Shown: in pieces, positions 1-64,000 of the stretch
Layout of the letters: each line of letters starts with the position of its first letter
How positions within the stretch are numbered: position 1 is the first letter of the stretch
The notes under the pieces: model-generated
The model's input: only the letters and a program-made list of their open reading frames with translations
Told to the model about the DNA's origin: nothing
The model's database searches: none
Assembly: GCA_029972225.1 (NCBI GenBank)
Contig: CP124756.1
Coordinates: forward strand, 744,001 to 808,000
Origin: Candidatus Thiothrix putei
Lineage (GTDB): Bacteria > Pseudomonadota > Gammaproteobacteria > Thiotrichales > Thiotrichaceae
Length of the DNA stretch: 64,000 nucleotides
Direction of reading: 5' to 3'
Position numbers and translations under genes: made by a program

Positions 1-158
1 GTTTTGCTGCACTTGTACTGTGTGCATAACTCCAGCGCTATCACTAAAAAGCCTTGACACAAGATGTAGTGTTTTGCGGGATTTTGCTGATACAGCAGCA
101 TAATGTGTCGGGATCAGCTATCATTACCCGCTTTCCAATCACTTACCCGTTATTTGTT

Positions 159-1469
159 ATGAAACAAGCTCAACCCCGTGTCGGTTTCGTTAGTCTCGGT
201 TGCCCCAAGGCATTGGTCGATTCCGAGCGTATCCTTACCCAATTACGTGCTGAGGGTTACGAAATTAGTGGCAGTTACGATGACGCTGACCTAGTGGTGG
301 TGAACACTTGTGGTTTCATTGATTCGGCGGTGGAAGAATCTTTGGAAGCCATTGGGGAGGCATTGGATGAAAACGGCAAAGTGATTGTCACCGGTTGTCT
401 GGGGGCAAATGCAGGCACGGTATTAGACGCTTACCCGAATGTACTTGCCGTTACGGGGCCTCATGCGTATGAGGCTGTTATGCAATCGGTGCATCAGCAT
501 TTACCGCCTTTGCATGATCCCTATACGCATTTGATTCCGCCGCAGGGAATTCGCCTCACCCCGCGTCATTATGCTTACCTGAAAATTTCGGAAGGCTGTA
601 ATCACCGTTGTTCTTTCTGCATTATTCCTTCGCTACGTGGAGATTTAATCTCGCGCCCGATTGGTGATGTGTTGCAAGAGGCAGAAAACTTGGTGAATGC
701 AGGCGTGAAAGAATTGCTGGTGATTTCGCAAGATACCAGTGCTTACGGTATCGACGTGAAATACCGCACGGGTTTCTGGCAAGGTCGCCCGATTAAAACC
801 CATTCGCAGCAACTGGCTGAGGCGTTGGGGGAAATGGGGGTGTGGGTGCGCTTGCATTATGTCTACCCTTATCCGCACGTGGATAACCTGTTGCCGTTGA
901 TGGCAGACGGCAAAATCCTGCCATATCTGGATATTCCTTTCCAACATGCAAGCCCTACGGTATTAAAGGCTATGCGCCGCCCCGCCCATGCCGAAAAAGT
1001 ATTGGGGCGTTTGGCTAAGTGGCGTGAAACCTGCCCGGATATAGCGGTGCGCAGTACTTTCATTGTCGGTTTTCCCGGTGAAACCGACGATGATTTTGAA
1101 ATCTTGTTGGACTTTTTGCAGGAAGCGCAACTCGACCGCGTAGGTGCGTTCACGTATTCTCCTGTTCAGGGTGCAGAAGCGAATGCGCTTGACGGTGCTG
1201 TGCCTGAAGCGGTTAAAGAGGAACGCCTCGAACGTTTTATGGACGTACAGGCTGACATCAGTGCAGCCAAACTCAGCCGTTTAATCGGTAAAACCATGAC
1301 CGTGTTAGTGGATGAGGCGGGAGAGGGTCAAAGTATTGCTCGCACTCACCGTGATGCACCTGAAATCGACGGACAAGTGATTATCGAAGGTGTTGAGTTA
1401 CCGGTCGGGGAGTTTGCTCAAGTGCGTATTACTCATGCAGATGAACATGATCTTTGGGGTGAAATTTAA
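159..1469 (+). CDS. rimO: Ribosomal protein S12 methylthiotransferase RimO
   Basis: This radical-SAM enzyme adds a methylthio group to the conserved aspartate of ribosomal protein S12. The N-terminal domain carries the three cysteines that hold the auxiliary iron-sulfur cluster (in [17 protein letters not shown] and VTGCLG). The radical-SAM motif CxxxCxxC is seen in [10 protein letters not shown], and the last ~65 residues fit a TRAM domain. The open frame runs upstream to 54, but homology begins at [17 protein letters not shown], so the ATG at 159 is chosen. This gives 436 residues, normal for RimO. The 35 residues upstream look non-coding. The gene is monocistronic here, and an AT-rich gap follows it. 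Confidence 0.95.
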
Positions 1470-1698
1470 TCCTTCCTTATAAAATAATTTAGCTTGCTCA
1501 AGTCGTTTGTTTTATTTATGTTAATCGAGAGATCTTTTTGTGAAGATTTGATTAAAAATAAAATAATTAAATGATGGCAATAAATTAAATAGGTTGTTTG
1601 TATCAAATGTTGAGTATGGTTACTGTACTATGTAGCCAACATCCATTAATATAGATTATAGCTATTTAATTATAATGCCTAAGTAAGGGCTAATAAAG

Positions 1699-1878
1699 AT
1701 GATAAAATTTTTCAAACAGTTGCCTAGCGCCATCTTGGCGAATTTGCACGATGCTTTGCCTATTCTGCTTATTGTTTTGTTTTATCAGATGACGATTCTT
1801 GAGATCCCGCTCCCTGAAATTGTGGGCATGGTGGGATGGATTGTATTCGTCGCTTTTGGTTTAACTATGATTCTGTGA
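1699..1878 (+). pseudogene. Short membrane ORF resembling the start of DUF1538 proteins; probable gene remnant
   Basis: A 59-codon ORF beginning MIKFFKQLPSAILANLHDAL, with two hydrophobic segments (about residues 20-32 and 42-59). From memory, its pattern (LPILLIVLFYQ, then LPEIVG, then FGLTMIL) resembles the N-terminal ~60 residues of DUF1538 integral membrane proteins, which are normally several hundred residues long. Here a TGA ends the frame within the second segment, and a terminator hairpin follows six bases later, so no downstream part exists. It is either a decayed N-terminal stub or a genuine small membrane protein. The preceding 230 bases (1470-1698) are AT-rich and contain no gene I can recognise. 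Confidence 0.4.
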
Positions 1879-1883
1879 AAGAC

Positions 1884-1910
1884 AAAAAAACCCGCGTTAG
1901 CGGGTTTTTT
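1884..1910. terminator. Bidirectional intrinsic terminator
   Basis: A perfect stem CCCGC/GCGGG with loop GTTA is flanked by seven A on the left and six T on the right. It can end transcription from the short ORF on the plus strand and from dacB on the minus strand, whose stop codon lies 23 bases away. Confidence 0.85.
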
Positions 1911-1932
1911 ATAGGGCTAGAGACGTAACGCG

Positions 1933-3444
1933 TTACTGCGCACTGGCAACATTGTTTTGAGCGCCGTAATAGACCCATTCAACAAGATCATCGTGTGCTT
2001 CTTTGGCTGTCGCCCGGATACTAGCGTCATTGTGCAAGAGCGCTACCACATAGGTTTGCCCATTGGCTGCGGTTAAATAGCCAGCGAGTGCACGTACATC
2101 ACGCAACGTGCCGGTTTTAAACTTGCCACGTCCTGCAAGATTTTTCAGGCGACTTTTTACAGTACCATCCACTCCCAAAATCGCCATCGAACGCATCAGT
2201 TCGTCACGGTAAGGGCTGTTATACGCATCGACAAGCATTTCACCCATTTCACGGGTTGAAATCCGCTCTACCCGGCTTAGACCGGAACCATTTTCAATTT
2301 TGAGGTTGGAGAAGCGTAAGCCCCTGCTTTCCATAAATTGCCCAACAGCACCAGCACCTTTTTGGGTTGTACCGGGTGCGCCGAATTGTTTCGCGCCCAT
2401 GGATAACAGGACTTGGCGAGCTTTGACGTTGTTGCTGTCTTTGTTGATTTCAACCAATACGTCACGCAACGGTGCTGATTGGTGAGTGCTGGCTAATTGT
2501 GCACCAGCCGGAACAGCTTGTACCTGAAGCCCACCGTTGAGGTGCCCGCCCATTTCGCCAACCCATATTTTCCAGAAATCACCGAATAGATTGGCGTTTA
2601 GATCATTGCCATTGCGTGGCGCAATCGGGCAAATACGCTGGATTTGTCCTGCTTTATTGCGCATTTCATAGCAACTGCCACGTTCGTTATAGAGCAGGGC
2701 TTCGGGTTGGGCGTTGTAACTGGCTCCATCCTTGCCGTCAATTGCTGCTTGGTAGGGGACATTGAAATAGGTTTTATCAACCACAAAGTTACCCGCGATA
2801 TTACGGATACCCCGCGCACGCAGCCCTTGTAATAATTGACGGAAATCAGCTTCACGGAAATCTGGGTTGCCGTAGCCTTTAATGATGACATCCCCTTGCA
2901 AGGTATCGCCAGCGATATTACCGGTGGTGTAAATTTCGGTTGGCCAACGGTAATCAGGCCCCAGTACCCCTAAAGCAGCATAGCTGGTGACCAGTTTCAT
3001 CGTCGAGGCTGGGTTACGTGGGGTATCGGCATAAGCCACTAGCAAGGGTTGACCGCCATTCACTGGGCGTACATAAGCGCCAAGATTTTGCTCCGACAGG
3101 CCACGTAAACGTAGGCTGCTGGCAATGTTGTCAGGTAAACGGTTGAGTTTGCCCGAACCCCGATAAGTCTTATCACCACCAGCGGAACTTAATAGCGTTG
3201 GTTGTAACTTGGCAGCAGGCGTTGGGCTTTCTACGTGGTTGGCAGCACGTGTTTGCCATTGTTCCGGCTGTTTTGGTATTGCTGGTTGTACGGAAGACTG
3301 TGACGGGGTATCCCCAAACAATTCCGCTTGTGTGAGGGTAGCGCCAGCATTCGCGACAGCCGTACCCGGTTGGACATTTTGTGAACTGCACGCTACCAGC
3401 GATACTGAAAGCATCAGTAATGTGCCCAGATGCAAAATTCGCAT
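1933..3444 (-). CDS. dacB: D-alanyl-D-alanine carboxypeptidase / endopeptidase, PBP4 family
   Basis: A class C penicillin-binding protein that trims or cleaves peptidoglycan cross-links in the periplasm. The three active-site motifs are visible: SxxK as STMK in PASTMKLVTSYAALG, SxN as SNN in KDSNNVKARQ, and KTG in GKFKTGTLRD. The N-terminus is a lipoprotein signal with lipobox SLVACSS, so it is probably membrane-anchored. The open frame begins at 3462, but the ATG at 3444 has a good ribosome-binding site (GGGGAA) just upstream and starts directly at the signal peptide, so it is preferred (503 residues). Transcription ends at the hairpin at 1884-1910. Confidence 0.9.
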   Translation of the reverse strand: MRILHLGTLLMLSVSLVACSSQNVQPGTAVANAGATLTQAELFGDTPSQSSVQPAIPKQPEQWQTRAANHVESPTPAAKLQPTLLSSAGGDKTYRGSGKLNRLPDNIASSLRLRGLSEQNLGAYVRPVNGGQPLLVAYADTPRNPASTMKLVTSYAALGVLGPDYRWPTEIYTTGNIAGDTLQGDVIIKGYGNPDFREADFRQLLQGLRARGIRNIAGNFVVDKTYFNVPYQAAIDGKDGASYNAQPEALLYNERGSCYEMRNKAGQIQRICPIAPRNGNDLNANLFGDFWKIWVGEMGGHLNGGLQVQAVPAGAQLASTHQSAPLRDVLVEINKDSNNVKARQVLLSMGAKQFGAPGTTQKGAGAVGQFMESRGLRFSNLKIENGSGLSRVERISTREMGEMLVDAYNSPYRDELMRSMAILGVDGTVKSRLKNLAGRGKFKTGTLRDVRALAGYLTAANGQTYVVALLHNDASIRATAKEAHDDLVEWVYYGAQNNVASAQ

Positions 3445-3623
3445 AGATTCCCCGTTCTTCATGTTTCCGTACCCAATGATTTTAGCGCCCCGTCTGAAAA
3501 CAGGTGAGATGAAAAATAAATATTGTAAGCCCTGTTGCCCGATAAGTCTTTCATGACTTGCATAAATAGAGACTTAATCAGGCTCAAAAGTTCCCTGTGC
3601 GGCTAAACAGCCCCATGAAAAAA

Positions 3624-3650
3624 GCCTACCTTCTCAATCTAAAGGTAGGC
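3624..3650 (-). terminator. Intrinsic terminator of the small gene at 3687-3920
   Basis: A nine-base-pair stem GCCTACCTT/AAGGTAGGC is followed, on the minus strand, by a run of six T. It sits 36 bases past the stop of the minus-strand gene 3687-3920. Confidence 0.8.
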
Positions 3651-3686
3651 TGGGTTGGTGGTATTTCGCTCTACGAAACAAATTGA

Positions 3687-3920
3687 TCATAAACCGATCA
3701 ATTCGGCATGGTAGCCTCGTTGCTGCACAGTCTTCAATATGTCATAAGAATAAGCCTGCTCAGGATCATAATCCACCACCATTAAGTGGCGGGTACGTTC
3801 ATTCATACACGCGGAAAGAATGCCGGGGGAAAAAGATAGGTCATATTCCAGTGTGTGAATTTCGGTATCGGAAAGCTCTTCGTCGATATGCATAACGACG
3901 GCTACATCATATTTATTCAT
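3687..3920 (-). CDS. Small ferredoxin-fold (HMA-like) protein without metal-binding cysteines
   Basis: A 77-residue protein with the alternating strand-helix-strand-strand-helix-strand pattern of heavy-metal-associated (HMA) domains. Visible elements are VAVVMHIDEELSD, then a helix ending in a glycine before SACMNE, then HLMVVDYDP, and a C-terminal helix-strand ending YHAELIGL. The CxxC metal site is missing; only one cysteine is present. The ATG at 3920 has a clear Shine-Dalgarno (AGGAG, 7 bases upstream). It is divergent from rlpA and has its own terminator. The fold is inferred from pattern only and the function is unknown; it could be a regulatory or protein-binding relative of HMA domains. 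Confidence 0.6.
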   Translation of the reverse strand: MNKYDVAVVMHIDEELSDTEIHTLEYDLSFSPGILSACMNERTRHLMVVDYDPEQAYSYDILKTVQQRGYHAELIGL

Positions 3921-4230
3921 AAGTCAGCTCCTGGATATTGTCTTTAGGTTCACCGTCCGAATCGGCGTGAATTGCCGGACAGCTTGCTGGATGCGCTTCT
4001 GGGATAGAAACGAAAGGAAAAATCGCTTGTGTAGCATAACCTCCTGCATTAGGTTACATCACTTAACGCTAAGTCAGATTTTAGCGCTTGTCAAAAGCAA
4101 CTACATTTCATGTATGAATCATCACAAGGTGATGGAGAAACTTGCCGGTGTTGTGCAGGGTTTGAGAATGTCCGGCAGCATGTTATGCTTTCATTCGACT
4201 CAACTTTTTAGTCGGAGGAAATTTAAAATA
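3921..4230 (+). promoter_or_regulatory. Divergent intergenic region with a sigma-70 promoter for rlpA
   Basis: These 310 bases separate the divergent small gene and rlpA. An open frame crosses them, but its peptide looks non-coding. A plausible promoter is TTGAGA (4162-4167), a 16-base spacer and TATGCT (4184-4189), followed by the strong ribosome-binding site GGAGGAA at about 4214. I see no RNA gene in the rest. Confidence 0.5.
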
Positions 4231-4962
4231 ATGAAAATATTAAAACAATCGTTATGGACAGGATGGACGCGCCGTATCGGTGTGAGCATCACTGCCTTAA
4301 CCCTTGCTGCTACGTTTAGCTTGCCTACCGCAGCCATGGCCAAAGAGAAAAAAGCTGCCAGTAAAGTGAGTGCTCAGCAGAAGTCGAGCAAGAAAGTCAG
4401 TCACAACAAGGCAAGTAAAAAGGTTCATAAAACCAAAATACGTGCCAAGCACACCAAAGCAGCAAAAAGTCGTGTGCTTAGTAAACAACGAAGTAAGTCC
4501 ACGAATGAATCGCAGCAATGGGTGTGGAACCCTTCTCAAGAACCTAAGCAGGCTTATTACACCATACCTGCATCCGTTGCCGGTGTAGCCGGAAGCCCGC
4601 CGAGCCAGCCCGCCTTTTTACCCCCCGAAGCCCCTATCCCCGCCAAACCGGTGGCTGAATCAGGCAAAGCCCATCAGGTAGGTACAGCCTCTTTCTACAG
4701 TGACAAATTCAATGGTCGTAAGACGGCGAGTGGTGAACGGTTCGACCAGAATGATTTGACCTGTGCGCATGGTAGCCTACCCTTTGGTTGCCGCATCCGT
4801 GTGACCAACTTGCGTAATAACAAAGCGGTGGAAGTGAAAGTCAACGACCGGGGCGGCTTTAGTAACCACGGGCGGGTGATTGACTTGTCAAAAGCCGCTG
4901 CCAAAGAAATCGGCATGGTTGCTACGGGTACTGCCAAAGTCAAAGTTGAGGTATTGGAATAA
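4231..4962 (+). CDS. rlpA: RlpA-family septal ring lytic transglycosylase / endolytic peptidoglycan transglycosylase
   Basis: A secreted cell-wall enzyme of the RlpA family, which cleaves denuded glycan strands at the septum. A signal peptide (MKILKQSLWTGWTRR, a hydrophobic core, then AMA) is followed by a very basic Lys/Ser-rich linker (about residues 33-85) and a Pro-rich stretch. The C-terminal double-psi beta-barrel contains GTASFYSDKFNGRKTASGE, the family aspartate in VNDRGGF, and RVIDLSKAA. No SPOR domain follows, unlike E. coli RlpA. The ATG at 4231 is chosen because of the strong upstream GGAGGAA; the open frame upstream to 3967 is implausible. The basic linker could bind DNA or cell-wall polymer. 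Confidence 0.85.
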   Translation: MKILKQSLWTGWTRRIGVSITALTLAATFSLPTAAMAKEKKAASKVSAQQKSSKKVSHNKASKKVHKTKIRAKHTKAAKSRVLSKQRSKSTNESQQWVWNPSQEPKQAYYTIPASVAGVAGSPPSQPAFLPPEAPIPAKPVAESGKAHQVGTASFYSDKFNGRKTASGERFDQNDLTCAHGSLPFGCRIRVTNLRNNKAVEVKVNDRGGFSNHGRVIDLSKAAAKEIGMVATGTAKVKVEVLE

Positions 4963-4982
4963 AGCATTCCTCCCGTTTACCT

Positions 4983-6725
4983 GTGCATAACAGCACGGTT
5001 GCCGGTGGGTTAACCGTGCTGTTTGTAGTGTTGACGTTGCTTACCGTGTATTACGCAGTACGTCAAAGTGCAGAGCAGCGTTTGCAGCAAGAAACCAGCG
5101 CCCTCTCACAGCAATTGGTAGGGCAATTAACGGCTGAATTAGAAAAACACCGCTACTTGCCGGAGCTACTGGCACAATCCACAGAGGCTCGCTCGCTACT
5201 CAGCTCTCCCACCCCTGATCCAACCGCCTTAGCAGCATTTAACCAGACGCTGGAAAAAGTGAACCGCATTGCTGGCACTGCTGATATTTACCTGATGAGT
5301 ATTGACGGTTTGACCATCGCTGCCAGTAATTGGAATACCCGTGCTTCTTTTGTCGGCAAAAATTTCGCGTTTCGGCAGTATTTCCAGCAAGCGATACAAG
5401 GACAGTTAGGACGCTATTATGCTTTAGGCACGACATCAAAAAAGCGTGGTTATTACTTTGCCCATGCAGTGCATGATCGTGACGGTAAGGTGATTGGTGT
5501 GATGGTGGTGAAAGTCGATATTGATCTGCAAGAAGAACGCTGGAAACAAACAACGGCTGATTTCATGGTGGCGGATCGTGACAGCGTGGTGTTCATGTCC
5601 AGCCGTGACGAATGGCGTCTACGTTCTTTACACGTTTTATCCGCAGCCACTCAGGCAGCATTACACAAAAACCAGCGTTACGATCAACAAGCCATTGAAC
5701 GTTTGCCTAGCAACTGGCGTATTAACCCGGCATTAGAATGGCAACGTGTCAGCACCGCTCAGCAACAGTATTTGGTACATAAACGCCCGATGGATTTCAT
5801 CGACTGGGATGTGTATATCCTAACGGACTGGAGCAGTGTCACCCGTGCAGTAGTCACCATGGTGCTGATGACAGCGTTTATGTTATTGCTAACGTTGTTG
5901 TTATTGTACGTATTGTGGAAAAATCAGCGCCAACGCCGTGAATACGAGCAAAAAGCCCGCGAAGATTTGGAAGCCAAGGTCGCAGAACGCACGCAAGAAT
6001 TGCACCGTACCCAAGAGGAATTGGTACAGGCGGCAAAAATGGCAGCCTTGGGGCAGCTTTCCGCCGGAATCAACCACGAACTCAACAACCCGCTGACGGC
6101 GATTCGTGCTTATGCTGACAATGCCGCGCAATTTCTTGAAATTGGCAAGCCCGATATTGCCCGCAACAACCTGACTGAAATCGTGGGGTTAACTGAGCGC
6201 ATGGCGACGATTACCCGCCAACTCAAAACGTTTTCACGCAAAAGTGCCGGGCAAATTGAAACCTGTGATTTGCATTGGGCGTTGGATTCAGCGCTAAGTA
6301 TTGTCCAGCCCAAGCTGACACAAACGCACGTCGTGTTGGAGCAGCAACGGGGCGAACAGACCCGTTATGTACAAGCGGATCTGGTGTGGTTGGAACAGAT
6401 TCTGGTCAACTTATTGAGCAATGCTGCCGAAGCGGTGCAAGAGCAAAACGAGCAGCGCTTGTGGGTGGTGCTGCAAGCACGTGATGGGCAAGTACAGGTG
6501 AGTGTACGTGACAATGGCACGGGGATCAGTGAATCAGCGATGCCCCATGTTTTTGAAGCCTTTTTTACCACTAAAACCATTGGTAAAGGCTTGGGCTTGG
6601 GGCTGTCGATTTCCTATCGCCTTGCACGTGAGATGAATGGTGATTTACGTGCCACCAATGCCCCACAAGGTGGCGCAGTATTTACGCTCACATTGCAAGC
6701 AGCGACTCACGGAGATTCCCCATGA
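4983..6725 (+). CDS. dctB: Membrane sensor histidine kinase, DctB-like
   Basis: The sensor of a two-component system that, in DctB relatives, monitors C4-dicarboxylates. One membrane helix (about residues 8-27) is followed by a ~260-residue periplasmic double-Cache domain with the typical NFAFRQYFQQA region. A second helix (about 290-313) and a coiled coil lead to the HisKA domain, with the phospho-accepting His in GINHELNNPLTA. The HATPase domain has an N box (NLLSNAAEAV), DNGTGI and GKGLGLGLS. The start codon is GTG at 4983, 21 bases after rlpA, with a weak ribosome-binding site. It overlaps dctD by four bases (ATGA). No dicarboxylate transporter lies nearby, so the ligand is an inference. 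Confidence 0.75.
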   Translation: MHNSTVAGGLTVLFVVLTLLTVYYAVRQSAEQRLQQETSALSQQLVGQLTAELEKHRYLPELLAQSTEARSLLSSPTPDPTALAAFNQTLEKVNRIAGTADIYLMSIDGLTIAASNWNTRASFVGKNFAFRQYFQQAIQGQLGRYYALGTTSKKRGYYFAHAVHDRDGKVIGVMVVKVDIDLQEERWKQTTADFMVADRDSVVFMSSRDEWRLRSLHVLSAATQAALHKNQRYDQQAIERLPSNWRINPALEWQRVSTAQQQYLVHKRPMDFIDWDVYILTDWSSVTRAVVTMVLMTAFMLLLTLLLLYVLWKNQRQRREYEQKAREDLEAKVAERTQELHRTQEELVQAAKMAALGQLSAGINHELNNPLTAIRAYADNAAQFLEIGKPDIARNNLTEIVGLTERMATITRQLKTFSRKSAGQIETCDLHWALDSALSIVQPKLTQTHVVLEQQRGEQTRYVQADLVWLEQILVNLLSNAAEAVQEQNEQRLWVVLQARDGQVQVSVRDNGTGISESAMPHVFEAFFTTKTIGKGLGLGLSISYRLAREMNGDLRATNAPQGGAVFTLTLQAATHGDSP

Positions 6726-7936
6726 TTGCCCCTAATATCCTGTTGATTGATGATGAAAAGACAGTCCGGGATGCTACCGCGCAATCCCTCCTGTTAGCCG
6801 GATACACGGTGGAAACCTTTAGCCGTGCGGCTGATGCCTTGCAAAAACTAACGGCTGAATTCGAGGGCGTGATTATTTCTGACATCCGAATGCCGGAAAT
6901 GGATGGTTTGGAGTTTCTTCAGCGGGTACTGCGTATTGATCGTGATCTGCCGGTCATTTTGATCAGCGGACATGCGGATGTGGCGACGGCAGTGAGCGCG
7001 ATCCGCAATGGCGGTTATGACTTGCTGGAAAAACCCTTTTCCAATACACAATTGGTGGAAGTGGTGAAACGCGCCAGCGACAAACGCCGTTTGACCCTAG
7101 AAAACCGTGCCTTGAAAGAAGCACTGGCAAACCAAACGCGCCCCGGCCCCCGGATTATTGGGCAAACCCCCGCTATCATGATGTTACGCAAAATGATTAC
7201 GCGCATTGCCAACGTCAATGCCGATGTGTTGGTGATGGGGGAAACCGGCACGGGCAAGGAGTTGGTCGCCCGTTCTATCCACGAACAAAGCCAGCGACGC
7301 GATCATAATTATGTGGCAATTAACTGTGCGGCGATTCCCGCCAGTTTGCTCGATAGTGAGCTATTTGGGCATGAGGCGGGGGCATTTACTGGGGCAAAAG
7401 GCAAACGCATTGGCAAGTTTGAACATGCAAACGGTGGCACGCTATTTCTGGATGAAATCGAGGGAATGCCACTGACCACGCAAGCCCCCTTATTGCGGGT
7501 ACTGCAAGAGCGCAAGATTGAGCGGCTTGGGTCTAATAAGCTGATTCCACTGGATATTCGGGTGATTGCTGCCACTAAAGTCGATTTGAAAGATGCAGCA
7601 GAACGGGCTGAGTTTCGACGGGATTTGTACTACCGCTTAAATGTGGTGACGTTGGAAATTCCTCCGTTGCGAGCGCGGCGTGAAGATATACCGTTGCTGT
7701 TTCAGCATTTTGTGTTGATTGCGGCAGCCCGTTGCGAAACCGAAGTGCCGCCGCTCAATAGCCAAGCCTTGCACGTGCTGATGGGGCATGACTGGCCGGG
7801 CAATATCCGTGAATTACGCAATATTGCCGAGCGTTATGTGTTGCTGGGGGAGGCATACAATTTCGATCTGGCGACCCTGATGAATGCGGGGGATAAATTG
7901 GAAGGGTTTGAAACAGTTACCATAAAATCTATCTAA
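6722..7936 (+). pseudogene. dctD: Sigma-54-dependent response regulator, DctD-like, truncated by a TnpB element
   Basis: Partner regulator of the upstream kinase. The receiver domain (residues 1-120) has the acidic pocket in LIDDEKTVRD, the phospho-acceptor Asp in ISDIRMPEMDG and the Lys in LLEKPFSN. The sigma-54 AAA+ domain has Walker A GETGTGKE, the sigma-54 contact loop GAFTGA and Walker B GTLFLDEI. The true gene stops at about residue 395 (LEG). The final residues FETVTIKSI and the stop come from the inserted element. The missing Fis-type DNA-binding domain is preserved in frame at 9306-9473 on the far side of the transposon. The remaining protein could still form a ring and touch sigma-54 but should lack specific DNA binding. 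Confidence 0.85.
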
Positions 7937-9304
7937 ATCTATTCAAACTTTATCATTTTGGTTAGGTTTATAAAAGCGTAGTGCCGTTTATCCGTAAAAG
8001 ATAGCAGCAAAAGCACGGATGACTAGACAACTATCACACCGTGCTGCATTCTGTTTGCCATGATCATCAGCCACAAAATCCGCCTTGACCCCAACCATAA
8101 GCAAGCGACGTACTTGGCGAAAGCCGCTGGTACAGCACGGTTCGCCTACAACTGGGCGTTGGCAGAATGGCAAACCCAATACGCCGCATGGAAAGACGAT
8201 AACACCCAGCCAAAACCCAACCAAATGGGCTTGCGCCGCCAATTGAACGCCATCAAACGCGAACAATTCCCCTGGATGCTGGAAGTCACCAAAAACGCCC
8301 CGCAAATGGCGATTATCCAACTCGGTGCAGCTTTCAAGAACTTCTTTGCGGGGCGAGCCAAGTACCCGCAATTCAAAAAGAAAGGCAAAAGCCGCGACAG
8401 TTTCACCCTCACCAACGACCAGTTCAGCCTTGACGGTTGCCGCATCCGCATTCCCAACCTTGGGGTAGTACGGATGCGGGAAACGTTACGCTTTTCCGGC
8501 AAAATCCTCTCTGCCACGGTTTCCCGCACCGCTGACCAGTGGTTCGCCAGCATCACCGTGGATACCGACCAACATCATCTCCCGCCTGCCAAAAACCAAG
8601 GCACGGTAGGGGTGGATTTGGGCGTATCTGCACTGGCAACCCTATCAACGGGGGAAAAAGTGGTTGGGGCAAAGCCGCATAAAGCCTTGCTTTCCCGCCT
8701 AAAACGGCTCTCGCGCAGCCTGTCCCGCAAGGTCAAAGGCAGTGCCAACCGTCACAAGGCGAAGCAGAAGCTGGCAACACTTCACGCACGTATTGCCAAC
8801 ATTCGCCAAGACAGTTTGCACCAACTCACTACGGATTTAACCCGCCGTTTTCACACCATCGGCATTGAAGATTTGAACGTGTCGGGTATGGTGAAAAACC
8901 GTCATTTATCCCGTGCCATCAGTGACATGGGATTCTTCGAGTTCCGGCGGCAACTGGAATACAAGGCGGAAATGCGGGGTGCGGTGGTCGTGGTGGCTGA
9001 TCGGTTTTTTGCCTCCAGCAAAACCTGTTCTGCTGCTGGCTGTGGGCATAAAGTGGAGAAGCTGCCACTGTCGGTACGTGAATGGACTTGCCCCGTTTGC
9101 GGTGCAGTCCATGACCGTGACATAAATGCCGCCAAGAATTTAGAAGAATACGCCGTGAGTTACACGGTGTCTGCCTGTGGAGGGGAAGGCTCTGGTCTTG
9201 GGCGCAAGCCGAAGACGAAACCAGCCCCCGTGAAGCAGGAATTCAACACCATGACTACTTTTAGTTAGCTATAGGTAGATTTGGGTAGGTTTGAAATAAC
9301 GGTT
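7904..9304 (+). mobile_element. TnpB-only transposon (IS607/IS605-type relative), copy 1
   Basis: The boundaries come from comparison with copy 2 (34113-35513). The two are near-identical over exactly 1401 bases and differ outside that range. Left and right ends share GGTT (7905-7908 and 9301-9304), and removing the element with one GGTT restores the dctD reading frame. No tnpA is present. The subterminal regions (ATCTATCTAAATCTATTC on the left, GTAGATTTGGGTAGG on the right) are imperfectly inverted. GG at both junctions recalls IS607, whose serine recombinase joins at GG; that assignment is an inference. The element presumably moves with a transposase supplied elsewhere. Confidence 0.85.
8060..9268 (+). 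CDS. tnpB: RNA-guided endonuclease TnpB (transposon copy 1)
   Basis: A 402-residue OrfB/TnpB protein, intact. The N-terminal helix-turn-helix region starts MIISHKIRLDPNHKQATYL. The RuvC catalytic residues are the Asp in GVDLGVSAL (about 186), the Glu in IGIEDLNVSGM (about 270) and the Asp in HDRDINAAKN (about 353). The zinc ribbon is formed by CSAAGC and CPVC. Members of this family use a transposon-encoded omega RNA from the element's right end to cut DNA next to a short motif, which helps the element persist. Only 36 bases separate the stop codon from the element end, so the RNA scaffold must overlap the 3' part of this gene. Confidence 0.92.
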   Translation: MIISHKIRLDPNHKQATYLAKAAGTARFAYNWALAEWQTQYAAWKDDNTQPKPNQMGLRRQLNAIKREQFPWMLEVTKNAPQMAIIQLGAAFKNFFAGRAKYPQFKKKGKSRDSFTLTNDQFSLDGCRIRIPNLGVVRMRETLRFSGKILSATVSRTADQWFASITVDTDQHHLPPAKNQGTVGVDLGVSALATLSTGEKVVGAKPHKALLSRLKRLSRSLSRKVKGSANRHKAKQKLATLHARIANIRQDSLHQLTTDLTRRFHTIGIEDLNVSGMVKNRHLSRAISDMGFFEFRRQLEYKAEMRGAVVVVADRFFASSKTCSAAGCGHKVEKLPLSVREWTCPVCGAVHDRDINAAKNLEEYAVSYTVSACGGEGSGLGRKPKTKPAPVKQEFNTMTTFS

Positions 9305-9305
9305 G

Positions 9306-9473
9306 TCATTGACTGAACAAGTGGCATGTTTTGAGAAAACTTTGATTGTGCAGGCGTTAAATCACCACCAAGGCAATACACGAGCGGTGATGGAGGCATT
9401 GGATTTGCCCCGTAAAACCTTGACGGACAAAATGAAAAAGTACGGTTTGGACAGGGAGCAGTTTCGCGATTGA
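9306..9473 (+). pseudogene. dctD: Severed C-terminal Fis-type DNA-binding domain of dctD
   Basis: In frame with dctD after removal of the transposon, this stretch reads SLTEQVACFEKTLIVQALNH and continues through LDLPRKTLTDKMKKYGL to a stop at 9471-9473. That is the classic Fis/HTH_8 helix-turn-helix at the end of NtrC/DctD regulators. It has no start codon or ribosome-binding site of its own that I can support. The preserved sequence indicates a recent insertion. Confidence 0.85.
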
Positions 9474-9498
9474 TGCGGATGAATACGCGCTAAATGCG

Positions 9499-9554
9499 AC
9501 GATTCCGCAGTAATTTGCGAAATAGTCTTGACGATTCCGCAAATTACTGCGAAA
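9499..9554. promoter_or_regulatory. Paired inverted repeats upstream of the AAA/DUF4143 gene, possible operator
   Basis: Two similar ~22-base blocks (beginning CGATTCCGCA) flank a 7-base spacer. The core CGCAGTAATTTGCG of the first is the reverse complement of CGCAAATTACTGCG in the second, giving a long imperfect palindrome immediately before the ATG at 9563. The layout suits autoregulation or a stem-loop in the 5' leader. Confidence 0.55.
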
Positions 9555-9562
9555 TTGCCGGT

Positions 9563-10681
9563 ATGAAACGATTGCAACAAGCCCTTATCAGCAACGATTT
9601 ACGCCGTAAAATGGTATTCCTGACTGGCCCGCGTCAAGTGGGGAAGACCAGTATCGCGAAGGCTATTGCGGCAGAAACGTCATCGGCAGTGTACCTCAAC
9701 TACGACAGTTTTGCCGACCGCGCTATTATCCATGCTCAAGCGTGGCTGCCGTCCACGCATCTGTTGATTCTGGATGAGTTGCACAAAATGGCGGAGTGGA
9801 AAAACTACCTTAAGGGTTTGTATGACACCAAGCCGGAACACTTGCAAATTCTGGTGACGGGCAGTGCGCGGCTGGAAACATTTCGTCAAAGTGGAGATTC
9901 ACTGGCAGGGCGTTTTTTCCGGCATCGCCTCAATCCTTTGTCCTTGGTGGAAATTCCTGATGCGGATGAGGCAGCTCTTGAAAGACTCATGGAGCGGGGT
10001 GGTTTTCCTGAGCCTTATCTGGCTGAAGCGCTGGCAGATGCCAACCGTTGGCGTTTGCAATACATTGACGGGCTGATCCGCACCGATATTCTCGATTTTG
10101 AAAAAGTACATGATTTCAAAGCGATTCAGCTTACTCTGACCTTATTGCAACAGCGTGTTGGGTCGCCACTTTCCTACACGTCGCTGGCGCAGGATGTTGG
10201 TGTATCGCCTAACACGATCAAGCGTTACATCGAAATTTTTGAAGCCCTGTACATCATTTTCAGGGTCACGCCTTGCCACCGCAATATTGCCCGTTCCTTG
10301 CAGAAAGACGCGAAAATCTATTTTTATGACACGGGTCTGGTTAAAGGTGACAACGGTATCCGCTTTGAAAATCTGGTGGCGGTCAGCTTATTGAAGCACC
10401 TGAATGCGATTGAAGATTACCAGGGCAAACCGACTAGCCTCAGCATGTTTCGCACCAAAGAACAAAAGGAAGTCGATTTTGTGCTGCTGGTCGATGATGA
10501 ACCGGTGCAAATGGTGGAGGTGAAATTATCCGACCCTGCGGTTAGTCCGAACTTGCGCTATTTCTACGAAAAATACGGCGTTCCGGCGGTGCAGCTTGTG
10601 AAAAACCTGCGCCAAGAACGCATGGATAAAGGCATTGAAGTGCGGCGGGCGTTGGATTATTTGAAGCAGTTAGCGCTTTAA
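9563..10681 (+). CDS. AAA-family ATPase with C-terminal DUF4143
   Basis: A 372-residue protein of the widespread AAA_14-DUF4143 group. The Walker A motif is in LTGPRQVGKTSIAKAI, Walker B in HLLILDELHKM and a sensor-like segment in ILVTGSARLETF. The C-terminal half (from about residue 180) has a winged-helix-like region (TSLAQDVGVSPNTIKRYIEI) and the nuclease-like KEVDFVLL...MVEVKL pattern typical of DUF4143. The open frame extends to 9494, but ATG at 9563 begins at the usual MKRLQ-type start and the upstream bases form the palindromes noted above. The cellular role of this family is not established; it is common in accessory regions. Confidence 0.85.
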   Translation: MKRLQQALISNDLRRKMVFLTGPRQVGKTSIAKAIAAETSSAVYLNYDSFADRAIIHAQAWLPSTHLLILDELHKMAEWKNYLKGLYDTKPEHLQILVTGSARLETFRQSGDSLAGRFFRHRLNPLSLVEIPDADEAALERLMERGGFPEPYLAEALADANRWRLQYIDGLIRTDILDFEKVHDFKAIQLTLTLLQQRVGSPLSYTSLAQDVGVSPNTIKRYIEIFEALYIIFRVTPCHRNIARSLQKDAKIYFYDTGLVKGDNGIRFENLVAVSLLKHLNAIEDYQGKPTSLSMFRTKEQKEVDFVLLVDDEPVQMVEVKLSDPAVSPNLRYFYEKYGVPAVQLVKNLRQERMDKGIEVRRALDYLKQLAL

Positions 10682-10756
10682 ACGTATCGCTATCTTGGGT
10701 TTCCGCGCCCGTATTGTTAAGCTGGATAAAAGCACCTAACCCAAAGCAGTAGCCAA

Positions 10757-11587
10757 ATGGATCACAAGCAAGAGTTCCGTACAAAGTTAGCCACGTTCGT
10801 TGGCAGTATCCAGCAATATGTCAGTACCGATGATGGGCAGTGGACAGTCAAGGGTTTCATCGACGTGTTTCAGAGCGTTTACACAATTTCATCCGATACC
10901 AAGATCGTTTCTAAGATATTGGAAATTCACTTGTTTCCGAAAATCCTCCAGTTTGCGCAAGACAACGGCTATCGTGTGGTGTTGGCTGACCATCAGAACT
11001 ACTACCCAGATATATCTTTTGTCAAAGAAGATGATGAAAGCGTAAAATTTGCCGTTGATTTCAAGACAACCTACCGTAATCCCAGAAAGCCGCACTTGTG
11101 CAACGGTTTCACTTTGGGTTCGCACGGGACTTACTTCGAGAATCGCCAAAGCACCAAAAACATCCAGTTTCCCTATGCCACGTATGCGGGGCATTTTTGC
11201 CTTGGCATCATTTATGACCGTGCAGAGGGGGCAACGATAGACGAAACCCGTTCCCATCGGCTGGATGAATTGCAGTCCATCGCTTCAGTGATCAAAAATT
11301 TCCAGTTTTTCGTGGTGGAAAAATGGCAAATCGCCAGTGACAAGGGCGGCAGCGGCAATACCGCCAACATCGGTAGCATCAACAATATCGACGACATTAT
11401 TAACGGACGCGGCATGTTTTCCCGCTTGGGAGAAAGTTGGTTCGACGATTATTGGATGAACTATTGCAAAATCATTGTGCAAGACGAGCAAGGTGTTACC
11501 AACAAAATTTCGACGCTGAAAGCCTTTGTTGCCTATCGCGGTGGTGATGTTTCATTAGTGGTCGATAAACAGAATAGTGGGGAATGA
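10757..11587 (+). CDS. Type II restriction endonuclease, EcoRV family
   Basis: A 276-residue homologue of R.EcoRV (which cuts GATATC). The PD-D/ExK active site aligns: Asp85 in NYYPDISF, Asp101 and Lys103 in AVDFKTTY, matching EcoRV Asp74, Asp90 and Lys92; Glu56 in ILEIHLFP corresponds to Glu45. The DNA-recognition loop reads [14 protein letters not shown], nearly identical to the EcoRV loop GSGNTTNIGS, so the same GATATC specificity is predicted. It overlaps the methylase gene by four bases. The comparison is from memory of the EcoRV sequence, but several blocks match strongly. Confidence 0.92.
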
Positions 11588-12480
11588 TACCAATGAAAGT
11601 CAGCGTTCCCCCGATTAAATCTCAAGGCATCAAAACCAAACTTGTGCCGTGGATCAAAAACATTATTCCCGCTAATTTTGATGGGCGGTGGGTTGAGCCA
11701 TTCATGGGGACTGGCGTTGTGGCTTTTAACCTTGCCCCGCAACAGGCTTTGCTATGCGATACCAATCCGCATTTGGTTCACTTTTATTCTTGCCTTGCTA
11801 AAGGTGTGATTACGCCTGAAAGTGTTCGCGCTTATTTGAATAGGGAAGGGGCTTTGCTACTGGAAAAGGGCGAAGTACATTACTACGAAATCCGTGAGCG
11901 ATTTAATAAATACCATGCACCCTTGGATTTTTTGTTTCTAAATCGAGCCGGATTTAACGGCATGATTCGTTTCAATCGGAAGGGTGGGTTCAATATTCCG
12001 TTTTGTCGTAAACCGCAGCGGTTTGCTCAGGCTTATGTGACCAAAATCGTGAATCAGGTCGATGCCGTCGCTAAAATCCTGCACACCAAACAGTTTGAGT
12101 TTAAATGTCAGGATTTCACCAAAACACTCCAAGAAATTTCGGCGGATGACATTGTGTATTGTGATCCGCCGTATATTGACCGCCATGTAGATTATTACAA
12201 CGGTTGGGATGAGCTTCAGGAGCATCGCCTCCATGCTGCGCTGGAAAAGCTGGAGGGTAAATTCATTCTTTCCACTTGGCATCACAATGATTTTCGGGAG
12301 AACACCTACATCAAGTCATTGTGGGACAGGTTTAACGTGCTGACACGGGAGCATTTCTACCATGTCGGCGCGAGTGAAGATAACCGCAATCCGATGGTTG
12401 AGGCATTAGTGACAAACTACAATCTGCCAACCGATGATAAAAAGGTAGAGGCATTCCAGCAATTTGCGTTGTTGGGTTAA
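11584..12480 (+). CDS. Adenine-specific DNA methyltransferase, M.EcoRV type (Dam-like, alpha group)
   Basis: Protects the host from the neighbouring endonuclease by methylating adenine, presumably in GATATC. The S-adenosylmethionine site is seen in [13 protein letters not shown], and the catalytic motif IV is DPPY in [16 protein letters not shown]. The length of 298 residues is what I recall for M.EcoRV, and long blocks agree ([37 protein letters not shown]). The start ATG at 11584 overlaps the endonuclease stop (ATGA); a second ATG at 11593 lies closer to the homologous start and is an alternative. It converges with the amidotransferase gene, overlapping its end by four bases. Confidence 0.93.
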
Positions 12481-14252
12481 ACTTTAACGCTCTGCAACCA
12501 CATCTCCAACGCTGCCATGTGCCACAGCTTACTCCCTTGAATCCGCGTCAAATGCGTTTCGGGGGAAACCAGCACTTTGTCGATATAGCTACGCCGATAC
12601 AAGCCCCGTTCCCGACACGCTTGCGAATCCAGCAAATCGCGCATCATGTCCAGAAACTCACCGCGCACAAATTTAAGCGCAGGCACAGGGAAATACCCCT
12701 TGGGGCGGTCGATCACGCTATCCGGCACTAGCCCCCGCGCAATTTGTTTCAGCACGTATTTACCGCCGTCACGCAATTTCAATTCGGTCGGCATTTGCGC
12801 TGCCAGTTCCACCAATTCGTGATCGAGGAACGGCACACGCGCTTCCAGCCCCCACGCCATCGTCATATTATCCACGCGCTTGACTGGATCGTCGACGATG
12901 AAAGTGGTGGTATCAGCCCGCAATACCGCATCCAGCGTTTCTTCCGCATCGGTTGATTCCAGCAATTCGCGCACCAATTCGCCCGTGTAATCGCGGGTTT
13001 GGAACGGGGTTTGCAACATCTCCGCCATTTCGCTGTGGTCGCGGTCGAAATAATACGGCGCGAGGCGTTGCAGCATGTCGGGGTTTTTGTCGGCGTGCGC
13101 TTGCGGATACCAGAAATAGCCGCCGAACACTTCATCCGCGCCTTGCCCGGATTGCACCACTTTCACATGCTTGGAGACCTGTTCGGAGAGCAGGTAAAAG
13201 CCAATCGCATCTTGCCCAAACATCGGTTCTGCCATGTTTGCCACCGCTTCTGGCAGGCGTGACAGGGTGTGTTCGTTGGGGATGTGGAACTTGTGGTGCG
13301 TGGGGCGGAAGCGTTCCACCACTGCGTCGGAGTATTCGTATTCGCTGCCTTTTTCCTCCGGCTGGTCGTCGAAACCGATGGTGAAGGTGCGGATGTCTTG
13401 TATGCCAATTTCAGACAGCAAACCGACCAGCAGGCTCGAATCTAGCCCGCCGGAAAGCAGCACGCCCACGGGTACGTCGGCGATATTGTTACGGCGACGC
13501 ACGGCGGTTTTCAGCGACTCATGCACCGCGTCGATCCACTCCTGTTCGGAACGTGGCTCGCGTGGGCGACGTGCCACCAGATTCCAGTAACGTTTCAGCT
13601 CTTGCCGTCCGTCAGCGTGGATGGTGAGGCTGTGTGCGGGTTGTAGTTTGCGGATGCCGTTCAATACGGTGCGTGGCGCAGGCACAACGGCGTGCAGCGA
13701 AAACAGGTTGTGGATTGCGAGCGGGTCGAGGCTGGTATCAATCCCCGGTGTGGTCAGCAAGGCTTGGGTATTGGAGGCAAAGCGGAAACTTTTACCGTCA
13801 GCGGCGTAGTACAGCGGCTTGATGCCCATGCGGTCACGCGCCACGAACAGCACTTTTCGGCGCATGTCCCAGATGGCGAAGGCGAACATGCCGAGCAAAT
13901 GCTTGGGCGCGTCTTCGCCCCATTCGGCGTAGGCTTTGAGGATGACTTCGGTATCGCCTTCGGAGAAGAAATGATGCCCGCGAGCCTTCAATTCCGCCCG
14001 CAATTCGGGGTGGTTGTAGATCGTGCCGTTGAACACCAGTGCTAAGCCGGATTCGATGTCGACCATCGGCTGGCTGGATTTGTACGACAGGTCGATGATG
14101 GCAAGGCGGCGATGCCCAAACATCAAGCCACCGTCGGAAAAGCTGCCCGCGTGGTCGGGGCCGCGCTTTTCCAGCTTCGCCATCATGCTGTTGAGGTATT
14201 TCAGTTCGGGGAGTTGCCCGTCGAGGCGTAGTTCACCGCAAATGCCGCACAT
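12477..14252 (-). CDS. N-acetylglutaminylglutamine amidotransferase-like asparagine synthase family protein
   Basis: A class II glutamine amidotransferase with an asparagine-synthetase domain. Cys2 (MCGICGE) is the glutaminase nucleophile; RGPDHAG, NGTIYNH and GDTEV line the glutamine site; the PP-loop SGGLDSSLL binds ATP in the synthetase half. The 591-residue length and segments such as [22 protein letters not shown] and KLQPAHSL fit the subfamily that makes the osmolyte N-acetylglutaminylglutamine amide better than cellular AsnB. The usual ligase partner (Ngg) is not adjacent; the restriction system sits directly downstream. The ATG has the ribosome-binding site AAGGAA. A general asparagine synthase is the alternative. 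Confidence 0.8.
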
Positions 14253-14351
14253 GGGAGTTCCTTGTTATGTTCTTCAATGGGCATAGTTTGCCACATTGCT
14301 TGCTGATGTGTATTTCAACTTGTGTTGCTTGGGTCTATCATTTATATTTTA

Positions 14352-14369
14352 TGTACACAATCACGTACA
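14352..14369 (+). promoter_or_regulatory. YefM-type operator upstream of yefM-yoeB
   Basis: Two hexamers, TGTACA (14352-14357) and CGTACA (14364-14369), lie 12 bases apart centre to centre, 11-28 bases before the yefM start. TGTACA cores with this spacing are the known binding pattern of E. coli YefM and YefM-YoeB, which repress their own operon. Confidence 0.65.
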
Positions 14370-14379
14370 GGTTCCAGCC

Positions 14380-14637
14380 ATGAATGCCATTTCCTACACC
14401 GCTGTGCGAGCGGATCTCGCCAAAACGATGGATCGGGTCTGCGAAGATCATGAACCCATCATCATTACCCGTAACCGCGAGCAAGCCGTGGTGATGATTT
14501 CGCTGGAAGATTACAAGGCGATGGAAGAAACTGCCTATTTATTGCGTAGCCCTGCCAATGCCAGCCGCTTGCTGGAATCCATTGCAGAATTGGAACGTGG
14601 TCAGGGGCAAGTGCGTGAGTTGATCGAATGCGTATAA
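14380..14637 (+). CDS. yefM: Antitoxin YefM (Phd/YefM family)
   Basis: An 85-residue antitoxin starting MNAISYTAVRADLAKTMDRV, with the family hallmark PIIITRNREQAVVMISLEDYKAMEETAYLL. The N-terminal half folds into the DNA-binding Phd/YefM domain, and the acidic, flexible C-terminal half wraps the toxin. The start at 14380 is chosen from homology; the open frame upstream to 14296 includes the operator. It overlaps the toxin gene by 10 bases, the usual translational coupling. Repression of its own promoter is expected from the two TGTACA-type hexamers just upstream. Confidence 0.93.
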   Translation: MNAISYTAVRADLAKTMDRVCEDHEPIIITRNREQAVVMISLEDYKAMEETAYLLRSPANASRLLESIAELERGQGQVRELIECV

Positions 14638-14885
14638 TCTTTTCATCCAAAGCGTGGGAGGATTACGTGCATTGGCAACAAGCCGACAAGAAAATCCTCA
14701 AACGTATCAACGATTTGATCAAAGCGATTTCGCGTGATCCGTTTGACGGTATCGGCAAGCCCGAACCGTTGCGGCACGGGCTTTCTGGCTATTGGTCACG
14801 CCGAATCAATGATGAACATCGGCTGATCTACAAAGTAGAAGGCGAGGACTTCCTGATAGCGATGTGTCGGTATCACTACCAATAA
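14628..14885 (+). CDS. yoeB: Toxin YoeB (Txe family, ribosome-dependent mRNA interferase)
   Basis: An 85-residue RelE-superfamily toxin that cuts mRNA in the ribosomal A site when released from YefM. Diagnostic elements are the start MRIIFSSKAWEDYVHWQQ, LIKAISRDPFDGIGKPEPL, and the C-terminal catalytic segment WSRRINDEHRLIYKV ending CRYHY, which keeps the conserved Arg, His and terminal Tyr. Length and layout are normal, so the toxin is probably functional. A minus-strand gene converges from the other side. Confidence 0.93.
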   Translation: MRIIFSSKAWEDYVHWQQADKKILKRINDLIKAISRDPFDGIGKPEPLRHGLSGYWSRRINDEHRLIYKVEGEDFLIAMCRYHYQ

Positions 14886-14894
14886 GTGCAAATC

Positions 14895-15998
14895 CTAGTT
14901 CGTTAAACGTTTCTGCAATTCTTCCTGCAATTTTTGCATGATCATTTCTTCAACGCTGGGTTGTGGTGGTTGTAACGGCGGGGTATCCGCAGGTGGTGTG
15001 GCGGCTTGCCCGTTCACGCCACGAATGTTGAAGGTGTGCGTCAGCGTTTGCCCCGCTTGCACGGTCAGGGATTTGTAGCCTTGAAACCCTTGGTATTCAA
15101 AGCTTACGACAAATTCTTGTGCAGGCAAGGTGAGTTCGGTGAGGGAAACGTTATTCGCACGTTCTACCACTGTGCCATCTAAGCGGGCGATGGTGAAATT
15201 GACCGGTAACGGGCTGCCATCATCCGCCGCGAGTGCCACGACCCTGAGTTTACCGCTAGGTGTTGCAGGTGGGGCTTGGGTAACAGGTGCGGGTACAGGT
15301 TGGCGTGGCGGCTGTGCCACTGGTGCGGGTGCAGCAGCAAGGGCAGGCAATGGAAAAATTTCATTGACCACAGCACCATCAGGCACGCTGATTGTGCGTG
15401 ACAGGCTGGCGTAACCTTCGGCGCGTACCGTAATTTTGTATTTACCGGGTTTGAGCGTGAAAGCGGCTTTATTGGTGTACATGGCTTTGTCCAGATTCAC
15501 GCCGTTGGCTTGCTGCACGTAGACATTGGCTTTGATGGGGTTGCCGGTTTCGGTTTGCGCCACAATTTCCAGCGTACCGGTTTTGCCGATGACAGGGGGC
15601 GCAGGCGTTGGTGTCGGGGGCGTGGGCAAGCTGGTGGTGACTTCATCAGCGGGTAAGTCGTCATCCGGCGTTGTGGCAACCGGAGCGGGGGTGATGGGTT
15701 TGGGTGGTGCGGTGGGAACCGTTTCTGTGGTGTCTTCTTTGTCTTCTGGTTCGCCTACCAGCTCGATGGTGTTGTCTTCCGTTTCCAGAGGTTTGTCATT
15801 CAGGGGCTTGGTGAAAATGGATTTGTCGCCAATCGCATCAGGGGAGGGCAGGTTGGCATTGGGCATGACCAGCGGCTGTTCCCAGCCGGAGGCACTGGGC
15901 GGGGCTTCTGCCGGATTGGGGGTAAACAGGCTTTTGATGCCAATCAGGGCGAAGATGACCAGCACTGCGCCGATGATCCATTTGGTGATTCCGCTCAT
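14895..15998 (-). CDS. Membrane-anchored protein with Pro-rich linker and two PEGA/carboxypeptidase-regulatory-like domains
   Basis: A 367-residue protein of unknown function. One N-terminal membrane helix (about residues 5-25, WIIGAVLVIFALIGI) is followed by a long Pro/Thr/Asp-rich spacer. Two beta-sandwich domains then occur: one from GTLEIVAQTETGNPIKANV with the PEGA-like FTLKPGKYKITVRAEGY, and one from GKLRVVALAADDGSPLPVN ending in a strand-rich segment. Another Pro-rich stretch and a short helical tail (EEMIMQKLQEELQKRL) close it. Such domains usually mediate binding in the periplasm. It is divergent from the ABC exporter operon, sharing a 141-base intergenic region. Confidence 0.6.
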   Translation of the reverse strand: MSGITKWIIGAVLVIFALIGIKSLFTPNPAEAPPSASGWEQPLVMPNANLPSPDAIGDKSIFTKPLNDKPLETEDNTIELVGEPEDKEDTTETVPTAPPKPITPAPVATTPDDDLPADEVTTSLPTPPTPTPAPPVIGKTGTLEIVAQTETGNPIKANVYVQQANGVNLDKAMYTNKAAFTLKPGKYKITVRAEGYASLSRTISVPDGAVVNEIFPLPALAAAPAPVAQPPRQPVPAPVTQAPPATPSGKLRVVALAADDGSPLPVNFTIARLDGTVVERANNVSLTELTLPAQEFVVSFEYQGFQGYKSLTVQAGQTLTHTFNIRGVNGQAATPPADTPPLQPPQPSVEEMIMQKLQEELQKRLTN

Positions 15999-16139
15999 GT
16001 CGAAGTCTCGTTAAGTCGTGTGATGTGTGGAGAATAGCAGAAAGTTGCGGTTTGCCCATTCCATTGATCGGGCGAAAGGTATTTTACCACCGCTGGGTTT
16101 CCGTGTTACACCTGCTTTTTTAAATGACGGATCGGTATT

Positions 16140-16838
16140 TTGTTACAAGCCAGCCACCTTCATTACGCTTACCCCGAAGCAGGTTGTGAACACACCGTGT
16201 TGCGCGATGTCAGCCTGAGCTTGCAAGCGGGCGAACACGTTGCGCTGGTGGGCAGCAGCGGTTCGGGTAAGTCTACGCTGTTGAACCTGTTGGGGGGAAT
16301 TGATGTTCCCGCCAGCGGGGAAATTCAACTGGCGGGCAAAGTCTTATCACGCTTACGTGAGCCGGAACTGACGCTGTTTCGCCGTCAACACATTGGGTTC
16401 ATTTACCAGCAATTTAACCTGATTCCCACGTTGACGGTGGCGGAAAATATCTTGTTGCCGTTGATGTTGCTGGGGGTTGAAGCGGCGGATCAGCAACGCC
16501 GTTTGCAACAGTGGTTGGAGGCGGTGCAATTGCCGACACGCGGCGCGGCGTTTCCCGATCAATTATCCGGCGGGGAACAGCAGCGCGTGGCGATTGCGCG
16601 TGCCTTGATTCATCAACCGGCGTTGGTGCTGGCGGATGAACCCACGGGCAATCTGGATGCGAAAACCGGCGCGTTGGTGCTGGATTTGCTGTTTTCACTG
16701 GCAGATGCGGCGCAACAAACCTTGCTGGTGGTGACGCACAGCCGCGCAGTGGCAGAAAGGGCGGGGCGTATTTTGGTCATGGTGGATGGTGGCATTAACG
16801 AGGGTATTTATGGCGAAATCACTACAACATTCGATTAA
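16140..16838 (+). CDS. ABC transporter ATP-binding subunit (LolD/MacB/AttE type)
   Basis: A 232-residue ATPase that powers the permease encoded two genes downstream. Walker A is GSSGSGKSTLL, the Q-loop is in FIYQQFNLIPTLTV, the ABC signature is LSGGEQQRVAIARAL, and Walker B is LVLADEPTGNLD, with the H-loop in VVTHSR. The sequence is of the LolD/MacB class that serves FtsX-like permeases. The apparent start is TTG at 16140; the upstream ATG at 16123 is out of frame, so the unusual start is accepted with moderate confidence. The gene overlaps the next one by 29 bases. Confidence 0.88.
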   Translation: MLQASHLHYAYPEAGCEHTVLRDVSLSLQAGEHVALVGSSGSGKSTLLNLLGGIDVPASGEIQLAGKVLSRLREPELTLFRRQHIGFIYQQFNLIPTLTVAENILLPLMLLGVEAADQQRRLQQWLEAVQLPTRGAAFPDQLSGGEQQRVAIARALIHQPALVLADEPTGNLDAKTGALVLDLLFSLADAAQQTLLVVTHSRAVAERAGRILVMVDGGINEGIYGEITTTFD

Positions 16839-17997
16839 TTCACACCGTGCCTTGCTCACGGATTTGTTAGGCAATGCGCTCAATGAATACGCAGGCAGAA
16901 TCTTGCCGCAAATGGATGAGGTCGAGCGGCTGGATGAATGTATGCGGCGGGTATTCAGCGCACTGGATTATTGCAAATACGTGTACGTGCTGGATGCGAA
17001 CGGGGTGCAAATCAGCTCCACGGTGAACCGTTACGGCGCTGACCCGGAAGGGCGCGGGCGTGACCGTTCCGAGCGCCCGTACATGAAGCACATGCAGGAT
17101 GCCAGCATCGACTTTAACCTGTCGGAAGCTTACATCAGCCGCAATAAAAAGCGCCCGTCGATTACGGCGATTCAAAGCATTCGGGATGCCAACGGGCAGC
17201 GTGTCGGCTTTTTGGGGGTGGATTACGACTTGCGCGAATTGCCACATTCGGACGTGATTTACGAAGAGCCGAGTCAGTGGCGGCAAATCAAGGGCGACCC
17301 GGCAATCCGCAGCGGTTTGTTTGCGCAACAGCGGGTGGAGAGTGTGATGGATCGGCACATTGATGTGGTGCTGTCGGTGCATGAGGCGCTGATTCTTGAT
17401 CAGGGGGTGCACCATTTTCAAATTCACTTTTCCAGCAGTCGTACCACAATTTGGCATCGGGATGACCCGTATGTGTACCGCATTCTCACCAATGAAGAGC
17501 TGATTGACCCGAATATTTGCTTGGCTTACCCGCGTCGCCCGTATTTTGAGCGGGCGATTGTGCCACCTGCGGATGTGGGCAGGGTATTGAAGCAGTTAAA
17601 AGCCTTGCGGTTTGCGGATGAAACCATTTATTTGCGTTCGGCGTCGCTGAATATTGTGAATGGCACGGTGGGGCTGAATTTCTCGTGTGACGGGTCGCAT
17701 TATTTGAGTTATGACGAATTTCTTTCTAAGGGTTTGGATTTTTGGCTCGGGGATGACAGCAGCATTGCCTCGGAAGTGGCGTGTGCGGTGCAAGCACTCG
17801 ATACGCAACGGTTGGATGCAGAGGTGGATGCGTTGGCAAGCATGGGCTGTATTCAAGTCAATAAGTTGTTGTATGCCCTAGAAAAAGGCGATGTGCCAGA
17901 GCGGGTCGCCGCTTTCAATGCTGATGAGCGCGATTACCTTTACCGCGAATTGAAGGCGGTGATGGATGTGTACGAGGGCGGTATATGCGGGTTGTAA
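16810..17997 (+). CDS. PDC (Cache-like) sensor domain protein within the ABC exporter operon
   Basis: A 395-residue protein starting MAKSLQHSINSHRALLTDLL, preceded by a good ribosome-binding site (GAGGG). Residues ~20-150 resemble a PDC/Cache ligand-binding domain (VYVLDANGVQISSTV, RPYMKHMQ, YISRNKKRPSITAIQSIRD, GFLGVDYDLREL). Unusually, no signal peptide or membrane helix is visible, so the domain would be cytoplasmic. The rest has no motif I recognise beyond possible mixed alpha/beta structure. It overlaps the ATPase gene and is separated from the permease gene by one base, so it is co-expressed with the exporter. It may sense the exported compound or redox state; that is a guess. Confidence 0.7.
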   Translation: MAKSLQHSINSHRALLTDLLGNALNEYAGRILPQMDEVERLDECMRRVFSALDYCKYVYVLDANGVQISSTVNRYGADPEGRGRDRSERPYMKHMQDASIDFNLSEAYISRNKKRPSITAIQSIRDANGQRVGFLGVDYDLRELPHSDVIYEEPSQWRQIKGDPAIRSGLFAQQRVESVMDRHIDVVLSVHEALILDQGVHHFQIHFSSSRTTIWHRDDPYVYRILTNEELIDPNICLAYPRRPYFERAIVPPADVGRVLKQLKALRFADETIYLRSASLNIVNGTVGLNFSCDGSHYLSYDEFLSKGLDFWLGDDSSIASEVACAVQALDTQRLDAEVDALASMGCIQVNKLLYALEKGDVPERVAAFNADERDYLYRELKAVMDVYEGGICGL

Positions 17998-17998
17998 G

Positions 17999-20491
17999 GT
18001 GAGCAATACCTTGCTGGTACGTTCCAGTTGGCGCTTTTTCACGCGGCATCCTTGGCAGTTGTGGCTGACGCTGTTGAGCATTGCGCTGGGTACGGCGGTG
18101 ATTATTGCGGTGGATTTGGCGAATCAGAGCGCGGGGCAATCGTTTCGGGCGTCGGTAAATGCGCTGTCGGGGACGATGACACATGAAATCACTGCTGTGC
18201 GAGGCAACGTTCCTGATGAATTTTACCGGCAGTTGCGGGTGGAATGGGGGTATCGGGAATCCGCGCCAGTGGTGGAGGTGGCGATTGAGCAGGAGGGTTT
18301 GCAGGCTACTTTGCTGGGGATTGATCCGTTTGCAGCGCCGTTGCAGCAGGCAGCGGGAGTGAATATTGATGCTGATGAAGTGCGGCGTTTGCTGACTGAG
18401 CCGGGGGCGCGGGTGCGAGTCAGTGATGAATTGTGGGTGGCGGATATTGCGACGGTGCAAGGGAGAAAATCCCCCCTAACCCCCCTTTTGCAAAGGGGGG
18501 AATCAGATGGTGGCGCTGTTTCTTGCCTCCCCCTTTGCAAAAGGGGGACTGAGGGGGATTTTCTTCCTGGCCTTACCAAAATCCAACTCAAGTTAACGGA
18601 GGCGCAAGCCGCTGAACTTCAAGCCCGCCTGCCGCCTTCTCTCAAGCTCGAATCGTTCGCATCCCGCCAACAAGTGTTCACCCAGATGACACAAGCGTTT
18701 AGCACCAACTTGCTGGCAATGAGTTTGCTGGCGATGCTGGTGGGGGCGTTTCTGGTTTATAACACCATGACGTTTTCGGTGTTGCAGCGGCGGCAGGCGT
18801 TTGCGATTGGGCGCATGGTGGGGGTAACGGGTGGGCAGTTGTTCCGCCATTTGTTGCTGGAAGCCTTGGTATTGGGCGTGGTCGGTAGCGTGTTGGGAGT
18901 CTTGCTCGGTGTGTTGTTGGGGCAGGGTTTGCTGGTGTTGGTAACGCAAACGATCAGCGATTTGTACGTGAGTGTGCGGGCGACGGATTTGCTGCTGACT
19001 CCGGTGGTATTGCTGAAAGGCGTGGGCGTTACCTTGCTGGCGGTATTGGTGGCAACGTTAGCGCCTGCGTGGGAGGCAGCGCAGGTGTCGCCGGTGCAAG
19101 TGCAACGGCAATCGACGTTGGAGCAGGGCAATCAGCGCAGAGGTGCGGGCTTGGCGGTGGCTGGTGTGGTGCTGATGTTGGCGAGTGCGGGGTTGATTGG
19201 CTATTCCGGTAAGCAGTTGGTAACGGGATTTATCGGGCTGTTTTTGCTGATTGTGGGGTATAGCTTGTGCGTGCCGCTGGTATTGCGCGTGGCGTTGCAC
19301 GGTTTGCAACGGTTGCGGTTGAGTTTGTTGCCGCGCATGGCGATACGCGGGGTGCAGGCGAGTTTGAGCCGTACCAGTTTGGCGATTATTGCGCTGACCG
19401 TGGCGGTGTCGGCAACGGTGGGCGTAAGCATTATGATCGGCTCGTTTCGGGCGAGTGTGGCGGAATGGCTGGAAATGACGCTTGCCAGTGATGTGTATGT
19501 GTCGGCAACGTCGCAGGAAGCGTCGCGGGTGGATGGTTCATTGCATCCCGATTGGATGCGGCGGGTGCAAGGGTTGGCTGGTGTTGAGGCGGTAAGTACG
19601 GGGCGCACGGCGCGGTTGACGGTGGAGGATTTTCCGCTGCCTGCGTTGGTGTTGCAGCCGAGTGGTCATAGCGGGCGCGGGTTTGCATTTTTGGAAGGGG
19701 ATGCGGCGGCGATTTGGCAGCGGTTTCTGGCAGGCGAAGGGCTGCTGGTGTCTGAGCCGTTTGCGTATCATCGGGGCAAGCGGCGCGGTGATACGGTGCT
19801 AGTGACGACGGAATTGGCGGGTAAGGTTGGCTTGCCGGTGTTGGGGGTGTTTCGCGATTACAGTGCAACGCAGGGCATGGTGGTGTTGCCGCGTGGGTTG
19901 TACGAGCGTTATTGGGCGGATCGGGGAATTTCGTCGCTTGGGATACAAGCGGCAGCGGGGGCGGATGTGGCGGCGCTGAAGCGGCAGTTGCAAACCTGGG
20001 CGGGGGAATTGCAGCAGGCAGGGCAGCCGTTGGTGGTGCGTTCCAATCAGGATATTCGGGAATTTTCGTTGCAGGTGTTTGACCGGACGTTTGCGATTAC
20101 CAATGTGTTGCGCTTGCTGGTGATTATTGTGGCATTCGTGGGCGTGTTCAGTGCGTTGATGGCGTTGTTTTTGGAAAAAGGGCGTGAGTTTGCGATTTTG
20201 CGGGCGACGGGGTTTACGCCGCAGCAATTACAGCGGCTGGTGTTGGGGCAGGCGGCGTTGATTGGATTGCTGGCGGGGTTGTTGTCGCTGCCCTTGGGGT
20301 GGTTGCTGTCGGTGGTGTTGATCGAGATCATTAACCAGCGTTCGTTTGGGTGGACGATGCAAACGCATGTGTTCGCGTTGGTGCCGTTGCAGGCGGTTGC
20401 GCTGGCGTTGGTGGCGGCGTTGCTGGCAAGTCTTTATCCGGTGCGGCGCATGGGGCGAGCCTCGGTGCGGGAGGGATTGAATGCGCGGTAA
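17999..20491 (+). CDS. FtsX-type ABC transporter permease (AttF/AttG-like)
   Basis: An ~830-residue permease with an N-terminal membrane helix, a large extracytoplasmic domain, a first FtsX block (from LLAMSLLAMLVGAFLVYNT), a middle set of helices, a second extracytoplasmic domain and a last FtsX block (VFSALMALFLEKGREFAILRATG onward). This is the double-unit arrangement of AttFG/LolCE-like transporters. The start chosen is GTG at 17999 (VSNTLLVRSSWRFF), one base after the previous gene. Odd: at about residues 155-190 the protein contains GRKSPLTPLLQRGE and LPLCKRGTEGDF, encoded by a palindromic DNA repeat (18462-18570) inserted in frame in the first extracytoplasmic domain. Confidence 0.85.
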   Translation: MSNTLLVRSSWRFFTRHPWQLWLTLLSIALGTAVIIAVDLANQSAGQSFRASVNALSGTMTHEITAVRGNVPDEFYRQLRVEWGYRESAPVVEVAIEQEGLQATLLGIDPFAAPLQQAAGVNIDADEVRRLLTEPGARVRVSDELWVADIATVQGRKSPLTPLLQRGESDGGAVSCLPLCKRGTEGDFLPGLTKIQLKLTEAQAAELQARLPPSLKLESFASRQQVFTQMTQAFSTNLLAMSLLAMLVGAFLVYNTMTFSVLQRRQAFAIGRMVGVTGGQLFRHLLLEALVLGVVGSVLGVLLGVLLGQGLLVLVTQTISDLYVSVRATDLLLTPVVLLKGVGVTLLAVLVATLAPAWEAAQVSPVQVQRQSTLEQGNQRRGAGLAVAGVVLMLASAGLIGYSGKQLVTGFIGLFLLIVGYSLCVPLVLRVALHGLQRLRLSLLPRMAIRGVQASLSRTSLAIIALTVAVSATVGVSIMIGSFRASVAEWLEMTLASDVYVSATSQEASRVDGSLHPDWMRRVQGLAGVEAVSTGRTARLTVEDFPLPALVLQPSGHSGRGFAFLEGDAAAIWQRFLAGEGLLVSEPFAYHRGKRRGDTVLVTTELAGKVGLPVLGVFRDYSATQGMVVLPRGLYERYWADRGISSLGIQAAAGADVAALKRQLQTWAGELQQAGQPLVVRSNQDIREFSLQVFDRTFAITNVLRLLVIIVAFVGVFSALMALFLEKGREFAILRATGFTPQQLQRLVLGQAALIGLLAGLLSLPLGWLLSVVLIEIINQRSFGWTMQTHVFALVPLQAVALALVAALLASLYPVRRMGRASVREGLNAR
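18462..18570. repeat. In-frame double palindromic repeat inside the permease gene
   Basis: Unit A (18466-18500) and unit B (18527-18562) are inverted copies of the same sequence. Each contains a CCCCCTTTTGCAAAGGGGG-type palindrome with an AAAATCCCCC end. Together they can form a long hairpin. The reading frame stays open through both. A single related unit lies at 56872-56911 in another gene. Similar CCCCTTTGCAAAGGGG repeats are, from general knowledge, common small dispersed elements in bacteria. Confidence 0.8.
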
Positions 20492-21593
20492 TGGGTGGCT
20501 GATTGTATTGTTGCTGGTATTGGTGGGGTGTAGCAAAGCGCCAGAGCCGGATGCGTTTGATTTGAATACGGCATTGGGCGGGGTGGCGGATGCGCGGTTT
20601 AGCCGTGCGCTTGCGCCTCGCGCTTTTCAGTTTCCGCAAGATCACGCGGCGCATCCCGATTTCCGTAACGAATGGTGGTATGTGACGGGCAATGTGCAAA
20701 CCGATGACGGGCGGCAGTTTGGCTATCAGGTGACGTGGTTTCGGATTGCATTAACACCGGATAAGCCGGTGAGTGCTTCACTCTGGGCAACGAATCAGGT
20801 GTGGATGGCGCATGTGGCGTTGACCGATGTGCAGTCCGGCGAACATTTACATGATCAGCGCTTGGCACGCGGGGCTGCGGGATTGGCGGGGCAATCCGTG
20901 CAACCTTTCCGTGTGTGGTTGGAAGATTGGCAGATGGTCGGCGATGGGGCGGGGGAATTTCCGTGGGCGATTGCGGTAAAAGCCAAGGATTTTACCCTGA
21001 ATTTGCAATTGCGCCCGCAAAAGCCGCCGGTGTTGCAGGGTGATCAGGGGTTGAGCCAGAAAAGCAGTGAGGCGGGCAATGCCTCGTATTATTACTCGCT
21101 GACGCGCTTGCAGACGCTGGGGGAAATTTACCGTGATGGGCAGCGTTTCACCGTGACGGGTGAATCCTGGCTGGATCGGGAATGGAGTACCAGTGCGCTG
21201 GGGGCGGATCAGGCGGGGTGGGATTGGTTTTCGCTGCAATTGCGCGATGGGCATGAGCTGATGTTTTACCGTTTGCGCAAAAAGTCGGGGGAAACGGATA
21301 CGCACAGTGCGGGTAAGTGGGTGTTGCCGGAGGGTACGGCGCAAACCTTGCGTCGGGATGATGTGGAGTTGAAGCCGTTGCGTTACTGGCAATCAGCAAG
21401 CGGAGCGCGTTATCCGGTGGCGTGGGAGATGTCTTTGCCGAAGCAGCAGCGGCATTGGCGGATTGAGGCGCTGGTGGATGATCAGTTGATGCAGACGGGG
21501 ATTACGTACTGGGAAGGCGCGGTGCGCGTGGTGGATGTGGCGAGTGGCGAGGTGCTGGGGCGGGGGTATTTGGAGATGTCGGGGTATGATTAA
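20481..21593 (+). CDS. AttH/CrtC-like lipocalin-type lipoprotein
   Basis: A 370-residue lipoprotein (signal MRGNGWLIVLLLVLVGCSK, with the cysteine at residue 17) of the AttH/carotenoid 1,2-hydratase-like superfamily. These proteins have a two-barrel lipocalin-like fold. Typical elements are FPQDHAAHPDFRNEWWYVTGNV, GYQVTWFRIAL, YYYSLTRLQT, SWLDREWSTSAL and the closing GRGYLEMSGY. In Agrobacterium the relative AttH accompanies an ABC exporter, and the same order is found here: ATPase, permease, AttH. The ATG overlaps the permease end by 11 bases with the ribosome-binding site GGGAGG. It probably handles a hydrophobic exported substrate at the outer side of the membrane. Confidence 0.82.
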   Translation: MRGNGWLIVLLLVLVGCSKAPEPDAFDLNTALGGVADARFSRALAPRAFQFPQDHAAHPDFRNEWWYVTGNVQTDDGRQFGYQVTWFRIALTPDKPVSASLWATNQVWMAHVALTDVQSGEHLHDQRLARGAAGLAGQSVQPFRVWLEDWQMVGDGAGEFPWAIAVKAKDFTLNLQLRPQKPPVLQGDQGLSQKSSEAGNASYYYSLTRLQTLGEIYRDGQRFTVTGESWLDREWSTSALGADQAGWDWFSLQLRDGHELMFYRLRKKSGETDTHSAGKWVLPEGTAQTLRRDDVELKPLRYWQSASGARYPVAWEMSLPKQQRHWRIEALVDDQLMQTGITYWEGAVRVVDVASGEVLGRGYLEMSGYD

Positions 21594-21751
21594 TTAGCCT
21601 GTAAACCAAAATTAATTACTATTTTTCATTGTTTTTCATAAAAAAATCTCATGATATAAGTCAATAAAATACTCAGAAAAATCAGTATTTGAGTGATCTT
21701 TAGGCTATACACTTAAGATGACTAGCCAATCACGATAGCGGGGTGAAAGTG
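21594..21751 (+). promoter_or_regulatory. AT-rich leader of the caspase/hydrolase operon with a small inverted repeat
   Basis: These 158 AT-rich bases precede the six-gene hydrolase cluster. A 7-bp inverted repeat, AAATACT/AGTATTT (21667-21690), has a 10-base loop. I cannot identify a well-spaced sigma-70 promoter with confidence; TATACA at about 21706 is the best -10 candidate. The change in composition marks the boundary of a new transcription unit. Confidence 0.4.
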
Positions 21752-22129
21752 ATGAAAAAGAGTGCAATCTTGGCCTGTGCCTGTGCTGCTGTATTCCTTG
21801 CCGGTTGTTCTGTGTTTGAACAATCTGCTGAGCCACCTGATAAGGATAAAACGCCTCCTGTGGCAAACACGGGAGCTGGATCTTCTAAACCTGTACCTCC
21901 GGCAATCAAACCGGATCCTAAACCCAAGCCTTCGCCCGCAGTACCCGCACCCGGAACCCCGGATGAATATTTCCGCGAATGGATTAAACAGGATGGCAAT
22001 AAGGCTGTTTTGCAAGCTTGGTTAAACAAGAAACCCAACGCACCTAAAGATATTGATAAGTTTCTGAGCGAAGCCAACTATAAAGACTTGCGTTATGAAG
22101 CTTATGCGGACTTGAAATCTTCCAAATAA
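21752..22129 (+). CDS. Small lipoprotein, first gene of the caspase/hydrolase cluster
   Basis: A 125-residue lipoprotein: signal MKKSAILACACAAVFLAGCS with lipobox LAGC, a Pro/Lys-rich spacer, and a compact C-terminal helical domain (PDEYFREWIKQDGNKAVLQA, then PKDIDKFLSEANYKDLRYEAYADLK). The ATG at 21752 lies 9 bases inside the longest frame and has GGGG upstream. No known family is recognised. It ends 12 bases before the GH19-like gene, so the two are co-transcribed. The spacer could let the C-terminal domain reach through the cell wall. It may act as an immunity, anchoring or delivery partner for the muramidase; that is a guess. Confidence 0.65.
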   Translation: MKKSAILACACAAVFLAGCSVFEQSAEPPDKDKTPPVANTGAGSSKPVPPAIKPDPKPKPSPAVPAPGTPDEYFREWIKQDGNKAVLQAWLNKKPNAPKDIDKFLSEANYKDLRYEAYADLKSSK

Positions 22130-22141
22130 GCGGGGTGAACC

Positions 22142-22789
22142 ATGGATAAGGCAATTTTTTACAACGCAGTGCGTAATGCACCGTTTGATGGGGTGCTGGC
22201 TAAAAGCCAAGTGGAAGGGATGGAGGCGATTCTTGATGAATGGGATAAGCGCAATTTAACCGATGTCCGTTGGTTGGCTTACATCTTAGCGACCACCTAC
22301 CATGAAACCGCCCGTACCATGCAGCCGATTGAAGAGTATGGCAAAGGGGCTGGGAAGGTATACGGCAATACCCCTTATTATGGGCGTGGCTTCGTGCAGC
22401 TCACTTGGGATTACAATTACCGGAAGATGGGCGATCGGCTGAGGGTGGATTTACTGAAGTATCCTGACAAAGCGCTGGATATGGATATTGCTACCCAAAT
22501 CCTGTTTGAAGGCATGATCCACGGCATGTTTACCGGCGTGGGCTTGGGCAAATATTTCCATGAAGACAGTGACTGGTACAACGCCCGCAAGATCGTTAAC
22601 GGGCTGGATCGGGCGGAACTGATTGCCCGCTACGGGCGTGCTTTCTTTTTTGCGGTGGATATTGCGCTCAAAGGTGAGCAGACCGGCAAATCCATGCAAG
22701 ATCAGCTCAGCGATCTGATAAAAGAACCTGTGGAAGGTGAAATCAGGGAAATATACCGCGAATTTGGGTATGGTTCCTTGTTTATGTAA
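22142..22789 (+). CDS. GH19-like glycoside hydrolase (muramidase/endolysin type)
   Basis: A 215-residue lysozyme-fold protein of the glycoside hydrolase 19 type found in phage endolysins and secreted muramidases. Seen in the sequence: LAYILATTYHETARTMQPIEEYGKG, with the likely catalytic Glu in YHET and further acidic residues in IEEYG, and the substrate-groove motif YYGRGFVQLTWDYNYRKMG. No signal peptide is visible, so cytoplasmic storage or export by another route must be assumed. The ribosome-binding site GGGG precedes the ATG at 22142. It lies between a lipoprotein gene and the caspase fusion gene, 36 bases before the latter. Confidence 0.75.
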   Translation: MDKAIFYNAVRNAPFDGVLAKSQVEGMEAILDEWDKRNLTDVRWLAYILATTYHETARTMQPIEEYGKGAGKVYGNTPYYGRGFVQLTWDYNYRKMGDRLRVDLLKYPDKALDMDIATQILFEGMIHGMFTGVGLGKYFHEDSDWYNARKIVNGLDRAELIARYGRAFFFAVDIALKGEQTGKSMQDQLSDLIKEPVEGEIREIYREFGYGSLFM

Positions 22790-22825
22790 GAGGTAAACAG
22801 TAGGCAACAAAGAAGGGGGTAATAA

Positions 22826-25800
22826 ATGGCTGTTTATGGCTTGCTGGTTGGCATTAACCATTATCAGAGTTCACAGGCTAGAACGCTGTATGGCTGTGAA
22901 AATGATGTCTACTTGTTTTCCAATACCTTGCAGAAGAAGTTTGGTATCCCCCCGGAAAATATTGACGTGCTGTTGAGTGCGCAGGCAACCCGGCAAAACA
23001 TTATCGGGCATTTCCAGCAGCATTTGCTGGGGCGTGACTGGCAGGCAGAGGATAGTGCCGTTTTCTACTTTTCCGGTCATGGGGCGCAGACGCTTGCACC
23101 GGAGATTTTCTGGGATATGGAACCTGACCATTTGAATGAGTCACTGGTTTGCCATGATAGCCGTACCGCCGGTATTCCCGATTTGCGCGACAAGGAATTG
23201 CGTTACCTGATTGCGCAACTGGCAGCAAACCACTGCCAACACATCGTTGTCTTGCTGGATTGTTGTCATGGCGGGCATGGCACGCGGGTATTGGGTGACA
23301 AGGAAGAGGAATGGCGGCTTGCCCCGGTTGATACGGCTGAATACCCACTCGATAGTTTCATTTTCTGGCAGCAGGCAGGCAAAACACTGGATCAGGCGCA
23401 ACTCAAAAGCCTGATCCCGGCATCGGGCAAACACATTTTGCTGTCGGGCTGTCAGGACTTTCAGGTGTCGATTGAGAAAGCACAAGGTTCGGTGTCCTCT
23501 GGATTCCAGAAACACGGTCTGTTTACGTTTGCCTTGTGCGAAACCCTGTCTGCTTTGCAATACCCGATCAGTTATCAGGAATTGCGCAACCACATCCATT
23601 TGCGCCTGCAAAGCAAAAACTTCAGTCAGGTTCCGCAAATTGAGGCGGTGGCCGGGGCGGATGTCACCCAAGTGGTGTTGGGGGTGGAACGTCTGTCGTT
23701 AAGGATTCTGGTTTCACAGGAAGCGGGGGAATGGAAACTGGATGCGGGCATGATGCACGGTTTGCATTCAGGGGATGAGTTGGCGTTGTTTGGCAAAGAC
23801 GCTGCTATTGGCAAACCGGATACTTGCCTGACGACGGCACGCATCCAGCAGGTTGGCAGTTTCAACAGCACCTTGCTGGTTAACGATGCTGCTGTGTTGA
23901 AGGTGGCTGATCAGCCCTATACCGCTATTATTACCCGCCAGCATTTTGCCAAAACAGCCATACGTTTGCAGGGTGATGCCAGCAGTCTTCAGGAGGCACG
24001 TGCCATTCTGCAAGCAGGGGAATCCCCGGCTGATCCCGGTTGTTTTCTCAAGGAGGAGGAGCAACTAGGTGAAGCGCATTATATTGTCCATGCGCAGGCG
24101 GGCGCGTATTACCTGACCCAAACCAGCGATACCCGCCCGCTGTTTAAAAAGGCGGATGATGCCTTGAAGGTGTTGGAACAGGCAGCGTCGCTGGCGCGTT
24201 GGCAGCAAAAACGGGATTTACACAATCCGCAAACCCGGTTGGGTGATCCGGTTGAGATGGTGGTGACTTACGACGCTCAGGAATACATTAATGAGGATGT
24301 CACTTTAAAGTACACGTTTAACGGTTCACAATGGGAGCAACCCCGTTTTCATCTGGAACTGCGCCTTAAGCCTAACCAGCCCCCGTTGTATTATGCCTTG
24401 CTGTATTTCGATGGCAGCACCGGGGAGGTTTCCAATGTGTTGGCGAGTGGTGGTTGGCTTAGCCATGAAGGTTCCGATCAGGAAAACCAGCTCAAAGCTC
24501 AGCCCAAAGTCAAAGCCCGCGAAGGTAAAGTCATCCCCCTCAAAATCAAGGATGAATTGCTGACACAAGGCATTACCCGTATTCAGGATTCCCTTAAACT
24601 GATTGTTTGTGAAAGCATTTTTGATTCCAGTCTGTTAAACCAGCCGGGTTTGCAATTGTATGACGGCAAAGCGGCGGGTACACGCTCCTTGATGAACAGT
24701 TTGGAACAACTGGCGTTTGACTCCCACTTTCGTTCATTAGGTGACGAGGTTTCCGCAGCACCCACGGATTGGACGAGCAAAGTCATCAATCTGACGGTGA
24801 TCCGCCCACAGGAAAGCAAGGCTGTCCCGGAACAGGATGCCGAACTGTTGCTGCAAGTTGGCAATCACGCGGTATACATTGAGCCACATCCTGCCTTCCG
24901 GGGGATGGTGCGCCTGACAGCGGCACATCAGGAAAATAGCCGGGGCATGGCACAAACCGTCTACGAACCAAGCGTACTCAGCGCTGATGCCAGTGTGTTT
25001 ACGTTTAGCGATGGGCGCGGCGCGGATTTGGGGCTGGATGCGCTGGATATTTATCTCACCCGTGATGCGGCGGCTGTTTCCCCAGCGAATCCACTCACAC
25101 TTTCTATTAACCAGCCTCTGGCTGCGGGTGAGCAGATCATCCCCTATGTTTATGACAGTGCAAGCCAGTTCTTTTTGCCACTGGGTTATGCCACAACAGG
25201 GGAGGATGGGCGTACTTTTATCCGTATCGAAAGCCTGCCAGAAGCAGCAGCAACCACCCCGGATGATGGCACCAAAAGCCTTGGCAGCGCTCTGAAAGTC
25301 TTGTTCCGCAAACTGGTTTACCGTGACTTGTTACGGATTGATGAGGAAATTCACGTGCTGGGGACACCGCGTTTTGCCCCCAATGACCCCGCCAGACTAG
25401 AGGGCTATACCCACGATAAACCCACGGTGGTCGCCAAAGCCAAGGATGCCCAACGCATCCTATTGCTGATTCACGGCATTATCGGTCACAGCAGCGCTAT
25501 GGTGGGTTGCGTCAATCTTGTCCACAGTGCGGGGCAAGCGCCGTTGGGCGCAGCGTATGACCTGATCCTGACCTTTGATTACGAAAACCTCAATACCCGT
25601 ATTCAAGACGTTGCCAAAGCTTTGAAAGCCCAGTTGGAACAGGCCGGGATTACGCCAGAGGGAGGCAAACGCATCGACATCCTCGCCCATTCGATGGGGG
25701 GGCTGGTGGCACGTTGGTTTATCGAACGCGAGGGTGGTGATCAGCTCGTCAATACGCTGGTGATGGTCGGCACGCCCAATGGGGGTTCGCCGCTGGCGTC

Positions 25801-26311
25801 TTTCAAAGAGCACGGTTATGCCGTCCTTAAAACCTGGGCGTACAGCAATCTGGTCGCTATTTTAAATGGTCTGACCACAGTAGCGGTGGGTGGTGTGGTG
25901 GTAGCGGCACTGATGAAATTACTGGATGCCGTCGATAACACCCTTGATCAACTCGCGCCGGATAGTGATTTCATCCATGAACTGGCAAATGCTGCGGAAC
26001 CCGCCAATGTGCGTTACCGGGTGGTGGCAGGGGATACCAGTGGGCAAATGATTGCCCCCGGCAGGCATATGGCACGGCTTAGCACATTGCTGGCTTACTT
26101 GGGGCAGCGTACCAAACTCGCTGCTTACGACTTGCTGACAGAAAAGCTGTTTAAGGAAGCCAATGACATGGCGGTGGGGCATGGCAGCATGGTGCAGTTC
26201 AACCCGGTATGGCAGGCGGCAGTCACGGTTGAGCCGGTGCAGTGTGACCACCTGTCCTATTTTGCTGACCCGGCGGCGGTGCAGAAGATTGCCCAGCAAT
26301 TGCGTGCGTAA
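22826..26311 (+). CDS. Caspase-like (C14) protease fused to a C-terminal alpha/beta hydrolase
   Basis: A 1161-residue two-enzyme fusion. Residues 1-~280 form a caspase/metacaspase p20-type domain: GLLVGINHY, catalytic His85 in FYFSGHGAQ, and catalytic Cys147 in VVLLDCCHGG. A large middle part (about 290-860) is beta-rich, with a segment (DPVEMVVTYDAQEYINEDVT) reminiscent of secretion-linked or DUF4384-like domains. Residues ~870-1161 form a lipase-like alpha/beta hydrolase with oxyanion segment LLLIHGIIGHS, nucleophile elbow AHSMGGLVARW (Ser ~956) and a possible catalytic His in QCDHLSYF. No signal peptide or membrane helix is seen. The ribosome-binding site GAAGGGGG precedes the ATG. It is flanked by muramidase and SGNH hydrolase genes in one operon. 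Confidence 0.88.
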   Translation: MAVYGLLVGINHYQSSQARTLYGCENDVYLFSNTLQKKFGIPPENIDVLLSAQATRQNIIGHFQQHLLGRDWQAEDSAVFYFSGHGAQTLAPEIFWDMEPDHLNESLVCHDSRTAGIPDLRDKELRYLIAQLAANHCQHIVVLLDCCHGGHGTRVLGDKEEEWRLAPVDTAEYPLDSFIFWQQAGKTLDQAQLKSLIPASGKHILLSGCQDFQVSIEKAQGSVSSGFQKHGLFTFALCETLSALQYPISYQELRNHIHLRLQSKNFSQVPQIEAVAGADVTQVVLGVERLSLRILVSQEAGEWKLDAGMMHGLHSGDELALFGKDAAIGKPDTCLTTARIQQVGSFNSTLLVNDAAVLKVADQPYTAIITRQHFAKTAIRLQGDASSLQEARAILQAGESPADPGCFLKEEEQLGEAHYIVHAQAGAYYLTQTSDTRPLFKKADDALKVLEQAASLARWQQKRDLHNPQTRLGDPVEMVVTYDAQEYINEDVTLKYTFNGSQWEQPRFHLELRLKPNQPPLYYALLYFDGSTGEVSNVLASGGWLSHEGSDQENQLKAQPKVKAREGKVIPLKIKDELLTQGITRIQDSLKLIVCESIFDSSLLNQPGLQLYDGKAAGTRSLMNSLEQLAFDSHFRSLGDEVSAAPTDWTSKVINLTVIRPQESKAVPEQDAELLLQVGNHAVYIEPHPAFRGMVRLTAAHQENSRGMAQTVYEPSVLSADASVFTFSDGRGADLGLDALDIYLTRDAAAVSPANPLTLSINQPLAAGEQIIPYVYDSASQFFLPLGYATTGEDGRTFIRIESLPEAAATTPDDGTKSLGSALKVLFRKLVYRDLLRIDEEIHVLGTPRFAPNDPARLEGYTHDKPTVVAKAKDAQRILLLIHGIIGHSSAMVGCVNLVHSAGQAPLGAAYDLILTFDYENLNTRIQDVAKALKAQLEQAGITPEGGKRIDILAHSMGGLVARWFIEREGGDQLVNTLVMVGTPNGGSPLASFKEHGYAVLKTWAYSNLVAILNGLTTVAVGGVVVAALMKLLDAVDNTLDQLAPDSDFIHELANAAEPANVRYRVVAGDTSGQMIAPGRHMARLSTLLAYLGQRTKLAAYDLLTEKLFKEANDMAVGHGSMVQFNPVWQAAVTVEPVQCDHLSYFADPAAVQKIAQQLRA

Positions 26312-26331
26312 TGTTTTCAGGAGAATGCGGC

Positions 26332-27333
26332 ATGAACACGACGGTTACGTTTACTGAACTGGAACACCTGATCAACAACCTTGCGGGTACGAACGGTGCG
26401 GCGCTGCGGGATTATGTGGAGCTTGACCCAACTTCGCCCGTCATCAAGTTGCGCATCAAGCCGGAAGTGGCGGTGGAGGGTTTGCCACCCGGTTATGACG
26501 TTGACCAACGCTTGAATGAAGCCTTGCAGGATTTGCTGCTGGTCAATCCGCAGGGTGATACTGCACAGATTCCAGAGGACGGGGACGATCCTACCAATCT
26601 GGTGTTGCTGCCGGGCGATGCGCTGGATACGCCCAAATCACTGGATGCCATTCGGGTGTTGGTGGAGGGGGATTCGTGGTGTCGCTTACCGGAAATTCCG
26701 GGCATTTTTCTGCTGCCGCGACTGTTTCCTAAGGCGATTGGCACACAGCTCCAGCACCGCCCCGGTCTGGAGGTGAAGAATATTGCGCATTGGGGGGACA
26801 CCTTGGGGCAGATTTACCAGCGCAAGGAATACCTGACGGTTATTGACAGCTTTCAGCCGCAGTATTTTTTGCTGAGTGCGGGGGGGAATGATTTGCAGGT
26901 CAATTTGCGCAATATTGTCCACCCTTACCACCCCAGTCGGGCGGTCAATGATTACCTGAGCCCGGCGGGGCATAACTTGCTGGTCTGGATTCGGGATACT
27001 TATGCCGCGCTGATCCGGGAGGTTTTGGCACGCAAGCCGGATGTGAAAATTCTGGTGTATGGCTACGACTACCCTAAACCCACCGAGGAAAGCCAGTATA
27101 TCGGGCAGCATTTGACCGCCAAGCATATTCCTGAGGAGAGGATGCGGGGCATTCTTAGCCCGATGATGGATTTGTTGAACCAGCGGATTCAGGAGGCTGC
27201 TGTCCAGTTTCCGCAAGTGACATTTATCAATTGCCGTGGTTTGACGCAAGATGGGCACTGGTTTGATGATATGCATCCGAATACGGCGGGGTATACGAGG
27301 ATTGTGGATGCGTTTGTGGCGGGGATTCGCTAA
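26332..27333 (+). CDS. SGNH/GDSL-family hydrolase
   Basis: A 333-residue esterase-type protein. Block I is VEGDSWC (Ser at about residue 115), block III is AGGNDLQ (about 184) and block V is DDMHPN (about 311), giving the Ser-Asp-His triad. The first ~100 residues are an N-terminal extension without recognised motif. Start ATG 26332 is preferred over 26311 because of the ribosome-binding site AGGAGA directly upstream. No signal peptide is visible. Substrates of the family include lipids, acylated sugars and acetylated cell-wall polymers. It is 20 bases after the caspase fusion gene, so both hydrolases are produced together. Confidence 0.85.
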   Translation: MNTTVTFTELEHLINNLAGTNGAALRDYVELDPTSPVIKLRIKPEVAVEGLPPGYDVDQRLNEALQDLLLVNPQGDTAQIPEDGDDPTNLVLLPGDALDTPKSLDAIRVLVEGDSWCRLPEIPGIFLLPRLFPKAIGTQLQHRPGLEVKNIAHWGDTLGQIYQRKEYLTVIDSFQPQYFLLSAGGNDLQVNLRNIVHPYHPSRAVNDYLSPAGHNLLVWIRDTYAALIREVLARKPDVKILVYGYDYPKPTEESQYIGQHLTAKHIPEERMRGILSPMMDLLNQRIQEAAVQFPQVTFINCRGLTQDGHWFDDMHPNTAGYTRIVDAFVAGIR

Positions 27334-27338
27334 GCCCT

Positions 27339-28382
27339 ATGAATTTATTAAAAGCAAAAACAAAAATTTTACTATTGGCTGCTAATCCGGCAGATACGAC
27401 TGTGCTTAAGCTTGGTGAAGAGTTTCGTGATATTAAAGAGAGCTTGCAACTTGGAAACTATCGCCACAACTTTGAGGTGAGACAAGGAGAGGCTGTTCGG
27501 CCAAAAGATTTTTTACGTTTAATACTTCACGAAAACCCGCATATCATTCATTTTAGTGGCCACGCTAAAGTGGGGGGTATTCTTTTAGAAAGTGAAGATG
27601 GCGTTATGCAGTTGGTATCAGGGGATATTTTAGCTGCTTTATTAAAAGAATCCAAGAACTTACAGTGTGTAATATTGAATGCGTGCTATTCTGTTGATCA
27701 AGCTGGAAAGTTGAGGGATGTTGTTCCTTTCGTGATAGGCATGACAGAATCATTAGCTGATGAATCAGCAATACGTTTTTCGTTGGGCTTTTATAGTGCC
27801 TTGGCTGAAAATAATAGCATAGAAGCATCATTTGCTTATGGTGTTACTTCAATTAGCTTGGGAGGCAGAAGAGGTATTTTTTCTCGATCATTAGATGTAG
27901 AAGAAAAACTTGGTGTTTATCCTAATATAAATAAGCCGATCTTGTTAAAGAATGAAACACTAGAAAAACGCTTTAATGAGCAGTGGTCAGTTTATATTTA
28001 TCTGATAATAATAATACTTACTCTTTCTTTTGGATATGTTCCGTATTCGTGGAGGGAGAAGGATAAAACCAGTTCGATTGCTCAGGAAGAAGCACAGCTT
28101 ATTGAGCCTGATTACATATCTATAGAAGGTCGGGTTTACAGTGAAACTGAATTTGAGCAAAAACCCTTGTCTGGTGTGCGTGTGGTTTTTCCTAAACTTC
28201 ATCAATCAGAAACAACTTTGGCTAACGGTGAGTTTAATATTCACTATGCCAATATTGAAAAGCTTAAAAAAACTGACAGGGTAAGAGTAACTGTTATTCA
28301 AGATGGTTATTTACCTTACGACATGCTTTTATCAGTCGGTTTTTATATGGATATAGCCTTAATCCCCGTGGAAGTGAGATAG
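27339..28382 (+). CDS. CHAT-domain protein with one membrane helix and a C-terminal beta-sandwich domain
   Basis: A 347-residue protein. The N-terminal CHAT (caspase-HetF-associated) domain has its catalytic pair visible: His75 in IIHFSGHAK and Cys116 in VILNACYS. A membrane helix spans about residues 218-236. The C-terminal ~90 residues (SIEGRVYSETE, PLSGVRVVFP, TTLANGEFNI, VTVIQDGYLPYD) form a carboxypeptidase-regulatory-like domain placed on the other side of the membrane. The DNA is clearly AT-richer than upstream genes, suggesting separate acquisition. It begins 5 bases after the SGNH gene and is followed 4 bases later by an unknown gene. Confidence 0.8.
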   Translation: MNLLKAKTKILLLAANPADTTVLKLGEEFRDIKESLQLGNYRHNFEVRQGEAVRPKDFLRLILHENPHIIHFSGHAKVGGILLESEDGVMQLVSGDILAALLKESKNLQCVILNACYSVDQAGKLRDVVPFVIGMTESLADESAIRFSLGFYSALAENNSIEASFAYGVTSISLGGRRGIFSRSLDVEEKLGVYPNINKPILLKNETLEKRFNEQWSVYIYLIIIILTLSFGYVPYSWREKDKTSSIAQEEAQLIEPDYISIEGRVYSETEFEQKPLSGVRVVFPKLHQSETTLANGEFNIHYANIEKLKKTDRVRVTVIQDGYLPYDMLLSVGFYMDIALIPVEVR

Positions 28383-28386
28383 TGTT

Positions 28387-29058
28387 ATGAGTGGTTTTGT
28401 TTTTGTGAAAGTTTATGTCAGAAGCGGCGATGGTTTTAAAAAAAGGAATCTTACTATAGTGGCTACATTTATTGAGTGTAGAATCACAACATCTGTCAAG
28501 CAAGAACCCAAGTTAATTGATAACTGTCATTTAGAGGTCGGTGGTTTTGTGCGAGCTGAAAAGCCTAATGGTTTTAAAATTTTAAATGGTGAGACTCAAA
28601 AGCTAAAAAAATCGGATGATAATGACGTTTTTTATTTTGAGATCAAATTAGAACGAGAGGCAGAAGTGAGACCTTTTGGTGCACACAGATCCTTACGGCA
28701 CGTCATACGTAACGTATCATTAAGCGATGATTATGAGGATTTATTAAGGTATCCTAATGGATTTGATGATTTTTATAAAGATATTGCCAGTGAATACCAT
28801 CTTGATGTACAAGAAGTTGAAAGCCTTTTGAAAAGTCAAGCATCAAGAACTTTGGCGAGACCAAAAGGCGTTTCATATAGGGAAAAAGTTGTTAGTTGTT
28901 TGATTTTGAATGAAAAAGATTCTGCTACTGATATTGTTTTGAATAAAAATTATGTAATAAATCAAGAGTTAAAAAAGCGGATAAGAGAACCTAAAAAAAT
29001 CAGGCTGGAAAAGGAGCTTCAGGGAAATGTTACGCTGTTAAACTTTATTAGAAATTGA
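28387..29058 (+). CDS. Unknown protein co-transcribed with the CHAT gene
   Basis: A 223-residue protein that I do not recognise. The first ~100 residues look beta-rich (FVFVKVYVRSGDGFKKRNLT, TFIECRITTSV, DVFYFEIKLERE); the rest is charged and helical (FYKDIASEYHLDVQEVESLL, KKRIREPKKIRLEKELQG). It has no signal peptide or membrane helix. The AT-rich composition matches the preceding CHAT gene, and the spacing of 4 bases implies translational coupling. It could be a substrate, inhibitor or adaptor of the CHAT protein, judged by position only. Confidence 0.55.
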   Translation: MSGFVFVKVYVRSGDGFKKRNLTIVATFIECRITTSVKQEPKLIDNCHLEVGGFVRAEKPNGFKILNGETQKLKKSDDNDVFYFEIKLEREAEVRPFGAHRSLRHVIRNVSLSDDYEDLLRYPNGFDDFYKDIASEYHLDVQEVESLLKSQASRTLARPKGVSYREKVVSCLILNEKDSATDIVLNKNYVINQELKKRIREPKKIRLEKELQGNVTLLNFIRN

Positions 29059-29163
29059 ACGGTCATACTCCCCCTAAGCAGTGACACACAGCCCCATTCT
29101 CAACTATGCTACCCTAGTAGGCCGTCGTACTTCCCGTCCCAGATCACCCTGAAGGATACAACC

Positions 29164-29993
29164 ATGCCGGATTCAACCGACAATCTGCTCAAGCAAATCG
29201 CTCTTGGCGAAAATTCCGTGCTTGATGCGTCGGCTGTCCCGCAGGCGACGCTGGATGACCTGAAAGCACCGCTATGGCGACGTTTCCGTTCACTGCTTTC
29301 ACCCAAGGATGACCGCGAATTCCTCTCCAAACTGAAACTCATCACCTGCGACGAAGATGGCAACTGGTCTCCCACCGTCAGTGGGGTGCTGATGGCGACG
29401 GAACGCCCGGCAGATTTCATTACCAATGCCTACATACAGGCCGTGGTGTACCGTGGCACAGAACGCAATGCCGCCTACCAACTGGAGCCAAGGATATTCA
29501 CGGCCCGCTGGATGAACAAATCCGCGACGCCTGCAAATTCGTCGAGCGCAATACGCGGGTGTCTGCGGTGAAAAACCCCAACCGCATTGAAACGCCGCAA
29601 TTCTCCCTCAATGCCGTGTTTGAGGCGGTGGTGAACGCGGTTGCCCATCGGGATTATTCCATTTACGGCTCAAAAATCCGCTTGCACCTGTTTGCCGATC
29701 GGCTGGAACTGTTTTCACCGGGAGCCATCCCCAACACCATGACGGTGGACAGCCTGCCCGAACGGCAATCAGCGCGGAATGAACTGCTGTGTTCCTTGCT
29801 GGCGAAATGTCCGATGAATGTGGACGCGATTGGCTCGCAGCGCAATTTCATCATGGATAAGCGCGGCGAAGGTGTGCCGATTATCCTCTCAGAAAGTGAA
29901 CAGTTGGCGGGCAAACGTCCGGTTTACCGGCTGATTGATGATGCGGAACTGTTACTGACGATTTTTGCTGCGCCATCGCCGCATGGGGATTAG
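29164..29993 (+). pseudogene. Decayed AlbA_2/HATPase-like ATP-binding protein gene (internal deletion and frameshift)
   Basis: Two overlapping frames join to one protein if a single missing base near 29486 is restored. Then YQL is followed by DIHGPLDEQIRDACKFVERN, and on through FEAVVNAVAHRDYSIYGSKI and LELFSPGAIPNTMTVDSL, the usual C-terminal part of AlbA_2-HATPase_c_4 proteins. In addition, the N-terminal LLKQIALGENSVLDASAV runs directly into LDDLKAPLWRRFRSLL, so the AlbA_2 domain (about 150 residues in relatives) appears deleted. The gene is therefore dead. It probably belonged to the accessory module next to the CHAT genes. Confidence 0.8.
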
Positions 29994-30019
29994 GCAGCAC
30001 TGCTTTAATCAACTTCCCC

Positions 30020-30853
30020 TTACAACACCGCCCTGTTCTTGTCGGTCACAGTGATGTAAAGAGCCTCCATTACCCCAATAAACGAGCTGTCCCGCTCCCA
30101 GAATGCCGGGTAATCCCCACCTTTTTTGACCAGGACTGCCGGGGTTGCCGCTTTGCCGCTGGCATTGACCAACGGCAAGGGGGCTGATCCCTGCCAAAAC
30201 GCTTTCAGGCCAGTGGCTGCCAAGGGTTGCCGGGGTGGGTCAGGATAGCGGTGAGTCTGGTATTCCAGTGCTTGCTTACCCTCGCCGCGCTGTTCCAGCA
30301 AGGCTTTGCCCAAGGGGGAGGCCGCCAGCTTTTCCTGTAGCCTGACAGGATCCATCCCACGTAGCTGGAACAGCAGCAGCGGGTCACGGTCAAGCAACGA
30401 GGCCAGCTTGTAATAAACACCTGCCACATGCTTGCAGGGCGAGGCGTAATCGGGGCATGAACACTGGCTAATCAGGTCAGTGCTGCGTTGGGGTAACAGG
30501 TGCAGGTTTTGTTGGGCAAACACGTTTTCAATCGCCGTGGGCATTTCATTCAGCAGCAACTGTGACAAACACGCCGCATTCTGGCTGATGGCGTCAATCA
30601 GCTTGTCCCAGTCTTGGGCGGAAAACGGTTTCAGCTTTACCTCAACCTGATAACGCGGTTCCTTGTAGACCCCAAAATACGGGTTGACGTTGCCGCGCAC
30701 CGTGGCCTTGGCAACCGCGCCATTGATGGCGAACGTGAGTAGCCGGTTGGGGCCGGAATAAGCCCTGCCGCGCCCCAGCCGCCCGCTGTCCATGCTGATG
30801 GCAAGCACGTTGAGGAATTTCTCCCCCCACCAAGTACGGGTGAGTTTAGCCAT
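30020..30853 (-). CDS. SWIM zinc-finger protein, partner of the SNF2 helicase
   Basis: A 277-residue protein with a SWIM zinc finger, CxCxnCxH, seen as CSCPDYASPCKHVAGVYY at about residues 140-157. SWIM domains bind DNA or protein. The N-terminal motif TWWGEKFLNVL is typical of bacterial SWIM proteins that are paired with SNF2 ATPases. It follows the helicase gene by two bases on the same strand, so the two are made together and probably act as a complex on DNA. No catalytic motif is visible. Confidence 0.85.
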   Translation of the reverse strand: MAKLTRTWWGEKFLNVLAISMDSGRLGRGRAYSGPNRLLTFAINGAVAKATVRGNVNPYFGVYKEPRYQVEVKLKPFSAQDWDKLIDAISQNAACLSQLLLNEMPTAIENVFAQQNLHLLPQRSTDLISQCSCPDYASPCKHVAGVYYKLASLLDRDPLLLFQLRGMDPVRLQEKLAASPLGKALLEQRGEGKQALEYQTHRYPDPPRQPLAATGLKAFWQGSAPLPLVNASGKAATPAVLVKKGGDYPAFWERDSSFIGVMEALYITVTDKNRAVL

Positions 30854-30855
30854 GT

Positions 30856-33800
30856 TTAAGCCTCCATAATGGTGCTGCGGTTTAGCTGGATGAGCTGCCG
30901 GAAAGCGGCATTGTCCATTTCGGTCAGCCAGTTCTCATCCGTGCCGATAATGCTGTTTGCCAGCGCTTGTTTGTCTTCAAGCATCTTGTCGATGCGTTCT
31001 TCCAGTGTGCCCAGTGTCACCATTTTATGGGCAAACACGGTCTTTTGCTGACCGATACGGTAAGCACGGTCAGTGGCTTGGTTTTCAACCGCAGGGTTCC
31101 ACCAGCGGTCAAAATGGAATACATGGTTTGCCCGTGTCAGGGTGATACCGACACCCCCGGCTTTCAGGGACAGGATGAAGATGCCCGCCGGGGTGTCGGG
31201 ATCTTGAAAACTCCCGATCATCTGTTCACGGCGTTGGCGGCTGGTGCCACCGTGCAGGTAGTAAACGGGGCAGCTATGTTTCTCACGCAACAGTTTTTCC
31301 AGTTGGCTGCCGACTTCAGTAAATTGGGTAAAGAGCAGCAAACTGTCGGCTTCCTCCAGTGCTTCCTCGACCATTTCACTCAGGCGGGCCAGCTTGTGTG
31401 AACGGGTTTCAGTGAAGGCACTGCCGTCCTGCAAGAACTGGGCGGGATGGTTACAAATCTGCTTGAGTTTCATCAGCGTTGACAGGATCAAGCCTTTACG
31501 CTGGATGCCCTCGGCATCCTCAAGCTGTTGCTGCACATCATCCACCACCGCTTGGTACAGGGAAGCCTGTTCCTTGGTCAGGTTGCAGTAGACCTTTTGT
31601 TCAACCTTGTCGGGCAGGTCATCAATAATCGACTTGTCGGTTTTCAGGCGGCGCAAAATGAACGGCTGGATCAGGCGCTGTAATTGGCTGGAACGCTGCG
31701 CGTCACCCTCGCGCTGGATCGGGGTTTCATACGCCCGTTTGAACTGGGTGGCGTTGCCCAGGTAGCCGGGGTTGAGGAAGTGGAACAACGACCACATGTC
31801 CATCAGGCGGTTTTCTATCGGTGTGCCGGTCATGGCAATGCGGTGCGGGGCATCCAGTGCATAAATGGCCTTGGCTTGGGCGGACTTGGGGTTTTTGATG
31901 TTCTGGGCTTCGTCCACCACGATACGCTGCCAGTGTTGTTGTTTGAGCAAGGCGCTGTCCTTGCGGGCGATGGTGAAGGAGGTGATTACCACGTCATGGG
32001 CGGCAGCGCCTTCCTTGAAGGGTTTGGGCTTGTCAGCGCGGTCACTGCCATGATGGATCAGGCTGCGCAGTGACGGGGCAAACTTTTCCATTTCCTTTTG
32101 CCAGTTGCTTAACACCGAGGTTGGCGCAATCAGCAAGGTAGGCGGCAAGCTTGCCTGCTGTTCGGGGGTTAGCTGGTTGCGTTCGTGCAGCAATAACGCG
32201 ATGACCTGAATCGTTTTACCCAGACCCATGTCGTCCGCCAAACAAGGGTTAAGCCCCAAGGCTTCCTGCGCTGCCAGCCATGACAAGCCCTGTTTTTGGT
32301 AAGCCCTTAACTGGCCTTGCAAACCAGCGGGATTATCCAGCAACTCAATGCCGCGTTGCTGTTGCAGCCGCCCCAGCAGGTCGTCCAGCACCTCATCAAA
32401 AGCAAATTCAGTGGTATGGTCATCGGCTTCAGCGATCTGTTTGAGCAAGTCACTGATTGAGGCCGCACTGCCGCCATCCTGTTCCTGTTGTTGCCATAAG
32501 GCCAACAGTTGTTCCATCTGGGCGCTATCCAGCTCCATCCATTCACCACGGAACTGCACCAACGGGGTTTTGGCATTCACCAGTGCTTGCCATTCCTGCG
32601 CTGTGACAGTTTCACCACCGACGGACAGTTCGTACTGGTATTGCACCAGTGAAGGCAGGGAAAAGTAACCCGTGCCGCTGTCCTTGGCCTGTGAAGGTGC
32701 TGACTTGCCGGAAGCCTTGATGCGGATACGCGCCCGTTTGCGGCCTTGCGGTGTCCACCAGCTTGGCAAGGCAATCTTGAACCCGGCAGATTCCAGCACG
32801 GCGGCATCGTTTTTCAGGAACTCGTAGGCGGTCTGCAAGTCAAGGCTCAGGCCGGTGGGCTGGGGGGATTCCATGCCTTGCCATAGTAAGGGGCACATCC
32901 GTGCGGCGTGTCCCAGGTTGACCAGCAGGTTACGCTCAAACTGTTGCCCAAAATGTTGCTGCCATTGTTTTTGCTTGGCACTGGATAAGGCCCACCACTC
33001 GGACAGTTCCATTTTCAGGGAAGGGTCGTGGCTGGACTCGACAAAGAAACCCAGCCACCACGCTGCATTTGCACCGCTGTCGGCTGGATGTAAACGCAAA
33101 CCCAGCACAAAACCGGCATCCTGTGTTTGCCCCACGATACCGCGTTGCCAGGCGTACCATTGCTGCCATTGTTCAGCCGTCAGGCCACTATCAGCACCCA
33201 CCATTTTGCGGATGCCGCTGACGGTATAGCCTGCTGCGTCCAGTAACCAGCTATCCCCCAGTTGTTGCAGTACCTGTTTGGTGATGCTGGTGCTTGCCAC
33301 CAGCTCTTCCAGTTGCTGTTCGGAAAAATGCCGGAGTAATGCCACCGCTTCCCAACCGGACGGTTGGTTGGCGGGTGTTGCCTGTGTGGGGGCTTGGCTA
33401 CTGACCGTTGTGCAAATACCGGGCATGGCGGCAGCAAACTCCTGTAGGCCACGTTCATACAGGCTGCCTACGGGCGACCACCCGGTATCAATGCTTAAAT
33501 GCGCCTTTTTGCCCGCAGGTTGGTGGCATTTCATCACCGGCAAGAATTGGTGTTGGCGGATCACGTTGCGCAACTGCTGGGCGTATTGCATCCAGAACAG
33601 CAAATCACTGCCCAAGCGAAAACCGGGTTGTTTCGTGCTGGCAATAAACTGTAATTCGCGCAGGAACAGCAACGGTTTGCCGATGGCCTTACCGTTGATA
33701 GCCCAGGTCTGCCAGGTGTACTCATCCGGTGGGTATTCACCGGTCAGTTGCGCCATTTCCATGCTGGGCAAGGGCTGCCCTTCATGAGTGGGTAAAGTGG

Positions 33801-34032
33801 TATGGAACGTGGCGGATTTTGGCTGGAGAGCCAGCAGCGTGGCCTTATTGAGCGACAAAGCCGAGGTCAGGAAATCTCCTAAGGCAGCGTCTTTGGATAG
33901 GTGGTTAGGGTGAATGCCTTCCTTGATTTTGCTGCGGGGTTGAGCGGGTGTCTCAACCCAGAAAATGAACTGACCGTGATTGTTGAAATCACTATCGCTG
34001 GCGGGAACCCATGTTCCATGACAAACATCCAT
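30856..34032 (-). CDS. SNF2-family DEAD/DEAH-box helicase
   Basis: A 1058-residue ATPase with the full SNF2 motif set: I in DDMGLGKTIQVIALLL, Ia in LLIAPTSVLSNWQ, II as DEAQ in IVVDEAQNIKNP, III in AMTGTPIENRLMDMW, V in LKAGGVGITLTRANHV, and VI in ATDRAYRIGQ. The first ~560 residues are a bacterial N-terminal region of the kind found in long SNF2 helicases (including the DUF3670-like part just before the motor). It translocates on double-stranded DNA and may remodel nucleoprotein. It forms an operon with the SWIM protein. It lies next to a TnpB transposon and nSTAND genes, a setting in which a defence role is possible but unproven. Confidence 0.9.
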   Translation of the reverse strand: MDVCHGTWVPASDSDFNNHGQFIFWVETPAQPRSKIKEGIHPNHLSKDAALGDFLTSALSLNKATLLALQPKSATFHTTLPTHEGQPLPSMEMAQLTGEYPPDEYTWQTWAINGKAIGKPLLFLRELQFIASTKQPGFRLGSDLLFWMQYAQQLRNVIRQHQFLPVMKCHQPAGKKAHLSIDTGWSPVGSLYERGLQEFAAAMPGICTTVSSQAPTQATPANQPSGWEAVALLRHFSEQQLEELVASTSITKQVLQQLGDSWLLDAAGYTVSGIRKMVGADSGLTAEQWQQWYAWQRGIVGQTQDAGFVLGLRLHPADSGANAAWWLGFFVESSHDPSLKMELSEWWALSSAKQKQWQQHFGQQFERNLLVNLGHAARMCPLLWQGMESPQPTGLSLDLQTAYEFLKNDAAVLESAGFKIALPSWWTPQGRKRARIRIKASGKSAPSQAKDSGTGYFSLPSLVQYQYELSVGGETVTAQEWQALVNAKTPLVQFRGEWMELDSAQMEQLLALWQQQEQDGGSAASISDLLKQIAEADDHTTEFAFDEVLDDLLGRLQQQRGIELLDNPAGLQGQLRAYQKQGLSWLAAQEALGLNPCLADDMGLGKTIQVIALLLHERNQLTPEQQASLPPTLLIAPTSVLSNWQKEMEKFAPSLRSLIHHGSDRADKPKPFKEGAAAHDVVITSFTIARKDSALLKQQHWQRIVVDEAQNIKNPKSAQAKAIYALDAPHRIAMTGTPIENRLMDMWSLFHFLNPGYLGNATQFKRAYETPIQREGDAQRSSQLQRLIQPFILRRLKTDKSIIDDLPDKVEQKVYCNLTKEQASLYQAVVDDVQQQLEDAEGIQRKGLILSTLMKLKQICNHPAQFLQDGSAFTETRSHKLARLSEMVEEALEEADSLLLFTQFTEVGSQLEKLLREKHSCPVYYLHGGTSRQRREQMIGSFQDPDTPAGIFILSLKAGGVGITLTRANHVFHFDRWWNPAVENQATDRAYRIGQQKTVFAHKMVTLGTLEERIDKMLEDKQALANSIIGTDENWLTEMDNAAFRQLIQLNRSTIMEA

Positions 34033-34112
34033 AAACTACCTTGTTCTCCAGAATTTCATGATGGTTTTCACACACCCAACCTACACTGCCAGCCAAGTTT
34101 AGCACAAGGCAG

Positions 34113-35513
34113 GGGTTTGAAACAGTTGCCATAAAATCTATCTAAATCTATTCAAGCTTTATCATTTTGGTTAGGTTTATAAAAGCGTAGTGCCGTTTAT
34201 CCGTAAAAGATAGCAGCAAAAGCACGGATGACTAGACAACTATCACACCGTGCTGCATTCTGTTTGCCATGATCATCAGCCACAAAATCCGCCTTGACCC
34301 CAACCATAAGCAAGCGACGTACTTGGCGAAAGCCGCTGGTACAGCACGGTTCGCCTACAACTGGGCGTTGGCAGAATGGCAAACCCAATACGCCGCATGG
34401 AAAGACGATAACACCCAGCCAAAACCCAACCAAATGGGCTTGCGCCGCCAATTGAACGCCATCAAACGCGAACAATTCCCCTGGATGCTGGAAGTCACCA
34501 AAAACGCCCCGCAAATGGCGATTATCCAACTCGGTGCAGCTTTCAAGAACTTCTTTGCGGGGCGAGCCAAGTACCCGCAATTCAAAAAGAAAGGCAAAAG
34601 CCGCGACAGTTTCACCCTCACCAATGACCAGTTTGCCATCGACGCTTGCCGCATCCGCATTCCCAACCTTGGGTTAGTGCGGATGCGGGAAACGTTACGC
34701 TTTTCCGGTAAAATTCTCTCTGCCACGGTTTCCCGCACCGCTGACCAGTGGTTCGCCAGCATCACCGTGGATACCACCTCAAACCACCTCCCGCCTGCTG
34801 AAAACCAAGGCGCAGTGGGGGTAGATTTGGGTGTATCCGCACTGGCAACGCTGTCAACGGGGGAAAAAGTGGTCGGGGCGAAGCCGCATAAAGCCTTGCT
34901 TTCCCGCCTAAAACGGCTTTCGCGCAGCCTGTCCCGTAAGGTCAAAGGCAGTGCCAACCGTCACAAGGCGAAGCAGAAGCTGGCAAAACTTCACGCACGT
35001 ATCGCCAATATCCGCCAAAACAGTTTGCACCAACTCACCACGGATTTGACCCGCCGTTTTCACACCATCGGCATTGAAAACTTGAACGTATCGGGCATGG
35101 TGAAAAACCGTCATTTATCCCGTGCCATCAGTGACATGGGATTCTTCGAGTTCCGGCGGCAACTGGAATACAAGGCAGGAATGCGGGGTGCGGTGGTCGT
35201 GGTGGCTGATCGGTTTTTTGCTTCGAGCAAGACGTGTTCTGCTTCTGGCTGTGGGCATAAAGTGGAAAAGCTACCGCTGTCGGTGCGTGAATGGACTTGC
35301 CCTGACTGTCGTGCAGTTCATGACCGTGACATCAATGCCGCCAAAAATTTGAAAAAATATGCCGTGAGTTACACGGTGTCTGCCTGTGGAGGGGAAGGCT
35401 CTGGTCTTGGGCGCAAGCCGAAGACGAAACCAGCCCCCGTGAAGCAGGAATTCAACACCATGACTACTTTTAGTTAGCTATAGGTAGATTTGGGTAGGTT
35501 TGAAATAACGGTT
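34113..35513 (+). mobile_element. TnpB-only transposon, copy 2
   Basis: The same 1401-base element as at 7904-9304, in the same orientation, inserted in the gap between the SNF2 gene and the CHAT-nSTAND gene. Left junction CAGG|GGTTTGAAAC and right junction AACGGTT|AGCTG again share GGTT, so the empty site would read GGGGTTAGCTG. The element carries no tnpA. Differences between copies are mostly silent or conservative, which indicates a fairly recent duplication. Confidence 0.85.
34269..35477 (+). CDS. tnpB: RNA-guided endonuclease TnpB (transposon copy 2)
   Basis: A 402-residue TnpB, intact and nearly identical to the copy at 8060-9268. Substitutions cluster at QFAIDACRI, at VDTTSNHLPPAENQGAVG, and in the zinc ribbon, where CPVCGAV has become CPDCRAV. 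The RuvC residues are kept: Asp in GVDLGVSAL, Glu in IGIENLNVSGM and Asp in HDRDINAAKN. The zinc ligands CSASGC and CPDC are also kept. Activity is therefore expected, guided by an omega RNA from the right end of this copy. Confidence 0.92.
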   Translation: MIISHKIRLDPNHKQATYLAKAAGTARFAYNWALAEWQTQYAAWKDDNTQPKPNQMGLRRQLNAIKREQFPWMLEVTKNAPQMAIIQLGAAFKNFFAGRAKYPQFKKKGKSRDSFTLTNDQFAIDACRIRIPNLGLVRMRETLRFSGKILSATVSRTADQWFASITVDTTSNHLPPAENQGAVGVDLGVSALATLSTGEKVVGAKPHKALLSRLKRLSRSLSRKVKGSANRHKAKQKLAKLHARIANIRQNSLHQLTTDLTRRFHTIGIENLNVSGMVKNRHLSRAISDMGFFEFRRQLEYKAGMRGAVVVVADRFFASSKTCSASGCGHKVEKLPLSVREWTCPDCRAVHDRDINAAKNLKKYAVSYTVSACGGEGSGLGRKPKTKPAPVKQEFNTMTTFS

Positions 35514-35609
35514 AGCTGATGTTTAGGGGCTTTGTTGATTTAAATCCAGTCAAGCGTAAATTATCATGGCTATAATCCACGTATATCTCCAAGTGATGAA
35601 GGGCTTGTC

Positions 35610-38600
35610 ATGCAGTCAGCACACCTCCCCATTGTGTTATTGCTGGGTGCAAAAAGTACCCTCAAGCCGCTTGCCTCCATACCCGCCGAACTTAGCACCC
35701 TCAAAGCCCTGTTGGAAGCGCGGCAGACGGACATTGCCCCGTTCGCCATCCAGTACGAACCGTATTTCACCCAAGAACAGCTCAAAACCACGCTTGACCA
35801 ACTTGCCGGGCGGGTTGCCATCCTGCACTTCGCCGGGCATAGCGATGGCGGGGCATTGCTGTCCGACGACAAGGCGGTCTACGCGCAACACCTTGCCACC
35901 CATATCAGCACCTGGTCACGCCCACCTGACCTGATTTTCCTCAACGGTTGCCACAATGCCGCACAGGTGGAAGGATTCCATGCGGCGGGTGTGCCGGTGG
36001 TGATTGCCACCCACCGCGCCATTGATGACGGACAGGCGGCAGGTTTTGCGCGGGAATTCTACGCGGCACTGCTGGCGGATGGCGGGCAAGTGGCGTTGCA
36101 GGCAGCCTTTACACGGGCAGGTTCCAAGGTGCTGCTGTCCGAAGCGCGGCAGGCGCGTTCGCTGGACATCGACGCCTTCAAACAGGACGGTGAACAGGCG
36201 TGGGACTGGGGCTTGTTCCCGCGCCAGCCGCAGCAAGCGGAATGGACGTTGCGCCAGTTGCTGACCCAGGAACGCCCGCGTTTCGATGCCAACGGCGTGC
36301 TGCTCAACCCCTGCCGGGGGCTGGAAGCGTTCCGCGAGGAAGACCGGGCGTATTTCTTCGGGCGCGAAGCCCTAACCGGCGAACTGTGCGAGAAAATCCC
36401 CGCCACCCGCCTGTTTGCGTTGTGGGGGGCAAGCGGTAGCGGCAAATCCTCGCTGGTCAGTGCGGGGGTGATCCCGCGTTTGCGCGAAACCGGCGACTGG
36501 CTGATCCTCAAGACCCGCCCCGGCAATGCACCGTTCGGCGAACTCGCCAGCCTGTTTGCCGCCATCCTCCACCCCGACCCGCAACAGGCGGTGGAACGGC
36601 TGCAACGGCGCAAGGCACTGGAAAGCGCGTTTCGTGAACAGCAACTCAGCCTGGCAGAATTGCTGCAAGCCGTGTGGGGCAGCAGCGGGCAGGCGCGGGC
36701 GCTGCTGTGCATTGACCAGTTTGAGGAACTGTTCACCCATTCCGACCCCGCCACCGTGCGGGCGTATGAAAGCCAGTTGATCCGGCTGGTGGAAGCCGAC
36801 CTCAAGGGTTGCACCCTGCTGTTGGTGATGCGGGCGGATTTCCTCGCCGCCGCGCTGGCAAACGAAGCCTTCACCCGCCTGCTCAACCAGCACAGCACCG
36901 AACTGCTGCCACCGATGGGGTCAGCGGAACTGCGTGCCGCCATCGAACAGCCCGCCCGTAAGCAGCGCGTCAGCGTCGAGCCAGCCCTGACCGAAGCCCT
37001 GCTGGATGCGGTCGAAAACCAGCCCGGCAGTTTGCCGCTGCTGCAATACGTCCTCAGCCTGCTGTGGGAACAGCGCGACGGCGACGGCCTGCGGCTCGAC
37101 ACTTACAACCAGTTCGGCGGGCTGGAAAAGGCACTCGAAATCCGCGCCAACAGCATCCTCGCCGGATTCTCTGACCCCGAACAGGAACAAGCCAAGCACA
37201 TCTTCCTGCGCCTGATCCAGCCCGGCGAAGGCAGCGAAGACACCCGCCGCCGTGCCGACCTGCGCGAATTCGGCGACGACCCCGCCGCCCGCCACATTAT
37301 CCAGGCACTGGCAGACGCCCGCCTGATCACCACCCAGCAAACCGACGGCAACGAAGCTGCCTTCGCCGAAGTCTCGCACGAAGCCCTGATCCGCCACTGG
37401 GGCAAACTGCGCGAGTGGATTGCTGACAACCGCGATGCGCTGCGCACCCAGCACCAGATCAGCAAAGGCGCGAAGGATTGGGAGGATGGTGGGCGTGATG
37501 CTGCGTGGTTGCTGACAGGCTCGCGGTTGGCGGTGGCGCAGGAGTGGTTGAAAGGGAATGCAGGGCGGGCGTCAGTGCTGGAGGCGGAATTCATCGAAGC
37601 TAGCATCCATGAGCGGGATCGGTTGAAGGAGGAAAAGGAACAACAACGCCAACGCGAACTGGCCTTGCAGGAAGAAAAGCGGGTGTTGGCTGAGCAGAAG
37701 GCTGAGGAACAGCGCAAATCATTGAAGAAAACTCGGCGATTGTCGTGGGTGATGGCGATGATTGCGCTGGTGATGGTTGTGGCGGCAGGGTTTGCCTGGC
37801 ATTTTGCCAATGAATCCCAAATGGCAACACAAAAGGCAGAAGCATCAGCGGAAGAATCCAGACAGCGCGAATTAGAGGCCAACTACAACTTGAGCAAGGT
37901 GTTTGAGGAAAAGGCATTGTCACTCATCCCGGACAAGGTGATCAGCGGTGAAGAACTTGCCCATCCACTGCAAATACGTACTGCTTGGTTGTATGGGCTG
38001 GATGCTGCCGCACAGAAAGTGCCGGAGGGCAAGGAGGCAGTATTGCCAACCACTTTGGGGCGATTGAGTGCCATCCGCGAACAGGATTTGTCAAGCGAAC
38101 GCAAACAAATTCGTGAGTCCACTATCGGCAGCATTCGTGCAGTAGCATATAGCCCAGATGGTGAGGTTATCGCTATCGGTTCGGATGACAACATAGTGCG
38201 GTTGTGGGATGCGAAGACAGGTGAGATGCTAGATAGACTGATTGGTCACGGTGCGGGTATATTTGCATTAGTGTTTAGTCCAGATGGCAAAGTAATCGCT
38301 ACCGGTTCAGGTGATAATACAGTGAAGCTGTGGGATGTATACAGCGGTAATCTCCTGAAAACGCTACAAGCTCATACCAACTGGGTACGTTCAGTCGCAT
38401 ATAGCCCGGATGGCAAGGTAATTGCCTCCAGTTCTGATGACAACACCGTTCGACTATGGAACACGCACAACTTTACACTCCTGAAAACCTTACAAGGTCA
38501 TACAGAATCTGTTTGGTCGGTTGTGTTCAGCCCCGATGGTAAAGTAATCGCCACAGGTTCGACTGATAACACGGTTTGTCTGTGGGATGTGGACACGGGC

Positions 38601-40130
38601 AAAATTCTGAAAAACCTGCAAGCTCATACCAACCGGGTACGTTCAGTTATGTATAGCCCAGATGGCAAAGTAATCGCCACAGGTTCAGATGACAACATGG
38701 TGCGACTATGGAACGCACATAACTTCACACTCCTGAAAACCCTACTTGGTCATACAGAATCTGTTTGGTCGGTTGTGTTTAGCCCAGATGGGAAAATCAT
38801 TGCGACGAGTTCGTATGACAACACCGTGAGACTGTGGGATATACACAGTGGTAAATGTATCCAAATCCTGCAAGGTCATACTTCCCTCATTTGGTCAGTA
38901 GCATTTAGCCCAGATGGCAAGACAATTGCTACTGGTTCGGATGACGGAACAGTACGGCTGTGGGATATGTATCACGATGTAAACCGGTCAATCCTGCAAG
39001 GTCATACCGATTCTGTCAATACAGTAACCTACAGCTCAGATGGAAAGCTGATTGCAACAGGATCAATGGATAATACCGTGAAGCTGTGGGATACACGTAA
39101 CGGTGCACTCCTGAAAACGTTGCAAGGTCATATCGTTTCGGGCTGGGATGCGACTTTCGTATCAGTAGCGTTCAGCCCAGATAGCAAGGTAGTCGCTGCG
39201 GGTCCGTCCGATAACACTGTGCGGCTGTGGGATGTACGCAGCGGTGAACTCTTGCAAACTTTGCAGGGTCATACCGGGTGGGTGAGTTCTGTAGCATTCA
39301 GCCCAGATGGTAACGTGATTGCTACTGGCTCGGTTGACAATACGGTACGACTATGGGATGTGAACAAAGGTATTTCCTTACAAACTCTACAAGGTCATAC
39401 CAGTGCTGTTCGGTCGGTAGATTACAGCCCTGACGGCAAGATGATTGCTACTGGCTCAGATGACAACACTGTGCGACTGTGGGATACACAAAGCAGCGCT
39501 CTCCTTAAAACTCTGCAAGGACATACCAACCCAATTTATGCAGTGAAGCACAGCCCAGACGGCAAGGTAATTGCCACTGGCTCCGGCAATTTGATACGGC
39601 TGTGGGATGTAAATAGCGGTACACTCCTGCAAACCTTGCAAGGTCATACCAGTTGGGTCAGCTCAGTGGCATTTAGTTGCAATGGTAAGATAATTGCCAC
39701 CGGTTCGGATGACAATACAATACGATTGTGGGACACACAAAGCGGCATATCTCTGAAAACCCTACAAGGTCATGTTGAAGGGGTACTTGCACTGACGTTC
39801 AGCCCAGACAACAAGGTAATAGCTACTGGTTCGGAAGATAGAACAGTACGGCTATGGGACGTAAGTAGTCCAGTTTTTCGCCTAATTTATGATTTTGAAC
39901 CAGCAGAGGTATCTGCTGCCTTGCGGTTCATTTGGGAAATGGATAGGGATGAATGGCAGATTCGCCAGAAACCACATTTCTCATCCTTTAAAACCCGTCG
40001 TTTCCATCCACTGCTGGATGTGCCGAGTCCTGACGAAACCAAACTGGCTCAGGTTGTCCGTTTCCTCGAAGCCGAATGCGCCTACAAAGACCCCAAGCAA
40101 AAGGCGGACTGTGAGGCGAAAAAGTCATGA
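35610..40130 (+). CDS. CHAT - nSTAND NTPase - 14x WD40 protein
   Basis: A 1506-residue modular protein. The CHAT protease-like domain (residues 1-~200) has His77 in LHFAGHSDG and Cys114 in FLNGCHNA. The nSTAND1 NTPase (about 230-640) has the entry motif NPCRGLEAFREEDRAYFFGR, Walker A GASGSGKSS (273-281) and Walker B in ALLCIDQFEELF. A coiled coil and a membrane helix (about 707-730) follow. Fourteen WD40 repeats of ~42 residues (about 840-1424) match two seven-bladed propellers; a C-terminal ~80-residue tail ends it. The architecture fits a sensor (WD40), switch (NTPase) and effector (CHAT) machine. It overlaps the next reading frame by four bases. Confidence 0.9.
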   Translation: MQSAHLPIVLLLGAKSTLKPLASIPAELSTLKALLEARQTDIAPFAIQYEPYFTQEQLKTTLDQLAGRVAILHFAGHSDGGALLSDDKAVYAQHLATHISTWSRPPDLIFLNGCHNAAQVEGFHAAGVPVVIATHRAIDDGQAAGFAREFYAALLADGGQVALQAAFTRAGSKVLLSEARQARSLDIDAFKQDGEQAWDWGLFPRQPQQAEWTLRQLLTQERPRFDANGVLLNPCRGLEAFREEDRAYFFGREALTGELCEKIPATRLFALWGASGSGKSSLVSAGVIPRLRETGDWLILKTRPGNAPFGELASLFAAILHPDPQQAVERLQRRKALESAFREQQLSLAELLQAVWGSSGQARALLCIDQFEELFTHSDPATVRAYESQLIRLVEADLKGCTLLLVMRADFLAAALANEAFTRLLNQHSTELLPPMGSAELRAAIEQPARKQRVSVEPALTEALLDAVENQPGSLPLLQYVLSLLWEQRDGDGLRLDTYNQFGGLEKALEIRANSILAGFSDPEQEQAKHIFLRLIQPGEGSEDTRRRADLREFGDDPAARHIIQALADARLITTQQTDGNEAAFAEVSHEALIRHWGKLREWIADNRDALRTQHQISKGAKDWEDGGRDAAWLLTGSRLAVAQEWLKGNAGRASVLEAEFIEASIHERDRLKEEKEQQRQRELALQEEKRVLAEQKAEEQRKSLKKTRRLSWVMAMIALVMVVAAGFAWHFANESQMATQKAEASAEESRQRELEANYNLSKVFEEKALSLIPDKVISGEELAHPLQIRTAWLYGLDAAAQKVPEGKEAVLPTTLGRLSAIREQDLSSERKQIRESTIGSIRAVAYSPDGEVIAIGSDDNIVRLWDAKTGEMLDRLIGHGAGIFALVFSPDGKVIATGSGDNTVKLWDVYSGNLLKTLQAHTNWVRSVAYSPDGKVIASSSDDNTVRLWNTHNFTLLKTLQGHTESVWSVVFSPDGKVIATGSTDNTVCLWDVDTGKILKNLQAHTNRVRSVMYSPDGKVIATGSDDNMVRLWNAHNFTLLKTLLGHTESVWSVVFSPDGKIIATSSYDNTVRLWDIHSGKCIQILQGHTSLIWSVAFSPDGKTIATGSDDGTVRLWDMYHDVNRSILQGHTDSVNTVTYSSDGKLIATGSMDNTVKLWDTRNGALLKTLQGHIVSGWDATFVSVAFSPDSKVVAAGPSDNTVRLWDVRSGELLQTLQGHTGWVSSVAFSPDGNVIATGSVDNTVRLWDVNKGISLQTLQGHTSAVRSVDYSPDGKMIATGSDDNTVRLWDTQSSALLKTLQGHTNPIYAVKHSPDGKVIATGSGNLIRLWDVNSGTLLQTLQGHTSWVSSVAFSCNGKIIATGSDDNTIRLWDTQSGISLKTLQGHVEGVLALTFSPDNKVIATGSEDRTVRLWDVSSPVFRLIYDFEPAEVSAALRFIWEMDRDEWQIRQKPHFSSFKTRRFHPLLDVPSPDETKLAQVVRFLEAECAYKDPKQKADCEAKKS
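38122..39880 (+). repeat. Tandem WD40-coding repeats (14 units of about 126 bases)
   Basis: Each unit encodes SPDGKVIATGSDDNTVRLWD-like blades followed by LLKTLQGHT. Units 3/5 and 4/6 are especially alike, suggesting duplication of two-blade blocks. The high similarity implies recent expansion or gene conversion. Confidence 0.85.
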
Positions 40131-40375
40131 ATCGCCTGATACGCAGCACCCCACACCGAACAACCCTCGGAGCCTCCCCTATGCCCGGAATCACGTGCCC
40201 GAATCAAGCAGCATCTGCCAAAGTCACGAATGCCTGTGTGACAGAGAGTAAACGTGTTGTCCGTGGTGGCCTGTGGAGCGATAGCGCCCAGAATGTACGC
40301 ACAGTCTATCGTTCGAGTGAAGAGCAGGATAAAAGTGGTAGCCACATTGGTTTCCGGCTTGCTCTGGATTTCTAA
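40127..40375 (+). pseudogene. C-terminal remnant of a formylglycine-generating-enzyme (SUMF1/FGE-sulfatase) domain
   Basis: An 82-codon frame starting at ATGA, overlapping the stop of the CHAT-nSTAND gene. The first ~38 residues match nothing. The remainder, from ESKRVVRGGLWSDSAQNVRT to GSHIGFRLALDF, has the unmistakable end of FGE-sulfatase domains (RVxRGGSW ... VRxxxRSS ... IGFRLAL). About 200 upstream residues of that domain are missing. FGE-like domains often accompany caspase, CHAT and WD40 proteins, so this is probably a deleted partner gene. Whether the short peptide is still made is open. Confidence 0.7.
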
Positions 40376-40501
40376 GCCATCACCGATCAGTAAAAATCTT
40401 CATAATTCATCCCCCGAACACAGGCTTATTGCACCACACGCCCCAAATGCCCTATCTTACGCCCTGACCATAAATCCTAACGACTAGAGGAGTAACGACC
40501 C

Positions 40502-41089
40502 ATGGCTCATACCCTGCCAGAACTGCCTTTCGCGAAAGACGCACTTGCCCCACACATGTCAGCCGAAACGCTGGAATTCCACCACGACAAGCACCACAAC
40601 GCTTACGTGACTAACCTGAACAACCTGATTCCCGGTACTCAGTTTGAAAGCATGAGTCTGGAAGACATCGTGAAATCCGCACCGGCTGGCGGCGTTTACA
40701 ACAATGCAGCGCAAGTGTGGAACCACACCTTCTTCTGGAACTGCCTGAAGCCAAATGGCGGCGGCGCACCGACTGGCGCATTGGCTGCTGCCATTGATGC
40801 GAAATGGGGTTCTTTTGACGCATTCAAAACCGCCTTCACCGCTTCTGCTGTGGGCAATTTCGGTTCTGCGTGGACTTGGTTGGTCAAGAAAGCTGACGGT
40901 TCAGTAGATATCGTGAACATGGGTGCGGCTGGCACGCCGTTGACTACTGGCGATACAGCCCTGCTGTGCGTGGACGTGTGGGAACATGCGTACTACATCG
41001 ACTATCGCAACCTGCGTCCTAAATTCGTTGAGACCTTCCTGAACTCGCTGGCGAACTGGGAGTTTGCTGAGAAGAATTTCGCAGCGTAA
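40502..41089 (+). CDS. sodB: Iron superoxide dismutase
   Basis: A 195-residue Fe/Mn-type dismutase that converts superoxide to hydrogen peroxide in the cytoplasm. The four metal ligands are His27 (FHHDKHHNAY), His75 (WNHTFFW), Asp158 and His162 (DVWEHAYYIDY). The pattern FGSAWTWLV and the general sequence fit the iron form; manganese use cannot be excluded by reading alone. The ribosome-binding site GAGGAG lies 13 bases upstream of the ATG. An intrinsic terminator follows at 41111-41142, so the gene is monocistronic. Confidence 0.95.
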   Translation: MAHTLPELPFAKDALAPHMSAETLEFHHDKHHNAYVTNLNNLIPGTQFESMSLEDIVKSAPAGGVYNNAAQVWNHTFFWNCLKPNGGGAPTGALAAAIDAKWGSFDAFKTAFTASAVGNFGSAWTWLVKKADGSVDIVNMGAAGTPLTTGDTALLCVDVWEHAYYIDYRNLRPKFVETFLNSLANWEFAEKNFAA

Positions 41090-41110
41090 GCCTTAGCGTT
41101 TTACCTGAAT

Positions 41111-41142
41111 GCAAAAAGCCGAGCCAGTCTCGGCTTTTTGCG
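41111..41142 (+). terminator. Intrinsic terminator of sodB
   Basis: A 13-base-pair stem (GCAAAAAGCCGAG with its complement) has a short loop and a T-rich 3' side. It lies 22 bases after the sodB stop codon. Confidence 0.85.
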
Positions 41143-41157
41143 TTGGAGAAGCCAACC

Positions 41158-41177
41158 GCTACGTAGAAATACGTAGC
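41158..41177 (+). promoter_or_regulatory. Perfect inverted repeat GCTACGTA-GAAA-TACGTAGC, candidate regulator site
   Basis: Eight-base arms with a four-base spacer lie 82 bases before the sensor kinase gene at 41259. The pattern CGTAG-nnn-TAC-n-TAG recurs at 45280-45296 downstream of the same locus. Such CTACGTAG palindromes suit a NarL/LuxR-type response regulator, one of which is encoded at 42647. Confidence 0.5.
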
Positions 41178-41258
41178 CATGCGCGTAATTTCCCGAATTC
41201 CTCGCGCCGCGTCATTTCGTCATACTCTGAGGGTCAAGTACAAAACAAGAGATTAGCA

Positions 41259-42647
41259 ATGGTGACATCAGGCGACAGCCGTGGTTTAACCCCCAGAAAA
41301 ACCAAGCTTTCAGTGCGCATGAAAGTTTTATTGCTGGCCATAGTCCCCTTGCTATTGCTGGCAACCGTGATTCTCCTCGCCAGCCAACAACTGGAACGTG
41401 ATGCCATCGCGCAACGGCAATCCGTGGAACAGAGCTTGCTGACGAGCAAGGAAAAAGAATTGACGTTTTTGCTGGACTTAGCCTTTGCCGCCATAGAACC
41501 CATTATGCAGGATGCCCGGTTAAGCGAAACCGAGAAGCAAACAGCGGTGAAACGTTTATTCAATGAGAAACTGTTTTTTGGGGAAGATGGTTATTTTTAC
41601 GTGTATGACCTCCAAGGGGTGAATCTCGTTCACCCTGTTAAGCCCGATTTTGTTGGGAAAAACAAGCTCGATTTGCCTGTCGTACCAGCGTTATTGCAGC
41701 AAGCACAGCGGCAAGACGGCGTGGTGGCGTACCGCTGGGAACGCCCGTCGACCGGGCTTTATGAACAAAAAATCGGCTATGCCCGTGTTCTTGAACCTTG
41801 GCAGTGGGTTGTCGGAACCGGGTTGTATGACGTGGGGGCGGAAGTCGAAACCCATCTCCAGCAGGTCAGTACCCGCATTGATAACACCTTTCGCTACATG
41901 TTGCTGTTGTTGGTGGGGGCGATAGTCAGCCTCGTGTTGTTGGTGTTTTGGGTGAATTGGCATGAAAATCGGCTGGCTGATGATCACTTACGGCAACTGG
42001 TACACCATTTCGTGCGGCTCCAGATTGAGGAACGGCGTGGGTTTGCGCGTGAATTGCACGATGGCATTAATCAGCTCTTGGTGGCGGTGCGGTTTCGTAT
42101 TGAGCTGGCACAACGCCAACTAGTTAAAGGGGATGCCAGTTACCGCGATAGTTTGGCAGTTGCTTTGGAAACGTTGGATACCACGATTAAGGAAGTCCGG
42201 CAGGTGTCGCACAGTTTGCGCCCCGCCTTGCTGGATGAAATGGGTCTGGAAGTGGCTTTGGAGAGTTTGACCAAGCAATTTCAGGAACGTACCGGTATCC
42301 GGGTTATCCGTTATTGGCAAATTATACCGCATGAGTTGAGTGAAGAAGTGGCAATTATGGTGTATCGCGTGGTGCAAGAAGCCTTTTCCAATATTGAGCG
42401 CCATGCCCAAGCCACTCAGGTGCACCTTGAAGTTCGGCAAGCGCCGGAACAGTTGTTGCTGACCTTGCGGGATGATGGCAAAGGTTTTGACCCCGAACAT
42501 TTACAGGCGGGGCGCGGTTTGGGATTGTTGCACATGCGTGAGCGGGTGGAATTATTGGGTGGGCAGTTTCAATTGCACAGTTCACCACAGCAAGGCACAC
42601 GCATTACTGCGCAATTACCGTTACTATTTATGGATGGGAGGAAGTGA
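41259..42647 (+). CDS. Sensor histidine kinase of the NarX/HisKA_3 type with a single-Cache domain
   Basis: A 462-residue membrane kinase. Two membrane helices (about residues 24-43 and 210-230) enclose a periplasmic sCache_2 domain with GEDGYFYVYDLQGVNLVHP and WQWVVGTGLYDVG, which binds small molecules in relatives. The HisKA_3 domain has the phospho-accepting His in FARELHDGINQLLVAV. The HATPase domain shows VVQEAFSNIERHAQATQV, LRDDGKGFDP and GRGLGLLHMRERVELLGG. The ATG at 41259 is preferred to the frame start at 41109, which overlaps the sodB terminator. The stop overlaps the ATG of the response regulator gene (TGATG), so the two are coupled. Confidence 0.9.
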   Translation: MVTSGDSRGLTPRKTKLSVRMKVLLLAIVPLLLLATVILLASQQLERDAIAQRQSVEQSLLTSKEKELTFLLDLAFAAIEPIMQDARLSETEKQTAVKRLFNEKLFFGEDGYFYVYDLQGVNLVHPVKPDFVGKNKLDLPVVPALLQQAQRQDGVVAYRWERPSTGLYEQKIGYARVLEPWQWVVGTGLYDVGAEVETHLQQVSTRIDNTFRYMLLLLVGAIVSLVLLVFWVNWHENRLADDHLRQLVHHFVRLQIEERRGFARELHDGINQLLVAVRFRIELAQRQLVKGDASYRDSLAVALETLDTTIKEVRQVSHSLRPALLDEMGLEVALESLTKQFQERTGIRVIRYWQIIPHELSEEVAIMVYRVVQEAFSNIERHAQATQVHLEVRQAPEQLLLTLRDDGKGFDPEHLQAGRGLGLLHMRERVELLGGQFQLHSSPQQGTRITAQLPLLFMDGRK

Positions 42648-43255
42648 TGGAAAATACGGGTTTACGTTTATTGATTGTGGACGACCATCCCATTGTTCGT
42701 GATGGTTTTGCGGCAGTATTACGGGATGCAGGAATGCAGATTGTGGGGATGGCGGGGAATGGGCGAGACGCTTTGGCACTGGCTGCGGAGTTACTTCCTG
42801 ATGTGATTTTAATGGATATTCACATGCCGGTAATGGATGGGTTAAGGGCAACGCAAGCGTTAGCCCAGCAATTGCCGCAAATCAAAGTGCTGATGTTAAC
42901 GCTGGAAGATTCCCCTGAATACGCAGCTAAAGCGATGCAGGCAGGGGCAAAGGGGTATATGGCAAAGAACAATTGTGATACGGATCGATTGTTACACGCC
43001 ATTGATACTGTGCAGCGTGGTATGTTCGTCTCGCCGTATCCGCCAACAACGGTATCATCAAGCAGCCCCCTGACATCCCGCGAAACGGAAGTGTTGATAT
43101 TGGTGGCAAAGGGCAAGCAAAGTGGTGAAATTGCCCGAATACTGAAGATCGAAACCCGCACGGTGGAAACCCATCGCCAAAACATTCGCGATAAATTAGG
43201 GCTACGCTCGGTGGCTGAACTCACACGCTATGCGCTGGATCATGGTTTAATTTAA
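42647..43255 (+). CDS. NarL/LuxR-family response regulator
   Basis: A 202-residue regulator paired with the upstream kinase. The receiver domain has Asp residues in LLIVDDHPIVRDG, the phospho-acceptor in DVILMDIHMPVMDG, and the Lys in GAKGYMAKNN. The C-terminal LuxR helix-turn-helix shows LTSRETEVLILVAKGKQSGEIARIL, ETRTVETHRQNIRDKLGL and SVAELTRYAL. The chosen start is ATG 42647, with GGGAGGA upstream. It is the likely reader of the CTACGTAG-type palindromes on both sides of the locus. Confidence 0.93.
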   Translation: MENTGLRLLIVDDHPIVRDGFAAVLRDAGMQIVGMAGNGRDALALAAELLPDVILMDIHMPVMDGLRATQALAQQLPQIKVLMLTLEDSPEYAAKAMQAGAKGYMAKNNCDTDRLLHAIDTVQRGMFVSPYPPTTVSSSSPLTSRETEVLILVAKGKQSGEIARILKIETRTVETHRQNIRDKLGLRSVAELTRYALDHGLI

Positions 43256-43286
43256 TACTTGGCAAGGTGAATAAAATTTACTGCTT

Positions 43287-43300
43287 ATGCGCTACACTCT
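43287..43300 (+). promoter_or_regulatory. 14-base element ATGCGCTACACTCT, first copy
   Basis: Located 41 bases upstream of the gene at 43341. An identical 14-mer lies at 45789-45802, upstream of the small gene at 45896. The embedded TACACT could serve as a -10 box, but I see no good -35 at proper spacing in either place. Confidence 0.4.
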
Positions 43301-43340
43301 GATGCGAGGTAAAATTTCGGCATATTAGCGGGAGTATCGT

Positions 43341-45209
43341 ATGTTGAGTGTCAAAGCGCTTGCTTGGGGGTTGCTAGGTTTGTTGCTCGTGGGTTCTGTA
43401 GCCGCAGAATCTGAACCGGTTCCGGTGGTGTTTGGTTACGCGACCGATGCTTCGCCGATCAGTTATGGAAAAATGGATCGTAATGGCGCGACTGCTGATG
43501 GTTTCTGCGGTAGTTTATTGGCCTTTTTAAAAAGTAGTGGTCACGACATTCCTGTTGAAAACCAATACCAAATTTCTAATGCTGCACAACGGTTTGAAAA
43601 CTTTCATAAATATTTAGGCAGTAATCGTATTGGAATTCAATGTGGCTCTGATTCATTAACTCAGGAACGTATTACTACACAAGCAGGGTTGAAGGGGGAG
43701 TTTTCTGTGCCTTTTTTTGTGGCACGCGCCCGCCTATTAATTCGGCGCAATAAGATTCAAATACTCTATACTAACCCCAATAGTTTAAAGATAGGCATAC
43801 AAAAAGGCTCTGATAAATCACCGATTTCTACTATGGTCGCTGTTAATGCATTTTTTCCTACCGCTCAGCCACCAACGGAGTTTGTTGAGCGTACTGATGC
43901 GATTGCTAATTTGTTATCAGACGATGAGAACAGTATTGATGCTTATATTGGTGATGATATTGTTTTGTTAGATATTTTTAATACAGAAATAGCCCAAGCA
44001 AAGAAACAGGATTCGTATAGTATAGAATCTCCTATGCAAGGCTATTCCCGCGAGGAGTTCGCAGTTGTTATTTATAATGCTCCGCGTGAAAAAGATGGAT
44101 CGTCAGCGTTAAAAAAGAAAATTGATAAATGGATTCAGGCTGAAAGTGGCGGTAGACAGGCAATTATTGACGCATTGGGTAAAAAAGGCATCCCGCGTCA
44201 CATGTTGGCATTAAAAGACAATATGTCGATTGCTGAAGCCTTACCCTATAAAGCCGCAGAATATGGTGTTAATAGTCATACTGTCAGTGCTTTATTGGGA
44301 CTGTTGGCTGAGGCAGATGAAACTCGTTTCAAAGAAAGTTTAGCTTTAATGGAAAAGAGCTTAACGGCTTCAGATGTTGATGATGGATTTTGGAAGTCAT
44401 TACTGCTCGCTGAATCATTATCATGGCAGCGTTTATTATTTTGGGGGTTGGTGCTATGCAGTATGGTGCTCATGGTCGGTATACTCATGTGGTTCTACTT
44501 TATGAGGCAGCGCGTAGTGGCATTGCCACAAACCTTGTTACCTGAACAGCCTGCTCCAGACGTAACCTATCCTGACCCCGATCCCGATATGATGGCAAAG
44601 CTTAAAAAGGTTAAGAGGGAATTGCATGATAAAATTAAGCAGGATCTAGTGGGTACAAGAATGTTTGCTGAGTTGGCGTTGAAGAATGTGCATACCAGTT
44701 CGGCAAAAAGTGAAGAGTATTTGCAAAAAGTTATGGCGACTATCAATACGAGTATTGCAGACATGCGTGATATTTCTCATGTTATTGATGCCTGTATTGA
44801 GAATAAGGAAGAGAATGCTCATCCGTATGACTTGCTAGAGTTTCTGGATAATGTCGAAGTAAGATTTGAAGCCAAAGGGATCAAAATTATTCGTGATATT
44901 GAGTTGGATTTTTTTGCATTACCCACAACAGTTGCTGAAATGTTTTTTCTTATTGTTAGGGAAACAATAGAAAATGTTGAAAACCATGCTCATGGTGTGT
45001 CGCGGGTATTGATTCGCTTGCAACAGAAAGACGGTATGTTTGATTTAACTATCCAGGATGATGGACAAGGTTTTGATGATGAAACTTTTAAGCGTTCTGA
45101 AGGGATTGGTATTAAAAATATGCGCGAACGTGTTGCCAGTCAAGGCGGAACATTTGAGATTAATGGGAAAATGGGCGTGACGATTCGCGTTAGAATTCCA
45201 GAAAAATAA
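43341..45209 (+). CDS. Hybrid periplasmic-binding-protein sensor histidine kinase (SBP_bac_3 + HisKA_3)
   Basis: A 622-residue protein. It has a signal peptide (LLGLLLVGSVAAES) and a type-3 solute-binding-protein domain (about residues 25-300), as in VVFGYATDASPISYGKMD. A membrane helix lies at about 375-395 (LLFWGLVLCSMVLMVGILMW). A HisKA_3-like dimerisation domain has its His in KRELHDKIKQDLVG, and the HATPase domain shows IVRETIENVENHAHG, IQDDGQGFDD and GIGIKNMRERVASQGG. It lacks its own regulator and sits just after a NarL-type regulator, so it may share that regulator with the kinase at 41259. The DNA is noticeably AT-richer than its neighbours. An intrinsic terminator follows. Confidence 0.85.
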   Translation: MLSVKALAWGLLGLLLVGSVAAESEPVPVVFGYATDASPISYGKMDRNGATADGFCGSLLAFLKSSGHDIPVENQYQISNAAQRFENFHKYLGSNRIGIQCGSDSLTQERITTQAGLKGEFSVPFFVARARLLIRRNKIQILYTNPNSLKIGIQKGSDKSPISTMVAVNAFFPTAQPPTEFVERTDAIANLLSDDENSIDAYIGDDIVLLDIFNTEIAQAKKQDSYSIESPMQGYSREEFAVVIYNAPREKDGSSALKKKIDKWIQAESGGRQAIIDALGKKGIPRHMLALKDNMSIAEALPYKAAEYGVNSHTVSALLGLLAEADETRFKESLALMEKSLTASDVDDGFWKSLLLAESLSWQRLLFWGLVLCSMVLMVGILMWFYFMRQRVVALPQTLLPEQPAPDVTYPDPDPDMMAKLKKVKRELHDKIKQDLVGTRMFAELALKNVHTSSAKSEEYLQKVMATINTSIADMRDISHVIDACIENKEENAHPYDLLEFLDNVEVRFEAKGIKIIRDIELDFFALPTTVAEMFFLIVRETIENVENHAHGVSRVLIRLQQKDGMFDLTIQDDGQGFDDETFKRSEGIGIKNMRERVASQGGTFEINGKMGVTIRVRIPEK

Positions 45210-45231
45210 CACTAGCTACTACCTAACGATC

Positions 45232-45256
45232 AAGCCCAGCTTATGCTGGGTTTTTT
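45232..45256 (+). terminator. Intrinsic terminator of the hybrid sensor kinase gene
   Basis: The stem AGCCCAGC/GCTGGG with a short TTAT loop is followed by six T. It lies 23 bases after the stop codon at 45209. Confidence 0.8.
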
Positions 45257-45272
45257 GTGTCGATAATTTAGT

Positions 45273-45338
45273 GGCACTACGTAGTTTTACTTAGTGCCTC
45301 AGTATTTATTAGCAGCATTGTCGTATTTTTGCTTAGTT
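45273..45338 (+). promoter_or_regulatory. Inverted and direct repeats related to the CTACGTAG site
   Basis: Inverted arms GGCACTA (45273-45279) and TAGTGCC (45292-45298) enclose CGTAGTTTTACTTAGTG (45280-45296). A near-copy, CGTATTTTTGCTTAGTT, starts at 45322, exactly 42 bases (about four helical turns) later; 14 of 17 bases agree. The first also matches the CGTAG-nnn-TAC-n-TAG pattern at 41162. It lies upstream of the small secreted protein gene at 45474 and probably controls it. Confidence 0.5.
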
Positions 45339-45473
45339 ATCTTAGGTAATCATACACGGCAAAATGCGTAATAGCGTCAATTTTTGTCTTGGCTTACTTC
45401 ATTCAACATAAAGGCATTCTGGCAACGGGCTAGAACGAATTAAGAATGCGATGAATGCAGGGAGTGACATAAG

Positions 45474-45755
45474 ATGAAAATGATGCGAGTTTTGTTGACC
45501 AGCTTGTTATTACCGTTGATGTACGTTAATGGTTTTGCTACGGAATTAGAGACACGCAGTGTAAACCGTTATGAAGGTGCTGCTTCGCCTGTTTCCTGCA
45601 AACCTTCAGATGCATCTGTTGACGCGGCGCATAACCCGAAGGATTGTGCTACGCCTGAAATGCCAGAGCGCAACTCACCGGCGGCTCCCGATAAGCTTGG
45701 CGATGCTGAACCCATGCTCTACGGTATGGTTTCTACCGTTCGGGTCTTGCCTTGA
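45474..45755 (+). CDS. Small secreted protein of unknown function
   Basis: A 93-residue precursor with a clear signal peptide (MKMMRVLLTSLLLPLMYVNG, cleavage near GFA) and a short, Pro- and Asp-rich mature part with two cysteines (VSCKPSDAS and KDCATPEMP) that could form one disulfide bond. The ribosome-binding site GGGAG lies about 14 bases upstream. No family is recognised. It follows the repeats at 45273-45338, so it may be a target of the adjacent two-component system. Confidence 0.55.
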   Translation: MKMMRVLLTSLLLPLMYVNGFATELETRSVNRYEGAASPVSCKPSDASVDAAHNPKDCATPEMPERNSPAAPDKLGDAEPMLYGMVSTVRVLP

Positions 45756-45788
45756 GCAGTGCGCATGTAGGTGATGTTATTTTGCATA

Positions 45789-45802
45789 CATGCGCTACAC
45801 TC
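45789..45802 (+). promoter_or_regulatory. 14-base element ATGCGCTACACTCT, second copy
   Basis: Identical to 43287-43300. It lies 93 bases before the ATG at 45896 and 34 bases after the secreted protein gene. Confidence 0.4.
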
Positions 45803-45895
45803 TTTTGAAACCCCTTTGCCACAACACAACCTAGAGAAGGAGCACATTTACGATAAGTCTGAATCATTTATCTGTTTAGTGAGAGGTGCGGCGTC

Positions 45896-46279
45896 ATGGA
45901 ATATAACGATACAATTATTTTGTCTCAGAAAGGTTTTCATATTGATAAACACCTGATGTTGCCGATTGGCATTCGTTCGGGGTATCGTTTTTGGGGCGTA
46001 TACGAACACGCCAATAAATCCAATCTAATCTTGTCCTCCTTGCCCCATGCAGCGTGGGGAGGGTTGCTTAGATTACGTATACGCCTAAAATACGCTGATA
46101 TTAGATCAATTGTGCAGGAAGTTTCGGAAATATTTAAGACTGTTTTTTGTGAAGAAAATGCAGAGGATTGTGATAGTTTTATTAATCATATTAAGTACTT
46201 AGGCATAAGTTACTCGGAACTTTGCAATCGTAACCGATTGATTTGTAAGGGGTGGTTTTTCCGAAAAACTTTTGCATAA
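45896..46279 (+). CDS. Unknown protein, upstream half of a probable two-frame unit with the TIR-like ORF
   Basis: A 127-residue frame starting MEYNDTIILSQKGFHIDKHL. It has a compact alpha/beta region (LSSLPHAAWGGLLRLRIRLKY, then IRSIVQEVSEIFKTVF) and no known family. It closes with WFFRKTFA followed by TAA. The next frame overlaps its last 28 bases, and a shift of -1 around GGTTTTTCCGAAAAAC (46254-46269) would continue translation directly into the TIR-like domain. It is therefore either one gene broken by a missing base, one gene read by frameshifting, or two coupled genes. Confidence 0.55.
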   Translation: MEYNDTIILSQKGFHIDKHLMLPIGIRSGYRFWGVYEHANKSNLILSSLPHAAWGGLLRLRIRLKYADIRSIVQEVSEIFKTVFCEENAEDCDSFINHIKYLGISYSELCNRNRLICKGWFFRKTFA

Positions 46280-46770
46280 GTACTTACAAAGTTTTTGTTT
46301 CACTGCGCAGAAGTTTTAAAAGTGAACGTTGGAAGTTTATTGAAGATACATTGGCTGAATACGGTCTTGTAGCCATTTCTACGGATGACAGCGCTGAATC
46401 CAGTATTACGGAGCGAGTTATTGAAGACATGAAAAAATCGGCTGCGTGTATTCAAATTTATTCGATCGGGCGGGATTCAGTCAACAAGATGACTGAGAAT
46501 GATCGGTATTTTTCCACAGACTTGTTGAATGCGGAGTGGTTGCTGTTTGAAGCAGGCATTACTCGCGGTTTGGATCTTAAACCGTTAATTAGAATGGTTG
46601 ATACCACGCATGTGTCCAAATACAATTGGGAGAAGTGTTTGCGTATCCAACGCGATGCTTTTTTGCAAACCTTTCAAACTTATTCCGTTTCTACCGAAGG
46701 CGATCACTTTTGCAATGTGTTTAGAAAAGTTGTTGCCGAAATAGCGGGGAAAGTTCATAAAAATCAATAG
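46252..46770 (+). CDS. TIR-like domain protein entered by frameshift, re-initiation or a GTG start
   Basis: A 172-codon frame; the domain begins at YKVFVSLRRSFKSERWKFIE and shows the TIR-like order. A first strand with SLRRSF is followed by a helix, the strand GLVAIST, SAACIQIYSI, and a helix LLNAEWLLFEAGITRGL, where the Glu in FEAG is in the position of the NADase glutamate of TIR domains. The final helices carry WEKCLRIQRDAF. The only start candidate is GTG at 46252, with a poorly spaced AAGG. TIR proteins often degrade NAD during defence. The assignment is by pattern and needs a structural match. Confidence 0.5.
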   Translation: MVFPKNFCISTYKVFVSLRRSFKSERWKFIEDTLAEYGLVAISTDDSAESSITERVIEDMKKSAACIQIYSIGRDSVNKMTENDRYFSTDLLNAEWLLFEAGITRGLDLKPLIRMVDTTHVSKYNWEKCLRIQRDAFLQTFQTYSVSTEGDHFCNVFRKVVAEIAGKVHKNQ

Positions 46771-46918
46771 CTTTTGTTTTTTAATGATGCCGGGGTAACT
46801 GCCTCGACTTTTTTTATCCCCATCAAAAAATCTTGTGAGTCCATCCCAAGGAATGCGCGTAACATGCTTGCGGCAGTTGAGGTTTTAACCCCTTTTTACC
46901 TCACAGGACGTATACCCT

Positions 46919-47566
46919 ATGCATAACGACGACAACACTTTGAAAGCGTATGAGCAGCAGTTGTTTCAGCGTTTTTGCCAGAAAGAGCGCCAAGCGGACG
47001 CAGAGATGCAGCGCACCTTCGGGCAACGCTTATGGCGCTATATTCGCCGCAGCTTGATTTTTAATGACATTGAGGCGGCGGAGAATTGCCTGCAAGATAC
47101 TTGGTTAATCTTAATTGATGAATATTGTGGAAAAGCCTTGCCGGATTCCGGCTTGTGGTCAGTGTTGCATACAGTGGCATTGCGACAGGCGCGGGATACG
47201 GTTCGCCAGCAGAATAGCCAAAAGCGTAAGCCAAGCGGTGGCTTTGTGAGTTTTGCGGCTGATCCAGATGAGACGCATGACAACGCAATTTGGTCAGCAC
47301 ACCCTGATGTGGATTTGTTGTATCAACAAAGCACACCGGAAGCTGAGTATTTAGGTGCGGAAGAGGATTTAAAAAAACAAGAGCGCTTGACGTTATTTAA
47401 ACAAGCCGTGGCGCAATTGTCTGAGAAACAGCAGCTTGCGTTACACTTAAAATATACAAAAGAGTTATCGGTCAAAGAAATTGCCGCGCTTACCGGGGAA
47501 AAGTATGAAACAGTGCGTAACCATTTACGGTTGGCAAAAGAACACTTGAAAGCGCGTTTAGGTTAA
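46919..47566 (+). CDS. RNA polymerase sigma factor, ECF-like (sigma-70 family)
   Basis: A 215-residue sigma factor. Region 2 lies at about residues 25-95 (RLWRYIRRSLIFNDIEAAENCLQDTWLILIDEY) and region 4 at about 160-210 (LFKQAVAQLSEKQQLALHLKYTKELSVKEIAALTGEKYETVRNHLRLAKEHLKARL). A spacer of ~60 residues separates them. It precedes by 31 bases a protein with one membrane helix that is probably its anti-sigma factor. The secreted TPR-CHAT gene converges on the pair. It probably directs transcription of envelope or stress genes; no target promoter could be derived. Confidence 0.85.
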   Translation: MHNDDNTLKAYEQQLFQRFCQKERQADAEMQRTFGQRLWRYIRRSLIFNDIEAAENCLQDTWLILIDEYCGKALPDSGLWSVLHTVALRQARDTVRQQNSQKRKPSGGFVSFAADPDETHDNAIWSAHPDVDLLYQQSTPEAEYLGAEEDLKKQERLTLFKQAVAQLSEKQQLALHLKYTKELSVKEIAALTGEKYETVRNHLRLAKEHLKARLG

Positions 47567-47597
47567 ACCCTCACGGGGAAGGTAAGGAGCAAATAAA

Positions 47598-48203
47598 ATG
47601 CAGCATGAATCCGATGGTAGAGATGAGGACGATGATGACACTGATCCAGTCATGGAGCGTGAATTAAAGGCACTTTACCAAGCCGCATTATTGGATGAGG
47701 ATTTTCAGCAACAAGTGCATGACAATGTGCAGGCGTTAAGCGATGCAGAGCGCCAAAAACTGAGTAAACAGCCCTCCATACAGCCCTTTTTGCATGATGA
47801 GTTGATGCCAGCACCTTTACAAGCGCGGTTACGGGCGCTGCAAGCAGAGAAAAAAAAACCCTGGTGGAAAACCTTATGGTCGCCAGAGGGGTGGGTATTA
47901 TTACCATTGCCGGGTCCGGCGTTTAGTTTGCCTGCGGTATTGGTCATTGGCGGGTTATTAGGGGTGTTGCTGACCCCAACGTTGTTGACACCGCAGGTGA
48001 CACCGGAGGAATGGCAGTTGCGCAGCACGACGGCGGCAGATGATGCAACGGGTGCTTGTGAATTCAGTGAGGCGCTACGGGGTGATCCTGACACGTGGTG
48101 GGCAGCAATCCAACAGTGTGAGCAGCAGGCGCAGCAGCAAGTGCAGCGCGAAACCATGGCGTTGCAGCAACGTTACCCCAATTTTCAGCCATCCAATCCA
48201 TAA
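47598..48203 (+). CDS. Putative membrane anti-sigma factor
   Basis: A 201-residue protein with an acidic start (SDGRDEDDDDTDPVMERELK), a helical cytoplasmic region of ~90 residues, one membrane helix (about 108-130, FSLPAVLVIGGLLGVLLTP) and a periplasmic tail with two cysteines. This is the layout of anti-sigma factors, and it directly follows a sigma factor gene, but no zinc-binding ZAS motif or other family signature is visible. The last 19 bases overlap the 3' end of the convergent TPR-CHAT gene. Confidence 0.6.
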   Translation: MQHESDGRDEDDDDTDPVMERELKALYQAALLDEDFQQQVHDNVQALSDAERQKLSKQPSIQPFLHDELMPAPLQARLRALQAEKKKPWWKTLWSPEGWVLLPLPGPAFSLPAVLVIGGLLGVLLTPTLLTPQVTPEEWQLRSTTAADDATGACEFSEALRGDPDTWWAAIQQCEQQAQQQVQRETMALQQRYPNFQPSNP

Positions 48204-50614
48204 AGTTGAAATGCGCCCCAGTAAAATGGGTGGGCGTGCTCAGCATTTTTTTGCAAGGTGTGTTGCATTGCGTGCTGTAACGCGCTTGCCCAGTGGGTGG
48301 ACGTGGTTGGTAATGCGGTGAACAGTGCTTGCATCAAGGTTTGGGTGGTGGGGGAGTCAATGTCCCAAGCGGTGGCGAGCACTTGCCGCGAACCGGCACT
48401 GAAAAAAGCTTTGACCAGTGATGACATGCCTTGTGTGGTGTCACTGATACTGCCGGTGCTGCACGCAGACAACAGCACTATATCGGCATCAAGTGTTAAC
48501 GCCATAATTTCACTGGCGGTGACACGCCCGTCTTCATCCTTGGTTTTTCCCAGTTCCAGAAAGGCTTCGGTATTGTCCTGTGTGTTGTGGGGGGCTGCAT
48601 GGGTGGCAAAACTGATGATTTGAAAGGTGGTTTCTGGCTTTTGGGGATCGATTAACTGTTTCAACGCTTGTTCTGTGGCGTCTTTAGCGGTTAATACGCG
48701 GCAATCGGTGTTGGCATGGTGCGCTGTACACAGCAGTTGATGCTGATGTTCCAGCTCTGCTTTCGCCCCTGATAACGCTCTCCCCAGTGGTGCGCCGATG
48801 CCTAGAAAACGTTTGCGCGGATCCGGTGAGGGTGGTGAGGGTAATTCACGCAAGCTCTTGAGGGCATTGACAGCGGGCAGGTAGTTGAAGGTGTATTGCT
48901 GCATGAGCCAGGCGGCTTGCTGATAATCGCGTGAGGTCGGGGCTTGGGTCACCAGCAGATGCAAGGGCAGGTGTTGTAATTCGTCGTCTGTTACCACAAT
49001 CAGGTGCTGGATTTCCTGCAAATCGTCGACGACTGGGGCAAATAACGTTTGGTACAAACGGTGTGCGGTTTGCAAATCAAAATCGGGTAGCGTTGACGTT
49101 TGCGGGGTCATGGCTTGCCGCAGGCGCATGATGTCTTGCTGAAAATCAGGCGTTAACGTTAAGGCGTGTAATTTGGCAGGGCGCTGGTGGGCGGCAACGA
49201 AGACATAAGCGAGTTGTTCCTTCGTCTGCGGGTCACGCTCAAACACCCACGCCAGCAACGCCTCGCCTTTACGTAGGTTACTCAGGGTGTTATCAGGGTT
49301 TAAAGCCAGTGGTTTGGCTTGCGCCAGTTGGCGGTAAGCTGGCAAGGTTTTTTGCAGTTGCTGCTCAGCTTCATTGAGTGCTTGCTGTAAACGTTGTGAC
49401 TCGGCTGCCTGATGCGTGCTTGCTTGGTATTGCGCATTGTCTTCCAGCATTTTGTAGGTTTTCCATAAGTCACTGATGCTTTGCCGATGTTCGGGGTTTT
49501 GGATGCTTAAGCGCATCAGGGCTTGTTGTAAGCCTTGCAGCCGTTCCAGGCCGTGCAATTGCTGGATAGCCCAAAATGCAGCCGGTAAGGTGCTTGAGGT
49601 GAGTCTGCTGGTTGCTGGGTGACTGCTAAAACGCAGTTGCAAACGGGCAAAACGTTGGCGGTCTTGCAAATCGTCTTGGGCGGCAATCAGTGTGCCGTGG
49701 TTGAGCTTGGTGGTGTTGGTGTTGAGGTAAAACTGTGCGGCGTGCTCAATAGCCGTGTGTGCTTGGGCGTAGCGTTGTTGTTGCAGGTGGGTTTCTGCCA
49801 GACCAAGTTGGATGCGGGCAATGGCTTTGTCACGGTGCAGTGTGGGCGGGAACGTTTGATAACGCTGTAAACTGTCTTGGTAAGCCGGTTCCGCCTGTGA
49901 ATAGTGGTGTTGTTTGCGGTGATTCTCAGCCTGTTTGTAGCGGTTGAGGGTGTAGGCTTCGGTGTTTTGTTGCTTGGTGCTCGCCAGTAGGTTTGCTACT
50001 TGTGTTAAGTGAGCGGCTTCCTGCTGATAGTCTTCCTGTAAGCGGTAGGTATTGGCGAGATTGCTGTGTGTGATGGCGGTTTCAGCAGGGGGTTGTTGGT
50101 GTTTTAGAGCGCTTTGATAGTGGTGTTGGGCGGTGTTGATGTGGGCGGCACGCTGTAAGGGGGTATTGAGCGCTGCATAGTAATGCGCATCAGCTAGGAG
50201 CATGAGCGCTTCTGCATGGCGAGCCTCGCCACGTAGTGTTGTTTCAATCTCGGTTAGGGCGCTGATGAGGTTGTCCCACGCTTTTGGCGTTGCCCAAGGT
50301 TTTTGCCAGTCCAGTTCCAAACGTAAGCGGTTAAGTTTAGCAATGGCAATAGTCGGGTCGTGTGGGGCTAAGTGTTGTTGGGCGCTTGCCAGACTGCGGT
50401 CAAAGGCTTGTTTGGCTCGGTCGTAATCGAGTAAGCATTGGTCGTAATAGCGTCCGAGTGCCGATTGGTGGTTCATATCGTCTGGTTGAGCGGGTGGCGG
50501 CGGCGGTTGACTGCAATCCAAATCACTGGCGTATGACACGCTATTTGTGCTGACAATACTCAACAGTAAGCTGATGATGAATGGCATCCAAGCACGGGCT
50601 ATTGGCAACATCAC
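48185..50614 (-). CDS. Secreted TPR - CHAT domain protein
   Basis: An 809-residue protein with a signal peptide (MMLPIARAWMPFIISLLLSI, then SYAS). Several TPR-like helical pairs follow (about residues 130-400, for instance EALMLLADAHYYAALNTPL and AEPAYQDSLQRYQ). The C-terminal CHAT domain (about 520-809) has its catalytic His in ISFATHAAP and Cys in IVLLSACSTG, followed by the usual SLVKAFFSAGSRQVLATAW and PFYWGAFQLYG. It is thus an extracytoplasmic caspase-like protease of the TPR-CHAT kind. It converges on, and overlaps by 19 bases, the putative anti-sigma gene. Confidence 0.88.
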   Translation of the reverse strand: MMLPIARAWMPFIISLLLSIVSTNSVSYASDLDCSQPPPPPAQPDDMNHQSALGRYYDQCLLDYDRAKQAFDRSLASAQQHLAPHDPTIAIAKLNRLRLELDWQKPWATPKAWDNLISALTEIETTLRGEARHAEALMLLADAHYYAALNTPLQRAAHINTAQHHYQSALKHQQPPAETAITHSNLANTYRLQEDYQQEAAHLTQVANLLASTKQQNTEAYTLNRYKQAENHRKQHHYSQAEPAYQDSLQRYQTFPPTLHRDKAIARIQLGLAETHLQQQRYAQAHTAIEHAAQFYLNTNTTKLNHGTLIAAQDDLQDRQRFARLQLRFSSHPATSRLTSSTLPAAFWAIQQLHGLERLQGLQQALMRLSIQNPEHRQSISDLWKTYKMLEDNAQYQASTHQAAESQRLQQALNEAEQQLQKTLPAYRQLAQAKPLALNPDNTLSNLRKGEALLAWVFERDPQTKEQLAYVFVAAHQRPAKLHALTLTPDFQQDIMRLRQAMTPQTSTLPDFDLQTAHRLYQTLFAPVVDDLQEIQHLIVVTDDELQHLPLHLLVTQAPTSRDYQQAAWLMQQYTFNYLPAVNALKSLRELPSPPSPDPRKRFLGIGAPLGRALSGAKAELEHQHQLLCTAHHANTDCRVLTAKDATEQALKQLIDPQKPETTFQIISFATHAAPHNTQDNTEAFLELGKTKDEDGRVTASEIMALTLDADIVLLSACSTGSISDTTQGMSSLVKAFFSAGSRQVLATAWDIDSPTTQTLMQALFTALPTTSTHWASALQHAMQHTLQKNAEHAHPFYWGAFQLYGLDG

Positions 50615-50762
50615 GACATCTCAGGGTGGCTAGGGTGACAGCAAATTATCACAATTAACCCTATTTTTAATAGAACGCGTATGAATATATGAGTGAATGA
50701 GTAAATTAATGGAGGCAATACGTCTTAATCTTAGTTGATGCCATAGGAATAAGGAGTTCTTT

Positions 50763-50828
50763 ATGAAAAAACTAGACCCTATCGAATATTTATTAAGTGG
50801 GATATTGTTACTATTTGTTTTGTTGTAA
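50763..50828 (+). pseudogene. Tiny hydrophobic membrane peptide gene with an IS66-family insertion at its 3' end
   Basis: A 21-codon frame (MKKLDPIEYLLSGILLLFVL and a final L) with a strong ribosome-binding site, AAGGAG, 7 bases before the ATG. The stop codon comes from the left inverted repeat of the IS element. Joining the two flanks without the element gives almost the same peptide, ending LLK and then TAA, so the gene may stay functional. It is a single membrane helix, as in CydX-like or regulatory micro-proteins. It is too short to be judged by homology. Confidence 0.45.
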
Positions 50829-52288
50829 CTACTCAGTCTATCCAAAAACCGCTCTGAGAGACTCAAACGGATTTCGCCCCTGAATCTTGTCGGTTTCCCA
50901 CACGGAACGGATAACACAAAAAGCCTCCGCACCGCCCATTGCGCGGAATCCACCCGCCACCTTGAGTTTAACTTTGACGGGTCGAACGGCTCGTTCAGCC
51001 AGATTGTTGTCAAACGGTACATCAAACCGCTGAATGAACTGCAACACCGAATCCTTGAAGTCACGTAGACGGCATAACAAGTTTCTGGCGGGGTCTTGTT
51101 TGGCTTTGCCTTGTTTAGGGTTGATTTTAGGTTGTTCAGGGAAAATCAACAGTCCGTGATTCACCCATTGGTCATAACGTTGCTTGAGTTCAGTCATTTG
51201 CTCCAGCGACAATGCCGTTTGTTGCGCGTCTTTTGCTTCAGCCACTGCGGTCTTAGCATCAATCAAGACCTGTTTGAGTTGTGCAGGCCATTGATGTTTG
51301 AGGGTTTCATCAAAGTAGTTCAACTCCCGCAGCAGATGCGCCCCACAAAGGCTGTGTACCACCTGATCAAAGCGGAAATACGGTTTCCAATGGTCATGAA
51401 CCGCAACGCCTTGGAATACCGGCAGGATTCCCGCCGCTGTCATGGCCTCGTATCCGCGCCGTGCATGGGCAGTGTAGTAAACGGCTTCGGGTGTTGCGGC
51501 TACATGCAACCATTGGGTTTTGCCTTGCGCCCGCATTCCGCTTTCATCAAAGTGAGCCACGTCGCTGCTACTAATGGTGTTCTGAATAGCTGTATAAGTG
51601 GCCGTCAGGTTTTCACTCGCCTGACCGATCCAGTGCTGCACACTGCCATCGGAAGGCTTAACACCGTATTGGTCGAATACAATCTCGCTTGCCCGTGACA
51701 GCGAAATGAAATGACCTTGTACCAAACCCACCGTATAGGCCTTTAAACGTGCGCCGTAACTGATGTAAGGGGCGAGTGTTGCCGGGAATTCGCCTTTATG
51801 AACCTTGCCACAACCACACGTGCAAATCAGTTGGCGGTGTTCCGTGACCACGATTTGGGGTTCGGGAATGTCCCACTGTTGCCGACATTCACCTGTCTCA
51901 ATCAGGGCTTCGGTTAGCGGCAAACCACAGTCGCAATGCCCGGCAACACCGTAATATTCCACGTGATCGGGTGATGGGTGCATCACGAGGCTATGCCCTT
52001 TATGACCTGGCTGGCCACCTTTTGGGCGTTGTCCAAGCTGACGCGGCTGTGCGGGTTGGCGTTTCAGTCCATCCGATGACGGGGGCTTGTGTGAATTTTT
52101 ACTGTTTTTGTTGAGCTGTGCTTCCAGCTCATTCACGCGGGCGGTCAACTGATCAATACGGTCAAACAGCGTCAACACTAACTCCACCAATTCGGCGTGG
52201 CTTAACTGCTGGAGACTTTCTCGTGTTGGGCGGGGTAGCTGGTTCATATCGATAGTGTAGCTGATTTTTTAGGAGACTGAGTAGTTAC
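50825..52288 (-). mobile_element. IS66-family insertion sequence (transposase only)
   Basis: A 1464-base element bounded by perfect 15-base terminal inverted repeats, GTAACTACTCAGTCT at 50825-50839 and its complement at 52274-52288. It carries only the large transposase, without the small tnpA/tnpB genes of classical IS66, as in the ISBst12 subgroup. The 8 bases on the left (GTTTTGTT) and right (AAAATAAT) do not match, so no 8-bp target duplication is seen. Confidence 0.85.
50838..52247 (-). CDS. IS66-family transposase
   Basis: A 469-residue, apparently intact transposase. It has an N-terminal coiled coil (ELVELVLTLFDRIDQLTARV), the linker NSKNSHKPPSSDG and a zinc-finger region (HCDCGLPL and CTCGCGKVHKG). 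The DDE catalytic domain has Asp in AHFDESG, Asp in VAVHDHWKPY and Glu in NNLAERAVRP. The C-terminal GGFRAMGGAEAFCVIRSV is typical of the family. The ATG lies 41 bases inside the right inverted repeat. The element may be active. Confidence 0.93.
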   Translation of the reverse strand: MNQLPRPTRESLQQLSHAELVELVLTLFDRIDQLTARVNELEAQLNKNSKNSHKPPSSDGLKRQPAQPRQLGQRPKGGQPGHKGHSLVMHPSPDHVEYYGVAGHCDCGLPLTEALIETGECRQQWDIPEPQIVVTEHRQLICTCGCGKVHKGEFPATLAPYISYGARLKAYTVGLVQGHFISLSRASEIVFDQYGVKPSDGSVQHWIGQASENLTATYTAIQNTISSSDVAHFDESGMRAQGKTQWLHVAATPEAVYYTAHARRGYEAMTAAGILPVFQGVAVHDHWKPYFRFDQVVHSLCGAHLLRELNYFDETLKHQWPAQLKQVLIDAKTAVAEAKDAQQTALSLEQMTELKQRYDQWVNHGLLIFPEQPKINPKQGKAKQDPARNLLCRLRDFKDSVLQFIQRFDVPFDNNLAERAVRPVKVKLKVAGGFRAMGGAEAFCVIRSVWETDKIQGRNPFESLRAVFG

Positions 52289-52372
52289 AAAATAATTATT
52301 AAAATTTCCCCCCTTGTTGTGATACATGACGTATTTCCTGGCAGTTACTTCATTAACTGGCGAGGAAGTGTC

Positions 52373-53812
52373 ATGAAATACCCCGTTTTATTTTCTATCA
52401 GCACCTTATTACTGATTGGCAGTTTGAGTGTTTTGCCGATCTATGCCGCTGACATCACCCAAGTCGATGGTTTGGAACAGGCCGATTTGCCCTCGAATGA
52501 GGCCGCTGCGGCATGGGAGGTTCCGGCTACCTTGCGTTTAGACCCCACTGATTTTCCAAAACGTGCAGGGCGCGGGGCGCTCGTGCCACAAGACATTGTG
52601 TTGCCACCACTGAGCGCAGCGGAGTTACAACAATGGCAACAAACTGCGGATGAACCGCAGCAACGCCGCACGCGGATTGGGATGAGTCGTGCCGTTCCCA
52701 ATACGCTAGGTGAGCCGGATACCTGGCAGTGGTTAGCGGTTGAGGGTGGGCAGGTTGCACATTTGGGGTGGCGTTCCCCGGATGCTAAACGGATTCGTGG
52801 GCAGTTTGTATTGGGAAACTTGCCTGCGGGGGTGGAGTTGCGGTTTTACGCACCACACGACCCGCAGCAGGTGTATGCCTATACCCATGACACGCTAAAA
52901 CCGCAAATCATTCAGCAGGCGGGGGAGGCAACGTTCTGGTCGCCATCGTTAGCAGGCGATACCTTACGTGTGGAAGTCTTTGTGCCGGAGGGCATTGCAC
53001 CGGATGCCTTGGCGTTGCGGGTTGTCAAGCTGTCCCACTCGGTATTAGACCCACTGACAGGGGCGGTACAACGGGGTACGTTAGAAGACAATGCGGTGGC
53101 TTGTTTTGTGGATATGGCGTGTGCCACACCCGAATGGCAGTTGCGGGGGAGTTCTACCGCGCTTTTCTTGGTTGTGAACGAAGACATCGAGTACTTTTGT
53201 ACCGGCGAGTTACTCAACAATACCCGTGCGGATGGCAAGCCGTATTTTTTGACCGCAAACCATTGTGTGGATAGCGCCGCCGTTGCCACTACCTTGAATT
53301 CCTTTTGGTTTTATGAGAACTCGAGCTGTGGGGGCAGTGATGCTCGGGATAAGGTGCTGCGGGCTGATGGCGGTGCAACGCTGTTGGTGACGGACAAAAC
53401 CTTGGATACCACGCTGTTAAGTCTCAATAAAATTCCAGCGCAAGGGGTGTTGTTTGCGGGGTGGTCTAATCGCGCGTTGCCGTCGGGTCAGGCCATTGCG
53501 GGGATTCATCATGCCCTGACACTGCCTAAGCAATTTGCACTGGGTACGTTTGTGGATTACGGCACGTTCGCGGCGAGTGGGTTAGTGCGTGATCCCCAAG
53601 GTGAGTTTGCGGTGGTGCGTTGGCTCAATGGTACGACGGATAAAGGGGCAAGTGGTTCTGGGCTGTGGTTTGAGGAGCAAGGAAAGTATTACGTGAATGG
53701 TGTGTTGTCACGCGGCACAAGTTCGAGTTCTTGCGAGCGCCCTGATGGGATTGCCCTATACGGGCGGTTTGATCAGGCGTATCCGTTATTGAAACCATGG
53801 CTAAGCCCATAA
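52373..53812 (+). CDS. Secreted trypsin-like serine protease, lysyl-endopeptidase-like
   Basis: A 479-residue secreted protease with signal MKYPVLFSISTLLLIGSL and cleavage near YAAD. An N-terminal region of ~200 residues (probably propeptide or accessory) precedes the chymotrypsin fold: catalytic His in FLTANHCVDSA, Asp in DKTLDTTLLSL, Ser in KGASGSGLWFE. Cysteine pairs and the segments FWFYENSSCGG and IAGIHHALTLPKQFA recall Achromobacter lysyl endopeptidase. The start at 52373 is chosen for the signal peptide and GAGGAAG upstream. It lies 84 bases past the IS66 element. Confidence 0.85.
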   Translation: MKYPVLFSISTLLLIGSLSVLPIYAADITQVDGLEQADLPSNEAAAAWEVPATLRLDPTDFPKRAGRGALVPQDIVLPPLSAAELQQWQQTADEPQQRRTRIGMSRAVPNTLGEPDTWQWLAVEGGQVAHLGWRSPDAKRIRGQFVLGNLPAGVELRFYAPHDPQQVYAYTHDTLKPQIIQQAGEATFWSPSLAGDTLRVEVFVPEGIAPDALALRVVKLSHSVLDPLTGAVQRGTLEDNAVACFVDMACATPEWQLRGSSTALFLVVNEDIEYFCTGELLNNTRADGKPYFLTANHCVDSAAVATTLNSFWFYENSSCGGSDARDKVLRADGGATLLVTDKTLDTTLLSLNKIPAQGVLFAGWSNRALPSGQAIAGIHHALTLPKQFALGTFVDYGTFAASGLVRDPQGEFAVVRWLNGTTDKGASGSGLWFEEQGKYYVNGVLSRGTSSSSCERPDGIALYGRFDQAYPLLKPWLSP

Positions 53813-53908
53813 AAATAATCCCATATCAATGTTTATTTGATGTTAACCCCATACAAATGAAAACGACGTATTGCTTCAGTGTATTTTGTAATAATTGGGA
53901 GATGCGAG

Positions 53909-54922
53909 ATGAAAATGAAACAGTGGACAACCGTGTTATTGGTGAGCAGTGCCTTGGCGGCTTGTGGCGGCGGCAGTAGTGTTGGTAGCACCGCCGCGCC
54001 CAGTAATTCGATGGGGCCGTTAAGCTTGTTGGAAGCGAAAGGGGATGGTGGCGGTGGCTATAATAATTATGTGTCTGCATCAGGCGCTACGCAGATGGCA
54101 CAGCTTACTGCGATTAATCATACAGCCTTTGTCGAATTGTTGCTGTTTTCCATTTTTGAGTCTGACGATAAAGGGGATGGTTATGTGTTTCGTTCGGATA
54201 CCGACTTAACTGCGCCAGAAAAACCAACCACTAGTTTAATGCCTGATGCGGTGAAAGATGAAATTGTGCAGTTGATGGAGCAATACGTAGCACAGCAACG
54301 CACGCAGGCTCGCCCTGTGAATTCTGGAACTATTGCTTGTCCTTATGGTGGTTACTTCGTGGTTTCAGGTGATTTGAATGACAGTACCAATACCGGTACG
54401 CTCAATGTCAATTATACAAATTGTGAGACATATCTCTATCTGAAAAATGGGTTGAGCACATTAACGTTGAATAAATTAGAACCAACCAATAATGTCTTTC
54501 TGGATTATGCGATTGCTTACAAAGATCTAAGCGTGGATACCGCATGGAATGCGTTTGTTTATACGGGTTCTCAGTTTGTGGTAAAAACCATGACGAATAA
54601 TCGGGTGACTAAAATCGTTACCTCCTCTAATTTGCAGCGTAAAGACCAAAAAGCGGGGGATGCCGTCAGTATTGATTTGACCGTTAATAGCAGAGATCAG
54701 ACGGCTCAGGCGATTACGGGCAAATTATGCCACGGTGTTTATGGTTGCGTTGATGTTTCGACCCGCATTGGTTTTAGTAACCGTTTGCAACAGGGTGAAA
54801 TTAATTTAGTGGGTGCAGGGGGGAGCACTATTCAGCTTTATTATTCAGGCGGAAAATTGCATACCCGACTGGATGGTAATGGTACAGGTAATTACGGAGC
54901 GCCTTATTTAGTGACGTTGTGA
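53909..54922 (+). CDS. Hypothetical outer-membrane/periplasmic lipoprotein
   Basis: A 337-residue lipoprotein: signal MKMKQWTTVLLVSSALAACG, with the cysteine at residue 19, and a Gly/Ser-rich linker. No known family is recognised. The mature part is beta-rich with repeated short strands (TGTLNVNYTNCETYLY, STLTLNKLE, and GEINLVGAGGSTIQLYYSG), which suggests a beta-barrel or beta-helix-like surface protein. The two cysteine-containing segments (TIACPYGG and NYTNCET) could be disulfide-linked. It follows the protease gene by 96 bases and may be its partner. A strong hairpin follows at 54947-54982. Confidence 0.6.
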   Translation: MKMKQWTTVLLVSSALAACGGGSSVGSTAAPSNSMGPLSLLEAKGDGGGGYNNYVSASGATQMAQLTAINHTAFVELLLFSIFESDDKGDGYVFRSDTDLTAPEKPTTSLMPDAVKDEIVQLMEQYVAQQRTQARPVNSGTIACPYGGYFVVSGDLNDSTNTGTLNVNYTNCETYLYLKNGLSTLTLNKLEPTNNVFLDYAIAYKDLSVDTAWNAFVYTGSQFVVKTMTNNRVTKIVTSSNLQRKDQKAGDAVSIDLTVNSRDQTAQAITGKLCHGVYGCVDVSTRIGFSNRLQQGEINLVGAGGSTIQLYYSGGKLHTRLDGNGTGNYGAPYLVTL

Positions 54923-54946
54923 CACCCATAAAAATAAAGTGTGTCT

Positions 54947-54982
54947 AACCACTCTATGTGCATAAGATTACATAGAGTGGTT
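54947..54982 (+). promoter_or_regulatory. 13-bp stem-loop between the lipoprotein and oxoprolinase genes
   Basis: Perfect arms AACCACTCTATGT/ACATAGAGTGGTT enclose a 10-base loop. No T-run follows (TGTCTCC), so it is not a standard terminator. It could be a leader structure of the oxoprolinase mRNA, an RNA-stabilising hairpin or a DNA operator. Confidence 0.6.
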
Positions 54983-55037
54983 GTCTCCATGTAATATCGA
55001 CGTTTCACCAACGTTTTGTATTTCTAGGAATAGCCCC

Positions 55038-58000
55038 ATGATCAGCGCAGAAAAAAAGCCAGCACAATGGGAATTCTGGGTAGACCGTGGCGGTACATTC
55101 ACCGACATCGTAGCCCGCACCCCTGACGGTCAATTCAAAACCCATAAAATCCTCTCGGAAAACCCCGGGCGTTACCGCGATGCAGCGGTGCAAGGTATCC
55201 GCGAACTGTTGGGCTTGCAACGCGGCGAACCCTTGCCCCCGCATACCATCAAAGCGGTGAAAATGGGGACAACCGTTGCCACCAATGCCTTGCTGGAACG
55301 CAAGGGCGAACCCACGCTGCTGCTGATTACCCAAGATTTTGCTGATTTGTTGCGCATTGGCTACCAGAACCGCCCGCGCATTTTCGACCTGCACATTGTG
55401 TTACCCGAATTGCTTTATCGCACGGTTGCGGAAGTGCCGGAGCGTTTATCCGCCACGGGGGAAACCCTGCTACCCTTAGATGAAACCGCCACGCTGCACG
55501 CCTTGCAACAGGCTTATGACGCAGGTTTGCGGGCGGTGGCGATTGCGCTGATGCACGGCTACCAATTTCCACAGCACGAACAGCGTGTCGCAGCGTTGGC
55601 ACAACAGGTGGGTTTCACGCAAATTTCGGTCAGCCACCGCGTTAGCCCCTTGATCAAGCTGGTGGCGCGTGCTGATACCACGGTGGTTGATGCTTATTTG
55701 TCGCCGATTCTGCGCCGTTACGTCGAACAGGTGCGCGAAGAATTGGGGGAAGCGCAAGCTGCCACCAGATTAATGTTCATGCAATCCAACGGTGGTTTGA
55801 CGGATGCGGCTTTGTTTCAGGGCAAGGATGCCATCCTGTCGGGGCCTGCGGGCGGTGTGGTGGGGATGGTGCGTACTGCGCAGGCGGCCGGTTTCGACAA
55901 GCTGATTGGCTTTGATATGGGCGGCACGTCGACCGATGTGTGCCATTTCGCAGGGACGTTCGAGCGTGCATTGGAAACCGAAGTCGCGGGCGTGCGGATG
56001 CGCGTGCCGATGATGAGCATTCACACCGTGGCGGCGGGAGGCGGTTCTATCCTCGCGTTTGAGAACGGGCGTTTCCGCGTGGGGCCGGAAAGTGCGGGGG
56101 CGAATCCGGGGCCTGCCTGTTACCGGCGAGGTGGCCCGTTGACCGTGACCGACTGCAATGTGTTACTGGGCAAGATTCAGCCGGAACATTTCCCGCAAGT
56201 CTTCGGTGTGAACGCGGATCAGCCGCTGGATGTGATCATTGTGCGTGAAAAGTTTGTGCAACTGGCACAACAGATTGCCACAGAAACCGGCGATTCGCTG
56301 CGTACCCCCGAAGCCTTGGCGGAAGGTTTCCTGCGCATTGCGGTGGAAAACATGGCGAATGCCATCAAGAAAATTTCGGTGCAACGCGGTTACGACGTGA
56401 CCCAATACACCCTCAATTGCTTCGGCGGTGCGGGTGGGCAGCACGCCTGCTTGGTGGCAGATGCCTTGGGAATGCAGCGGATTTTTATCCACCCGTTTGC
56501 CGGGGTGCTGTCAGCGTTCGGGATGGGGTTGGCGGATATTCGGGCTTTGCGTGAACGGCAATTCGGCAAGCCACTCACGGCAACAGGCGAAGCACACGCC
56601 GTGTTAGCTGAACTGGAAGCCGACACCCTGCACGAGGTACAACAGCAGGGAATTGCCCGCGAGCAGATCCGGCTGGAACGCTGGGCGCATATCCGTTATC
56701 AGGGTTCGGATCAAACCTTCCCCGTCGCGTTTGATGCGCCGCAACAGATGACAACAGCCTTTGAAGCCGCCCATCAGGTACGTTACGGTTTTGTGCCGGA
56801 AGGGGGCGTATTGGTAATGGAATGGCTGGCGTCGGAAGCAATCGGGGAAACCCATGCCTATGTAAGCTCTTATCCCCCTCCTTTGCAAAAGGAGGGGTTA
56901 GGGGAGGATTTTCTTCTGGGCCCCGCCATTATCCATGACCCCAACAGCACCATCGTGGTGGAAGCCGGTTGGCAAGCGCAAACCGATGCTTTTGGCAATC
57001 GCCTGCTTACCCGCATTGCCCCGCTTCAGCGCCAAGAGGCAGTGGGAACCCGTGCTGATCCCGTCATGCTGGAAGTGTTCAATAACCTGTTCATGTCGAT
57101 TGCCGAACAAATGGGCGCAACACTGGCGAATACCGCGCATTCGGTCAATATCAAGGAACGGCTGGACTTTTCTTGCGCCATTTTCGCCCCCGATGGTGGG
57201 CTGGTGGCGAATGCGCCGCATGTACCGGTGCATCTGGGGTCGATGGGGGAAAGTGTGCGTACCATTCTGCGCCTCAATGCCGGGGCAATGGCAGCGGGTG
57301 ATGTGTTCATGATCAATAACCCCTACAACGGTGGCACTCACTTGCCGGATGTGACGGTCATTACCCCGGTATTCGATGATGCTGACAAACTGATTTTCCT
57401 GGTGGCATCACGCGGGCATCATGCCGATATTGGTGGCAAAACCCCCGGTTCAACCCCGCCGGATAGCCGCCACATCAGCGAAGAAGGCATCGTGATCGAC
57501 AATTTCAAGCTGGTGGAGCGCGGTATATTCCGTGAGCAAGCCACCCGCGAATTGCTGCTGTCGCCGCCGTACCCGTGCCGTAATATTGAACAGAATCTGG
57601 CAGATTTAGCCGCGCAAATTGCCGCCAATGCCACAGGCGTCAAGGAATTACGCCACATGGTCGGGCAATTCGGCTTGGAGGTAGTGCAGGCGTATATGGC
57701 ACACGTCCAAGACAATGCGGAGGAAAGTGTGCGTCGGGTGATTGAGGTGTTGACGGATGCAGCTTATGTCCACCGCCTGGATAATGGTGCGGAAATTCAG
57801 GTGGCTATCCGTGTCGATGCTACTCAACGCAGTGTCACGGTCGATTTCAGCGGTACATCTGCGCAGGATGCAGGCAATTACAATGCGCCCTTGGCGGTGT
57901 GCCGTTCTGTGGTGCTATACGTCTTCCGCACGTTGGTGGGGGCGGATATTCCGCTGAATGAAGGGTGCATGAAACCCATTCACCTGATTGTGCCGGAAGC

Positions 58001-58598
58001 TTCCATGCTCAACCCGCGTTACCCCGCAGCGGTGATTGCAGGCAATACCGAAGTCAGTCAAGCGGTTGCTGAAGCTTTGTACGGGGCGCTTGGGGTCTTG
58101 GCAGGTTCGCAAGGCACAATGAACAATGTCGTCTACGGCAACGAACGTTACCAAAATTACGAAACCATTTGCGGCGGGGCGGGTGCGGGTTATGTGCACG
58201 GTAAAGGCTTTGAGGGGGCGAGTGCGGTGCAAACCCACATGACCAATACCCGCATGACTGACCCGGAAGTGCTGGAAACCCGTTTTCCGGTAAGGGTGGA
58301 ACGGTTCAGCATTCGCCTAGGCTCCGGTGGGCAGGGGCGTTGGCGCGGCGGTGAAGGGGTGGAGCGTCACCTGCGGTTTTTGGAGGCAATGACCGCGACG
58401 GTGATTTCCTCCAGCCGGATTCATGCGCCGCGTGGGCTAAACGGTGGGCAGCCGGGGCAGTGTGGGCGTAATGCGGTTATCCGTGCGGATGGCACAGTAC
58501 AAGCATTGCGCGGCAATGATGCTTGCGAGATGCAGGCGGGTGATGTGTTGGTGATGCAAACACCGGGTGGCGGTGGAGCCTTTATGCATAAAGAGTAA
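55038..58598 (+). CDS. ATP-dependent 5-oxoprolinase / fused hydantoinase A-B
   Basis: A 1186-residue fusion of HyuA (about 1-680) and HyuB (about 690-1180) domains that hydrolyses 5-oxo-L-proline to glutamate with ATP. HyuA motifs: [61 protein letters not shown]. HyuB motifs: [46 protein letters not shown], and the final GGGGAF. The ATG at 55038 is chosen over 54981. Odd: [14 protein letters not shown] (about residue 612-625) is encoded by the same palindromic repeat family found in the permease gene at 18.5 kb. It sits in the junction between the A and B parts, where an insertion may be tolerated. Confidence 0.88.
56872..56911. repeat. In-frame palindromic repeat inside the 5-oxoprolinase gene
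   Basis: ATCCCCCTCCTTTGCAAAAG is followed by GAGGGGTTAGGGGAGGATTT, a single unit of the family at 18462-18570. The frame stays open and codes for [13 protein letters not shown]. Confidence 0.8.
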
Positions 58599-58661
58599 CC
58601 CCATTTTTAGGGGCGTAACGTATGTGTGGATAGCGTAGACGTTGATCAAGGAGTGTGTCAC

Positions 58662-59216
58662 ATGAGTCAAGAACCGAATAAAACGGTTGCCATGAAAAAA
58701 CCACTGGATACCGGATTTCTCAAGAAAAATAATCCGAGTCCAGAACCCCCCACACCACAAACAGCAGCCCCTGCCACCGCGATTTATACCGGCAGTAACC
58801 CCACTGCGGAGGCGGCAGGTACAACTGAAAAACATTTCATGCATGACCCCGTGGTCGGCTGGGTCGTGGTGATCGACGGGCCGGGGCAGGGGATTTCCTT
58901 GCCACTGGGCAACGGCAATAACAGTTTAGGGCGCGGCAGCAACCAGCGGGTGGCGCTGGACTTTGGGGATGCCAATTTGTCCCGTGATAGCCACGCCACC
59001 ATTACTTATGATCCGCGTGGGCGCAAGTTCTACCTGCATAGCGGGGGCAACAGCACCAATCTGACGTATCTGGAAGGCGCAGGCACGACGATTCCGGTGT
59101 TAGCACCGGTTGTGTTGGAAAATGGGCAACACCTGCGTTTAGGCAATACCACCCTTAAGTTCGTTGCTTTGTGTGGGGATGGGTTCGGTTGGGATGCGGC
59201 TGATGCTGGGGCGTAA
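58662..59216 (+). CDS. FHA-domain protein, first gene of the phospho-signalling operon
   Basis: A 184-residue cytoplasmic protein. The N-terminal ~60 residues are Pro/Thr-rich and could be a kinase substrate region (NKTVAMKKPLDTGFLKKN). The C-terminal FHA domain (about 70-175) binds phosphothreonine: GNNSLGRGSNQRVALDF, the conserved ANLSRDSHATITY, and ENGQHLRLGNTTLKF. The ATG at 58662 is preceded by AAGGAG. The end overlaps the PP2C start region by about 14 bases. Confidence 0.87.
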   Translation: MSQEPNKTVAMKKPLDTGFLKKNNPSPEPPTPQTAAPATAIYTGSNPTAEAAGTTEKHFMHDPVVGWVVVIDGPGQGISLPLGNGNNSLGRGSNQRVALDFGDANLSRDSHATITYDPRGRKFYLHSGGNSTNLTYLEGAGTTIPVLAPVVLENGQHLRLGNTTLKFVALCGDGFGWDAADAGA

Positions 59217-60456
59217 CGGTGATTTTGACATCGGTTATGCCACGGATGTCGGCAGCCGGGGCAATCAGGAAGATAACCTCGGTTTCCGCCAATACGAGGA
59301 CGGTTCTGTCCTTGCGGTCTTGGCGGATGGCATGGGCGGTCATACCGGCGGGGAGGTAGCCAGTGAGATGGCGATACAGTGGTTTGGGGAATATTTTCCG
59401 CAAACTCACGGCAGTATCCGGGCGCGTTTGGAGCAAACCTTGCGCCAGACCCAACAGCGGCTGTGTTTGTATGCACAGGAGCATCCCGAATTGCAGGACA
59501 TGGGTTCTACCTTGGTGGCGGTGTTTGTGCAAGGGCAAGACCTGTATTGGCTCAGTGTGGGGGATTCCCTGTTGTATCGGGCAGATGACACCGGGATTGT
59601 CAAACTCAATGCCACCCACACGGTGGCGGAGCGTTTCCGGCGCTTATGGGAAAGCGGCAAAATTTCCCGTGCGGAACTGGACAATGTACAGGAACCCCAC
59701 GCCTTAACCAGTGCGCTGGGGCCGGATAAGTTACAGGAAATCGACTGTCAGCAGGCGACCTTGCCAACGGATGCGGTGCTGGTACTTGCCAGCGATGGTT
59801 TGTTGAGCCTCAATCCGGTTGACATCAATACTTTGCTGGATAAGCAAGCGTCTGCCCAGATATTGGCAGAGCGTTTGTTAATGGCAACCTTAGCCAAACG
59901 TCAGCAGGGGCAGGACAATATCAGCTTGATTGTGCTCAAACATCCGGTGCTTCCCGTTACCCAGCATCGCCGCCGTTGGCCGCTGATATTGGGAGCAACG
60001 CTGTTGTTAGGTGCGGCGACGGGGATGTTCTACCAATGGCATCAGGCCGAACAGCGGATTGCGCAAGAACGTCAGGAACGCCAAGAGGCTGAACAGCGTG
60101 CTGATAAGCAGCGTCAGGCATTAGCGGAAGAAAAACGCCAGCGTATGCAGGCTGAGCAGGAAGCCGCAGCCTCCAGAACGCTGGCGGAAAAGGCAGCCAG
60201 GCGTGCTGATGAAGCCGAGCAGCAACGTAAAGCCGCTAAAAAACGTGCGGAAAAAGCGGAGCATGATAAAAAACGCGCAGAAGCGGCTGCCAACGCCCAG
60301 GCAGTCCCTGTAGCCCCAGCGGTTCCAGCCGCCCCCGTAAAAAATCCGCCACCACCGAGTGCGCCAGCACCCGTGCCTACCCCTAAACCGCGACCACCGC
60401 CTGCTGAACCTGTGCAGGAGTTGGATAAGCGCGATATTTTTCCAGATGCATCTTGA
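59203..60456 (+). CDS. PP2C-type Ser/Thr protein phosphatase with membrane helix and coiled-coil tail
   Basis: A 417-residue phosphatase that removes phosphates placed by the linked kinase. Metal-binding motifs are GSRGNQEDNLG, ADGMGGHTGGEVAS, LASDGLLSL and GQDNISLIVL. After the ~250-residue catalytic domain comes a membrane helix (about 267-284, WPLILGATLLLGAATGM), a long basic/acidic coiled coil (about 290-365) and a Pro-rich C-terminus. ATG 59203 is used; ATG 59194 is an alternative. It overlaps the FHA gene, so coupling is expected. Confidence 0.88.
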   Translation: MLGRNGDFDIGYATDVGSRGNQEDNLGFRQYEDGSVLAVLADGMGGHTGGEVASEMAIQWFGEYFPQTHGSIRARLEQTLRQTQQRLCLYAQEHPELQDMGSTLVAVFVQGQDLYWLSVGDSLLYRADDTGIVKLNATHTVAERFRRLWESGKISRAELDNVQEPHALTSALGPDKLQEIDCQQATLPTDAVLVLASDGLLSLNPVDINTLLDKQASAQILAERLLMATLAKRQQGQDNISLIVLKHPVLPVTQHRRRWPLILGATLLLGAATGMFYQWHQAEQRIAQERQERQEAEQRADKQRQALAEEKRQRMQAEQEAAASRTLAEKAARRADEAEQQRKAAKKRAEKAEHDKKRAEAAANAQAVPVAPAVPAAPVKNPPPPSAPAPVPTPKPRPPPAEPVQELDKRDIFPDAS

Positions 60457-60474
60457 CCGGGAGTGTTAATAACC

Positions 60475-61836
60475 ATGTTAAATCACCTTTTGAAATACAT
60501 CCTATTGCTGCCTTTCCTTGTGGTGTTGGCAGTGCCATGGGTAGAGACGGCGGAAGGCGCGGGACGCCCTGATGCGGTGCAACAAGCTCGCAATAGCGTT
60601 GTAAAAATCCATGTGGAAACCGTTGATAAAAAGAATCGCATTTCTTTTGGGCATGGTAGCGGTTTTGTGATTGCCCCGAATAAGGTGATTACCAATGCAC
60701 ACGTTGCCAACCCAGAACTGTTTTTCCCTGAGGTGAAAAGCTCCAGTGTGTTGATTATTGACGGTGGGGTTTCCGGGGGGAAACTTAAAAAAATCAATGA
60801 TGTTGAAATTTTAGCAGACCGCGACCTCGCCATTCTGACAGTGGATTCGCTCAGTGATCGCCCTGCATTACCGTTAGCAGAACCGGTGGATGGGGAGGTT
60901 ATTTATTCCATGGGCTTTCCCGGTGTGGGGGAGATTTGGGATGTGAATAAAATCTTGGAGGAAGAAGCCGCAGGCAAGATGACGAAGGAAAAGTTGGAAG
61001 CTGTCGAGAAGCAAATGAGTGATCCTTCTGTAAAGAATGGGAGCATCAGTCGGATGGTGGAAGATCCTGATTGGAGCGTAAAACTGGGTTTGCCCAGTTC
61101 GATTACGCCGGTCAGTGTTGTTCAGCACAGTGCGGACATAGAAAAAGGCAACAGTGGTGGGCCGGTGGTTAATAGCTGCGGTGCGGTGGTGGGGATCAAT
61201 TCTCAAGCGAAAGAAACCAACTATGCTGCGGTTAATGTGACAGAGTTAATGGCATTTTTAAAAACTAAGAATGTCGCTTTCCAGACACAAGGCGCTTGTG
61301 ATGAGCAAACCGGTGTTGCCACCCCGACGGAAGCAGAAGGGAAACAGGCGGATGCTTCAGAGGGGATACCGATGTGGTGGTTAGTCGGTGGTGGTTTGGT
61401 GTTGGCTGCACTGGTGGGTTTTGGCATCTTACTGTTTAGCCAGCCGCGTTCTGCTTCATCGCGTTCAGCGCATAAGGCGCCGCCGCCCAATCCGTCGGTT
61501 AACAATAAACTGATCAGCAGCACCGCACCCGTCGAGAGTGGTTACTGTTTGCAGGGCTTGCAAGGCTTGGGGCATTTGCGTTTTCCCCTGACAGGAACGC
61601 ATGTGCAGTTGGGGTATGACGAGGAGCTTAATGATTGCGCCATCCCTGAACGCACGGTATCCCGCCAGCACGCCAGCTTGCACCACAAGGATGGTCAGTG
61701 GCAGCTTATCCCGCTGCGTACCCTCAACCCCACGACCCTTAATAGCGAAGTACTGGAACCTAACGACATCCGCATTCTAACGGAAGGCGATGTGTTGACG
61801 TTAGGCGAAGCCAGCTTTGTGTTCAGTAAAGGCTAA
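60475..61836 (+). CDS. Trypsin-like serine protease with membrane helix and C-terminal FHA domain
   Basis: A 453-residue protein. A signal/anchor segment (LLKYILLLPFLVVLAVPWV) leads to a DegP-like protease domain with the triad His76 (VITNAHVANP), Asp117 (ADRDLAILTV) and Ser227 (KGNSGGPVVNSCG). A membrane helix follows at about residues 300-325 (WWLVGGGLVLAALVGFGILL), then a cytoplasmic FHA domain (about 355-453) with ERTVSRQHASLHHKDGQW and EGDVLTLGEASFVF. The protein thus connects periplasmic proteolysis with phosphothreonine binding inside. ATG 60475 is preferred over GTG 60463. It is the third gene of the four-gene operon. Confidence 0.85.
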   Translation: MLNHLLKYILLLPFLVVLAVPWVETAEGAGRPDAVQQARNSVVKIHVETVDKKNRISFGHGSGFVIAPNKVITNAHVANPELFFPEVKSSSVLIIDGGVSGGKLKKINDVEILADRDLAILTVDSLSDRPALPLAEPVDGEVIYSMGFPGVGEIWDVNKILEEEAAGKMTKEKLEAVEKQMSDPSVKNGSISRMVEDPDWSVKLGLPSSITPVSVVQHSADIEKGNSGGPVVNSCGAVVGINSQAKETNYAAVNVTELMAFLKTKNVAFQTQGACDEQTGVATPTEAEGKQADASEGIPMWWLVGGGLVLAALVGFGILLFSQPRSASSRSAHKAPPPNPSVNNKLISSTAPVESGYCLQGLQGLGHLRFPLTGTHVQLGYDEELNDCAIPERTVSRQHASLHHKDGQWQLIPLRTLNPTTLNSEVLEPNDIRILTEGDVLTLGEASFVFSKG

Positions 61837-61846
61837 GGAGCACGCC

Positions 61847-63289
61847 ATGCCACACCAAGAACACCGTCAAGCCCTGCCAGCCGGGACACAGCTTCGGGAA
61901 TACGACATCCTGCGCACCTTGGGCAGCGGTGGTTTCGGTGTGGCGTATTTGGCGTATGACCGGGAATTAGCCCACCATGTGGTGTTAAAAGAATACCTGC
62001 CCGGTGCATTTGCTACCCGCCTTGCCGGTAACACCGTGGTACCGACCTCCCCCAAAGACGAAGGGAATTTTCAGTGGGGGTTGGAACGTTTCCTGAGTGA
62101 AGCGCGGGCATTGGCAGCGTTTCGTGCGCATCCGCATATTGTGTCGGTGTTGCATTCGTTCCGGGCGAACAATACGGCTTACATGGTGATGGAATACGCG
62201 GGTGAATTCAGCCTGCAACAGTTTCTTGACGGGCAGGGCGTCATGACACAGGAGCAGTTGCTGGATTTGGTATTGCCGCTGTTGGATGCACTGGAAACCA
62301 TCCATGCCGCCGGGTTGATCCACCGGGATATTAAGCCGGATAACATTTTGATCAATGACAATGCCGAACCTGTGCTGATCGACTTCGGGGCGGCGCGTCA
62401 GGCGGTCGGGGAACGCAGCATGAGCCTGAGCATTATTTTGACGCCTGGTTATGCCCCGTTTGAGCAATACCACCATGCGACGGAACAAGGCCCATGGACA
62501 GATATTTACGCATTGGCAGCGGTGATGTTTCGTTGTGTGACGGGTAAAAACCCGCCTGATGCTCCGGCACGGATGGAAACCGAAACCCCACTGGAACTGG
62601 AACCGGGGGAGGGGTATTCCCCGCATCTGCTGGCAGCAATCGCTTGGGGCTTGCAAATCCGTGCGGCTGAGCGCCCGCAAACGGTTGCCGAATGGCGGGA
62701 GGCGTTGCTGAATGAGCCAGTGGTGGTGGATGCAGCCACGACAACAGGGGGTGGCAAAATGCGCGGTGGGTTACTGGCGGGTAAGCGTCGGGTTGCTACC
62801 TCCCTGTTGGGTGGGGTTTTGCTGTTGGGGCTGACCTTGTTGGGCATTGCAGCGCTGTCCTCTGATCAAGCGAGTCAATCGAGTGAGCTTGCGGTTAAAC
62901 CGGCGAGTGTTCCGAGCGTGCCAACGCCGGTGGCTGCACTGGCAGCGCCTGTACCCGTTCCTGAGGCCGATGCTTCGACGCCAAGCGCTCCAGAAGAAGC
63001 AAAAACCGATGTGGAATCACCTCCGGCAACCCCGCCTGAGCCTGCCAAACCGGCAACTGATGGCAAGAAAGACAAGGATACTGATAAAAGCAAGGGCAAA
63101 GATAAAAGCAAAACGGGTTCAGGTAAGACACAACCCAGTGGCAAATCACCTAAAACGCCAAAGACACCCTCGACAACAAAAACAGTGCCGATTTATGTCA
63201 TGCCCTCGCAACCCCGCAACACGTCTAAACCTTCTGGGAAGTCTACTGACTCGCGAGATTGTTTAGTCAACCCAAATTGCCACCCATGA
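61847..63289 (+). CDS. Membrane Ser/Thr protein kinase (eukaryotic-like)
   Basis: A 480-residue Hanks-type kinase. Seen: GSGGFGVAYLAYD (nucleotide loop), Lys in VVLKEYLPG, Glu in helix C, HRDIKPDNILIND (catalytic loop), DFGAARQAVGERSMSLS (metal loop and activation segment), TPGYAPFEQY and WTDIYALAAVMF. The EYLPG signature is typical of kinases linked to FHA/PP2C clusters. A membrane helix lies at about 310-330, and the C-terminal ~150 residues are Pro-, Lys- and Ser-rich, ending with two cysteines (DCLVNPNCHP). The ribosome-binding site AAGGAG precedes ATG 61847. It is the last gene of the operon. Confidence 0.92.
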   Translation: MPHQEHRQALPAGTQLREYDILRTLGSGGFGVAYLAYDRELAHHVVLKEYLPGAFATRLAGNTVVPTSPKDEGNFQWGLERFLSEARALAAFRAHPHIVSVLHSFRANNTAYMVMEYAGEFSLQQFLDGQGVMTQEQLLDLVLPLLDALETIHAAGLIHRDIKPDNILINDNAEPVLIDFGAARQAVGERSMSLSIILTPGYAPFEQYHHATEQGPWTDIYALAAVMFRCVTGKNPPDAPARMETETPLELEPGEGYSPHLLAAIAWGLQIRAAERPQTVAEWREALLNEPVVVDAATTTGGGKMRGGLLAGKRRVATSLLGGVLLLGLTLLGIAALSSDQASQSSELAVKPASVPSVPTPVAALAAPVPVPEADASTPSAPEEAKTDVESPPATPPEPAKPATDGKKDKDTDKSKGKDKSKTGSGKTQPSGKSPKTPKTPSTTKTVPIYVMPSQPRNTSKPSGKSTDSRDCLVNPNCHP

Positions 63290-63343
63290 GGAATCTCTCA
63301 ATTACTACCTGTCTTTTCCTATAGGCATTTTTGGGGCAGCGCC

Positions 63344-63997
63344 TTATAAATACTCGTGGATGTTCATCATTCCAAGGATATACAGCAGTTCATTTGTTGT
63401 GATGTTACCGAATTCTTGGCGAATATTGACCAATACCTTTTCCGCGTACCGTGGTGTAATGCCCCACGTATGCGGAATGCTTTTCATGGGTTTGAACGTC
63501 AGCACGTGTCGCAGTACCATTTTTTGCGTATCATTCAGGCCGTCCAACAAGGGGGCAATAAAGAATCGCAAAGACTCTTTTGAATGAAATACCCCGTGGT
63601 GATAGTCGCCGGAAAGCGCAAATAATTGAGTAAGGTGCATTTTTTTCAATTTCTGAAAGTGGTTGGCACTGATATTTTTGCTGATGACGGAAATGCCAGC
63701 GATGGCAAACGTGCCGCGCTGTGCAGGGATTGAAAGACCATACTGGATACCGAAGCTGTTGCGTGCTTCTTCGGTTACTGCCCGTTCCTCACGACTTACC
63801 CGACCCGCGTTAATTTCCCCCCACCAATCAATCGGTTTGCGCCAGTCTTGCAATGCCAGACGCAACACAAAATCACGGTTGCCGTAGTTGTTCTTAATAT
63901 AGTGGGCAACAAACGGGGCAAAGCTTGCGGAATAGTGCAGCACGGGTTGCGCATCCTTACTCAAGTACATCGGCTTGGGGTAGAAAGAGTACAACAC
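63344..63997 (-). CDS. LuxR-family regulator with autoinducer-binding-like domain (5' end outside window)
   Basis: At least 217 residues; the frame reaches the window edge with only a GTG at 63997, so the true start is probably outside. The N-terminal part looks like an acyl-homoserine-lactone-type ligand domain (DWRKPIDWWGEINAGRVSREE and FGIQYGLSIPAQRGTFAIAGIS). The C-terminal part, LNDTQKMVLRHVLTFKPMKS, followed by WGITPRYAEKVLVNIRQEFG and NITTNELLYIL, resembles a divergent LuxR helix-turn-helix. No luxI-type synthase gene is in the window. It converges on the kinase operon. Confidence 0.65.
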   Translation of the reverse strand: MLYSFYPKPMYLSKDAQPVLHYSASFAPFVAHYIKNNYGNRDFVLRLALQDWRKPIDWWGEINAGRVSREERAVTEEARNSFGIQYGLSIPAQRGTFAIAGISVISKNISANHFQKLKKMHLTQLFALSGDYHHGVFHSKESLRFFIAPLLDGLNDTQKMVLRHVLTFKPMKSIPHTWGITPRYAEKVLVNIRQEFGNITTNELLYILGMMNIHEYL

Positions 63998-64000
63998 CCC

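Follow-up and report, generated by a model that had tools for sequence, protein, structure and literature searches.

A four-gene FHA, phosphatase, protease and kinase operon of Thiothrix that appears independent of type VI secretion

A tightly spaced operon with two FHA domains

We analyzed a 64,000-nucleotide stretch (the window) of the Candidatus Thiothrix putei chromosome (contig CP124756.1, positions 744,001 to 808,000). On one strand it carries four tightly spaced genes for a stand-alone FHA protein (FHA1), a PP2C phosphatase, a membrane protease with an FHA domain of its own and a Hanks-type Ser/Thr kinase (Table 1). All four products exceed the Pfam cut-offs, and the same gene order was found in three further Thiothrix genomes, confirming the operon that had been proposed from the sequence alone. 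The PP2C gene overlaps the FHA1 gene if its first TTG is the start; the protease gene starts 6 bases past the PP2C gene, and the kinase gene most likely begins 10 bases past the protease gene, at 61847, a choice made by agreement with the start in relatives. Scanning positions 58400–63700 gave five promoter-like sites (shuffle mean 3.3) and 12 terminator-like sites (shuffle mean 6.5), neither of which was taken as evidence.

Table 1. Features of the locus, in positions of the window
Feature	Coordinates	Strand	Basis and remarks
ECF-type sigma factor	46919..47566	+	Sigma70_r4_2 43 bits
Single-TM partner of sigma factor, possible anti-sigma	47598..48203	+	One TM; no Pfam match
CHAT (caspase-like) protein	48185..50614	-	Pfam CHAT 160 bits
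FHA-PP2C-protease/FHA-kinase operon	58662-63289	+	One strand, tight spacing
FHA1	58662..59216	+	Pfam FHA 29 bits; start agrees with relatives
PP2C phosphatase, probable TM	59164..60456	+	Pfam PP2C_2 65 bits; exact start uncertain
Membrane protease: signal peptide, periplasmic trypsin domain, TM, cytoplasmic FHA	60463..61836	+	Pfam (Trypsin_2 74 bits), alignments, hydropathy
Divergence island 1, mature periplasmic protease part, residues 21-299	60523..61359	+	dS 1.19, dN 0.13 vs T. caldifontis
FHA domain of protease	61627..61806	+	Pfam residues 389-448, 44 bits
Hanks-type Ser/Thr kinase, TM, Pro/Ala/Lys-rich tail	61847..63289	+	Pkinase 122 bits
Divergence island 2, kinase residues 288-447: juxtamembrane, TM, most of tail	62710..63187	+	dS vs T. 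caldifontis

The catalytic and binding residues are largely in place. FHA1 has both the Arg and the Ser of the phosphothreonine site (LGR and LSR..H), and the Arg was kept in 15 of 16 aligned rows, so that FHA1 is likely a phosphothreonine reader; its sole match among solved structures was a weak FHA. The PP2C motifs DGMGGH, SDG and DN are conserved, as are the catalytic K, E, HRD and DFG of the kinase in an alignment with relatives. Membrane helices had been predicted for both enzymes: a hydropathy scan placed one in the kinase (residues 319–337), whereas that of the PP2C fell below threshold in the window copy and was clear in the ortholog of genome G054. The low-complexity tails were evident in both, Pro/Ala/Lys-rich in the kinase and Ala/Glu/Arg/Lys-rich, then Pro-rich, in the PP2C.

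The protease is HtrA-like, with a predicted signal peptide and a single TM that separates the trypsin domain from the FHA, in keeping with the original prediction of a membrane protease with a cytoplasmic FHA. Pfam (Trypsin_2), alignments and a fold match agree on a trypsin-like fold of the HtrA/DegS kind with a conserved HDS triad (H80, D121, S231). The best PDB matches were Rv3671c (MarP), Deg2, DegP and DegS, with a VIA Z of ∼22–23 against the last three over an alignment confined to the trypsin part. HtrA/DegS and MarP thus share with the Thiothrix protease the periplasmic trypsin-like domain, the triad and a membrane anchor. They differ from it in that the Thiothrix TM follows, rather than only precedes, the trypsin domain, and in the cytoplasmic FHA, which stands where a PDZ domain might (none at E 0.01 in the Pfam scan). 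The protease scored 63 bits with the NCBIfam MarP model, below its cut-off of 250, and was not assigned to that family.

All four Thiothrix copies of the protease have conserved its FHA. In the window, however, Tyr replaces the phosphothreonine-site Arg (Ser is kept), and Tyr or Ser stands there in three of the four copies; the corresponding R30 of Agrobacterium Fha is the phosphothreonine-binding arginine according to PMC3953482. FHA1, by contrast, keeps this Arg. The suggestion that threonine phosphorylation controls periplasmic proteolysis, and with it direct control of the protease by phosphothreonine, is therefore unproven; a signal in the reverse direction, in which the protease would act on the tail of the kinase, is almost as good a fit.

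The set recurs in at least two bacterial classes

A survey of neighborhoods, as suggested with the original prediction, recovered the whole set with its gene order unchanged in four of 16 Thiothrix genomes (the window genome and three others), with the PP2C and kinase frames broken in the draft G056. All components also occur together on plasmid AZO_p4 of Azospirillum lipoferum 4B, where an FHA is fused to a kinase, in G782 and, accompanied by further genes, in G097. Sets with the same components are thus found in other Gammaproteobacteria and in Azospirillum, and span at least two classes. Some loci are without a protease (G130) or have no kinase close by (G151, G171 and G288).

Broader surveys with the protease gave many partial matches. 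The order-level survey listed 42 of 63 genomes, of which four rows covered most of the protease; the class-level survey gave at least four of 369 genomes, a count that may be low, with at most four candidates per genome fully scored. A phylum-level survey using a 10-row protease alignment matched 118 of 398 genomes, mostly over the trypsin part, and was too broad; two long matches (G561 and G782) were kept from it. BLAST of the stretches fetched around the protease matches of G692, G651, G666, G559 and G772 detected no FHA1, PP2C or kinase. None of the 52 records from a plasmid search covered 80% of the protease, and in a scan of genome contigs T. caldifontis was the sole match. FHA counts are lower bounds, as the FHA search of the own genome gave four places and the FHA1 gene was not among them. 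Among the matches listed in the open-licence PubMed Central literature, we found no description of an FHA/PP2C/protease/kinase set outside the type VI secretion system (T6SS).

The set appears separate from type VI secretion

In Gram-negative bacteria, the best-known role of FHA/PP2C/kinase sets is in controlling the T6SS. The T6SS threonine phosphorylation pathway (PpkA, PppA and Fha) likewise clusters an FHA protein, a PP2C and a transmembrane Hanks kinase; the Thiothrix set differs in having no adjacent T6SS genes and in including a membrane protease. The predicted lack of a T6SS locus beside the operon held: there were no T6SS genes among 11 scanned right-flank proteins, and tblastn with 12 T6SS proteins found none in the window or in the 16 kb that follow it on the right. 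FHA1 itself differs from the T6SS type, scoring 19 bits against a VI_FHA cut-off of 120, with no T6SS_FHA_C in the Pfam scan.

The nearest T6SS genes of the own genome belong to a remnant ∼0.8 Mb from the operon. VipB is present, but TssG is split by a transposase gene and TssM was not detected in this genome, so the system looks broken. Of 14 other genomes that carry the set or its FHA, five yielded VipB and nine did not; in G056 the T6SS lies far from the set and comes with a kinase and a T6SS_FHA_C protein of its own. For these reasons the set looks T6SS-independent. Kinase scores agree: apart from that of T. caldifontis, module kinases aligned with the window kinase at 123–373 bits, and the fragment of the G056 T6SS kinase did so at 55 bits, a score that the broken G056 frame lowers.

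These data weaken the alternative that the operon is a displaced T6SS regulator acting in trans through the PpkA/PppA/Fha pathway, which we consider extremely unlikely. T6SS genes do exist elsewhere in the own genome, and both VipB-bearing Thiothrix genomes also carry the set. On the other hand, two of the four Thiothrix carriers lack VipB, and the T6SS of G130 and G260 each come with an Fha, a TagF and a PP2C of their own.

The own genome also holds a vWA-PP2C-kinase locus at 374–376 kb, of the TerY-P type. It shares the PP2C and kinase pair with the four-gene set, unlike which it shows no FHA or protease, and its kinase had no BLAST match to the window kinase at E 1e-3.

Divergence islands suggest that the protease and the kinase work as a pair

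Most of the operon is near-identical to that of T. caldifontis, with a dS of about 0.05 around two islands of high divergence. Island 1 is bounded sharply, with zero substitutions in protease residues 1–20 and 300–330. In the kinase, dS was 0.88 over residues 288–345 and 0.42 over residues 346–447, compared with 0.045 in the kinase domain, and the last 33 residues are identical. The islands, which rest on one genome pair and in the kinase tail on low-complexity sequence, do not extend beyond the half of the protease that lies outside the cytoplasm and the juxtamembrane-TM-tail part of the kinase; the PP2C tail has not co-diverged. It is thus precisely in these two proteins that the extracytoplasmic portions look replaced, which suggests that the protease and the kinase work as a pair.

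Our preferred reading, plausible although short of probable, is a T6SS-independent threonine-phosphorylation module of the inner membrane in which the protease and the kinase tail are paired in the periplasm. The kinase and the phosphatase would set the phosphorylation of cytoplasmic threonines, which FHA1 would read, and the HtrA-like protease, tethered through its TM and cytoplasmic FHA, would be recruited into or gated by the phosphorylation complex. On the periplasmic side, kinase tail and protease domain would be matched to each other, the protease docking on or trimming the tail, or both sensing one signal. The sequence itself shows the gene set with its conserved catalytic residues, topology signals and recurrence, the lack of T6SS genes at the loci examined and the two divergence islands; the phosphorylated targets, the complex, the protease–tail pairing and the direction of signaling we infer. 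The missing Arg in most copies of the protease FHA, the loci without a protease or a nearby kinase and the presence of VipB in the own genome and five other carriers count against this reading.

Signaling might instead run from outside in, a reading we hold to be rather unlikely but worth weighing. The periplasmic protease would be the input: envelope stress or a ligand would lead to cleavage of the kinase tail and switch the kinase, the FHA domains would serve only to keep the complex assembled, and phosphorylation in the cytoplasm would be the output. Co-divergence of the protease domain with the kinase tail and not with the PP2C tail, the degenerate phosphothreonine site of the protease FHA and the closeness of the protease to the DegS and MarP folds all fit. 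However, no cleavage site was identified, and the protease FHA, conserved in all four Thiothrix copies, argues for control from the cytoplasm too. A more speculative and unlikely proposal is that the protease domain coevolves with the juxtamembrane-TM-tail of the kinase as a recognition pair, in which recombination swaps the segments that determine specificity and leaves the cytoplasmic machinery unchanged; the kinase would then be a receptor kinase with a dedicated partner protease, perhaps recognizing neighbors or a strain-specific ligand.

The Thiothrix set appears separate from the T6SS, is spread over at least two classes and is distinguished by a protease whose catalytic domain and FHA face opposite sides of the membrane. 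Coupling of phosphorylation to periplasmic proteolysis within a single complex, if it occurs, would be a new route by which signals cross the inner membrane. A testable contact, that of the protease domain with the kinase tail, emerges from the divergence islands with no knowledge of substrates needed.

A neighboring ECF sigma and CHAT block

Upstream of the operon lies a block of an ECF-type sigma factor, its single-TM partner and a CHAT protein (Table 1), which accompanies the set in all four Thiothrix carriers. This arrangement would suit a DegS/RseA-like pathway in which the protease cuts the sigma partner and phosphorylation gates the cut, as would G331, in which an ECF sigma and another TM protein lie directly 5′ of FHA, ExbB and FHA1. 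The partner is present in six of 16 Thiothrix genomes. Yet the block persists in G055 and G061 without the four genes. Other carriers examined (e.g., G097 and G151) have no adjacent sigma gene, and the structure model of the partner was poor (mean pLDDT 62, pTM 0.27). The pathway is weakened by these observations, above all by G055 and G061, and we regard it as quite improbable.

A defense or programmed-death switch, with kinase, trypsin and CHAT acting as a proteolytic cascade, seems very unlikely. A second trypsin-like gene lies near the operon in addition to the CHAT gene, and the kinase has generic matches in a defense library (e.g., mad6); peptidase cascades have been proposed in multicellular bacteria (PMC7159879). 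Against this, the block is syntenic in Thiothrix, and PADLOC gave nothing specific for FHA1 or the sigma partner. It detected no known anti-phage system with several specific component matches, the kinase, PP2C, protease and CHAT hits being generic.

The block also invites comparison with the ECF43 sigma/kinase pairs EcfP/PknT and EcfK/PknS (PMC8999054). There, as at the Thiothrix locus, an ECF sigma gene lies near a transmembrane Ser/Thr kinase gene; the Thiothrix sigma differs in having a TM partner and in the ∼14 kb that separate the sigma and kinase genes. Unlike ECF43 factors, which have lost the region 2.2 DAED motif, the Thiothrix sigma retains much of this acidic stretch: the window reads AAEN, which is only partly acidic, and relatives read AEE, AED and AQD.

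Structure of the operon

The four genes of the original prediction, encoding a stand-alone FHA protein (FHA1), a PP2C phosphatase, a protease with an FHA domain and a kinase, were borne out by Pfam matches. All four lie close together on the plus strand of a chromosome assembled as one contig of 4,277,058 bases (the window is G000:C1:744001-808000, G000 being the organism's own genome). Alignments showed that protease H80, D121, S231 and two cysteines are kept across relatives (row L051 begins at a contig end, without the His part), as are K, E, HRD and DFG in the kinase and DGMGGH, SDG and DN in PP2C; from family knowledge, we take these residues of the three enzymes to be catalytic. A hydropathy scan found a signal peptide and a transmembrane (TM) helix at residues 307-325 of the protease and a helix at residues 319-337 of the kinase; the helix also predicted for the phosphatase exceeded threshold only in the ortholog from G054. 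The signal peptide and helices predict a periplasmic trypsin domain and kinase tail, with the FHA and kinase domains on the cytoplasmic side. The predicted protease structure (mean pLDDT 73.5) is good in the trypsin part and fair in the FHA part; in structure comparison the former matches Rv3671c (MarP), Deg2, DegP and DegS. The set is a real module, and the joining of the FHA/PP2C/kinase theme to an HtrA-like membrane protease is a new variant.

Features of the operon, its neighborhood and the T6SS remnant
Feature	Position	Strand	Remarks
FHA1	58662-59216	+	Pfam
PP2C	59164-60456	+	Pfam
Protease-FHA	60463-61836	+	Pfam
Kinase	61847-63289	+	Pfam
Island 1	60,523-61,359	+	Protease residues 21-299; base-level comparison with T. 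caldifontis
Island 2	62,710-63,187	+	Kinase residues 288-447; base-level comparison with T. caldifontis
ECF sigma, single-TM partner, CHAT block	46919-50614		CHAT gene convergent, overlapping
T6SS remnant (L003)	G000:C1 about 4,259,763-4,270,741		Outside window; VipA, VipB, Hcp, ImpE, TssE, TssF; ImpA_N gene nearby

Proposed phosphothreonine reading

In Agrobacterium Fha, single R30 or S46 mutants lowered secretion and the double mutant abolished it (PMC3953482). FHA1 of the window retains both the Arg and the Ser. The protease FHA domain retains the Ser, and its Arg is replaced by Tyr in the window and in T. caldifontis and by Ser in G056; Arg is retained in G054 and four non-Thiothrix relatives. 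We infer from these alignments that FHA1 would be the phosphothreonine reader in this lineage and the protease FHA a docking part. The proposal that phosphorylation controls periplasmic proteolysis is plausible; signaling in the reverse direction suits the evidence nearly as well.

Distribution of the module

Near full-length relatives of the protease are present in four of 16 Thiothrix genomes, each time as part of the four-gene set with its gene order unchanged. Across the class (369 genomes, own included), at least four matched the protease alignment at E 1e-20 and at least 10 the FHA1 alignment at E 1e-15; a 16-row alignment has a recognizable pattern common to FHA1 proteins. Outside the Thiothrix set, gene neighborhoods vary among carriers.

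Gene content of surveyed genomes and a plasmid
Source	Genes
G097	FHA, MotA/ExbB, FHA1, PP2C, two trypsin-FHA genes, TM gene with weak VWA match, kinase
G151	ExbB, FHA1, PP2C, TM gene, protease
G171, G288	FHA1, PP2C, protease without visible FHA
G260	Place one: FHA1, PP2C, PP2C-trypsin-FHA frame, kinase; place two: kinase, PP2C
G130	Kinase, FHA1, PP2C; protease absent
G094, G331	Parts split over separate contigs
G417	FHA alone, on short contig
G561	FHA, FHA1, two PP2C, protease
G782	Kinase, another gene, protease-FHA, FHA1, PP2C
Azospirillum lipoferum 4B plasmid AZO_p4 (L122)	FHA, FHA1, two PP2C, trypsin-FHA, FHA-kinase fusion, kinase

The AZO_p4 fusion (L122:12769-14472), annotated as a DUF805 protein, adjoins the trypsin-FHA gene. 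At three Roseobacter plasmid loci (Ruegeria, Leisingera; L123, L124, L125), kinase, FHA and PP2C genes lie near two or three dynamin-family genes and beside substrate-binding protein genes. Four loci from other Gammaproteobacteria (L050:6494-12446, L066, L071, L065) have a MotA/ExbB-type gene beside FHA1/PP2C/protease genes, accompanied by a short TM protein whose start, INIFSMSALDLFASA, is conserved; MotA/ExbB-bearing loci are possibly a proton-channel version of the module.

Upstream of the set in the window lie genes for an ECF sigma factor, its single-TM partner, a CHAT protein, an IS66-like transposase and two secreted proteins, one trypsin-like and the other unknown. Sigma, partner and CHAT genes occur near the four genes in all four carrier Thiothrix genomes, and the partner in six of 16. 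Coupling of this block to the set is only possible: the block also occurs in G055 and G061, which lack the four genes, and the link is therefore one of place. A 5-oxoprolinase-type gene (54981-58598) is shared with T. caldifontis and had zero matches in L040 and L041.

Apparent independence from type VI secretion

As predicted, no T6SS locus adjoins the set: none appeared among 10 right-flank proteins (including an autoinducer-binding LuxR type, SCO1, DUF2189, UbiA, SURF1 and cytochrome oxidase subunits) or the IS66 transposase beyond them. The LuxR-type gene (63344-64000) is convergent with the operon and runs past the window end. Twelve T6SS queries over the window and 23 partly overlapping loci gave no matches at E 1e-5; the T6SS kinase query matched kinase genes and one L111 stretch without a called gene.

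The own genome does hold VipB, at 4,266,417; on a circular chromosome this would be ∼0.8 Mb away from the operon. In this remnant TssG is in two pieces with a UPF0236 transposase gene between, and an IcmF_C search for TssM had zero matches in the whole genome (genome-wide T6SS searches comprised VipB and IcmF_C only). Among 16 Thiothrix genomes, two have VipB: the own genome and G056. The G056 cluster (TagF, IcmF-type genes, DotU, TssK, ClpV, a T6SS_FHA_C protein, kinase and VWA protein, some reading frames being broken) lies ∼0.65 Mb from its four-gene set. Of 14 further genomes that carry either the set or FHA1 from it, five have VipB (G151 is 76% and G561 74% complete), and the T6SS of G130 and G260 encode their own Fha, TagF and PP2C. 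The four-gene module is apparently independent of T6SS. The genome's other PP2C/kinase locus, at about 374-376 kb (L052:7686-10412), is a consecutive run of vWA, PP2C and kinase genes.

Divergence islands in the protease and kinase

We compared the window with Thiothrix caldifontis DSM 21228, the nearest named genome found. Operon 100-base bins were 91%-100% identical outside two runs, in the protease (63%-86%) and kinase (54%-81%). Across the alignable parts of 29,233-65,745 (309 bins), 19 bins fell below 88%: nine in one run at 60,501-61,400, four within 62,701-63,200, and six single and scattered. Three stretches did not align (34,118-35,509; 37,642-40,328; 50,825-52,288), and the operon islands are therefore not the sole differences. 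Two of these stretches carry transposase-like genes; the other (37,642-40,328), with both flanks aligned, holds the WD40 part of a gene (35610-40130) for a large protein with a CHAT-like start, NTPase and WD40 repeats (domains named by eye).

Island 1 has a dS of 1.19 and a dN of 0.13, with zero substitutions at protease residues 1-20 and 300-330 and a dS of 0.046 in the linker and FHA domain. Its dN/dS of ∼0.1 argues for a functional, constrained protease. Island 2 has a dS of 0.88 at kinase residues 288-345 and 0.42 in the tail, which has indels and low complexity; dS is 0.045 in the kinase domain, and the C-terminal 33 residues are identical. FHA1 (0.07) and PP2C (0.05) are similarly low. 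Given the ten- to twenty-fold jump in dS with sharp edges, the islands are probably best explained as replacement by a diverged allele. Both fall in the outward parts of proteins from the same operon (in the kinase, with the juxtamembrane and TM segments), and the PP2C tail, unlike these parts, is unchanged; in this one genome pair, the pattern suggests that the protease and kinase outward parts are tuned to one another or to a common signal.
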